Counted from the first letter of the stretch, positions 1 through 44,497 are shown. The stretch is DNA of 44,497 nucleotides from Candidatus Hinthialibacteria bacterium OLB16 (GCA_001567115.1 LMZT01000178.1:68472-112968); one strand, 5' to 3'. The notes: generated by a model from the sequence alone, not told the origin. Made by a program: numbers and translations.

Positions 1-375
1 GGACGCCAGATCATGCAGTCCACCAAGGTGGAACTTCAAGGGGATCCGAACCTGGGAGAACCGCAGTTTGTCTATCTCTGGCATGACGACCAGGAAGTCT
101 GGACCCCGGAATCGACTGCGGATGATATCCAGGGGGTTCTTTACCAGGATCCCGGCAGTCTCGAAATCCGTTACCGCCCCGATGTTTCTATTCTGGAAAC
201 GTATGAAGTGGTTTCGACGAATATCGAGACGATCAAATTCACAACCAGCGGGAAGGCTTTATTTGTCGAAATCACGATGAAATATGACCCGCATTTTACC
301 GGATCTGAACGCACAGTTCTATCGAGTTTTGTCATCCGGAACAATCCCAAGATGAAGCATGGCGGCAGCCATTAA
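1..375 (+). CDS. Pseudopilin-like protein, C-terminal part (5' end outside window)
   Basis: The reading frame is open from base 1 to the TAA at 373-375, so this is the C-terminal portion of a gene that begins upstream; the ATG at 13 is probably internal. The visible part (about 124 residues) is mainly predicted beta strand, with alternating polar and aliphatic residues and an acidic bias, and has no membrane segment. This resembles the globular C-terminal domain of GspJ/PilW-type minor pseudopilins. The call rests mostly on context: 18 bp downstream, after a strong AGGAGG, lies a PilX-like gene, and PilW and PilX genes normally sit together in minor-pilin operons. No catalytic motif is visible. 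The N-terminal prepilin cleavage site, which would decide the matter, lies outside the window. Confidence 0.5.
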   Translation, partial: GRQIMQSTKVELQGDPNLGEPQFVYLWHDDQEVWTPESTADDIQGVLYQDPGSLEIRYRPDVSILETYEVVSTNIETIKFTTSGKALFVEITMKYDPHFTGSERTVLSSFVIRNNPKMKHGGSH

Positions 376-393
376 AAGGAGGTCAACGAGCTT

Positions 394-2097
394 ATGCACA
401 AGCATCGATCAATCGTCGGCCCGGCCACCGGAAGACCCCATCCAGAGAGAGGAATCGCCCTGGCGGGAGTCCTGATATTCACTGTCATATCGGCTTTTTT
501 CAGCGCGGCAGTGCTCCATGCTCTTTCGGTTCATTCCCGCCTGGTCCAGGACAAGTACAACTACACACGGGCTTTATATCTGGCGGAGTCAGGATTGAAT
601 CGTGCTGCAGAAGCGGTCTGGACCGGATATCTGAATGCCAATCCTCTCCCGGATGCGCGCATCGCCTGGCTTGAAGATCATTACACCGATTTCGATCAGG
701 AAGATGTCTCCATTGGACCGGATGGCGACACCTACACAGTCAAAGCCAGGCGCATGATGACAACAGGGGATGACGAGGAACGCCTGATTGTCTTCGAAGC
801 AATCGGCAATGCTGTCGGTGGGATTGAGCCTGCCGAACGCACCATTACACGAGTGGTCCGGTATGGGCATGATCAAGGCTCGATTTTTGATTACACCTAC
901 TTCCTCAACAACTTCGGCTGGTTTTATGGATCAAGCATCACAGCCAATGGAGAGGTGCGAGGGAATGGGAACTTTGAGTTTCGGAGTTCGCCGACTGTCA
1001 ATGGGGATGTGTATGCCAGCATCAACCCGGATGTCGGCGCTGGCGCACCAGGCCAGATTCTGGGGTCTTACAATTCGTGGAATCTTTCGACTTACCGTAC
1101 GAAAGCGGTCGGAAAACCCACCTGGCGGCCGACACGCCCTGAATTCGAGTATGGTTACAGCGGGGAGAGCACCGACTTCGAATTTCAGCAGATTCTCGAA
1201 ATGCCTTACCTGGGAGATATTACACGCTTCGAGGCTCTCGCCCAGCAGAAGAATGGCGAACTCACCACAACAGCGAGCTCAGGCCCGGCCATGCCGACCC
1301 ACATCGATAATGTAATCCAGGGTCCATTGTTTCTGTATGGAACACCCACAAATCCGATCGTCATCGATGGCCCGGTCGTGGTGCGGGGGGATGTGGCAAT
1401 CGCAGGTTATGTCACCGGCCAGGGAACTATTTACAGCGACAGAAACATCCATGTTGTGAATGATGTCATCTACAAGACTCCTCCCATCTATGACAAGTCA
1501 GCGGGGGCCGATCCCAATGCCAATGCAGCCTACAATCAAGCAGCCGATTTCCTGGGGCTGGCAGCCAAAGGCAATATCATTCTCGGGGACTACACCTCAA
1601 CTGACTGGACCGGAAATGTGGCTCCGTATATCAAGCCGCCATTCACAAAATCTTATACCGATGAGGATGGAACACGGCATAACGGAGATTACACAGCCAG
1701 CGATGGGGCCAAAAGTGATGGAACTGTGCGCAAAAGGTATGAAGGAACATGGACCAATGCCCAATTCCAGTCGATGGTGAACCTGGCCAAGAGCCTCTAC
1801 AGCCGCAGTGATTCATTGCCTCGAAGAATCGATGCCCTCGGCTATACCAATCACCTCTATGCGGGCCGTGCGAAAGATGCAGTCTGGAATGGGGCCATCA
1901 TGAGCCGGGATGAGGGCATTGTGTTCAATGGCTCGGTGACCATGAACTATGACTATCGCGCCAAACAGGAAGGGGAACACTACATCGACATCGACCTCCC
2001 CAAGGCGGCCAATGCAGAACCCACGATCTGGCTGGAAGGCCCTTATGAGCAGTGGGTTTCGAAGCTGGATCCACTCGATCACAGCCTTCAGGATTGA
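394..2097 (+). CDS. PilX-like pilus assembly/minor pilin protein with beta-helix-like C-terminal region
   Basis: 567 residues. The first 20 residues are basic and are followed by one hydrophobic helix (about 21-45). Next comes the sequence ALYLAESGLNRAAEA (about 60-74), the hallmark of PilX N-terminal domains of type IV pilus and type II secretion minor pilins. The rest is long and glycine/valine-rich. It has short repeating strands such as GDVYASI near residue 207 and GPVVVRGDVAIAG near residue 325, suggesting a right-handed beta-helix or bactofilin-like solenoid. The start is supported by AGGAGG at 377-382, 11 bp before ATG 394. It is probably co-transcribed with the pseudopilin-like gene before it and the small exported protein after it. 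It is much longer than classical PilX (about 200 residues), so the C-terminal region may be a surface domain of its own. The function is inferred from the N-terminus only. Confidence 0.68.
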   Translation: MHKHRSIVGPATGRPHPERGIALAGVLIFTVISAFFSAAVLHALSVHSRLVQDKYNYTRALYLAESGLNRAAEAVWTGYLNANPLPDARIAWLEDHYTDFDQEDVSIGPDGDTYTVKARRMMTTGDDEERLIVFEAIGNAVGGIEPAERTITRVVRYGHDQGSIFDYTYFLNNFGWFYGSSITANGEVRGNGNFEFRSSPTVNGDVYASINPDVGAGAPGQILGSYNSWNLSTYRTKAVGKPTWRPTRPEFEYGYSGESTDFEFQQILEMPYLGDITRFEALAQQKNGELTTTASSGPAMPTHIDNVIQGPLFLYGTPTNPIVIDGPVVVRGDVAIAGYVTGQGTIYSDRNIHVVNDVIYKTPPIYDKSAGADPNANAAYNQAADFLGLAAKGNIILGDYTSTDWTGNVAPYIKPPFTKSYTDEDGTRHNGDYTASDGAKSDGTVRKRYEGTWTNAQFQSMVNLAKSLYSRSDSLPRRIDALGYTNHLYAGRAKDAVWNGAIMSRDEGIVFNGSVTMNYDYRAKQEGEHYIDIDLPKAANAEPTIWLEGPYEQWVSKLDPLDHSLQD

Positions 2098-2146
2098 GTG
2101 ATAGCTGGATTCTGAAATGATATTCAAAATCGGAGGAAAGAAGCGG

Positions 2147-2683
2147 ATGTTTTCAGGAGAGACTGTCATTCGGTTGGGACTCATCATCGGCCTTTTCACC
2201 CTCTGGGGGCAACCACCCGCATACTGCCTGCGTTCGGATAACAATAATAACAGTGAAGCGGGGATCAAATCGGATTTTGAGGAGGTTCTTAAGACTCGGA
2301 GGGAGTCTGAAGAGCGTGCCGCCAGGCGCTTTCATGAGGTGTCATCCCCCCCGGTTGATGGGTCGGTCACAGTGAAGATTCGCGGCAGGTCCAGCGAGGA
2401 AAATCCTCGCGGTGAGACCATCGCTGAGGCTCGAGTTCCCCGTGAGGAGGTCGAACAAGGGGATATCGCTGCGGTTTATCGCAAGGTACGCTCCAATCGG
2501 AACGACAGTTCAAGCGCCCCCCTGCTGGAATCGGAAAGCTCCGGCACCCCCTCCCAGGCACTCCAGAAACCATCCAGAGAGAACTCCAGCGCCAATGTGA
2601 TTTTTTCCGGGCTGCTGGCAGCGGCTCTGGGGGGCTGGTGGCTCAACCGGAACTACAGCCTGTCCGGTTTCATCAGATCTTGA
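2147..2683 (+). CDS. Hypothetical exported protein with C-terminal membrane segment
   Basis: I do not recognise the family. I chose ATG 2147 over ATG 2117 because GGAGG (2132-2136) lies 10 bp upstream and the resulting protein (178 residues) begins with a clean signal-peptide-like hydrophobic stretch, VIRLGLIIGLFTLWG, followed by a small-residue cleavage region. The middle is highly charged, low-complexity and probably disordered, with many Arg/Glu pairs and serine-rich stretches. Near the C-terminus a short hydrophobic segment, VIFSGLLAAALGGWWL, is followed by a basic tail. This layout suggests a periplasmic linker protein anchored at its C-terminus. It is the last gene of the pilin-like operon and its 3' end overlaps the convergent acyltransferase gene by 11 bp. 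Confidence 0.55.
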   Translation: MFSGETVIRLGLIIGLFTLWGQPPAYCLRSDNNNNSEAGIKSDFEEVLKTRRESEERAARRFHEVSSPPVDGSVTVKIRGRSSEENPRGETIAEARVPREEVEQGDIAAVYRKVRSNRNDSSSAPLLESESSGTPSQALQKPSRENSSANVIFSGLLAAALGGWWLNRNYSLSGFIRS

Positions 2684-3661
2684 TCACAATCCTGTCTCTC
2701 CAAAGGCGCCAGGCAAGCGCATAGCAGATCAGAAAGAACAGGCTCAGAGAGGCCAGAATCCACACAAGCGGCATCTCCCGCGGCAGAAAAAAATGGAATA
2801 TTTCAACCAGCAGGAGATGGAACACATACAGGGCCAGCGGGTTCATCCCGAACATGTTCAGGACTGTCAATCGGATGCTGAACCGATCCAGGCATTGAAA
2901 CAGAAGGAATACAAAGAAAGCCAGCCCGGTTGAGAGAAGTGTAAAGGGCATGGTCATGCAACGGTGTGAGAATGGCCATTGAGCTTTGATCCCAGGCCAT
3001 TCCATTTCCAGAATCATCCCCGCTGCAGTGAGGCCTGTTCCCCACAGGATTGAATTCCAGAAAACTGCCTCTTTTTTACCCTTCGCCAGCCAATCCCAGA
3101 CCAGTGAGCCAAGCAGGAGGCAGAAGACCCAGCTGAGCGGTCCGAGCGGGCCTCCATCGAAGCTGTGTTTCGAAAGATAGGGGCCATACCGAGTCCAGCT
3201 GAACATCACCTGAAACAGAACCAGATACCCGCAAGCTGCCAGGACTCGCACCCTGCCGGACCTGTGCATGAATGGAATCGCCAGCAAGCCCGCCAGTCCG
3301 ATATCCACCAGTGCATTCCACCAGCCATGCCAGTTATGCGGGCCATAAACCACGATCCCGATCAATGTGATGAGGAGATACCGTTTGAGGCTTCCCTGCG
3401 TGCGGCGCCCAATCCCCGGTTCAGCACCTTTCGATTGAATGAGAGATTGAAACCGATTCCGACAATGAACAGGAATGATGGCGCAATGGTATCCGCATAG
3501 GAGAATCCTTCCCGATGGTGGGATAATGCCCAGGGAAGTCCTTTGAAGTGGCTCAAATAATTGACCAGGATCATTCCCAGTATGGTGTAGCCGCGGAGCT
3601 GATCGATGGATGAAATGCGAGAAGGTTTATTGCCAGCCGGTGAGGATTCGCCAGTGCTCAT
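2673..3661 (-). CDS. HGSNAT/DUF5009-like membrane acyltransferase, interrupted by one frameshift
   Basis: The N-terminal 90 residues (bases 3661-3385) contain SIDQLRGYTILGMILVNYL, a His-His pair at 48-49 and the sequence YADTIAPSFLFIVGIGF. This is the start of the heparan-alpha-glucosaminide N-acetyltransferase-like family, in which a His in this region accepts the acetyl group. The remaining 230 residues continue in another frame from about 3384 and hold further transmembrane helices typical of the family. Adding one base in the TTT run at 3384-3386 joins the two parts into RREASKRYLLITLIGIVVYG, giving 329 residues, the usual length. The start ATG (3661) overlaps the stop of the upstream glycosyltransferase gene (ATGA), so translation is probably coupled. 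The likely role is transfer of an acetyl or acyl group to a lipid- or glycan-linked sugar at the membrane. The frameshift is either an indel error or a very recent mutation. Confidence 0.78.
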
Positions 3662-5233
3662 CGCCCGATTATCTTATTCACCTTCGACCCGAGGAGGCAA
3701 ATGGAGTACGCAGCGAAAGGATACAGGAACGGCAGCAGTGGAGCACGGAATCGTGCATTGGCGAAATAGACCATCAGGACCAGAGTATAGACAATCAGGG
3801 TAAGCAGAAAGAAATGGCTGAGCGGGTATCGTCGAATGGCGATGACAAGCCCGGACAAAGTCAGATAAATCACAGGCCAGCCCCAGAAAACCAGGGGAAG
3901 CCTCCCCTCTTTCCAGAAATAATCCCGATAAGACGGCATGATCATCTGGCCTGTTTCATCCCTGACCGGCCAGAAACGCAGTTCACGCTGCTGTGTTTCC
4001 CAGGGCCAGGGACGATAAGGTGAATCGAGGTAGCTCCACCATTTCCAGGGTTCAAAAGATGAAGACCATGACACTGGAGCAAGGAAGAGATGATAGACTT
4101 TGGCCAGGTTGTTCTGCATATCCTCCCAGAAATGGCTTCGGATATAGCGCAGGGCGATCAGGGTAAAGACTTTGCTCTCCACCACCTCATCATTGGATCC
4201 CTGCGCACGCAGCCTCTGACGGATTCCTTCCTTGTCGCCAAAGGAGTTGTAGCCGAAATCTTCATGGTGGCCAAGGTAAAAATTGACGCCGCTGTTGGTG
4301 CTGACCGGAACGACATGGTCCAGCACTGCCTGGTTGCGGATGGTCCAGAATGAGACTGCCAGAAAGGCATACAGCACCATGACAAAAGGGGGGGCGAAAG
4401 GGGAATCCAGAAGGCTGAATCGATGCCAGTCGGCTGCTGGAGGGCGGAAATATGTGCGTGAAGCACGGAAAAACCAATAGGCCCCCATCAGTACAAGAGG
4501 CGCCATGTTGGGGCGGGTCAGTATCGCCAAGGCCGGCGATGATTCCTGTCCAGGTGGCCATGGGCAGGGAGGGCCGTGTGACACTCCTGACAAGCAGATA
4601 TCCCCATGCGACAAAGAGCAGGGTGAACAGGGTTTCGGTCAGCAGCTGCCCGCAGAAAAAGATTGAAGTTTCTTCGAAACAGAACAGAGCCGCAGAAAAA
4701 AAGGCAATCGTCGCCGGATGCGGACAGGTCCGCCGATCCGCCACGGGATCGAGATCGGAATCTTTCCGAAGGTTGAAGAGGTGGAAAGTCATGAAATAAA
4801 CCAGCAGGACAGTGAGGACACTGAGGACGCACTGGAGATAATAGATGTTGCGTGGATCAAGCCCGCACCAGCGATATACACCTGCAATCATCAGCGGGTA
4901 TGCGGGTGGACGGTAGGCTTTGTACAGATCCGACATGATCAGGCCTTTTCCCTCGAGCAGGTTCAGGGCCATGGTTTCGTAGTCAGCCATGTCCGAAAAT
5001 GGGGGTGTGGTGATCTGAGTGACATACGCCAGGCGCAGGGCAAACCCGAGAACCAGCAGGAGAACCAGCAGACGGGGCTGCCAGCTGGAGGTCAAGCCCG
5101 TCTCAACCGGGCTGTCCACCGGAGCCATATCGCCATCGACTGGCACCAGAGCTTTCTCTTCAGATGAGATCGCCGGGATGGTTTCCGCGCCGGGTGGCCC
5201 TGGCTCGGGTGGATGGTGGGAATCGATCGACAT
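3658..5233 (-). CDS. GT39/ArnT-like membrane glycosyltransferase, interrupted by one frameshift
   Basis: A polytopic membrane protein of 524 residues once a single extra base is removed at the CC of 4527-4528. An N-terminal cytosolic tail of about 50 residues (Pro/Glu-rich) precedes the first helix. The first periplasmic loop contains PPFSDMADYETMALNLLEGKG with D81 and D84, corresponding to the acidic catalytic and metal site of dolichyl- or polyprenyl-phosphate-sugar transferases (PMT/ArnT fold), followed by YRPPAYPLM. After the frameshift the protein continues as LAILTRPNMAPLVLMGAYWF, a very typical helix of this family, and ends with NARFRAPLLPFLYPFAA. It lies 55 bp downstream of another membrane glycosyltransferase-like gene and overlaps the acyltransferase. 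The sugar donor and acceptor cannot be told from sequence. Confidence 0.75.
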
Positions 5234-5288
5234 GACATGGAAAGGCTAACAAAGGCGGCTCAAGGTTGGAAGGATCAACAGCGCCGCC

Positions 5289-6509
5289 TCAACCTGACAG
5301 AAGGCTTGACCAGAAATCCCAGGCGGTCGGCATCTTTGTGTAATCCACCCAGGCTGAATAGCCATTCATCAGGAGGCCCGGCAGTGCCACCAGGCTGATA
5401 GCAGCGAATGCCATCCATTTCCTCTGCAAATATTTCCACCCAAGAAACAGCGGCAGCAGGTGAAGCGGAACCAGGACCATGAGGTAACGAGGGCCGGGAC
5501 AGATGCCGCCATGGTAATCGACATAGCTGCTGATCAGGATCAGGTAGGTTATGGATAATACGAGCACTCCCGAATAGAGCCATCGGCAGGTTCTCCAGGT
5601 CAGAAAGATCATCCCCCAGGACACCAGCAGGAGTGGGTTATAGAGGAGCACACTCAAATCCGGGCTGAAGAAAAACCTGGGGAGTGTATCGATCCATGGA
5701 GTTCGGAATGAAAGGCGGGCATAGGGAGTGGCCAGCAGCCCGCCCCATCGATACCAATCGAACAGCAGCAGACTTCCTGCGCAGAATGATATTGGAATCA
5801 CCACTGCTGCAATCGATTTACAGAAATCAATGCCTCCGCGGGGATATGTTCTCCATGCCAGAACTGAGGCCGAGAGCAGAAATCCCGGCACCAGCACCAT
5901 CATATCCATCCGGGAAAGGATCGATGCACCCATTGCAAAGGAAGCCCAGACTAGCAGTAAGTTACTTCTTTCCACTCCGGCAGAGTCCGCCTGGCGATTC
6001 TTTTGCAGAATGAGAAAATAAAAGGCTGCGAGGAGGCACACTGCGGTGAGAGGCTGATTGAAGAAGTCCCGGCTGTAGGGGAAGATCAGGGTCGAGAGGC
6101 CACACACCCCCGCCAGCAGCGCCGACTCCCAGGCCGGTAAGGAGGCCATGACCCCGATGCGGAACAGGAGCCAGATCAGCAGGGCAGACAGCCAGGTGTT
6201 TGTGGCCAGCGCCAGGCAATCCCCCAGCCGGCAGCCTTCATCCCCCGGCTGCGACATTTCCTCGAAAATACCTGCTGCAAGAAATCCCGGCAGGGCCACC
6301 ACAGGAAGCAAGGGGCCATACAGGCTGTAGTGGTTTCCTCCATGCCCTGCCCGGGTGACCAGAGACCGTGGAACAGAAAGCCTTCCATGGGCCAGCGCCC
6401 TTGTTGTCTCCAGGTTGGCCCGGCTGTCCACAGTCAAAGGCTTTCCGGGGAGCATAAGGGCCGAAATCAGGAGCGAACCGAGAAAGAGGAAAACACCAGG
6501 TGTTTTCAA
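5289..6509 (-). CDS. Polytopic membrane protein, glycosyltransferase-like
   Basis: 406 residues with about ten predicted transmembrane helices. After the first helix comes VDSRANLETTRALAHGRLSV (D28, E34), then NHYSLYGPLLPVVALPGF. This arrangement of an acidic pair and a Tyr/Gly/Pro-rich second helix occurs in uncharacterised GT-C fold proteins related to GT39. The annotated start is TTG, overlapping the stop of the helicase gene as TTGA, which suggests coupling. No strong ribosome binding site is visible, and Met19 (MLPGKPL) is an alternative start that would remove the first hydrophobic helix, so I prefer the TTG. It is followed at 55 bp by the GT39-like gene. The presumed role is assembly or modification of a polyprenyl-linked or surface glycan. 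Confidence 0.6.
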   Translation of the reverse strand: MKTPGVFLFLGSLLISALMLPGKPLTVDSRANLETTRALAHGRLSVPRSLVTRAGHGGNHYSLYGPLLPVVALPGFLAAGIFEEMSQPGDEGCRLGDCLALATNTWLSALLIWLLFRIGVMASLPAWESALLAGVCGLSTLIFPYSRDFFNQPLTAVCLLAAFYFLILQKNRQADSAGVERSNLLLVWASFAMGASILSRMDMMVLVPGFLLSASVLAWRTYPRGGIDFCKSIAAVVIPISFCAGSLLLFDWYRWGGLLATPYARLSFRTPWIDTLPRFFFSPDLSVLLYNPLLLVSWGMIFLTWRTCRWLYSGVLVLSITYLILISSYVDYHGGICPGPRYLMVLVPLHLLPLFLGWKYLQRKWMAFAAISLVALPGLLMNGYSAWVDYTKMPTAWDFWSSLLSG

Positions 6510-8230
6510 TTTTCAGCCAGGATCCTCTGCCGTGCCGCGATCAGCCCCTCCAGGCGGGGAGGGCGAATATCGACTTCAAAGGCAGGTTCGGTTTTATAAA
6601 TTTCGAAGCGATATTCACTGTGCTTCTGAAGGTAGAGACACTGGTCAAAAAAATCAACAATGATCGCCGCAGATTTTCCCGGTGAAGGACGCAAAACCCG
6701 GCCGACCCGTTGGAGTGCGCGTGTTTCGCTTTTCCCTGCCCCGGCCAGAATGAGGGCATCCAGTGAAGGCAGATCCAGCCCTTCATCGGCCAGGGTGGTC
6801 GCGATCAGGATGTGATTCTTTTTCTGCCGGAGCTCTTCCAGCGCTTTGCTGCGAACCTCGCTCGGGTTGCCGCCATGGATGAAGACCGCGCCATCGATCA
6901 ACTGTTCCAGGTTATGGCCATGCTTGATCTGATTGACCAGGATCAGGACTGAGCGCCCTCTGGAGGCACAGTGTGCCGCAACTTCAGCGATGAGATGGTT
7001 GCGTTCGGAGTTCTCCACTATTTCCGATTGATAGACTTTGGTGAAATTTCGTGCAAGACGCCTGTTGGTCGGCAGCACTTCAAACATTGTGATTCTGGGA
7101 GGCACCAGGAATCCCTGTTTGATCAGCTCGGTCGAGTTGACAACCACCAGTTTTGCCCCCAGCGCCGCTTCGATCATCAGATCGGAACGGTCCGAGCGCC
7201 AGGGTGTCGCAGACAGCCCATACCTGAAAAAAGCATTCGGAAGTTTCATGGCGATCTCATAGAAACTGTCCGCAGGAACATGGTGGCATTCATCGAAAAT
7301 CACCAGACGGCACCGGCTCATGGCATCCTGGACGACTTCCCAATCGGAGACAGTCAGTTTTTCGGATTCATCATCACTCCAGCAGGGCACCTCATCGACC
7401 GATTCTTTCGGCAGTTTGACATTCAATGCCCTCGCCGCAGTCTGGATGGTAGCCACTGTGATTTTTTCGATCTGAACCCGGCCATCGCCGATCTGGCCGA
7501 TGGGGACCCTCAGGATTTTCTGGAATGCCTCAATGGTCTGGTAGAGCAGGTCTTTGGTATGAACGAAGAAAAGGGAATCGAGGCCTTTTTCAGCGATGAT
7601 ATGGGCTGCAATCAAAGTCTTCCCCGCGCCTGTTGCCAGCTGGAGGATGCCGCGTTCATTCTGGCGGACACATTTCAACACCTCCTGCTGATAATCTCGC
7701 AAGGGTGGGCCTTCCGCCTGGATGGGCTGGCCTGGAGGAGGCTGGAGTCTGGTGTCTTCAATCTGATACTCATGCCCTTTGTTTTTGAAGAGGGTCTCCA
7801 CACGGGAAAGCAAGCCGGTCGGGATCGAAAGCCCGCCTCTCTTCCGGTAGAGATGCTTCTGCCCATCCCAGATCCCATCCTGAAATTTTTTTGAATACTC
7901 AGCCCCTTCGATCCAGAAGCTGGCGGCCTCTTCGATATCCTCGAGCGGGAGGTCATGCCCCTGGATTTTTGTGAATGTGTTGCCAACAATGAGACGTGTT
8001 CCGGCCGCACGGCTTTTCTCAAACTCCTCGACCACTTCTTTGGGGACCAGAGGCCATTCCCCTCCAAGCAGCTCCACAGCCTGATCCAGGAATGCCGCAG
8101 GAATCAGCCACTCCTGATTTTCTTTATTCCAACGGCGTCCTTCGATGCATTTGATCGCATCGACTTTGGTTTTGTCATACGGGAAGCGGACCCCGATGAC
8201 ACCCTCCTGCCGCACCTGAAACACAATCAT
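6506..8230 (-). CDS. SF2 DNA helicase with HARP-like and UvsW-like N-terminal regions
   Basis: 574 residues. Residues 1-55 look like a HARP/SMARCAL1-type DNA-binding module: a beta-rich stretch with VRFPYDKTKVDAIKCI and GRRWNKENQEWLIP. Residues 105-155 carry FQDGIWDGQKHLY and IPTGLL, matching the N-terminal domain of phage T4 UvsW. The helicase core has the Q-like region RDYQQEVL (178-185), Walker A ATGAGKT (199-205), DECH (313-316), SAT (340-342), TTLADEGLDLP (478-488) and the arginine-finger motif QRVGRVLRP (507-515). UvsW and HARP enzymes anneal or unwind branched DNA and regress forks. The gene heads the minus-strand operon with the membrane glycosyltransferases, with overlapping codons at 6506-6509. 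The partnership looks like co-location, not shared function. Confidence 0.9.
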   Translation of the reverse strand: MIVFQVRQEGVIGVRFPYDKTKVDAIKCIEGRRWNKENQEWLIPAAFLDQAVELLGGEWPLVPKEVVEEFEKSRAAGTRLIVGNTFTKIQGHDLPLEDIEEAASFWIEGAEYSKKFQDGIWDGQKHLYRKRGGLSIPTGLLSRVETLFKNKGHEYQIEDTRLQPPPGQPIQAEGPPLRDYQQEVLKCVRQNERGILQLATGAGKTLIAAHIIAEKGLDSLFFVHTKDLLYQTIEAFQKILRVPIGQIGDGRVQIEKITVATIQTAARALNVKLPKESVDEVPCWSDDESEKLTVSDWEVVQDAMSRCRLVIFDECHHVPADSFYEIAMKLPNAFFRYGLSATPWRSDRSDLMIEAALGAKLVVVNSTELIKQGFLVPPRITMFEVLPTNRRLARNFTKVYQSEIVENSERNHLIAEVAAHCASRGRSVLILVNQIKHGHNLEQLIDGAVFIHGGNPSEVRSKALEELRQKKNHILIATTLADEGLDLPSLDALILAGAGKSETRALQRVGRVLRPSPGKSAAIIVDFFDQCLYLQKHSEYRFEIYKTEPAFEVDIRPPRLEGLIAARQRILAEN

Positions 8231-8344
8231 AGCTCAAGGATAAGTGATCCATGGCGGAAAGTGTAGAAAGGCTGGCTTGCCCGGAGCCTGCGGGCCTTTT
8301 ATGATTCCAGAGTCTGGTGGGAGAATTTATCTAAAGGGTTTTTT

Positions 8345-9061
8345 ATGGACACATTACTGATCGGACTGCTTCTTGGTGTATCCTCCAGCCTGGTTGTCGC
8401 ATGGCTGGCAGGCAGAAAAAAACACCCCTCTCATCCGGAACAGGGGGTTCAGGCTTACATTGCAATCGAGGGCATTCGTGCAGTCGGCGAGCTCGTGGTG
8501 CTGAAAGTCTTTACGCAGCAGATCATTACAAAAACGAACCATCTCTTCGGAGACTGGGGGGAACGCTGGCTGGCCTGGCTGGTTTCATCGAAAAAGACCG
8601 CCATGATCTTCGAGTTTGTTGTCGATTTTCGTTATGACCTCAAAAGCCCCAAGTTCACAACAACAGTTGTCGGGAACAGCGGCATCCATTTTGTCCTTCC
8701 ACCCTGTTTCTATGAAATTCAGCTGAAGGATATCAGCATCTATGATGAAAAAGCTTCGGCCCTCGCACCGATCCTGCTGCCGGAATGGTTAGGCCAGGTT
8801 TTCGGAGGAAAGTTTACCGAGAAGGAAAAGAACCGCCTGATCCGTGCGGCGCGGGACAAAGCCGAAGAGATGGCCTGCCAGCTCAGCGGACGCATGATGG
8901 GGGAAGTCAGAAAATGCGCTGAATCCGCACTGCGATCCATCTCCAAAGGGATGGGTTTTACCGAGGTCAGTTTTGATTTTCAGGATGAGGGGCAGGTGCA
9001 TGGAACTGTCAACCTGATGAAGTTTGAAGAAAGTGTCCGCAATGCGATCGGATCCGAGTGA
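8345..9061 (+). CDS. DUF4230-like membrane-anchored protein
   Basis: 238 residues. The N-terminus is a single hydrophobic anchor (LLIGLLLGVSSSLVVAWLAG) followed by a basic stop-transfer stretch. Next is AIEGIRAVGELVVLKVFTQQI, then a strand-rich part where the protein is described well by DUF4230: a KKTAMIFEF strand, a VDFRYDL strand and PPCFYEIQLKDISIYDE. The C-terminal third is a long charged helix (KEKNRLIRAARDKAEEMA) ending in a small strand segment. DUF4230 proteins have no known biochemical role. The gene stands alone between the divergent helicase gene and a convergent nucleoid-protein gene. The family assignment is from pattern recognition and is moderately secure. Confidence 0.58.
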   Translation: MDTLLIGLLLGVSSSLVVAWLAGRKKHPSHPEQGVQAYIAIEGIRAVGELVVLKVFTQQIITKTNHLFGDWGERWLAWLVSSKKTAMIFEFVVDFRYDLKSPKFTTTVVGNSGIHFVLPPCFYEIQLKDISIYDEKASALAPILLPEWLGQVFGGKFTEKEKNRLIRAARDKAEEMACQLSGRMMGEVRKCAESALRSISKGMGFTEVSFDFQDEGQVHGTVNLMKFEESVRNAIGSE

Positions 9062-9063
9062 AT

Positions 9064-9100
9064 CAGCTCCCCGGTGGAGCACAAGAACCCCGGGGAGCTG
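9064..9100. terminator. Strong hairpin between convergent genes, probable bidirectional terminator
   Basis: An 11-bp perfect inverted repeat, CAGCTCCCCGG (9064-9074) and CCGGGGAGCTG (9090-9100), encloses a 15-nt loop. It sits directly after the stop of the DUF4230-like gene (9061) and before the stop of the convergent nucleoid-protein gene (9118). Neither side has a good T-tract (only TTCT on the plus side), so intrinsic termination may be weak; the position and GC-rich stem support a transcript end or stabilising hairpin. Confidence 0.5.
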
Positions 9101-9117
9101 TTCTGATGGGAATTCAG

Positions 9118-9739
9118 CTATATCGAGTATTTTCCCGCAACAACACGCTTGAACTCAGGATTGCGGCTGAGTGTGCCTGTCACCTGCTGGTGAAAACTGC
9201 GTGTCCGATTCTTGACCAGATCCTGGGAAACAATGGCATCCCGAATCTCTTTCGGGCTGAGAGGTTCCGGTGAACTGCTGAGGACCTGCCGGATGGCTTC
9301 GCGCAGTGTGGGGCCTCCTGATTTCGACGAGGCTCTTGATCTGGATACGGCTTTCTTTTTCGGCGCTGACTTCCGGGAAGCAGATTTCTTTTTAGGTGAT
9401 GACTTTTTCGCAGAAGCAGTTTTTTTCGCCGGGGCAGTTTTTTTTTGCGGGCGCCGCTTTCTTCGAGGGAGATTTGGCAGCTGCTTTTTTTACCCCCTTT
9501 ATAACAGCGGGACGGGAAGCAGCTGCCTTTGCAGGCACAAGCGCTGCTCCTTCGATTGCAGCAATTTCTTCAGCAAGGTGCCGCAGCTCCTTCGAAAGCT
9601 CCGCATGGCGCGCCTTCAGTTCGGGCAGGCGGCTCAACTCTTTCTGTGCAAGTTTCTGGTACAGTGCCCTGACATCCGCCAGCGACAGTGCATCCAATCT
9701 TGGTTTTCTTGAACGACTCTTTCTTGCCATTCTCTGCAA
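9118..9739 (-). CDS. Histone H1-like nucleoid protein with C-terminal winged helix, frameshifted in an A9 run
   Basis: Read as one gene of about 206 residues after removing one base from the nine-T run at 9438-9446 (A9 on the coding strand). The N-terminal 60 residues form a coiled coil (LAQKELSRLPELKARHAELS) preceded by a basic patch. The middle is Lys/Ala/Ser-rich with repeated AKK and KKK triplets, like histone H1 tails. The C-terminal 65 residues (PTLREAIRQVL, PLSPKEIRDAIV, then GTLSRNPEFKRVVAGKYSI) match a HARE-HTH/RpoE-delta-type winged helix that binds DNA. Without correction the frame ends 23 residues after entering the basic tail, at 9392, and loses the winged helix. The likely role is chromosome packing or broad transcription control. 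The A9 could be an assembly error or a real slippage site. Confidence 0.65.
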
Positions 9740-9943
9740 CCCCTTTCTGTGATAATCCCCCTCAGAATTCTTCCTCTATCTCCCGGTTCAGATGCCGCAA
9801 ACTGGGGATGTATTGACCAACTGCATCATCTCATTAAGGAATATTCTGTAGTCACTTATCAACTACGAGACATCTGTTACTATTGCACCTTCTTCATATT
9901 GTTGCAAGAGATATTCTGCTATTCCTGGAGATTATCAACAGTT

Positions 9944-12321
9944 ATGCGAGCACTTAAAGCGCTATTGAGGACCCATTTCTCAGTTGCAGGATCGCTGCTG
10001 CTGGCTTTCTGCAGTTTTGTCGCAGGCACTCAATGCCAGGCGGAGACGGCACCACTCTGCTTCTTCGATGCAAGTGGAAAATCGCCACAACAGCTGGGGC
10101 TGCTGTTGAATGATAACGAATGCCATCGCATTGATAATGACTCTCTGCATTACATGGATATCCGTTCCGATACCGATCCCTATAACAAAGTTCAATGGCT
10201 TTTCGGTATCAATGAAAACCTCCCTCAAGACTGGAAGAATTGTGTGGCGGAGGTTGAATTTCTGGATGAAGGGGCTGGAGTCATCGAGGCCATGATTCTG
10301 GAAAGCGGTCAGTTTAATGGCACCTGGAGACTCCCCCAGCGTGCCTGCTCCTATACACGCCTGAACACCTCAAAGGTGCGTCAGGCACTGTTTCAGTTTC
10401 AACTTTCCGGCCTCGACCTGAAGAACAGCCGTCACCCGATCCTCAAAATCAGCGGACTGCAACACCTGATCCGGATTCAACTCCACCGCAGCCTGGAGGA
10501 GGCGGCCTGGGAAAAGGCGGCGGCTTCGATTCCCACCAGCATCACTCCTTTGATTCAACTTCAACATCCGATGGAACTGGTGACTACGGCCGGTGTGACC
10601 GTGATCGGTGGATCGGATTCAATCGCAAGCTCTCTCAACAATATCCGCGAATTTGCGCCGCTGGCCCGCCTGCTCGGTTTCACATCGATCGAGCTTTATA
10701 TGACCTGGAACAATATTGAGCCGAGATTCAATGAGTTCGATTTCTCCTACTACGACCGCCTGATCGATGCAATCGGCAGGATGGGTTGAAGTGCTTTCCT
10801 CTGCTGATCATCGGATCGGCCTATGCGCTTCCCACCTGGTTCATCAACAGCCCTGACAACAAGGAATTTGTCTGCCTGGAACATCATGTGTCCAACCCCA
10901 TCCAGAGTATCTGGGCGCCTGAACACCGGAACCATGTGCAGCGGGTGCTCGCAGCAATCGGGAAGCACTATGACGGCACAGGGGTGCTCGAGGGCGTCCG
11001 CTTAGGCCCAAGCGGCAACTATGGAGAATCGCAATATCCGGCGGGTGGAAACTGGGGCTTCAAAGGGAAGCCCATGCATATTCATATCGGCTACTGGGCG
11101 GGTGATCCGGATGCTGTCATCAGTTTCCGCAACTACCTCGAAGGAAAATACGGGGCCATAGCACACCTTAACCAGGCCTGGGGGGAGGCCCACCCCTCTT
11201 TTGAATCGATCGAGCCAATGCTCCCGGTGCAATATATGAAACCTCGCGGAAGGCTTGACATGACCGACTGGTATACCCGATCGATGACCGACTGGTGCGA
11301 ATGGTGGGCGGTTGAAACCCGCAAGGCCATGCCAGCCACCAAAATCTATCAATCATCGGGTGGCTGGGGATTCCGTGAGGCTGGCACTGACTTCAGCGGG
11401 CAGACCAAATCCATGGTGAAGATTCAGGGCGGGATACGCATGACCAATGAAACCGACAGCCTGGCTCAGAATATTTATATCAACCGCCTGGCCGCCACAG
11501 CTGCCCGCCATTACCAGGTTCCCATTGGTTACGAACCCGCCAGTTCCCATACAGCCCGAGGAGTCGTCGGCCGAATTTACAACACAGTGATCACAGGAGG
11601 CGATCACTGGTTCACCTATCACCTCAACCTCTTCAACCACCCGATGGCGATCGCCCAGTGGCTGGAAAACGCCCACTGGCTGGATCAGAGAAAACAACCT
11701 TTTGTCGAAATTGCGGTCTACTACCCTGAGACCATGAACCAGCTCGACGACAGCGCTTTCCGCCATCTGTATGCGTGGGGATTCTATCCCCGTGTCGCAG
11801 CGATCCGCCAACACATTGAAGTCGATCACCTGGATGAAACACTGATCCGGGATGGGTTCCTCTCGAAATATAAAGCCCTGATCTTCGCCTGGGGGGATGT
11901 GATCGAGCCGGATGTTCTGGAAAAGATCGACCAGTGGTGCCGGGAGGGAGGAACTCTCATCTATCCTTCATTCCCCAAAGGAAATCTTTCCACTGTCGAT
12001 GGAGATTCAGGCATTTTTAAAGCCTGGTCGAATGGCGATACCGGAAAAGGCGCTTTCCACCGCTTTCGCGGAGATATGGAACCGCCTGATCTTTATGCCC
12101 GCTTTGTCCATGAGGTTCTCTTAAACGATCGGGATCTGCATCCCTGGACTCAGGCAGCTTTGAAGACCAGGCATCCTGAGCAGGTGTTCTTTTCCATCCG
12201 GGAGGATGGGCGGATGCTCGCAATCAACTACTCGGATCAGAATGCCAGAGTCACACTCGATGGAACCTTTGACGAAGAGATTCCTCCCTTCACGATCAGG
12301 CTGCTTCCAGCTGGAAAATAA
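9944..12321 (+). CDS. Secreted glycoside hydrolase, GH14/GH42-like, interrupted by one frameshift
   Basis: 792 residues if one base is restored near 10783-10787. I chose ATG 9944 because it is followed by a signal peptide (RTHFSVAGSLLLAFCSFVAG, then CQAETAP); the open frame upstream to 9749 shows no protein-like features. After a beta-rich N-terminal domain (about 30-215) comes a TIM-barrel catalytic domain: LGFTSIELYMTWNNIEP and YDRLIDAIG before the break, KCFPLLIIGSAYALPTWF just after it, then VRLGPSGNYGESQYP, in which the Glu is the likely acid/base. A second conserved Glu is in IGYEPAS. This pattern is shared by the GH14 and GH42 families. The C-terminal part (LIRDGFLSKYKALIFAWGD, GGTLIYPSF) looks like the GH42 trimerisation-type domain. 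The substrate is probably an exogenous polysaccharide or galactoside. Confidence 0.68.
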
Positions 12322-12390
12322 TACTGGCTTAATGAGTTCCTGAATGCGTATTTAAGCAAGCCTGCCAGTGCTGTGCGCAAGCGGCCCCGA

Positions 12391-12418
12391 TTGACGAAAA
12401 GGGCAGAAGGGATAAGAT
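12391..12418 (+). promoter_or_regulatory. Candidate sigma-70 promoter of aceE
   Basis: TTGACG at 12391-12396 and TAAGAT at 12413-12418, spaced 16 bp, lie in the 106-bp gap before aceE. The predicted transcript start would be at about 12425, only a few bases before the ATG at 12428, and no clear ribosome binding site precedes that ATG. If right, the message is leaderless or nearly so. This is a single pattern match. Confidence 0.33.
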
Positions 12419-12427
12419 GAAAGTACT

Positions 12428-15094
<2,667 letters not shown>

Positions 15095-15106
15095 GGAGAG
15101 CGAATC

Positions 15107-15433
15107 ATGAATTTCCCGCAATTTGAAGCGACTTCAGAGTCCGAAGGGTTTGTCAATATTACTTTCGACCCGCCTGTGACTCGAGGTGAGCTGGGATTGC
15201 CTTTTTCCTACCTTGTTCAGCAGAGGAAAGAAAGCCAGGTTCTGATCACCCGTTTCGGAAGGATATTCGAAGTGACCTGCCTGGCTTCTCACTGGGTCGC
15301 TTACCTGACCACCCATGGGTATCCACCGGAAGTTCTCGATGATTTCAAGGAAGCAGTCGGATATGTGGAACCCGAGCCTGAAGTTGCAGCTGCAGAATCC
15401 GAAGCCACCGAGGAAGTTCCAGCCAAAGCCTGA
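15107..15433 (+). CDS. Small unknown protein encoded directly after aceE
   Basis: 108 residues, family not recognised. An AGGAG lies just before ATG 15107, and the gene begins 12 bp after the aceE stop, so it is probably co-expressed with aceE. The first 80 residues look like a compact alpha/beta domain: FVNITFDPP, a strand VLITRFGRIFEVT, then ASHWVAYLTTHGYPPEVLDDFKEAV. The last 25 residues are an acidic Ala/Glu/Pro tail, similar in composition to the flexible linkers of lipoyl-bearing E2 proteins, although no lipoyl lysine motif is present. There is no signal peptide or membrane segment. A link with the pyruvate dehydrogenase complex is inferred from position only. The 3' end overlaps, in antisense, the extended tail of the convergent permease gene. 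Confidence 0.65.
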   Translation: MNFPQFEATSESEGFVNITFDPPVTRGELGLPFSYLVQQRKESQVLITRFGRIFEVTCLASHWVAYLTTHGYPPEVLDDFKEAVGYVEPEPEVAAAESEATEEVPAKA

Positions 15434-16631
15434 CAGGACGATCGCATCCGACTGAAGAAAAACCCATTCGTGGGATGAGGCCAAGGATTCCACTTTCGCC
15501 GATCCGTGAGCACTCCCATATTCGTCCCTCGGAATGGAAGCCCCCCCGGCTCACCTCCCGATTCGGCAAGGCATCAGTCTTCATGCCGGTCATCGAGATT
15601 CCTTCGATGAAGGTTCTCTGTGCGAAGAAAAACAGGACGATCACAGGAAGGGTTACCAGTGTGGAGGCAGCCATCAGGTGATGCCAGTCTGTTCCGCCAT
15701 GTTTGCTCTGGAAGAACTGGAGGCCCAGTGCAAGAGTGAACTGGTTCTGATCAGTCAAGTAAATGAATGGCCCGAGGAAGTCATTCCAGCTTTCGATGAA
15801 CTGAAAGACAGCGACTACAGTCAGCGCCGATGTCGCCAGGGGGCAGATGACACTCCAGAAAATCCGCCACTCTCCACATCCATCGATCCGTGCCGCATCT
15901 GTCAGATCCTGCGGGATCGTCTTGAAAAACTGGCGCAGCAGAAAGATGAAAAAGGCATTGCCAAAGAAAGCCGGAAGCCAGAGTGGCACCATGGTTCCGA
16001 TCAATCCCATGCTCCGAAACAGGGAGTAAAGGGGGATCATGGTAACCGGAAATGGGACCATCATGGTGGCCAGCACAATCAGAAAGACCAGGTCCCTGCC
16101 GGGCCAGGCAATGCGCGCAAATCCATAAGCCACAATCGCACTGCTGACAGTCACCCCGAGGACCATCAGGCCGCACAGCCACAGTGTGTTTTGCGTATAA
16201 AGCCAGAATGGAATTTTACTGACTGCCTCGGAATAATTCACCCAGCGGAAATCAACCACACGGCCAGCCATCTGCACAGTGCTGCGGTCAACCGGGCGAA
16301 ACTGGGTCTGGGACCCCCTCGGGCGGATCCAGGCGAGAGCAGTCCCTGCAGGCAGTGAATAGTCCACAGATGCAACATTCTCTGGTGTGGACCAGGCAAC
16401 TTCCAGATTTGTCAGAGATTTTCCATCCACAACCGCAGAATACACGTTCGAACGCGGGATCCATTCCGGCGGAAGTGTAGTTGTTTCAGACAATTCCTTG
16501 AGGCTTGTTGAGATGGTCCAGAAAAAGGGGGCCGCAAAGGCCAGCCCGAGGGCCAGCAGGAGCACTCCGCGGATTGCCAGGAATATCGGTTCGCCTTCAC
16601 CAAATGACGTTTTTCTATTGAAGGATGCCAT
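15345..16631 (-). CDS. Carbohydrate ABC transporter permease, MalG-type, with atypical C-terminal extension
   Basis: Binding-protein-dependent inner-membrane permease with six helices. The EAA loop is present as DAARIDGCGEWRIFWSVICPL, and the usual end of the family is visible as FFFAQRTFIEGISMTGMK. I chose ATG 16631 because its A overlaps the last base of the stop codon of the upstream permease (TGATG) and GGAAGG precedes it; ATG 16673 would overlap that gene by 43 bp. After GMKT the frame does not stop but runs for about 80 more residues of non-conserved, Arg/Gly/Leu-rich sequence, antisense to the end of the small gene at 15107-15433. A single missing T (ACTGA instead of ACTTGA near 15587) would restore a stop right after GMKT, so the extension is probably not real. 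It pairs with the MalF-type permease. Confidence 0.83.
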   Translation of the reverse strand: MASFNRKTSFGEGEPIFLAIRGVLLLALGLAFAAPFFWTISTSLKELSETTTLPPEWIPRSNVYSAVVDGKSLTNLEVAWSTPENVASVDYSLPAGTALAWIRPRGSQTQFRPVDRSTVQMAGRVVDFRWVNYSEAVSKIPFWLYTQNTLWLCGLMVLGVTVSSAIVAYGFARIAWPGRDLVFLIVLATMMVPFPVTMIPLYSLFRSMGLIGTMVPLWLPAFFGNAFFIFLLRQFFKTIPQDLTDAARIDGCGEWRIFWSVICPLATSALTVVAVFQFIESWNDFLGPFIYLTDQNQFTLALGLQFFQSKHGGTDWHHLMAASTLVTLPVIVLFFFAQRTFIEGISMTGMKTDALPNREVSRGGFHSEGRIWECSRIGESGILGLIPRMGFSSVGCDRPVRLWLELPRWLRILQLQLQARVPHIRLLP

Positions 16632-17515
16632 CAGCCTTCCGCCATGTAATAGATCTTTTTCGCGGTTGCCCATGTGGCAACGATTGTCAGCACCAGGATG
16701 ATCACAAAGAGAATCCAGGCCATCGAACAGGAATACCCCATGCGGAGATACCGGAAGCCGGTATCGTAAAGGTACTGGACATAAAACAGAGTCGATCGCG
16801 CCGGTCCGCCCTCGGTCATGATATAGGGCACGACAAAAACCTGCAGCAGGTGAATGATTCCCATGACCAGGTTGAAATAGATCACCGGGGAGATGATCGG
16901 GATGGTGACATGGATGAACTGGCGCCAGAAACGCGCGCCATCGATTTTCGCCGCCTCATACAGATGCACCGGAACTTCCTGGAGGCTGGCAAGATAGATC
17001 ACAATCGAACCGCCAACTCCCCACACAGCCGGCATCACCATCGACACCTTTGACCAGGTGGTGCTCCCCAGCCAGTCGATTGCGGGAATATCCAGCAGGC
17101 CGAGCATGTAGTTGATCAGCCCGCTCTCGGTGTTGAGCAGCCATTTCCACAGAATCGCCATGGCCACCAGCGGAACCAGGGACGGAAGGAAGAAGGCTGT
17201 CCGGAAAAGTGCCCGCCCGGGAAAAGGGGCATGGAGCAGCAGCGCCAGCGCCAGCGCCACCACCATGGTCACCGGAAGCGCCATCGCGCTGTAAATCAAT
17301 GTATTGAACAGAGTCTGATGGAATACTGCATCATGCAGCAATTCTTTGTAGTTGTGCAGGCCGATAAAGACCGGTTCTGCCAGGACTGAATAGTCACACA
17401 ACGAATAATAGAGTGAAGCAGCCAGCGGATACGCCATGAAAACAAGGAAACCAATGATCCACGGGCTGATGAACAGCAGCCCGAGGCGCAGGTCTCTTCG
17501 TTCGGCAATCGTCAT
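16631..17515 (-). CDS. Carbohydrate ABC transporter permease, MalF-type
   Basis: 294 residues, typical length for the family, with six transmembrane helices. The start has LGLLFISPWIIGFLVFMAYP, the standard first helix of MalF/UgpA-like permeases. The cytoplasmic coupling loop that contacts the ATPase is present as LYEAAKIDGARFWRQFIHVTIP. The start codon overlaps the stop of the binding-protein gene (ATGA, 17512-17515) and the stop overlaps the start of the next permease, so the three transport genes are translationally coupled. No ATPase gene lies in the window; a shared MsmX- or UgpC-type ATPase elsewhere would be needed. The substrate is probably a mono- or oligosaccharide or a glycerol-phosphate compound. 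Confidence 0.92.
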   Translation of the reverse strand: MTIAERRDLRLGLLFISPWIIGFLVFMAYPLAASLYYSLCDYSVLAEPVFIGLHNYKELLHDAVFHQTLFNTLIYSAMALPVTMVVALALALLLHAPFPGRALFRTAFFLPSLVPLVAMAILWKWLLNTESGLINYMLGLLDIPAIDWLGSTTWSKVSMVMPAVWGVGGSIVIYLASLQEVPVHLYEAAKIDGARFWRQFIHVTIPIISPVIYFNLVMGIIHLLQVFVVPYIMTEGGPARSTLFYVQYLYDTGFRYLRMGYSCSMAWILFVIILVLTIVATWATAKKIYYMAEG

Positions 17516-18954
17516 TCGACTTGGTCCCCTTTCCTGCTTTTTTCAATGAAGGCATCCCATTCTTTATGCCGTGCCGGGCTGACCAGGTTCCAGGTTTCAA
17601 TCTCCTGGTCAAGGCGGACCTGCAGGCGATTCTGCGCCTCTGTCAAAGCATCATAGGGAGTGGCCTGATGAAGCCAGACTTTATCGAAAACAACCGCGAT
17701 TTCATCCAGCACTTCATACCACATCGAGATTTTGGGCGCATAACAGGTTTTTTCGCCCATGACCAGGCTGTCGAACATGCGGATATTGGGATTGAGATGG
17801 TTGCGCATGAACTCTTCACTGCGCTCCCGTTTGGGGCTGATGCAGCGGAAACCATGGCAGAGCATCTCATTCGCTTTCTGGCTGGTCAGGAAACGAAGAA
17901 ATTCGAAACTGGCTTCAGGGTGCTTTGAACCAGCAGGGATAAAAATGGTGTCCGCTTCGACAATCACAGTGCCATACAGGTCGGGGGTTTTCACCGCCAT
18001 GGGGGCCGCACCGAACTCCAGCTTGGGGGCATATTTATCGACAAAGTTGGCCATCCAGGAGCCCTGGAAAATCATGGTCAGCTTTCCAGCCAGAAAGGGA
18101 TTCTGCGGAGAAGCGAAGAGATTCCCAAATCCGGCGCGCAGGGGCTGGACCCTTTCGGGGCCAAGCCGGGTCGGGTAGTCGGCGACCCACTGATAGGCCT
18201 CCACACACAACGGGTCATTCAGGGTCAGCTTGTCTTTTCCATTCCAGAGTTTTCCACCGAAGAACCAGGGGGGGTAATAAGGCCACCATTCCGGGACAGA
18301 AACACTTGGCAGAAATGCCAGCCGTTCATACTGATCATCCTTCAGCCGGTTGATCTTGTTCTCGATCTCGATCAATTCCGCAATGGTCACCGGGGGTTTG
18401 TTGGGGTCGAGGCCCGCTTCACGGTAGTGGGCTTTGTTGTAGTGCAAAGCGATGGCCGATCCCATGATCGGAAGCCCCCAGAGATAATTGTCATAGAGGC
18501 ACTGCTCCCAGAACACAGGTATGAAATCATCCTTGTGGACACCCAGCCTTTCGACATATCCATCCAATGGGAGAATGGCATTTTTCTGGGCGAAGTAGGG
18601 AAGGAATTCATAAGCGAGGCTGGCGATGTCGGGAGGATTTCCACCCGCTGTCGCTACCAAAAGTTTTCTTTCCAGCTGGCTGATCGAGAGCAGCTCGACA
18701 AACAGCTTATCCTGGCTCTGATTGAACAGATCAACGACCGATTGCATGGCGGCCAGTTCGAAACCTGACCAGACCGCCCAGTATTTCAGATGGAGCCTGC
18801 CATCGACAGTGTGGGGTTTCTGGTCCGCGCAACCGGAAAGAATGATAACTGACAGCAGCAAGGCCCATCCGGCGTTCCGGCATCTGTGAGCGATGGCTGA
18901 TCTCCAGAGTGAGGAGATCGATCTGTTGCCTGCTGGAATCGGATCACCAGCCAT
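17512..18954 (-). CDS. Extracellular solute-binding lipoprotein of a sugar ABC importer
   Basis: 480 residues from ATG 18954, which lies inside the last codons of the upstream nucleotidyltransferase gene (11-bp overlap); an earlier ATG at 19047 would overlap that gene by over 100 bp. The N-terminus has basic residues, a hydrophobic stretch WALLLSVIILSGC and a lipobox Cys at residue 42, so the protein is a lipoprotein. The mature part has the family-1 binding-protein pattern: LKYWAVWSGFE, AGGNPPDIASL, a hinge-region LWGLPI and GKLTMIFQGSWMANF. Two permease genes follow. It captures the substrate outside the cell and delivers it to the permeases. The ligand cannot be named; aromatic residues such as WWPYYPPWFFGG suggest carbohydrate stacking. 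Confidence 0.9.
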   Translation of the reverse strand: MAGDPIPAGNRSISSLWRSAIAHRCRNAGWALLLSVIILSGCADQKPHTVDGRLHLKYWAVWSGFELAAMQSVVDLFNQSQDKLFVELLSISQLERKLLVATAGGNPPDIASLAYEFLPYFAQKNAILPLDGYVERLGVHKDDFIPVFWEQCLYDNYLWGLPIMGSAIALHYNKAHYREAGLDPNKPPVTIAELIEIENKINRLKDDQYERLAFLPSVSVPEWWPYYPPWFFGGKLWNGKDKLTLNDPLCVEAYQWVADYPTRLGPERVQPLRAGFGNLFASPQNPFLAGKLTMIFQGSWMANFVDKYAPKLEFGAAPMAVKTPDLYGTVIVEADTIFIPAGSKHPEASFEFLRFLTSQKANEMLCHGFRCISPKRERSEEFMRNHLNPNIRMFDSLVMGEKTCYAPKISMWYEVLDEIAVVFDKVWLHQATPYDALTEAQNRLQVRLDQEIETWNLVSPARHKEWDAFIEKSRKGDQVE

Positions 18955-20377
18955 AGCGTTCTGGCCCCCAGGTTGATCTCTTGCAGGTTTGCTCAATGAA
19001 AATCGAGGTCCTCGATGGCAGGTCTTCCTGCAGCAGGACTCCCGCACCCACCAGAGAATATGCCCCCACCTTCACACCCGGCATCAGAGTGACATTCACT
19101 CCAGTCCGCACATAATCACCGAGGTAAGTTGCATTGGCATGCCATCTGGGGACTTCTCTGCGCCCTTTCACACGATGGGAGGTCTGCCCGTCATCGAACC
19201 GCAGTGTCCCGCACACAGTCGCAGCGCCGAGATCACAGCAGCGCCCGAGGATCCCCCAGTACTCGCCATAATGGAAAGAGTATGACTCATCCATCATCAC
19301 CCCCTCGAATTCCGCTCCATGGCCGACCACGCAACGGTGCCCGATGACCGAGCGGGATTCAATCAGGCAACCCCGCCAGATTTTGCAATTATCTCCGATG
19401 ACGATATTGCCTCCAATGTAGGCCCCATCGGTGATGATGGTGTTCCGGCCAACAACCAGGTTTCCATAAACAATGACACCTGGACCGATGGCGCTCCCTT
19501 CACCCAGGGCTACATGGCCTTCCAGACGCGCCGATGGATCGATGCTCGCTCCTTCTGCCAGCTGGTTTTCTGTCAAGCCGCCTGTCAGCCAGTCACAAAC
19601 CACTGTGTTGGCTTCGATGATGTCCCAGGGACGGTCGATATCGACGACACGCTCGACAGCTTCCCAGGCATTGACCTTCCGGTCCCTTCGAAGAAGCTGG
19701 TGGATTGTTTCAAACAGAGCCTGTTCGCGTGAAGGCATGGCGCCGATTTCAACGCAGGTTGGAAATTCGGGTGTCGCCACCAGGTCTTCGAGGCTGCCTG
19801 CCGGCAGAACGACCAATCCGGTCCATGCACGGCTTTCGCTGGAACACCAGCGTGAATGCGCATGAATGGCCTTGATGTGGTGGCCGGCAACATCTGCAGA
19901 AATGCCATCCTGGCAGTAATTTTTATCGATCTGGGACACCAGGCAGGTGATTTCATCTTCGAAGGAATTGGAAAGAACTCCCACCAGATCCCTTGGATGG
20001 AACAGCAGATCTCCGGGAACAATGACTACCGGGGCCTGAGGGTCGGTTCGAGCCAAAAGGCCGGCACGGGCTGAGCAGGCAGTCCCGATCGTGCTGGCCG
20101 CTGGAACAATCTGAACCCCCATTCCCGAGGTGGAAAAGTCCAGCCACTCATGGCAGGCTGCGCGCACATTCCCTTCCAGATAACCTGTTACCACCCAGAC
20201 CTGTTCGATCCCCACGGATTCGAGGGCATCCAGCTGATGGTGGATCAGGGGGCGGTTCCCTACAGGGAGTGCCGCTTTGGCATGGGTTTCGTTATAGGGC
20301 CAGAGGTGGGTTCCCTGCCCTGCTGCGAGGATGACGGCTTCAGTTACGTTCAATTTTTCACGTTCGATCAACCGCAT
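18944..20377 (-). CDS. GlmU-like bifunctional protein: nucleotidyltransferase plus left-handed beta-helix
   Basis: 477 residues from ATG 20377, two bases after the trpE stop (TGAAATG), so coupled to it; earlier in-frame ATGs would lie inside trpE. Residues about 11-240 are a sugar-phosphate nucleotidyltransferase fold: AVILAAGQGTHLWPYNETHA, ALPVGNRPLIHHQLDAL and VIVPGDLLFHPRDL. The usual GTRL arginine, which contacts the nucleotide phosphates, is His here. From about 270 to the end come hexapeptide repeats of the left-handed beta-helix (GSAIGPGVIVYGNLVVGRN, GAYIGGNIVIGDNCKI), as in GlmU and mannose-1-phosphate guanylyltransferases. It would make an NDP-sugar, perhaps after acylation. It sits between trpE and an ABC sugar importer, an unusual place, and may activate the imported sugar. 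The exact substrate is unknown. Confidence 0.8.
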   Translation of the reverse strand: MRLIEREKLNVTEAVILAAGQGTHLWPYNETHAKAALPVGNRPLIHHQLDALESVGIEQVWVVTGYLEGNVRAACHEWLDFSTSGMGVQIVPAASTIGTACSARAGLLARTDPQAPVVIVPGDLLFHPRDLVGVLSNSFEDEITCLVSQIDKNYCQDGISADVAGHHIKAIHAHSRWCSSESRAWTGLVVLPAGSLEDLVATPEFPTCVEIGAMPSREQALFETIHQLLRRDRKVNAWEAVERVVDIDRPWDIIEANTVVCDWLTGGLTENQLAEGASIDPSARLEGHVALGEGSAIGPGVIVYGNLVVGRNTIITDGAYIGGNIVIGDNCKIWRGCLIESRSVIGHRCVVGHGAEFEGVMMDESYSFHYGEYWGILGRCCDLGAATVCGTLRFDDGQTSHRVKGRREVPRWHANATYLGDYVRTGVNVTLMPGVKVGAYSLVGAGVLLQEDLPSRTSIFIEQTCKRSTWGPERYGW

Positions 20378-20378
20378 T

Positions 20379-21858
20379 TCAGAAACACCCGCTTTCCGCG
20401 ATCTCAACCGCACGCAACAACGCACGGCTCTTGTTCAGGCATTCCTGGTACTCTCTTTCAGGGATGCTGTCATAAACAAGGCCCGCTCCCGCCTGAATAT
20501 AGGCTGTATGGTCTTTGACCAGAAGAGTCCGGATGGTAATGCAGGTGTCCATATTTCCATCAAAACTCAGGTATCCCACTGCACCGCCATAAGGCCCACG
20601 CCGTGTCGGCTCCAGCTCTTCGATGATCTGCATGGCGCGGATTTTTGGAGCACCGGTCAAAGTTCCGGCCGGAAAAACAGCCCGAAGGATGTCGAAAGGT
20701 GTTTTCCCTTTGCGCAGTTTGCCTTCCACAGTCGAAACAATGTGCATGACATGGGAATATCTTTCAATCACCATCAGGTCCGATACCCGCACTGTATTGA
20801 AATCACACACCCGGCCGACATCATTTCGTCCCAGGTCGACCAGCATGATATGTTCGGCACATTCTTTGGGGTCCGCCAGTAATTCTTCCTCGAGGTGCTG
20901 GTCTTCGAGTGGATTGGCGCCACGGGGGCGGGTTCCGGCGATCGGGCGGTAGATCACCTGGTCATCCACCAGCTTCACCAGAGTTTCGGGAGAGCTCCCC
21001 ACCAGGCTGCATTCCTGGTTTTCAAGGAGGAACATGTAAGGTGATGGATTCAGGCGGCGCAAGGCCCGATACAGATCCAGCGGGCTGGAATGGACTTCCA
21101 TCTGGCGCCGCAGGGAAAGAACGATCTGGAAAGCATCTCCGGCGCGGATATATTCACCTGCCTGAAGGACTGCCCTGCAGTAATCTTCTTCGCTGCGGTT
21201 ATCCACCACCTGGAGAGGCTCCGGGCGGCAGCTCCCAGCCGTGGAGGGAGTTTTGGCGAGGAAAGCCTCGCTTCGATCTCGCTGATACGTGCCAGCGCAG
21301 TTTCATAAGCCCAGCGCGGGTCATCCTCGACCAGGGCATTGGCAACAATAAGGATGGTGTGTTTTACACGATCGAAAACAATCAAAGAGTCCGCCAGAAC
21401 AAACAGGCAGTCCGGAACATCGAGGTCATCCGGATTCTCGATCTGGATTTTCTCGAAAAAAGCGACATTGTCATAAGCCAGGTATCCGACAAAGCCTCCG
21501 AAAAAGGGGGGAAGTCCTGGATCGGGAACCGCTCTGAAGGTGGCCATGATCTCCTGCAGCAGGGTCAATGGATCTTCCCCTTCCGCCAAAACCTTCGGGA
21601 TTCGATGCCATTCTCCTCGATGACTGCATTGCGGCCTTTGGTGCGAACCACAATGCGCGGTTCGGTCCCGATAAAGGAGAATCTTCCGAGAATCTCTCCA
21701 CCCTCGACACTTTCAAGAAGGAAGGCACGCTGCCCCCGCTTGAATTTGCAATAGGCCGAGAGGGGTGTATCGAAATCGGCAAAGATTTCTTTTGTGACTG
21801 GAATGAGGTTTCCCCGGCTTGATTTCTCTAGAAACTGGGAATAATCGGGTTGAATCAT
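20379..21858 (-). CDS. trpE: Anthranilate synthase component I, with two frameshifts
   Basis: Uses chorismate and ammonia (from TrpG) for the first step of tryptophan synthesis. Start ATG 21858 (MIQPDYSQF) has GGAAGG 9 bp upstream. The N-terminal part shows the tryptophan feedback-site residues FLLESVEGG. The C-terminal catalytic part contains [60 protein letters not shown] and [14 protein letters not shown], all standard TrpE motifs. Three frames must be joined: one missing base near 21588-21594 (AAAACC, giving [10 protein letters not shown]) and one near 21220-21260 (GC-rich, giving [13 protein letters not shown]). The corrected length of 493 residues is normal. Two independent breaks in a gene with every catalytic motif intact look more like read errors than decay. 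trpG is not nearby. Confidence 0.9.
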
Positions 21859-21921
21859 TGCAAGGGTCCTTCCGTGTTTCGAAATGAGTGACAGCAAAGC
21901 TGCTGTGAGATGAGAGGGGTG

Positions 21922-22314
21922 TTACCGGGAGTAAACCTGGTCAGGCTCAAAGACCTTGACTCCCTCCTCAACCCAGGACTGGCTTTGCGGGCACCATCGT
22001 CTGAAGAAACACGATTTATAACCCGTATGACATGCAGCAACGGCTTGTGTGGCTTTTACCAGAATGGTGTCGCCGTCACAATCGATAAAAATACCCTTGA
22101 CATGCTGGACATGACCGCTGGTTTCACCTTTTAACCACAGTTTGTTCCGTGAACGCGAATAGAAATGGGTTTTCCCGGTCTGTTCGGTCAGGCGCAGGGA
22201 TTCATCATTCATGTATCCCATCATCAGGATTTCACCGGTATCGAAGTCCTGAATGATCGCCGGGACCAGGCCATTCGCATCAAATTTTACACGATCAGCA
22301 AGAGATTCGGTCAT
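21922..22314 (-). CDS. hisI: Phosphoribosyl-AMP cyclohydrolase
   Basis: 130 residues, the monofunctional form without the HisE domain. It opens the adenine ring of phosphoribosyl-AMP in step 3 of histidine synthesis. The conserved core is visible: [11 protein letters not shown] (substrate and metal site), [14 protein letters not shown] with the metal-binding Asp and Cys residues, and [12 protein letters not shown] with the two zinc cysteines. It lies 63 bp upstream of trpE on the same strand and is probably the first amino-acid gene of the trpE/sugar-importer operon. Histidine and tryptophan genes are often split up in such genomes, so the pairing may simply be a scattered biosynthetic gene order. 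Confidence 0.97.
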
Positions 22315-22441
22315 GTCTTCTTCTCAATAATGGTTGCGATATTTACTGATTTCTTAAGGAACGGCAAGCCCCTCTTTGAATTTCTGCGGGATAAAACGAA
22401 CGGTTCCCGGGTGCTGCAGGGATCTCCAGGATGAAACCTCA

Positions 22442-23644
22442 TCAGTCCACCTGAAGTATTGCACAGCATAAATAGCGGGTTTCCGGTGCCGCAAGCAGCC
22501 AGGGATGATCCGAAGCCTGCTGGCGGACTTCAATGACCCGCGCCTGCCGCATGGAATCCCGAGCCGCAAGGGTGAGCATTTCCAGAAAAATCTCCGGGGC
22601 GATATGGTGCGAACAGGTCGATGTCGCCAGGATTCCTCCCGGTTTGAGAAGACGAAAGGCACGTCGGTTCAGTTCACGATATCCACGTAGGGCATTATCG
22701 AGGTCTTTGCGGCGCTTGGCGAATGGCGGCGGATCGAGGTTGATCAAATCGAATTGCCTGCCGGACTGCACCAGGCTTTTCAGGCGGTCGAAGGCATCTG
22801 CGATTTCAAAGGTGACCTCGCTCATGCCATTCAGTTCTGCATTCCTTCGAGCCTGTTCAATCGCAGCAGCGGAACAATCAATCCCCAGAACAGTCCCTGC
22901 CCCGCCTTTTTTCATAAAGAAACTGCATGAGCCGGTATAGCAGCAGACATCCAGCGCATCGGCGCCACTGGCGAAACGAGCCAGCACGGCATGATTTTCC
23001 ATCTGGTCGAGGTACAGGCCGGTTTTCTGGCTCTCGAGCAGGTTCAGCTCAAAGCGCAATCCATGGCACATGACTTCGATAGATTTTTCAAGGCCACCCT
23101 GGAGCATCCGGGTGTCCGAATCCAATCCTTCGAGGCTGCGCACCTCCGAGTCGCAGCGAGCCAGGATTCCTTTCGGGGATATCTGCTCACACAGGGCTTC
23201 GACAACAAGTGGAAGCAGTGCATCCATTCCTGCGGTCAGTGACTGGAGGACAAGATGCGGGCCATACGAATCGATGACCAGCCCCGGAAGTCCATCGGCT
23301 TCGCCATGAACCAGCCGGATTGCTTCACGAGGGAGTGCGAGGGCTTTACGGTACGCAATCGCATGGGCAATCTTCCTCGACATCCAGGCAGCATCGATCC
23401 TGCATTCCCCATCTCCCAGTATGCGTGCGGCAATCAATGAATGAGGGTTGTAGTATGCTGTCCAGCAATCAGAACCGGCAGGGAACTTCAGAAGCACAAG
23501 GCTGCCAGGAGCCAGCTGGGGGGCTTTCTGGATTTCATTGGAGAAAACCCAGGGATGCAGCCTGGCGCGGCGTTTGCGCGATTCAGCCGACAGGGTCAAA
23601 ACAGGCAAGGAGCGGGACATGGATGGAGAGACTGTATCATTCAT
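22442..23644 (-). CDS. rlmI: 23S rRNA (cytosine-C5) methyltransferase, RlmI family
   Basis: 400 residues. An N-terminal PUA-like RNA-binding domain includes RRARLHPWVFSNEIQ and LIAARILGDGE, followed by the EEHD-like linker LVHGEADGLPGLVIDSYG. The Rossmann methyltransferase domain has the SAM site ALDVCCYTGSCSFF, the motif VLGIDCSAAAIEQARRN and the catalytic region NLDPPPFAKRRKDL. After it comes GGILATSTCSHH, with the Cys that is the usual C5 nucleophile. RlmI modifies C1962 of 23S rRNA. ATG 23620 (MSRSLPV) is an equally plausible start, since neither has a clear ribosome binding site. It points away from smpB and is followed at 127 bp by hisI on the same strand, with no obvious terminator between. 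Confidence 0.9.
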   Translation of the reverse strand: MNDTVSPSMSRSLPVLTLSAESRKRRARLHPWVFSNEIQKAPQLAPGSLVLLKFPAGSDCWTAYYNPHSLIAARILGDGECRIDAAWMSRKIAHAIAYRKALALPREAIRLVHGEADGLPGLVIDSYGPHLVLQSLTAGMDALLPLVVEALCEQISPKGILARCDSEVRSLEGLDSDTRMLQGGLEKSIEVMCHGLRFELNLLESQKTGLYLDQMENHAVLARFASGADALDVCCYTGSCSFFMKKGGAGTVLGIDCSAAAIEQARRNAELNGMSEVTFEIADAFDRLKSLVQSGRQFDLINLDPPPFAKRRKDLDNALRGYRELNRRAFRLLKPGGILATSTCSHHIAPEIFLEMLTLAARDSMRQARVIEVRQQASDHPWLLAAPETRYLCCAILQVD

Positions 23645-23670
23645 TGATTTTCACAGGGATGGAGTATACT
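23644..23670 (+). promoter_or_regulatory. Candidate promoter of smpB
   Basis: In the 59-bp gap between divergent rlmI and smpB there is a good -10 box, TATACT (23665-23670), with TTGATT (23644-23649) 15 bp upstream. The spacing is short, so the -35 assignment is doubtful. It is a single pattern match. Confidence 0.25.
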
Positions 23671-23703
23671 GATTCAGCGAACTGAAAGTAGAATCCCGAA
23701 ATC

Positions 23704-24162
23704 ATGAGCGAACGAGATATCGCGAGAAATCGCAAGGCATTTCATGACTACATTGTCCTTGACCGGGTTGAAGCAGGCATCAGCCTGCTTGGCAGTGAGG
23801 TGAAATCCCTGCGTGAAGGCCAGTGCAACCTCAAAGACAGTTATGCCCTGATTGAAAATGGTGAGGTTCTGTTGAGCAACATGCACATCGCGCATTACGG
23901 CCCGGCTGGGTTGTTCAACCATGATCCGGAACGGAAACGGAAGCTTCTCCTGCATCGCCGCGAAATCGACAAGCTGTTCGGCAAGGTCCAGCAGAAAGGG
24001 CTGACCCTGATCCCGCTGCGCCTGTATTGGAAAGAGGGGCGTGCCAAGGTGGAGCTGGGGGTCTGCCAGGGCAAGAAACTCTATGACAAACGGCAGGCGC
24101 TCAAGGAAAAAGAGCTGGAAAGAGAAGCCAAATCGGCCATGTCGCGCAAACGGCTGGATTAG
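23704..24162 (+). CDS. smpB: SsrA-binding protein SmpB
   Basis: 152 residues, full length. SmpB binds tmRNA and brings it to stalled ribosomes for trans-translation. Family motifs are in order: RKAFHDYIVLDRVEAGISL, LGSEVKSLREGQCNLKDSYA, LLSNMHIAHY, DPERKRKLLLHRREID, GLTLIPLRLYW and AKVELGVCQGKKLYDKRQ. The C-terminal basic tail (KEKELEREAKSAMSRKRLD) becomes helical in the mRNA channel. The gene stands alone between divergent rlmI and, 4 bp after its stop, the convergent KaiC/PEP-synthase-like gene. No tmRNA (ssrA) gene was recognised in the window. Confidence 0.97.
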   Translation: MSERDIARNRKAFHDYIVLDRVEAGISLLGSEVKSLREGQCNLKDSYALIENGEVLLSNMHIAHYGPAGLFNHDPERKRKLLLHRREIDKLFGKVQQKGLTLIPLRLYWKEGRAKVELGVCQGKKLYDKRQALKEKELEREAKSAMSRKRLD

Positions 24163-24166
24163 GATT

Positions 24167-26787
24167 TTACTGGGAAGCGAGGAAACAGACTGCCTTTTGA
24201 TGCCTCGGATCCGCCAGCACCTGGACCCGCAACCCTCGAGTCACCTCAGGAATATCGATCAACTTGACTACATCTTCGAAATCTTTCACTTCCGGGCAGA
24301 AGGCCGCCAGAGAATTCCGGCTTTTTTCAAAAAAACCCGCATTGAACTCGGCAGCCGGATCGGACGGAAAGACCGGAAGGTAAATGATCTTCGCCTCGAC
24401 CAGATCCTGGAAGAAGTGAGTCCCATAGGACACTTCGGGGGCATGTCCCGCCTCTTCCTTTCCGACCTCCACCAGGACCGAGGTGTTGTTGATATCCCCA
24501 TAGGAGACATTGACTCCCATGCTGATGTTGCTCGAACCCCATCGTCCAGGCCCCACCATGATGCATTTTCCTGTTTGAATGGTGGGATGGGCATTGATCT
24601 TTCCAACCACCCTGCCGATAGACCTTCTTCTTTCGTCGCTCTCAATCGAGGCATAAGCAGATGGATCGATGAATACCACAAAACGGACATCAGCGATTCT
24701 GCCACCACTCATGATTCGGTTGGCACGAAACAGGACTTTATCCCGGGGGATATCCTCGGACACCTCCACCTCGCCACCTTCCATGCCGGGAAGAATCATC
24801 GGACGGCATTGGAGAAGATTGAAACGGACCCGGTTGTCCGAGCCGATGAAGGCGGTAAATTCTGTATCGATCGGGATGCCGTAAGCCTTTTCGAGGGTTT
24901 CCAGCATCCTGCCGATCAGTGGTATCAGGCTGGTCTGCCTGATCAGGTTGCTGAAAGTCAGAACGATTCCATCAATATCCGAATCAAAATAGGATGACGA
25001 GGGATCCGAAAGGAATCCATTCCGGATGGTCGATATCAGCAGGTGCTCATTGGGATATTCTCCCCGTCCAAGCGCCTCTTCGACTGGACGGGTCACAAGG
25101 GCATTCTCATCCAGATCGAGGAGGTCCATCTCCTTCTGGGAATATTTCACCACTTCAAAGCCGGTTTCCGGACGCAACTCCGGCTGGCTGACGGAAACAT
25201 CCTGGGGTAATCGAAATTAGTCCGGTCAACTGCGCGGGTTCCCAGGCCAAATACAAGCCGAATCATCCCTTTGCTGCGATCGATCCGGTCTGTCCAGGCA
25301 TACAGATTTTTCGAGAATGCAACTCCCGCCAGGCTGGGGAAGAAGGTTCGGCGGAAAGGCATCCCGGAAACACGCTGGACCAGAAGACCCATCTGTTCAT
25401 CGCTCTCGGCCAGTCCGCGTTTGCGCCGGTATGAAAGGGCATTCGGATCGAGCGCGCTGGCGTAAACCTGTTTGACTGCTTTCAGAAATGCCTCCATGCG
25501 CTGCTCGGGTGAACCCTGGTTGGTGCAAAATTCACTGCGGTATTTCCCGGCAAAGGCATTTCCGAAGCTGTCTTCGAGCAGGCTGCTGGAGCGGACAATG
25601 ATCGGTGCCTGGCCAAAGTATTCCAGCATGTTCTGGAACTGGTTCATGACTTCACGCGGAAAGGTTCCCTCCAGGAAACGTTCCTCGATATCCTCAAACT
25701 CAGCCTGCGAAGTCTGTTCGGCGCGTGATAGCTGCAGCCGTAAACGGAAGAGGTCGTTGTTCACCAGGAAAGTGAAGAAGACATCGGAACCGATGAAGAA
25801 TGAGTCATGATCCTGGGTCGAAGCACGGTAGACATCCTCACCCCACTGCTTGCGCAGAATTTTCCGGGCCAGCAGCATGCCCAGCGCTTTTCCACCGATC
25901 CTTCCAGACCCGACAATTCGGTTGCGTATCGCAAAGAGGTCTTCGAGAGTGAAATACTCATCAGAAAGCCTTACAAAATCCGGGTGGTTGCCGAGAAGCA
26001 TGCGGGCGAGTTCCTGCTTGAGCGACAGGGTCTCCGGCTGTGAAACGATGACTTCTTCAGGCTGATCGCTGTACTGCAGGAGCCTCCGGTAGACAGAATC
26101 CCAGGGGGCAATCGATTCGGCTCCGGTACGGAGCGGATTTTTATGGGCAACCGAAGTGATTTCGGCTGCGTCGCCGCTGTGGATGACCGGAACCAGCTCA
26201 TGCTCGGTCACCTCGTTTGGAAGGAACATCCGTGACGAATAACGCCCCCAGACTTTGACCGCATGGAAAATCAGCTGATCTCCGGCATGATGCAGGTTGA
26301 TCAGCAGCTGGGTTGTATCGCGAATCCGGGCGACTGTTCCATCCTCATGTTTCCCCAGTTTGAGGGCGAAATAGGCGACTGTATCGAGCTCATAAAGATA
26401 CGGGCAGGTGATCTGGAAAAAGTTGGCCAGCAGTTCATCTGTTGCCCATTCGGCTACGAGATGCGACAGGTTATCGAAAACATAAAAGGCTTCATGCCCT
26501 CTTTTTTCGATAATCCGGTGAACCGAGGAAGCAAAGGGATCGAAACCGATGGCTGGATCGAGTTCGATCACATCGATTTGAGGATGAGGGGCCAGAATCG
26601 GCGGGTGGGAGGCAAAGCGCATGTAGACACACTTGCGCCCATCCCGGATGGCCTGAGCCATAAAGGGCTGTGCAAAAGCAATGTAGTCATCCAGCTCATC
26701 AACCTGCCAGACGACGTTATCTCCCAGACGAATTCCCTGCAGGACTTCATCGAGAGAGGGAATTCCGCTGAGGATTCTCCGGGACAC
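24167..26787 (-). CDS. KaiC-like domain fused to PEP-synthase-like ATP-grasp domain, one frameshift
   Basis: 873 residues after restoring one base near 25183-25193. I chose GTG 26787 because GGGAGG lies 11 bp upstream and the protein then begins exactly at the fold (SRRILSGIPSLDEVLQGI); ATG 26865 would overlap gdh by 35 bp. Residues 1 to about 230 resemble a RecA/KaiC fold, but the expected P-loop is replaced by WQVDELDDY, so ATP binding there is doubtful. From about 290 comes the PEP synthase/PPDK N-terminal domain: GSGRIGGKALGMLLA, PIIVRSSSLLEDSFGNAFAGKY and VFGLGTRAVDRT. The C-terminal part has VGPGRWGSSN and YGTHFFQDLVEA. No phosphohistidine swivel motif (TSHAAI type) and no PEP barrel are present. 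It belongs to a known but uncharacterised family; position suggests a role with the adjacent GDH. Confidence 0.8.
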
Positions 26788-26830
26788 CTGATTCGTTTCC
26801 TCCCTATAGCCGGCGGGATGCCTGTGGAGG

Positions 26831-28078
26831 CTAAATTCTCCCACGTATCCGCATGGCTTCGACAACCCGTGTCACAGCAACCACATAGGCCGCTTTCCGC
26901 AAATTGATATTGAACCTTTTCGAGGCATCCAGAACGGCATGGTAGGATGCCGTCATTTTCTTATCGAGGCGCTCATGGACCATCTCCTTGTCCCAATGGT
27001 ACATGTAGGCATTCTGGACCATTTCAAAATAAGACACAGTGACCCCGCCGGCATTGCACAGAAAATCCGGGATATGGTGGATCCCTTTCTTGTGAAGGAT
27101 GGCATCGGCCTCCGGGGTTGTGGGGCCATTGGCCAGTTCCGCCAGGATGCGTGTTTTCAACCGCGGCGCATTGACATCGGTAATGACATTTTCAATGGCT
27201 GCTGGAATCAGGATATCGACATCCAGCTCGAGGAGCTGTTCATTGCTGATCGGTTCGGTTCCGGGAAGGCCGACGACAGATCCGGTCATGGCCTTGTACT
27301 TCCTGACCGCTTCAGGATCGAGGCCGGCAGGATTCATAATCCCCCCACGGCTGTCGCTGACAGCCACCACCTTGGCGCCAAACAGGCTCACACTCAGCAG
27401 CGAGGCAAAATATCCGGCATTGCCAAACCCCTGCACAGCGACACGTGAGCGGGCCAGATCCACTCCACAAATCTTAGCCGCTTCACGAATTGTATACATG
27501 CCGCCACGCGCAGCGGCATCAGCCCGGCCAACCGATCCACCGATTGCCAATGGTTTGCCGGTAATGACGCCAAACTGGCTCTGGCGGAAGATTTTGAAAT
27601 ATTCATCCATCATCCAGGCCATGACCTGCGGGTCGGTGTAGATATCAGGAGCTGGAATGTCCTTCTCCGGGCCGATGAAATCGATGATCGAGTCGATGTA
27701 AGCACGGCTCAGGCGTTCGAGCTCTCCCCGTGACATCTCTTTCGGATTGCACATGATTCCACCGCCTGCCCCGCCGAGAGGAAGGTCAAGAAGGGCGCAC
27801 TTCCAGGTCATCCAGGCAGCCTGGGCACGCATGGCATCAATGGTTTTATCCGGATGGAAGCGAATGCCGCCTTTGGTTGGCCCTTTGGCATCGTTATACT
27901 GGATGCGGCAGCCGGTGAAGACACGTGTCGTTCCATCATCCATGCGAACCGGCAGCGATACATGAATCTCCCGCATCGGGTGCCGAAGCATGGCATGAAC
28001 TCCCGGATCAAGACGCAGAATCTCTGCGCATTCGGCAAGTTGTTTGTCGGCGACATCAAAAGAACTCACTCCAGCCAT
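26831..28078 (-). CDS. Glu/Leu/Phe/Val dehydrogenase paralogue lacking the catalytic lysine
   Basis: 415 residues, the length of NAD-type bacterial GDHs. The fold motifs are present: TKGGIRFHP with K69, TWKCALLDLP with K93, PAPDIYTDP with D145, and the dinucleotide site VQGFGNAGYFA. The segment that normally reads GGAKGG or GGGKGG, whose lysine is catalytic (K125 in Clostridium symbiosum GDH), reads GGAGGG here. The lysine is Gly105, codon GGC at 27766-27764. More than one base differs from a lysine codon, so this is not an indel artefact. The protein probably cannot oxidise glutamate and may be a regulatory or structural subunit, perhaps with GdhA encoded two genes upstream, as Thermus GdhA regulates GdhB. 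The next gene starts 43 bp downstream. Confidence 0.9.
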   Translation of the reverse strand: MAGVSSFDVADKQLAECAEILRLDPGVHAMLRHPMREIHVSLPVRMDDGTTRVFTGCRIQYNDAKGPTKGGIRFHPDKTIDAMRAQAAWMTWKCALLDLPLGGAGGGIMCNPKEMSRGELERLSRAYIDSIIDFIGPEKDIPAPDIYTDPQVMAWMMDEYFKIFRQSQFGVITGKPLAIGGSVGRADAAARGGMYTIREAAKICGVDLARSRVAVQGFGNAGYFASLLSVSLFGAKVVAVSDSRGGIMNPAGLDPEAVRKYKAMTGSVVGLPGTEPISNEQLLELDVDILIPAAIENVITDVNAPRLKTRILAELANGPTTPEADAILHKKGIHHIPDFLCNAGGVTVSYFEMVQNAYMYHWDKEMVHERLDKKMTASYHAVLDASKRFNINLRKAAYVVAVTRVVEAMRIRGRI

Positions 28079-28190
28079 GGTACTCCTCCTGGATCGTGTT
28101 TGGTTTCTGCCTGCTTAATTGGCCAGCCCCTGGAATCAGATCTCTGATCAGGTTTCAAAGGGGCAGCAGATTGCACTCCTCAGCCGGGCG

Positions 28191-29069
28191 TCAGGGACGC
28201 CAATAATCCTCATGCTCAGCTGGCAGGTCACTGGGTTTGCTCGATTCTTTGGCAGCGCGTTTAGACCTGGAACTTCCTTTGTCCTGCCGATAGATCGGTG
28301 CAGGCCTCCAGGCTTCCCGGTACAGGTTTGCGAGCGCATCCGTTTCAGATGGAAGATGAGAGGGCTTGAAGCCGATGCGTCCCAGCCCTCCCTCTCCAAT
28401 CACATGCTTGAGAAATTCCCTCTGGAGCTCCTGAAAGCAGAGATCCAGCATCCACTGGCAGGTCTCCAGGGCTTCTGTCTCATGCCCCTCAGCGCAGCAG
28501 TTGACCGCGATATTCTGAAAATCGATGGCCAGATTCCTGCCACCAGGCCCGGTGATGTTTCCGATCCGGTCCGAAGCCTGCCGGCAGACCTCCAGGGCGT
28601 CATCGATCCGCCTCTGGAAGCAATACACCATGGCCAGATGGTGCAGGCTCATGTGGTAAATTTTGGTGTTGGCTTTGGGAACTTTGGCGAAAGCGGCCTT
28701 CTCCTGGATTTCCAGAGCCTCACGGTAAGCGGATTCGGCACGGCTGTAGTCCTGCATGACATGGTACAGCAGGCCGATCAGGTTCAGGCTGCTGCAGATT
28801 TCCAGAGACTCAGCTCCCAGCAGCAGGCGTTCCTGGGTGAGAGCACGGCTCAAATAGTTCTCCGCTTCCGGCAGCCGCCCCAATGCAAAAAAGAAAACAC
28901 CGATTGTTTTCAGCTGGTGTATCGTATAGGCATTGGGCTGATGAGCGGTTTCGGCCTCCCTGAGTGCAGCCAGAAAGGATTCTTCAGCCTTTGTGTAATC
29001 ACCTTTGCGGAGTGATTTTTCACCCGCTTTCCGGTTCTCCATCATCCGTGAGTAATCCACGGTCTCCAT
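28191..29069 (-). CDS. Tetratricopeptide-repeat protein
   Basis: 292 residues, cytosolic, with no signal peptide. At least four TPR units are visible by their small-residue pattern: GEKSLRKGDYTKAEESFLAA, IGVFFFALGRLPEAENYLSR, IGLLYHVMQDYSRAESAYRE and LAMVYCFQRRIDDALEVCRQ. A fifth region (AVNCCAEGHETEALETCQWM) is more divergent. The C-terminal 50 residues are basic, serine-rich and probably disordered. TPR proteins act as protein-binding scaffolds. It lies between gdhA (61 bp upstream) and the GDH paralogue (112 bp downstream) on the same strand, so it may bring the two dehydrogenases or another partner together; this is inference. Met9 and Met10 are alternative starts. Confidence 0.78.
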   Translation of the reverse strand: METVDYSRMMENRKAGEKSLRKGDYTKAEESFLAALREAETAHQPNAYTIHQLKTIGVFFFALGRLPEAENYLSRALTQERLLLGAESLEICSSLNLIGLLYHVMQDYSRAESAYREALEIQEKAAFAKVPKANTKIYHMSLHHLAMVYCFQRRIDDALEVCRQASDRIGNITGPGGRNLAIDFQNIAVNCCAEGHETEALETCQWMLDLCFQELQREFLKHVIGEGGLGRIGFKPSHLPSETDALANLYREAWRPAPIYRQDKGSSRSKRAAKESSKPSDLPAEHEDYWRP

Positions 29070-29130
29070 CCTGCCTTTCGTTCAGACCATCGGCCGAGCT
29101 GAACTCTCGACCATTGAATCCGTTAGGAAA

Positions 29131-30561
<1,431 letters not shown>

Positions 30562-30590
30562 TCATGAGCCCTCAATATGGAAGATTCCTG

Positions 30591-30604
30591 CCATATATAT
30601 ATGG
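30591..30604. promoter_or_regulatory. Palindrome just downstream of predicted gdhA transcript start
   Basis: CCATATATATATGG is a perfect 14-bp palindrome. It would cover about +7 to +20 of the gdhA transcript if the promoter assigned at 30618-30647 is right, a classic repressor position. AT repeats can be palindromic by chance, but the CC/GG caps make that less likely. Confidence 0.4.
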
Positions 30605-30617
30605 TACTCTGCTGCCA

Positions 30618-30647
30618 ATATTAAAAGTATCTTTCCAGTGTTGTCAA
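30618..30647 (-). promoter_or_regulatory. Candidate promoter of gdhA
   Basis: On the minus strand, TTGACA (30647-30642, a perfect -35) is followed 18 bp later by TAATAT (30623-30618). The predicted transcript start is near 30611, giving a leader of about 140 nt before ATG 30471. The palindrome at 30591-30604 lies just inside the leader. Confidence 0.45.
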
Positions 30648-30684
30648 TAGAATATTTCCATGATTCGGCCGTAATTCAATCAAT

Positions 30685-30703
30685 ATTAAAATGGAATTTT
30701 AAT
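30685..30703. promoter_or_regulatory. Dyad, 8-bp arms
   Basis: ATTAAAAT and ATTTTAAT flank the spacer GGA; the arms are perfect. It is the first of three dyads between the gdhA promoter and the nrpR-like start codon. Confidence 0.4.
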
Positions 30704-30720
30704 GGAAAAAATGATTCTAA

Positions 30721-30739
30721 AATTCCTGTATTGGAAATT
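30721..30739. promoter_or_regulatory. Dyad with TTCC-N6-GGAA core
   Basis: AATTCC, six bases, then GGAAATT. The core is TTCC-N6-GGAA, the mirror arrangement of the GGAA-N6-TTCC operator known for methanogen NrpR. Its centre is about 30.5 bp from the next dyad, roughly three helical turns, so proteins on both would face the same side of the DNA. Confidence 0.42.
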
Positions 30740-30751
30740 TTAATCAAATAC

Positions 30752-30769
30752 TTCCAAAGATATTTGGAA
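30752..30769. promoter_or_regulatory. Dyad TTCCAAA-GATA-TTTGGAA
   Basis: Perfect 7-bp arms with a 4-bp spacer, carrying the same TTCC/GGAA half-site letters as the dyad at 30721-30739. It lies about 90 bp before the GTG of the nrpR-like gene and could serve autoregulation. Confidence 0.45.
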
Positions 30770-30858
30770 AAAGAAATGGAATTGATCCATTTATTCCTTG
30801 CAATGCAGGGCGGCTTTGTGCCAGAATAACCAGGAAGATTTGACCCGGGATCCATCCA

Positions 30859-31878
30859 GTGAAAGATATCCAGACACGCCAGAAAATTGCCATACTTCGT
30901 GTTCTTAAAGATGCTTACGATCCGGTTGGCAGCAGCCAGATCGCAGAAGAACTGAAATCCCATGGGTTTGAATTGTGCGGCCGGACCATTCGCCTTTACC
31001 TGCAGGAAATGGAACAGGAAGGGCTGGTAACACCCGCCAAAAGGGGGCGTGATGGCGGCCGCACCCTGACCTATCTCGGCCATGAGGAAGTTCGCAATGC
31101 CCTGGTCAAAGAACGTGTCAGCCTCCTGGCCAGCCGTGTGGATTCTCTCGCCAGCCAGGTGACTTTCGATCCGGTCACTCGACAGGGGCTGGTAGCGCTC
31201 AATCTGACTCTTCTCGACCGCCTGCACCTCCCCGGAGCGATCCGAGAAATCCTGCCGGTTTTCCGGGATGGGATGTCCATGGGGCGTCTGGTGGCGTTTG
31301 GAAGGCCCGGAGAAACTATCGGCGGATTCCTGATTCCGCCTGGCAAGGTCGCAGTCGGAACTGTATGCAGTGTCACTCTCAATGGGGTCCTGCTGGGATC
31401 GAGGGTTCCAACAAGGTCGCTGTTTGGTGGTGTCCTGGAGATCGAAAACAAAACGCCCATCAGGTTTTCCGATGTCATCTTTTACAGTGGAACTTCGCTC
31501 GATCCGCTCGAGGTGTTCATCAAAGCCAAGCTCACCACAGTCCGCAAAGCCGCACGAACTGGAAGCGGACGCATCGGGGCGGGGTTTCGGGAGTTTCCTT
31601 CTTCAGCCCTCCCGGAAGTGGAACGAGTCAGCCAGCTGATGCATGAAATCGGTGTCGGCGGCTGCCTTATGATAGGAAAACCCAATCAGGCTCTCCTCGA
31701 TTTTCCAGTTGAGGAAGACCGCACCGGGTTCCTGATCAATGGGGGCCTCAATCCGATGGCCGCAGTCGAAGAGGCTGGCTTTCCTACTGCCAGCCATGCC
31801 CTTTCCACCGTATTCGATTTTAACAAACTGATCCACTATGAAGAATTGGTGGACCTGGTCATGCGGGAAGAGTATTGA
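30859..31878 (+). CDS. nrpR: NrpR-like nitrogen regulator (winged helix plus one NRD/DUF128 domain)
   Basis: 339 residues from a GTG start; GGGA lies 8 bp upstream and no better start is seen. Residues 1-70 are the ribonuclease-R-type winged helix (HTH_12): QKIAILRVLKDAYDPVGSSQIAEELKS cut by the recognition region CGRTIRLYLQEMEQEGLV. From about 85 to 335 follows one NRD (DUF128) domain with RDGMSMGRLVAFGRPGET, PPGKVAVGTVCSVTLNG and FGGVLEI, ending in NGGLNPMAAVEEAG. In methanogens NrpR represses nitrogen-assimilation genes and leaves DNA when 2-oxoglutarate rises. Methanococcus NrpR has two NRDs; single-NRD forms occur in bacteria. Its position opposite gdhA supports direct control of glutamate synthesis. 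The convergent sulfatase stop is 4 bp away. Confidence 0.87.
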   Translation: MKDIQTRQKIAILRVLKDAYDPVGSSQIAEELKSHGFELCGRTIRLYLQEMEQEGLVTPAKRGRDGGRTLTYLGHEEVRNALVKERVSLLASRVDSLASQVTFDPVTRQGLVALNLTLLDRLHLPGAIREILPVFRDGMSMGRLVAFGRPGETIGGFLIPPGKVAVGTVCSVTLNGVLLGSRVPTRSLFGGVLEIENKTPIRFSDVIFYSGTSLDPLEVFIKAKLTTVRKAARTGSGRIGAGFREFPSSALPEVERVSQLMHEIGVGGCLMIGKPNQALLDFPVEEDRTGFLINGGLNPMAAVEEAGFPTASHALSTVFDFNKLIHYEELVDLVMREEY

Positions 31879-31882
31879 AGCC

Positions 31883-33217
31883 TCACCTTTTGCCCGGTGG
31901 GAGATCACCGAGCGAGGCTTCGAATGCCTGCATCTCCTGTTCCATCTGCTTCACCCGGTCCGGGAATTTATCGGCCAGATTGTTCTTTTCAGAAATATCA
32001 TCGCTGATATGGAACAGCATTGTCGGGAGGAGATCAGGTTCATTGACTGTTTTTTCCACAGAGGCCCGTTTCAGCTTCCAATCACCTGAACGGTACGCCT
32101 GGAGATTTTCCCGGTGAAAAAAGAAAAAGTTTTGGCTGGCACGGTGTCCATTCCCGAGCAGGATCCCTCGAATATCCTCGCCATCCAGGACTGGATTCTC
32201 CGGAAGTGTTCCCCCTGACAAAAGAAGAAATGTCGGGAAAAGATCGAGATTGACCGCCGGTTCATCGGTCACCCGGTTGGGAGCAATAGTTCCTTTCCAG
32301 CGGAAGATGCCAGGTTCCCGGACACCTCCTTCAAAGGTTGTTCCTTTTCCATTGCGGAGTGGCCCGGCACTGCCGCCATGGTCCTTCATGATCAGCCAGG
32401 GGCCATTGTCACTGGTGAACACCACAAGGGTCTTCTCATCCAGGTGCAGGCGTTCGAGGGCTGCCAGAATCTGGCCGACACTCCAGTCGATTTCCTCGAC
32501 AACATCTCCATATAAACCCGAGGCGGAGTGGCCTTTGAATTCCGGGGAGACATGCAGCGGAACATGCACCATGGTATGCGCCAGATAAAGAAAGAAAGGC
32601 TGGTCTTTCTGTGCTTCGATGAAACCCACCGCCTCCTCGGTGTAGCGCCGTGTCAGTGTGTCCTGATTGGCTGGTTGCTCGATGATGGCCTCATTTCGCA
32701 TCAATGGGAGCGGGGGTTCTGCCCGCTGGACGAGGTCCATGTCATTGCTGTATGGGATTCCAAAGTAGGAGTCGAAACCATGACGGGTGGGAAGAAACTC
32801 GGGAAGGTGCCCCAGGTGCCATTTTCCGATGCAGGCAGTCGAGTAGCCTCGTTCCTTGAGGCCTTCCGCGAGAGTCCACTCTTTGTCCTCGATCCCATCT
32901 TTGCTTGAAGGAAAAAGGACACGTGTCAACCCGCTGCGTATGGGGTAACGCCCGGTCAGCAGGCCCGCCCGCGAAGGGGTGCACACCGGGCAGGAGGTAT
33001 AGAAGCTGGTAAAACGGAGGCCCTCCGCTGCCATCCTGTCGATGTTGGGAGTTCTTGTGGTGGTGTTGCCATAACAGCCCAGGTCACCATACCCCATATC
33101 GTCAATGAAGATGATGATAAAATTCGGAGTGGAGGTTTCCGCACGGCAGGAGGATGGCAATCCCAATTCCAGATGACAGATTACGATAAACACAATGAAC
33201 AGGGAGGCGGGTCTCAT
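31883..33217 (-). CDS. Secreted sulfatase (arylsulfatase A family)
   Basis: 444 residues with an N-terminal signal peptide (LFIVFIVICHLELGL, then SSCRA). Hydrolyses sulfate esters in the periplasm or outside. The metal site begins IIIFIDDMGYGDLGCYG (D39, D40). The sulfatase signature is CTPSRAGLLTGR with C79, the cysteine converted to formylglycine, and the second signature GYSTACIGKWHLG is present. VFTSDNGPW gives the later metal ligands. The C-terminal subdomain (YRSGDWKLKR, LFHISDDISEKNNLADKF) is complete. The formylglycine-generating enzyme or anSME maturase is not in the window. It runs opposite to the iol operon and convergent with nrpR, so its regulation is not evident. The likely substrate is a sulfated glycan. 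Confidence 0.92.
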   Translation of the reverse strand: MRPASLFIVFIVICHLELGLPSSCRAETSTPNFIIIFIDDMGYGDLGCYGNTTTRTPNIDRMAAEGLRFTSFYTSCPVCTPSRAGLLTGRYPIRSGLTRVLFPSSKDGIEDKEWTLAEGLKERGYSTACIGKWHLGHLPEFLPTRHGFDSYFGIPYSNDMDLVQRAEPPLPLMRNEAIIEQPANQDTLTRRYTEEAVGFIEAQKDQPFFLYLAHTMVHVPLHVSPEFKGHSASGLYGDVVEEIDWSVGQILAALERLHLDEKTLVVFTSDNGPWLIMKDHGGSAGPLRNGKGTTFEGGVREPGIFRWKGTIAPNRVTDEPAVNLDLFPTFLLLSGGTLPENPVLDGEDIRGILLGNGHRASQNFFFFHRENLQAYRSGDWKLKRASVEKTVNEPDLLPTMLFHISDDISEKNNLADKFPDRVKQMEQEMQAFEASLGDLPPGKR

Positions 33218-33416
33218 CCTGAAAGTCCTTTCTGAAAACCACAGAATTCATCGGAAATGCCGAGTCGTATCAAATCAGAATAGTACCACACAGGCTTTCT
33301 TTGACGCCATCGAAAAAGGAATTCTGAGTGAGTGTTGAAAGTCCCCGACAATTCCCCGCCTTTCCGAACCGCTTGACGAGTGCAGCGAGAGGCCGGAAAA
33401 AAATACATTGGGTCTG

Positions 33417-33445
33417 TTGGACCGGCAGATTTTCATTACGATATT
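33417..33445 (+). promoter_or_regulatory. Weak candidate promoter of the iol operon
   Basis: TTGGAC (33417-33422) and GATATT (33440-33445), 17 bp apart, in the 283-bp gap before iolD. The -10 matches only four of six consensus bases. Nothing else gene-like was seen in the gap; CCCGACAAT at 33344-33352 also occurs in the gdhA leader (30542-30550). A GGAGG about 11 bp before ATG 33501 is the iolD ribosome binding site. Confidence 0.25.
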
Positions 33446-33500
33446 CCTTTCAGCATTTTCTATTTACCCGGCACTGGGAGTCAGTGGAGGTTGTGATTGA

Positions 33501-35360
33501 ATGAAAACCAGGCGTTTGACAATGGCACAGGCATTGATCGGCTTTCTCAAGAACCAGTTTGTGGAGAGAGATGGCATCCAGAATCCGTTTTTTGGCGGGT
33601 GTTTTGGAATTTTCGGGCATGGCAATGTGGCGGGAGTGGGTGAAGCCCTTCAGGAGAACCCTGATTTCCGTTACTACCAGTGCCGGAATGAACAAGCCAT
33701 GGTCCATACTGCATCCGCTTACGCAAAGATGAGCAATCGTTTACGCACCATTGCCTGCACCACCTCGATCGGGCCAGGTGCCACCAATATGCTCTCAGGC
33801 GCCGCACTGGCAACTGTCAACCGCCTGCCGGTGCTTCTCCTGCCGGGCGATATTTTTGCGAAGAGAAAGGTCGCTCCAGTGTTGCAGCAGCTTGAAAGCG
33901 AACACACCCAGGACATATCGGTCAATGACTGTTTCAGGCCGGTCTCACGATACTGGGACCGGATATATCGACCCGAGCAGCTGATCACCGCACTGCCGGA
34001 GGCCATGCGAGTCCTGACTTCCCCTGCCGATACCGGTGCAGTCACTCTCGCTCTGCCGCAGGACACTCAGACAGAGGCCTTTGATTATCCACGCGAGTTA
34101 TTCGAAAAAAGGATCTGGGTCATCCCTCGGAACCGGCCTGATGCCAGCCTGGTGAATAAAGCCCTGGAATGGATTCGAGCTGCAAAACGGCCACTGATCA
34201 TCGCCGGGGGTGGAGTCCATTACAGCGAGGCCAATGAAATCCTGGCGCAGATCGCCCAGGCCACAGGGATTCCAGTCGGCGAAACTCAGGCCGGCAAAGG
34301 GTCCCTGCACTACCAGCACCCCCAGTCGGTCGGAGCGATCGGTGTGACTGGAACCAGCGCCGCCAACATCCTGGCTGAATCTGCAGACCTGGTGATTGGT
34401 GTTGGCACCCGTTACAGCGATTTCACGACCGCCTCGAAGACGGCTTTCCAGGCCCCGGAGGTTCGTTTCATCAACATCAATGCCGCTGAGTTCGATGCTT
34501 TCAAGCACAATGCCATCCCTCTCGTTGGAGATGCACGGGTCATTCTTGCTGAACTGCATCAGAACCTGGCTGGCTGGAATGTCGGCTCGGGGTATGCCGA
34601 CAAAATCGAAAAACTCCGAACCGATTGGGACAACGAAGTGGAACGCCTCTACAACCTCGGGCATCAGCCACTTCTCAGTCAATCGGAGGTGGTTGGTGCG
34701 GTGAATACCTTTTCAGCTCCGACAGATGTCATGGTGTGCGCCGCGGGAAGCCTGCCGGGAGATTTGCATAAACTCTGGCGGACTCGAGACCCACGTGGGT
34801 ACCACCTGGAGTATGGGTATTCCTGCATGGGATATGAGATCGCCGGGGGCCTCGGAGTCAAAATGGCAGCCCCGGAGAAAGAGGTGTATGTGCTTCTGGG
34901 GGATGGCTCCTATCTCATGATGTCCACGGAAATTGTGACCTCGATCCAGGAAGGCTGCAAACTCATCATTGTCCTCCTTGATAACCATGGTTATGCGAGC
35001 ATCGGTGGGTTGTCTGCCGCCTGCGGGAGCCAGGGATTTGGAACCCGTTATAAATATCGCGATTCCAGAGGCAGCATCAGCGGAAAAGACCTGCCAATTG
35101 ATTATGCCGCCAATGCCTCCAGCCTGGGTGCAATCAGCTTGAGGGCAAAGAACCTGGATGAACTCAAAGCAGCTCTCGCCACTGCCCGGGATCAGGATCG
35201 AACCACGGTTATTGTTGTGGAAACCGACATCGATGAGCGTGTACCGGGTTACAACTCCTGGTGGGATGTTGCAGTCGCTGAGGTGTCCTCGATCAAGAGC
35301 GTGCAGGACGCGCGAAAGAAGTATGAAGAATCGGTGCAGAAAGAACGCTACTTCCTTTGA
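33501..35360 (+). CDS. iolD: 3D-(3,5/4)-trihydroxycyclohexane-1,2-dione hydrolase
   Basis: 619 residues, the normal length of IolD, a thiamine-diphosphate enzyme that cleaves the ring of the inositol breakdown intermediate to 5-deoxy-glucuronate. Family motifs include GCFGIFGHGNVAGVGEAL, YYQCRNEQAMVHTA with the ThDP-activating Glu, TSIGPGATNMLSGAALAT and DDIF-like LLPGDIF. The ThDP/Mg site is LLGDGSYLMMSTEIVTS followed by LLDNHGYASIGGLS, and the C-terminal GTRYKYRDSRG is IolD-specific. The start has GGAGG upstream. It is the first gene of an operon with an inosose dehydratase-like gene 25 bp downstream, an inositol dehydrogenase-like gene and an SGNH hydrolase. Confidence 0.95.
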   Translation: MKTRRLTMAQALIGFLKNQFVERDGIQNPFFGGCFGIFGHGNVAGVGEALQENPDFRYYQCRNEQAMVHTASAYAKMSNRLRTIACTTSIGPGATNMLSGAALATVNRLPVLLLPGDIFAKRKVAPVLQQLESEHTQDISVNDCFRPVSRYWDRIYRPEQLITALPEAMRVLTSPADTGAVTLALPQDTQTEAFDYPRELFEKRIWVIPRNRPDASLVNKALEWIRAAKRPLIIAGGGVHYSEANEILAQIAQATGIPVGETQAGKGSLHYQHPQSVGAIGVTGTSAANILAESADLVIGVGTRYSDFTTASKTAFQAPEVRFININAAEFDAFKHNAIPLVGDARVILAELHQNLAGWNVGSGYADKIEKLRTDWDNEVERLYNLGHQPLLSQSEVVGAVNTFSAPTDVMVCAAGSLPGDLHKLWRTRDPRGYHLEYGYSCMGYEIAGGLGVKMAAPEKEVYVLLGDGSYLMMSTEIVTSIQEGCKLIIVLLDNHGYASIGGLSAACGSQGFGTRYKYRDSRGSISGKDLPIDYAANASSLGAISLRAKNLDELKAALATARDQDRTTVIVVETDIDERVPGYNSWWDVAVAEVSSIKSVQDARKKYEESVQKERYFL

Positions 35361-35385
35361 AACGGGATCAACTCTGGAGGAATTG

Positions 35386-36312
35386 ATGGCTCCTGACCAC
35401 AGTCAGAAAATCAGCAGCATCCGAATTGCAAACGCCCCCTGTTCCTGGGGAGTCCTGGAATTCTCACTGGAAGGTGAGGCATCAGGCGCCGAATGTGTTT
35501 TGGCCGAAATGAGAAAAGCGGGATATGAGGGGACGGAATTCGGAGACTGGGGCTTTCTCCCAACAAATGCGGACGACCTCGGGTCCCTCCTGAAATGTCA
35601 CAACCTTCAGCTGGTCGGGGCTTTTATCCCGATAGCATTTGCCAATCCAGCCTGCCTTCCAGAAGGAACCCAGTCGGCTTTAAGGACCGCCAGGCTGCTC
35701 GCAGCAGTTGAACCCAATGCCTTTATTGTCCTGTCGGATGACAATGGGACTGTTCCGGAAAGAATCAGCTGCGCTGGAAGGATCCAGCCTGGCCAGGGGC
35801 TGACAGCAGCTGCATGGAAGCCTTATGGACAGAGAGTTGACCTGGTTGCCCGCCAGGTGCTCGAGGAAACAGGGCTGAGGAGTGTCTTTCATCACCACTG
35901 TGCCGGCTATGTGGAGACAGTGGATGAAATCAACTCACTGCTTGAAGCCACAACTGAAGACCTTGTGGGCCTGTGCCTGGATACCGGCCACCTGGCATTT
36001 GGGGGCGGAGACCCACTCGCAACCTTGAAAAGATACCGAAGCCGAATCTGGCATGTCCATTTCAAGGATTGTTCCGTCCAGGTTGCAGCGAGATCGCAAT
36101 CAGAAAGCTGGGATTATTTCCAGTCTGTGGGCGAGGGAGTTTTCTGTGAGCTGGGATGTGGAAATGTGGATTTTCCAGCGATCCTGGCCGAACTCCACCA
36201 TACTGACTACACCGGCTGGATTGTCGTTGAACAGGATGTTCTGCCTGGGATGGGAACACCTCTCGAGAGTGCCTGCCGTAATCGGAATTATCTCCACACA
36301 CTGGGAGTTTGA
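35386..36312 (+). CDS. iolE: Inosose dehydratase-like TIM-barrel protein
   Basis: 308 residues from ATG 35386 with GGAGG close upstream; the open frame upstream lies inside iolD and is not used. It belongs to the xylose isomerase-like TIM-barrel superfamily. IANAPCSWGVLEF, GYEGTEFGDWGFLP, the metal-ligand segments SVFHHHCAGYVET, LCLDTGHLAFGGGDP and HVHFKDC, and a final EQDV are in the expected order for IolE. IolE removes water from 2-keto-myo-inositol to make the substrate of IolD. Its position between iolD and an iolG-like gene supports the role. The ORF ends in TGA at 36310-36312, three bases before the next ATG. Other sugar-phosphate epimerases share this fold, so the symbol rests partly on context. 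Confidence 0.85.
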   Translation: MAPDHSQKISSIRIANAPCSWGVLEFSLEGEASGAECVLAEMRKAGYEGTEFGDWGFLPTNADDLGSLLKCHNLQLVGAFIPIAFANPACLPEGTQSALRTARLLAAVEPNAFIVLSDDNGTVPERISCAGRIQPGQGLTAAAWKPYGQRVDLVARQVLEETGLRSVFHHHCAGYVETVDEINSLLEATTEDLVGLCLDTGHLAFGGGDPLATLKRYRSRIWHVHFKDCSVQVAARSQSESWDYFQSVGEGVFCELGCGNVDFPAILAELHHTDYTGWIVVEQDVLPGMGTPLESACRNRNYLHTLGV

Positions 36313-36314
36313 AG

Positions 36315-37361
36315 ATGGATGCCACCAGCAGCAGGAAGGTAAGGGTTGGATTGATTGGAGCGGGCAGAATCGGTTCTGTTCATGCCGAGCATCTGGCCTA
36401 TCGCATCGAGGGGGTGGAGCTGGCTGCAATTTGTGATATTCACCTTCCATCGGCTGAAAAATGTGCCAGAAAACTGGATATTCCGATCTGCTCTGACACC
36501 CCGGAAGAAATACTGGAGAATAAAAGCATCGATGCTGTGGTCATTTCGAGTTCGACAGACACACATGCCACGCTGATCCAGGCTGCGGCATATTCAGGGA
36601 AGGATATCTTCTGTGAAAAGCCGATCGACCATGATCTGTCGGGCATCGATGCCGCTCTGGAAGCAGTCAGGAAGGCTGGAGTCCGCCTCCAGATCGGTTT
36701 CAATCGCCGGTTTGATCCGAGCTTTCGCCATCTTCGGGAAAAGGTCCGGTCAGGCCGTGTGGGAACACCTCACTTTGTGCGCATCACCAGCCGGGATCCA
36801 GCACCTCCACCAATTGAATATATTAAAGTTTCTGGTGGCCTGTTTCTGGATATGAGCATTCATGATTTCGATATGGCAAGATACCTCATCGATTCTGAAG
36901 TTTATTCGGTATTTGCCCTTGGTGGAGTTCGAATCGATCCAGCTATTGGGGATGCCGGGGATATCGATACCGCCCTGATATCCCTGCAGTTCGAAAATGG
37001 AGTGCTTGCTTCGATCGATAACAGCCGGCAGGCGGTCTATGGGTATGACCAGAGGATTGAGGTGTTCGGTTCGGAGGGAGTTATCTTAGCGGAAAATGTC
37101 CCGCCTCATCGAACCTTCTGCAGTGACCGAAATGGAGTCCATGGACCGTTGCCCCTCCACTTTTTTATGGACCGGTATATTGACTCATATATCGAGGAAA
37201 TGAGATCTTTTATCGAATCAGTCCGGGCTGGAACCGAACCATCCGTCAGCGGTTCAGATGGAAAAGCTCCGGTGGTAATCGGCCTGGCAGCTCAAAAAAG
37301 CATGATTGAAAAACGCCCGGTTCTGATCAGCGAAATCCAGCAAGGAGTCAACCAGTCATGA
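36315..37361 (+). CDS. iolG: Inositol 2-dehydrogenase-like Gfo/Idh/MocA oxidoreductase
   Basis: 348 residues from ATG 36315, with GGAG 7 bp upstream; a TTG at 36309 would overlap the iolE stop. The NAD-binding Rossmann domain has VGLIGAGRIGSVHAEH (GAGRIG at 15-20). The catalytic Lys is K102 in FCEKPIDHDLSG, and D179 and H183 in FLDMSIHDFDMARYL complete the catalytic set of the IolG family. IolG oxidises myo-inositol to scyllo-inosose, the first step before IolE and IolD. The order iolD-iolE-iolG fits, and the stop overlaps the next gene start by ATGA. Other polyol dehydrogenases of this family cannot be excluded from sequence alone. Confidence 0.83.
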   Translation: MDATSSRKVRVGLIGAGRIGSVHAEHLAYRIEGVELAAICDIHLPSAEKCARKLDIPICSDTPEEILENKSIDAVVISSSTDTHATLIQAAAYSGKDIFCEKPIDHDLSGIDAALEAVRKAGVRLQIGFNRRFDPSFRHLREKVRSGRVGTPHFVRITSRDPAPPPIEYIKVSGGLFLDMSIHDFDMARYLIDSEVYSVFALGGVRIDPAIGDAGDIDTALISLQFENGVLASIDNSRQAVYGYDQRIEVFGSEGVILAENVPPHRTFCSDRNGVHGPLPLHFFMDRYIDSYIEEMRSFIESVRAGTEPSVSGSDGKAPVVIGLAAQKSMIEKRPVLISEIQQGVNQS

Positions 37362-38095
37362 TTTCCAGAAGACAATTTGTGTCCCTTGCGGCAATCGCAC
37401 CCTTTGCCGGGACTGTTCTCTGCAAAGCAGGTGTGGCCGCGGAAGGTGACCATCAAAGGGAGGATAAAAACATGTCCATTCAATCCGGCCAGAAGGTCCT
37501 CTTTCAGGGGGACAGCATCACCGACTGCGGCAGAAGCCGCGAAAACCTCGCGGACCTTGGTGTTGGATATCCCTTTTTGATCGAGCAGTGGCTGACCGCA
37601 GCCTATCCTGACAGGAAGATCGAATTCGTGAATCGAGGAATCAGTGGGAACTGTGTCGATCATCTCAAAGCACGCTGGAAAGAGGACTGCCTGGATTTGA
37701 AACCGGATTGGATCTCGATTCTGATTGGTGTCAATGACAGCGCACGCAGGACTGCCTCAAATGATAAAACCACTCCTGACACCTATGAGCAGGATTACCG
37801 GGATATTCTTTTACAAGCGAAGAAAGCATCCGGGGCACGCTTCATTCTGTGTGAGCCTTTTATTCTGAATACCAATGAAGACGTTCAACGGTACCGGGAA
37901 GAGATTGATATGAAAGTCGAAGTGGTGCATCGCCTGGCAAAAGAGTTTGATGCCGCTCTCATTCCATTCGACAAGATATTCCAGAAGGTCTGCCAGTACC
38001 GGGAGCCTGCATTCTGGGCGGCGGATGGGGTGCATCCATCCAATTATGGCCATATGCTGATGGCCCAGCATTGGATTCAGGCAGTTGGAGGCTGA
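37358..38095 (+). CDS. Exported SGNH/GDSL esterase in the iol operon
   Basis: 245 residues. The N-terminus MISRRQFVSLAAIAPFAGTV has a twin-arginine motif, so Tat export is likely. The SGNH fold shows block I FQGDSITDCG with nucleophile S53, the oxyanion Gly in ISGN, block III ILIGVNDSARR and the catalytic pair D223/H226 in WAADGVHPSNYGH. The start codon overlaps the iolG stop (ATGA), so translation is coupled. Carbohydrate esterases of this family remove acetyl groups from plant polysaccharides. Linkage to inositol genes suggests it helps to free inositol or an acylated sugar outside the cell. This is inference; the family is catalytically broad. Confidence 0.85.
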   Translation: MISRRQFVSLAAIAPFAGTVLCKAGVAAEGDHQREDKNMSIQSGQKVLFQGDSITDCGRSRENLADLGVGYPFLIEQWLTAAYPDRKIEFVNRGISGNCVDHLKARWKEDCLDLKPDWISILIGVNDSARRTASNDKTTPDTYEQDYRDILLQAKKASGARFILCEPFILNTNEDVQRYREEIDMKVEVVHRLAKEFDAALIPFDKIFQKVCQYREPAFWAADGVHPSNYGHMLMAQHWIQAVGG

Positions 38096-38110
38096 CCGAT
38101 TGAACAGGCC

Positions 38111-39241
38111 TCACAGGCTGGCATCGAGAATATCCGCAACAGCGATATGGCCAGTGGGTGCCAGGTGGACCCAGTCGAGGAATAAAGTCTCTTTGGTGTT
38201 CAGCCACCTTGCAGTCTGAGTGGTATCGATCTTTTCAACAGGCGCAAGATCCGGGGAAGTTTTCACCCGGTCGAGAAACCTGCGATAGAGCGGAGAAAAC
38301 TCCTCTGGGTAGCCATCGTAATTGTTGGTATGAAGGAGGAAGTTATTTTCCGGCTCTGTTCTCTGCTGCCGCAACCCCAAATCCGGCTGAAGCATAAGGA
38401 GGAAGCGAATCCCCTGGGATTGGCAGATCATCGCCATCTTCTGGATGTTGCTGATGTAGTTGGAGAGATATTTCTCAAACAGCTCAGGATCTTTTTCGGA
38501 TCCCCGATGGGCAATTCGTGGTTTTTGAGCATGGATGAACCTGTAAACCAGCCCCCCAACCCAATTATATGTGTTTGTCGTGCCACCCAGGGCCAGCAGG
38601 AATCGGATAAAGCTTTTTCCGGGATATGCCTGGGTCATGTAATTTGAAATCAGCTGGCCTTCGATTTCTTCAAATCCATTTGCCACCATCCTTCCATCGT
38701 GACTCGTGTACCAGGGAATAAATAAATCATTCCAGCCGTCAAAGGCAATTATCATATCTGGCTTATGTTGGGATATTTCATGAACAAGGTAAGATAATTC
38801 CTGCCCGGAGAGGTATGCTGTCACGCCTGCATTGACCACCTGCCAGCTGGGATGGCGCTGGGCCAATTGCCCCACAAAAGTAACTTCATCGGTTGCTGCC
38901 CCCAACCCGAAAGCAGCCGATCCTCCTATAACAAAAATCCGTTTATCTTTTCGCACCGAAAGATCGACTGAAGGTCCTCGAAAGCCATTTGAGTCGATCG
39001 AAAAATTGGCTGTTCTCTGATTCGGGAGAATTCGGTAAACCATGAATGGCGACATCCCCATTCGGATCCGCCCCTTTTTCAGGGTGATGGCCTCACCACG
39101 GCTGGTGGTAAATTCAATTCCCTGTGGTTCCTGTGGCTTGGGAATGCCCAGGATTCTCAAGACGGTTTCAATGACCAGGAAAACACCGGCAATTGCAGTG
39201 AATGAATAAACCAGGGTTTTCTTTCGAGCGGAGAGGGGCAT
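38111..39241 (-). CDS. Membrane-anchored SGNH hydrolase-like protein
   Basis: 376 residues. One N-terminal transmembrane helix (TLVYSFTAIAGVFLVIETVL) anchors a periplasmic or outer domain. The N-terminal part contains the conserved YRILPNQRTANFSIDSNGFRG, seen in a family of lineage-wide SGNH proteins near surface-polysaccharide genes. Catalytic blocks: IGGSAAFGLGA (S108), VNAGVTAYLSGQE, AFDGWNDLF and the D356/H359 pair in DWVHLAPTGH. It is unrelated in detail to the SGNH esterase that ends 15 bp away on the other strand. It may be an O-acyltransferase or esterase of cell-surface glycan. No operon partner is seen; copA is 97 bp upstream. Confidence 0.75.
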   Translation of the reverse strand: MPLSARKKTLVYSFTAIAGVFLVIETVLRILGIPKPQEPQGIEFTTSRGEAITLKKGRIRMGMSPFMVYRILPNQRTANFSIDSNGFRGPSVDLSVRKDKRIFVIGGSAAFGLGAATDEVTFVGQLAQRHPSWQVVNAGVTAYLSGQELSYLVHEISQHKPDMIIAFDGWNDLFIPWYTSHDGRMVANGFEEIEGQLISNYMTQAYPGKSFIRFLLALGGTTNTYNWVGGLVYRFIHAQKPRIAHRGSEKDPELFEKYLSNYISNIQKMAMICQSQGIRFLLMLQPDLGLRQQRTEPENNFLLHTNNYDGYPEEFSPLYRRFLDRVKTSPDLAPVEKIDTTQTARWLNTKETLFLDWVHLAPTGHIAVADILDASL

Positions 39242-39338
39242 GGAGTGGTTATTAAAACCCAGAGGGGATTATTGGCAAGGGGAGCCAAGCATTATCCTCT
39301 TCCATTGGCCCCCATTACCTGCTTCTCTCTTGTGCATC

Positions 39339-41630
39339 TTAGCTCGGGGCAATGACCAGTGGTGGCTGGAACCGGCGTAGACGCAGCGCATTGCCAACCA
39401 CAAACACACTCGACAGCGCCATAGCGCCAGCCGCAAACACCGGCGACAAAAGCACACCCCACACCGGATAAAGCACGCCAGCTGCCACCGGAATCAGCGC
39501 CGTGTTGTAAGCAAAGGCCCAGAACAGATTCTGGCGGATATTGCCGATGGTGGCCTTGGACAGCGCGATGGCATTGGGCACACCCTGCAGGCTGCCGGAC
39601 ATCAGAACCACATCGGCGGATTCCATTGCGACATCAGTGCCTGTGCCAATTGCCAGGCCCACATCAGCTTCGGCCAGGGCGGGTGCATCATTGATGCCAT
39701 CACCCACGAATGCGATCTGTCCATGAGCCGCCCTGAGGCGCCGTACCGCCTCGATCTTGCCCTCCGGCAGGACCTCGGCCTCCACATCGTCGATGCCCAA
39801 TTGCCTGGCAATCGATTGGACTGTGTGCCGATTGTCGCCGGAGATCATTGCAACCTTCAGGCCGAGCTGGTGGAGCGCAGCGATGGCCATGGGTGTGTCC
39901 GGTTTGATCGGATCGGCAACAGCGAGGATAGCCGCAAGACGGCCGTCAATGGCAGCGTACAGTGGAGACTTGCCTTCATTTCCCAGACGTTCGGCGTCCT
40001 TCTCAAAAACTCTCACATCCAGGCCCAATCCCCCCATGTACCGGTCAGCGCCAACCTCCACTCGTGTGCCATCAACCATGGCACGCACACCCATGCCGGT
40101 AATGGATTCAAATCTGGAAGGTATGGGCAGTACGATGCCCTCCCCTGTGGCTATTTCGACGATAGCGCGGGCGATCGGGTGCTCTGAACGCGATTCCGTT
40201 GAAGCCACCAGGGCCAGCACCTCTGTACGGTCGAACCCTGTGGCGATCTCCAGGTCTGTCAGCACCGGACGGCCTTCAGTGAGTGTTCCGGTTTTGTCCA
40301 CGGCCACAACCCGGGCATCCTTAAGCAGCTGCAGGGCTTCGCCTTTTCGGAACAGGACTCCAATCTCCGCTCCACGGCCGGTGCCAACCATGATCGAGGT
40401 TGGTGTGGCCAGGCCCATCGCACAAGGGCAGGCGATAATCAGCACAGCCACCGCATTCACCAGGGCGAATGTCAGCGCCGGTGGCGGCCCGAACACCAGC
40501 CAGACCAGAAAAGTCAGCACAGCGGCGGCCATCACCATCGGCACAAACCACAGCGTGACCTTGTCCACCACAGCCTGGATCGGCAGCTTGGAACCTTGTG
40601 CCTGTTCGACCATGCGGATGATCTGGGCCAGTATGGTCTGGCTTCCAACAGCGGTAGCACGCAGTGTAAAAGCGCCTGTCTGATTGACAGTACCGCCCAC
40701 AACTTTGCCACCGGCTTTTTTTTCGACAGGAACAGGCTCACCGGTGATCATGGATTCGTCCACATAGCTGCGGCCCTCGGTCACTTCTCCATCGACGGGA
40801 ATCCGTTCACCCGGACGCACCTCAACAACATCACCCAGGATGACATCAACCACAGGAATGTCCTTGAGGAGTCCATCGCGCATGACATGTGCGACCTTGG
40901 CCTGCAGTCCGACCAGCCGTTTAATAGCCTCCGAGGTTTTACCCTTGGCACGCGCCTCCAGAAAGCGCCCGAGCAGAATCAGCGCAACGATCACCGCTGC
41001 GGCCTCGTAATACACATTGACTGTGCCCTCAGGCAGCACACCTTTCGCAAAAGTGGCGACAACCGAGAATGCATAAGCAGCCGCAGTGCCAACAGCCACC
41101 AGCGAGTTCATGTCGGGGGCAAGGCGTGCAAGTGCAGGAAAGCCTTTCATGTAAAAGCGCCGCCCGGGAAATGCCAGCACCAGCGTCGTCAGGATGAATT
41201 GCAGATGCCAACTGTTCTGCACGCCGATGGAGGACGCAATAATTTCATGCACACCCGGGATCAGATGCGACCCCATTTCGAGAATAAACACCGGCAGCGC
41301 CAGCACGATGGCCAGGATCAGGTCTTGCTTGAGTTGTGCAGTTTCTGCATCCTTTCTGTCGGCCGCTTCATCGTCATTCTGCAAAGTGGTTTGGATGGGA
41401 TGGGCTGCATAACCGATCGCCTCGATGGCGGCCACCAGGCTGTTGGCACTGGCCACTCCGGTTATTGTGGCGCGCTCGGTAGCCAGATTGACTGTTGCTT
41501 CGGAAACGCCGGGAACAGACTTCAGTGTGCGTTCAACCCGGGCCGCACAGGATGCGCAGGACATGCCTTCGATAACCAGGCCTGTTGTTGCCATGTCTTT
41601 CTGAGCGATGGTTTGATGAGGTGGTTTCAT
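39339..41630 (-). CDS. copA: Copper-translocating P-type ATPase
   Basis: 763 residues from ATG 41630 (MKPPHQT), preceded by GGAG; ATG 41648 and ATG 41594 ([11 protein letters not shown]) are alternatives. Numbering here counts from ATG 41648. An N-terminal heavy-metal domain has GMSCASC (28-34). The membrane core has the ion-binding CPC of [15 protein letters not shown] (407-409). The phosphorylation motif is DKTGTLT (451-457), the nucleotide-domain HP is in [11 protein letters not shown] (490-491), and [16 protein letters not shown] closes the hinge. These define the P1B-1 class, which exports Cu(I). It is a single gene, with no CueR- or CsoR-type regulator next to it. The convergent 3' neighbour is 97 bp away. 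The alternative substrate silver cannot be excluded. Confidence 0.95.
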
Positions 41631-41654
41631 CCCTTCCTCTCCAGTCATGAAATC

Positions 41655-41682
41655 AGCATATCCGAATTCATCGCGCTTACAA
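41655..41682 (-). promoter_or_regulatory. Candidate promoter of copA
   Basis: Minus strand: TTGTAA (41682-41677), 16 bp, then TATGCT (41660-41655). The predicted transcript start near 41648 gives an 18-nt leader carrying GGAG before ATG 41630. No clear CueR-type dyad was found between the boxes. Confidence 0.28.
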
Positions 41683-41850
41683 TCGTGATTTGATCAAGCA
41701 CAGACAATGGCAACTGTCAAAAAAATCGATCTTCCAGTGGACACCAACACGGAAAAGGGTGTTCTCGGCATCGGGGAAAAGGGAAATATCTCCTATAGAA
41801 AATCCTTGTAGTCAGGCATTTTCAATGGATTTACAGTTATGCCCGCAGCC

Positions 41851-41869
41851 ACAATCCAGTGTGGATTGT
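41851..41869. promoter_or_regulatory. Perfect 8-bp dyad upstream of a secreted-protein gene
   Basis: ACAATCCA and TGGATTGT flank the spacer GTG, 37 bp before ATG 41906. It may be an operator or a leader hairpin of that gene, or a remote site for divergent copA, about 200 bp away. The rest of the 275-bp copA-side gap shows no other clear signal. Confidence 0.35.
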
Positions 41870-41905
41870 CCGCCCCGAATGAATCCTTATCTGGAGGTTT
41901 TCGCC

Positions 41906-42835
41906 ATGTTTACGTCCCCTGCTGAAAGCACATCAAAAAGAAATCAACCGAAATGGATGGTTCTGATCGGCCTATCCATTGTTTGCCTGAGCGCACTCAG
42001 TGCCCATGGTGCACTCGACCGCACCGGCGATATGAAAGTGACCTCTGCGGATCTCCCGATCCTGCTCAAGGAGCTGGTCAATAACCCGAATACGGCCAGC
42101 ATCATGTTCCAGATTGCCGATGCCTGGGGCATGACCGAATCCAGTGAATCGGCCATCAACTTCAGAGAATATTTTCCTCTCGCTCAAAACAGCAACTGGA
42201 CTTATGTCGGTTTCAATGGCGGATCCACAGAAGACAATTTCACCTGGACAGTGGAGAATTCACAGCAGGATGTCGGTGGTGGGAAGAAGGCCACCCGCAT
42301 CCGGACAAACACTCAGGAGCCGGCGGACGACCGGAACCTGGATGTAGACTTCTGGTATTTAGACACGAACACGGGTGATGTTTTCTTTTATGGCCTTCAT
42401 GTCGGAACCGTGAAAGGCAGCGGCATATTTACCCTGCCGATCCAGGACATTGTGCTGACTGATCCACTCAAGGTTGGAAAGGATGGGATGCTGGTGGGTG
42501 GAGCTCCCCTGAATGACACAGGGGCCGGTTCAGTAAAGGTCAACACGCCACTTGGGCAGCAAACCATCAATGGTGTCTTTACAGCCTCGATTCAGGTGAC
42601 CGAAATAGTTCCAGTCTTCAATACACCTCTCGGGAATTTCACAAACGTTATTCGGATGGTTGTCAATCTCAAAGTCTCCGGATTCGGCCAGGACTTCGTC
42701 TTTGAAAACAGCACTTTCTTCCTGAAGAAAGGGGTGGGGATGGTGGCGCAGGATCAGCAGCCGGATCCGAATGATGCCCAACTGCAGGGGATCCAATCCG
42801 GCAAGGTGGCTGGAGTGAATATTGTCGCGAACTGA
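41906..42835 (+). CDS. Secreted protein with a dockerin-like calcium loop, family unknown
   Basis: 309 residues from ATG 41906; GGAGG (41893-41897) lies 8 bp upstream. The longer frame back to 41690 lacks support. A signal peptide is visible (KWMVLIGLSIVCLSALSAHG, then ALDRT). Immediately after it comes DRTGDMKVTSADLPILLKEL, which has the spacing of a dockerin/EF-hand calcium loop followed by a helix; only one such repeat is seen. The remaining 240 residues are all-beta, rich in Gly, Asn, Thr and Val (FPLAQNSNWTYVGFNGG, NVIRMVVNLKVSGFG), with no catalytic motif that I recognise. It is probably an extracellular matrix or binding protein, convergent with the large surface protein downstream and divergent from copA. 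Confidence 0.62.
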   Translation: MFTSPAESTSKRNQPKWMVLIGLSIVCLSALSAHGALDRTGDMKVTSADLPILLKELVNNPNTASIMFQIADAWGMTESSESAINFREYFPLAQNSNWTYVGFNGGSTEDNFTWTVENSQQDVGGGKKATRIRTNTQEPADDRNLDVDFWYLDTNTGDVFFYGLHVGTVKGSGIFTLPIQDIVLTDPLKVGKDGMLVGGAPLNDTGAGSVKVNTPLGQQTINGVFTASIQVTEIVPVFNTPLGNFTNVIRMVVNLKVSGFGQDFVFENSTFFLKKGVGMVAQDQQPDPNDAQLQGIQSGKVAGVNIVAN

Positions 42836-42838
42836 CAG

Positions 42839-42865
42839 AAAAAAGGGGCGGGAAATCCGCCCCTT
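42839..42865 (-). terminator. Intrinsic terminator for the surface-protein gene
   Basis: On the minus strand the 9-bp stem AAGGGGCGG/CCGCCCCTT encloses a 5-nt loop and is followed by a run of T (TTTTTT, 42844-42839), the standard intrinsic terminator. It lies about 120 bp after the stop at 42984. On the plus strand it directly follows the stop of the secreted-protein gene at 42835, with no T-tract, so it may also protect that transcript. Confidence 0.7.
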
Positions 42866-42943
42866 ACATACTCCAAACTGTTTGCTTCAGGGTTCTCTTC
42901 TTTCCGTCTCTCTCTCAAAGATCAAAAACCCGATAGAACCGCC

Positions 42944-42972
42944 CCGGGGCCTGTTTTCCCAAACAGCCCCGG
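42944..42972 (-). terminator. Second hairpin directly after the surface-protein stop
   Basis: CCGGGG-C-CTGTTT and AAACAG-CCCCGG form a 12-bp stem with one bulged C and a 4-nt loop (TCCC), 11 bp beyond the stop codon at 42984. The following minus-strand sequence is not T-rich at once, so it may be an RNA-stabilising hairpin in front of the true terminator at 42839-42865. Confidence 0.45.
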
Positions 42973-42983
42973 ATTAACTGATT

Positions 42984-44497
42984 TCAATAAACCCGCCATC
43001 CCGGAATAGACGACGGCCCGCCAGATGGCCCGCCGGGATCCTGAATGATTCCATTCATCAGCAGGTCATTATCCCCACGTGCACCATCCTTGAAGTGCAG
43101 GATCACCTTGCCGGGGAGCAGTTCCGCTCCGGTTTCGCCGTCATAGAGGAACTCATACCAGTGAAGCGCTGGCCTGTCGGCAGTCCTTCCATACTTGTAG
43201 TAAGAATCAGGTTGGTCGCTGGATGGAAGGAGAATCTCCACTGTGGTGGAGCCTCCCGGAAGAAGCCCCTTCATCGATGGATTTGACTGATTTTCGAAAC
43301 CGATCAAACCGAAGGGGAAGTTCTGTACCGCCGGGAGTCCCGGAAGAGTAGCGGGATCCACCCCATTGACACCGCTGAACATGGTGGTTGGATCACCCAC
43401 CAGTATCAGATGCTGTCCCGAGATGGGGTTGGGAAGCGAGGCGACATTCGGCTGGTTCCGGTCAGGAATGCCATCGTTGTTCCCATCGCCGCCATTCGGT
43501 CCCTGGTCTTCCACTGCGCCGGAGATACCATCTCCATCATCATCCGCCCCGCCACCGATGGGTGTCTGTGTGGGTGTCGGAGTTGGACCTGGTTCATTCG
43601 TCGTGATCTCGAATGCCATATCCCATTCACCCGGAACCGGCCCGGTCAACGGCTGCCCCTGCTGGAAGATTGATCCGACAGTGGGTGCCTGAGGGATGAA
43701 GATCTTGACAGCGACATCATTGAAGTAGTGTTCACGTGTCTTCCAACCCCAGAAATACTGCTGTTGGCCAGGATTGGGAGTTCCATAGATGGCCGAAATG
43801 CTGACCCAGAGAACCGCAGTCTGTTCAGGCTGGTAGCACCACTGGCCCGCCGGAATCAGGAAGTCATAATGGAAACAGGAATCCAGCGGTTTGCCCGGGA
43901 TGAAATCACAACCCACATACTTCTCATTGACATTGCTGCGGTTCACATTCCATTCACAGATCATCTTCCCGGGATGGCTCCATGGGTTGGCGGCTGTCTT
44001 GGGAACATCTCTCCAGATGCCGATATGGAAACCAACCACATTGCTGTTGGGTGGCGGCTCGATGGCCTGCCAGTTCATATAGGAGCCCCACCAGTGAATA
44101 TCGGTGATCGGGCGTTTATCACGGCACAGGAAATCATCCGCCATGATGTGCGGTGTATCCGGCAATGGGATTCCCGCAAACGGCGCCGGATCGAATATCG
44201 AGAATTCATCCCATCCCCAGAAGCAGTCCGGCATGGGTGAGTTCGGGTTTTTCTTAGGAGGCTGTGACCACTTCAGGAAAGGCCCGGTTGGTTCGGTCGG
44301 AGTGTTTGTCGGCCTCGGTGTTGAGGTTGCAGTCGAAGTCGGAGTGGCTGTCGGCGGCTTTTGGGTAGCCGTCTTTGTCGGAGTCGCAGTTGGAGGAACC
44401 TGTTCAGTTGGAGTCGGTGTCGGTGCATCCTGATTGGTGGTGATTTCAAAGGCCATATCCCACTCGCCCGAGATTGCATCGATGAGCGGATGAGCGG
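42984..44497 (-). CDS. Large secreted surface protein: repeated DUF7901-like domains, PT-rich linkers, choice-of-anchor U (5' end outside window)
   Basis: The frame is open to the window edge, so the N-terminus lies beyond base 44497. The visible 500 residues start with the end of one domain (GEWDMAFEITTN) and a linker of PTPTPT-like repeats (about 44440-44290). Then comes a DUF7901-like domain: FLKWSQPPKK, IMADDFLCRDKRPITDIHWWG and YFWGWKTREHYFNDVAV. It ends with the same GEWDMAFEITTN, proving at least two copies. After a second short PT linker comes the Asp-rich DGDGISGAVEDQGPNG segment, then a choice-of-anchor U-like domain beginning PNVASLPNPISGQ and containing YYKYGRTADRP and HWYEFLYDG, ending GGPSSIPGWRVY. 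It is probably exported and surface-attached. The codon pattern of the linker gives the PT repeats. Function unknown. Confidence 0.83.
   Translation of the reverse strand, partial: AHPLIDAISGEWDMAFEITTNQDAPTPTPTEQVPPTATPTKTATQKPPTATPTSTATSTPRPTNTPTEPTGPFLKWSQPPKKNPNSPMPDCFWGWDEFSIFDPAPFAGIPLPDTPHIMADDFLCRDKRPITDIHWWGSYMNWQAIEPPPNSNVVGFHIGIWRDVPKTAANPWSHPGKMICEWNVNRSNVNEKYVGCDFIPGKPLDSCFHYDFLIPAGQWCYQPEQTAVLWVSISAIYGTPNPGQQQYFWGWKTREHYFNDVAVKIFIPQAPTVGSIFQQGQPLTGPVPGEWDMAFEITTNEPGPTPTPTQTPIGGGADDDGDGISGAVEDQGPNGGDGNNDGIPDRNQPNVASLPNPISGQHLILVGDPTTMFSGVNGVDPATLPGLPAVQNFPFGLIGFENQSNPSMKGLLPGGSTTVEILLPSSDQPDSYYKYGRTADRPALHWYEFLYDGETGAELLPGKVILHFKDGARGDNDLLMNGIIQDPGGPSGGPSSIPGWRVY

Follow-up and report, generated by a model that had tools for sequence, protein, structure and literature searches.

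Five neighbouring genes in Candidatus Hinthialibacteria bacterium OLB16 probably form a glutamate dehydrogenase (GDH) module that is linked to the repressor NrpR and equipped with a dedicated partner protein, a fusion of KaiC-like and ATP-grasp domains. The fuller reading, in which NrpR controls the module, the fusion is an ATP-dependent partner of GDH and an inactive GDH serves as regulatory or sensor subunit, appears to us evenly balanced when taken as a whole and loosely. The genes are located in the window, i.e. the whole analysed stretch of 44,497 nucleotides, which is part of a 4.05-Mb draft genome. An earlier note on this DNA had proposed genes for NrpR, GdhA, a TPR protein, a second GDH and a fusion protein at positions 24167-31878, and domain and profile matches locate all five of them there:

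30859..31878, plus strand: nrpR, with an HTH_12 winged helix and one NRD1_2 domain (PF01995, E 2e-71; PF08461, E 1.5e-12)
29131..30471, minus strand: gdhA, NADP-type glutamate dehydrogenase (NF006929, 765 bits), catalytic lysine present (GGGKGG)
28191..29069, minus strand: TPR protein gene, with two conserved WRP motifs in the C-terminal tail of the product
26831..28078, minus strand: pGDH, archaeal-type GDH, catalytic lysine replaced by glycine at residue 105 (codon 27766-27764)
24167..26787, minus strand: fusA, fusion of KaiC-like, ATP-grasp and C-terminal domains, with a one-base frameshift near 25192 in the assembly

The divergent nrpR and gdhA face each other, and the TPR gene, pGDH and fusA follow behind gdhA on the same strand. 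The start of gdhA lies at about 30471 rather than at the first TTG of its open reading frame. The gaps gdhA-TPR, TPR-pGDH and pGDH-fusA, given by the note as 61, 112 and 43 bp, were recomputed and are exact.

Fourteen genomes of the phylum, including that of the window (G000), were compared. The TPR gene, pGDH and fusA are all present in the same six genomes (G000, G003, G004, G005, G006 and G012) and none of the three was found in the remaining eight. Because the order TPR-pGDH-fusA is kept in all six genomes that have any of these genes, and because nrpR facing gdhA recurs widely across the phylum, the five-gene arrangement is not a product of chance. A conserved neighbourhood in related genomes, on which the earlier note had staked its proposal, is therefore present; its fixed five-gene system is not. 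Two paralogues of the fusion exist in the phylum, fusA and fusB, with about 70% and about 41% identity, respectively, to the protein of the window. The genes fall into a gdhA/nrpR/fusB module and a TPR/pGDH/fusA module, which are united in two of the six genomes. A search for co-occurrence of the five families found all five contiguous in only two genomes, with one further genome rearranged. The order in G012 is fusB-nrpR facing gdhA-TPR-pGDH-fusA. In the rearranged G003, gdhA faces nrpR-fusB, followed by fusA-pGDH-TPR on the opposite strand. Other genomes carry gdhA/nrpR/fusB (loci L022, L023, L026 and L027) and TPR-pGDH-fusA (L018, L019 and L021) as separate modules, and fusB of the window genome is located on a separate contig, away from nrpR. 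Orthologues of the TPR protein outside the clade were sought in 18 fusion-bearing genomes, with generic TPR matches as the only result. The five-gene unit is thus lineage-specific, while the association of the fusion with GDH and NrpR is cross-phylum.

NrpR acts as a repressor at nitrogen operators, and 2-oxoglutarate lifts this repression (PMC4902934, PMC9765008). The protein encoded in the window, composed of an HTH and an NrpR regulatory domain, is the sole NrpR of the 4.05-Mb draft genome. The region between nrpR and gdhA contains these elements:

30642..30647, minus strand: gdhA promoter -35 box TTGACA (TTGACA-18-TAATAT)
30618..30623, minus strand: gdhA promoter -10 box TAATAT
30603..30616: NrpR-type operator 1, read on the minus strand as GGCA-GCAGAG-TACC, directly past the -10 box (0.06 expected per region)
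30579..30592: NrpR-type operator 2, read on the minus strand as GGCA-GGAATC-TTCC, 24 bp from operator 1

Both candidate operators fit GGNA-N6-TNCC, with a 24-bp pitch just downstream of the gdhA -10 box. The operator form of Methanococcus NrpR is GGAA-N6-TTCC. An exact GGHA-N6-TDCC site is present at the gdhA promoter in five of seven genomes, against 0.03-0.09 expected per region. The remaining two have a near-match at about the same promoter position, and all seven have TTGAC-N17/18 and a -10-like box there (both read from the sequence). The tandem form with 24-bp pitch is found at the gdhA promoter in three genomes. Across 14 whole genomes tandem sites occur five times, and the intervals between gdhA and nrpR account for three of these; the reversed control gave two. 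The tandem pattern is specific; single sites, with 39 genome-wide against six in the reversed control, are too unspecific for naming targets of an NrpR regulon, and we abandoned this approach. In other phyla, the N6 site was found in 18 of 44 regions 5' of nrpR, fusion, gdh or glutamate synthase (GOGAT) genes of NrpR loci, among the matches listed, and each of the other spacings from 2 to 10 in 0-3 of the same regions. Upstream regions of the fusion gene itself contain the N6 site in 6/13 cases in other phyla, again among the matches listed. The nitrogen/carbon-balance theme proposed for the locus agrees with these operator-type sites, which connect nrpR with gdhA at this locus and, in other phyla, with the fusion, with gdh and with nrpR itself. 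Judged from the sequence, this would be a nitrogen-assimilation locus under NrpR, which may bind at the candidate sites and respond to 2-oxoglutarate. NrpR of methanogens, known from control of nif and glnA, shares with it the domain family, paired operators with half-sites six bases apart and the 2-oxoglutarate node; the window protein differs in its bacterial host, in gdhA as its predicted target and in having just one NRD domain, which comes with an HTH of its own. In genomes with the split arrangement, the search gave no exact NrpR-type site ahead of the TPR gene, so the TPR/pGDH/fusA module may escape NrpR there.

The fusion gene proposed by the note stands as far as its KaiC-like and ATP-grasp domains are concerned, but it is not a single open reading frame in the window: frames 26865-25147 and 25177-24167 are separate, and the coding parts, 26787 to about 25192 and about 25192 to 24167, are read in different frames. 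In relatives, the fusion is one intact frame of about 870-900 amino acids, and comparison with them shows that one missing base near 25192 explains the split. A programmed frameshift was rejected as first choice, as all relatives have one frame. Both halves are conserved and show no other damage, which favours an error of sequencing or a very recent change over decay. The coding region divides as follows:

26142..26787, minus strand: KaiC/RecA-like domain without Walker A, mapped by alignment from a model of the G012 orthologue
24800..26007, minus strand: PPDK_N-type ATP-grasp domain (PF01326), nucleotide-binding residues conserved
24167..24799, minus strand: C-terminal domain with weak likeness to swivelling phosphohistidine domains, invariant histidine in GTHFF (codon 24418-24416)

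AlphaFold2 modelling of fusA from G012 (pLDDT 85) gave a KaiC-like structure for residues 2-219 (Z about 21-22). Walker A is absent in 50/50 fusion sequences among the matches listed, with GDNVVWQVD in its place; the fusion thus shares the fold of KaiC/RecA-like ATPases and lacks this motif, and the degenerate KaiC-like domain described earlier is a conserved trait. Residues 264-675 of the model resemble the ATP-grasp domains of rifampin phosphotransferase and PEP synthase (Z 21-25). All 50 fusions compared among the matches listed have K303, R402, E646, Q663 and R665, and 49 of the 50 have D644; we take these six to be equivalent to PPDK/PEP-synthase residues. A separate model was made of the window protein's C-terminal domain (pLDDT 92). 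This domain gave no Foldseek match below E 0.001, and sequence searches of PDB and Pfam found nothing meaningful. With a second aligner, swivelling phosphohistidine domains make up most of the top rows (weak, Z 5-6), namely those of rifampin phosphotransferase, the extra domain of S. aureus pyruvate kinase and PPDK, with EIN-Ntr slightly lower. H794 of GTHFF, invariant in 50/50 fusions among the matches listed, is predicted to start a helix followed by a strand; the phosphohistidine of the swivelling family likewise starts a helix and then a strand. The fusion ends after this domain, with no match to PEP-utilisers and no PEP/pyruvate barrel. The link to PEP or pyruvate suggested by the note was accordingly dropped, together with a role as PEP synthase, the ATP-grasp and possible phosphohistidine domains alone being present. 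With rifampin phosphotransferase, PEP synthase and PPDK the protein shares the ATP-grasp domain and its key residues, and possibly a swivelling phosphohistidine domain. Contrary to them, it begins with a KaiC-like domain, has neither a PEP/pyruvate barrel nor a rifampin domain and ends in a divergent domain without Pfam match.

The fusion family was scanned in genome contigs, with at least 80 loci found. Carriers among the matches listed include Thermodesulfobacteriota/Deltaproteobacteria, Chloroflexota (Dehalococcoidia), Kiritimatiellota, Planctomycetota, Acidobacteriota, Sumerlaeota and others, and one archaeon, Methanosalsum natronophilum; Desulforhabdus sp. TSK and Methanosalsum natronophilum AME2 are cultured or named carriers. 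Clustering of the neighbours, among the matches listed, gave GDH in 36 loci, NrpR in 16 and glutamate synthase in 14, and further gltD, glnA, amtB, carAB, hisFH, a GAF histidine kinase and a sigma-54 activator (glnA, amtB and hisF were named by reading sequences). Outside the clade, a GDH was found no more than 5 kb away from 15 of 26 fusA and 4 of 5 fusB genes among the matches listed, counting genes whose flank on either side measures 5 kb or more. Members of the fusB clade (17 rows, support 100) are accompanied within this distance by NADP-type gdhA only (7/7), the other fusions by archaeal-type GDH only (25/25), all among the matches listed. This matching of fusion clade to GDH type, counted without correction for shared ancestry, is the strongest sign that the fusion may act with GDH.

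The same neighbourhoods could also be merely functional, consisting of co-regulated nitrogen genes, with the fusion as a stand-alone metabolic enzyme that has no contact with GDH. An ATP-dependent ligase or phosphotransferase whose substrate is glutamate, 2-oxoglutarate or some related metabolite would be an example. We consider this explanation rather doubtful, although it is the best of the alternatives. It would account for fusion genes adjoining GOGAT, carAB, hisFH and amtB and for the 11 of 26 full-flank fusA genes without GDH within 5 kb (among the matches listed), and relatives of the ATP-grasp domain, such as rifampin phosphotransferase, do act on small molecules. However, GDH is by far the commonest neighbour, clade and type match in 32/32 cases among the matches listed, no small-molecule acceptor domain is visible in the fusion, and pGDH has stayed paired with fusA despite the loss of its catalytic residue. 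The reading that we retain is a dedicated partner of GDH.

The lysine is missing from pGDH, as the note had claimed, and its absence is conserved: where active GDHs read GGGKGG, pGDH reads GGAGGG in 6/6 genomes. GdhA has both ELFV domains and the lysine, and the lysine is also kept in 20/20 fusA-neighbouring GDHs outside the pGDH clade among the matches listed. The closest family of pGDH is archaeal GdhA (NF040817). It aligns end to end with the Thermococcus-type enzyme of hyperthermophilic archaea (PDB 1euz, E 4e-157), from which it differs by the exchange of catalytic lysine for glycine. ELFV domains, an intact Rossmann motif and the substrate-binding Lys/Lys/Asp/Ser are present, with K69, K93, D145 and S349 (window pGDH numbering) kept in all pGDHs and outside GDHs compared. 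In the tree, all pGDHs group together (SH-aLRT 100) inside the GDHs that neighbour fusA elsewhere, with ordinary branch lengths, and dN/dS equals 0.08 in the sole unsaturated pair; these three traits mark pGDH as a conserved protein that is not decaying. The active-site lysine is the general catalytic residue throughout the GDH family (Clostridium symbiosum K125, bovine K126), and from this role pGDH is apparently catalytically dead.

Homology searches found just two GDHs, GdhA and pGDH, in each of the six carrier genomes. This, together with the kept ligand-binding residues, recalls Thermus, whose active GDH subunit is regulated by an inactive paralogue and by an APRT homologue (PMC9570180). 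By analogy, pGDH and GdhA could form mixed hexamers exactly as the regulatory GdhA of Thermus thermophilus does, with the fusion as nucleotide-sensing third component. Such hexamers are made less likely by an identity of only about 31% between the two and by their membership of different GDH subfamilies, and in several genomes they are encoded at different loci; we judge this explanation improbable. Still less probable is a changed reaction, i.e. that loss of the lysine turned pGDH to other chemistry or another substrate. It would agree with a pGDH that is strongly conserved across six genera, has a low dN/dS and retains the Rossmann motif and the other active-site residues, but the lysine is catalytic family-wide and its loss is the only change among the key residues. 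That the window merely carries a decaying locus, with its frameshifted fusion, lysine-less GDH and fusB on another contig from nrpR, is the least credible explanation, as the exchange of lysine for glycine is common to six genera under purifying selection and the fusion, apart from the split, is intact and conserved in both its halves.

Returning to the module with a dedicated GDH partner, we can propose, tentatively, how it would work. At low 2-oxoglutarate, when nitrogen is plentiful, NrpR would occupy the two operators past the gdhA -10 box and block gdhA, and also the TPR gene, pGDH and fusA if these share one transcript with it; rising 2-oxoglutarate would release NrpR from the operators. 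FusA, as a member of a widespread family of probably dedicated GDH partners, would read the ATP/AMP state and either transfer a phosphoryl group to its GDH partner or set it allosterically. Its action on GDH is proposed because it keeps the ATP-grasp and candidate phosphohistidine domains and has no acceptor domain of its own. Since pGDH has lost the catalytic lysine and kept the ligand-binding residues, it may be a regulatory or sensing subunit that couples occupancy by 2-oxoglutarate/glutamate or NAD(P)H to FusA, and its signal could reach active GdhA through the TPR protein. The system of T. thermophilus (GdhA/GdhB and the APRT-homologous AMP sensor) is alike in combining an active GDH, an inactive paralogue and a third component that descends from a nucleotide enzyme. 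In the window, the third protein is the KaiC-like/ATP-grasp fusion and no APRT homologue, the apparently inactive GDH is of a different subfamily and without the active-site lysine, and the TPR protein and presumed control by NrpR are added.

A literature search, which covered a minority of subscription journals, gave no paper on this combination of genes or on a fusion of KaiC-like and PPDK domains associated with GDH. GDH stands at the junction of carbon and nitrogen metabolism, and the cluster points to an unstudied control of the central step that makes glutamate from ammonia. It is possible, though we would not yet count on it, that pseudo-KaiC, ATP-grasp and phosphohistidine-like domains define a new cross-phylum family of regulators, which control GDH under NrpR through ATP-dependent phosphotransfer or allosterically, and that in one candidate phylum the GDH partner has turned into a dead sensor of 2-oxoglutarate/glutamate, linked by a TPR adaptor to the active GDH. 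If this is true, the fusion would be a general, unstudied regulator of GDH across many bacterial phyla and an archaeon, under a 2-oxoglutarate repressor, and the lineage of the window would present a natural experiment, in which the partner GDH has lost its catalytic lysine and retained its conservation.

Palindromes near nrpR are present both in the window and in related genomes. In the gdhA/nrpR/fusB modules L022 and L023 of related genomes, palindromes with N4 spacing between half-sites (TGGTAATATTGCCA and similar) are located immediately 5' of nrpR, two per region, and these regions are without exact N6 sites. The N4 palindromes are perhaps operators with different spacing, or sites of another regulator. 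Several additional imperfect palindromes, containing TTCC/GGAA words, lie on the nrpR side of the AT-rich gdhA-nrpR intergenic region of the window (30680-30790).

Beyond nrpR, the window carries a gene run resembling inositol catabolism, adjoined by a sulfatase gene:
31883-33217, sulfatase
33501-37361, inositol-catabolism-like run: TPP enzyme, xylose-isomerase-like TIM barrel protein and GFO/IDH/MocA dehydrogenase

A second TPR protein, whose tail carries the same two WRP motifs as that of the window, is encoded in a relative (G006:C47:18702-19589; L181/L182), where its gene stands alone after a UvrD-like helicase gene.

In the window's own genome, fusB is found on another contig (G000:C83; L028, 6911-9529), adjoining a gene for a TMEM260-like membrane protein and apart from nrpR, which differs from the arrangement in relatives. 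Fusion genes also accompany gdhA in other phyla. In one Acidobacteriota (Bryobacterales) genome (L104), gdhA is followed by two consecutive fusion genes (2878-5964, extremely divergent, and 5993-8623). In one Lentisphaerae genome (L057), a partial fusB-like ORF (20033-22597) adjoins gdhA and a fusA gene is present on the same contig, which agrees with the fusion-GDH pairing rule.
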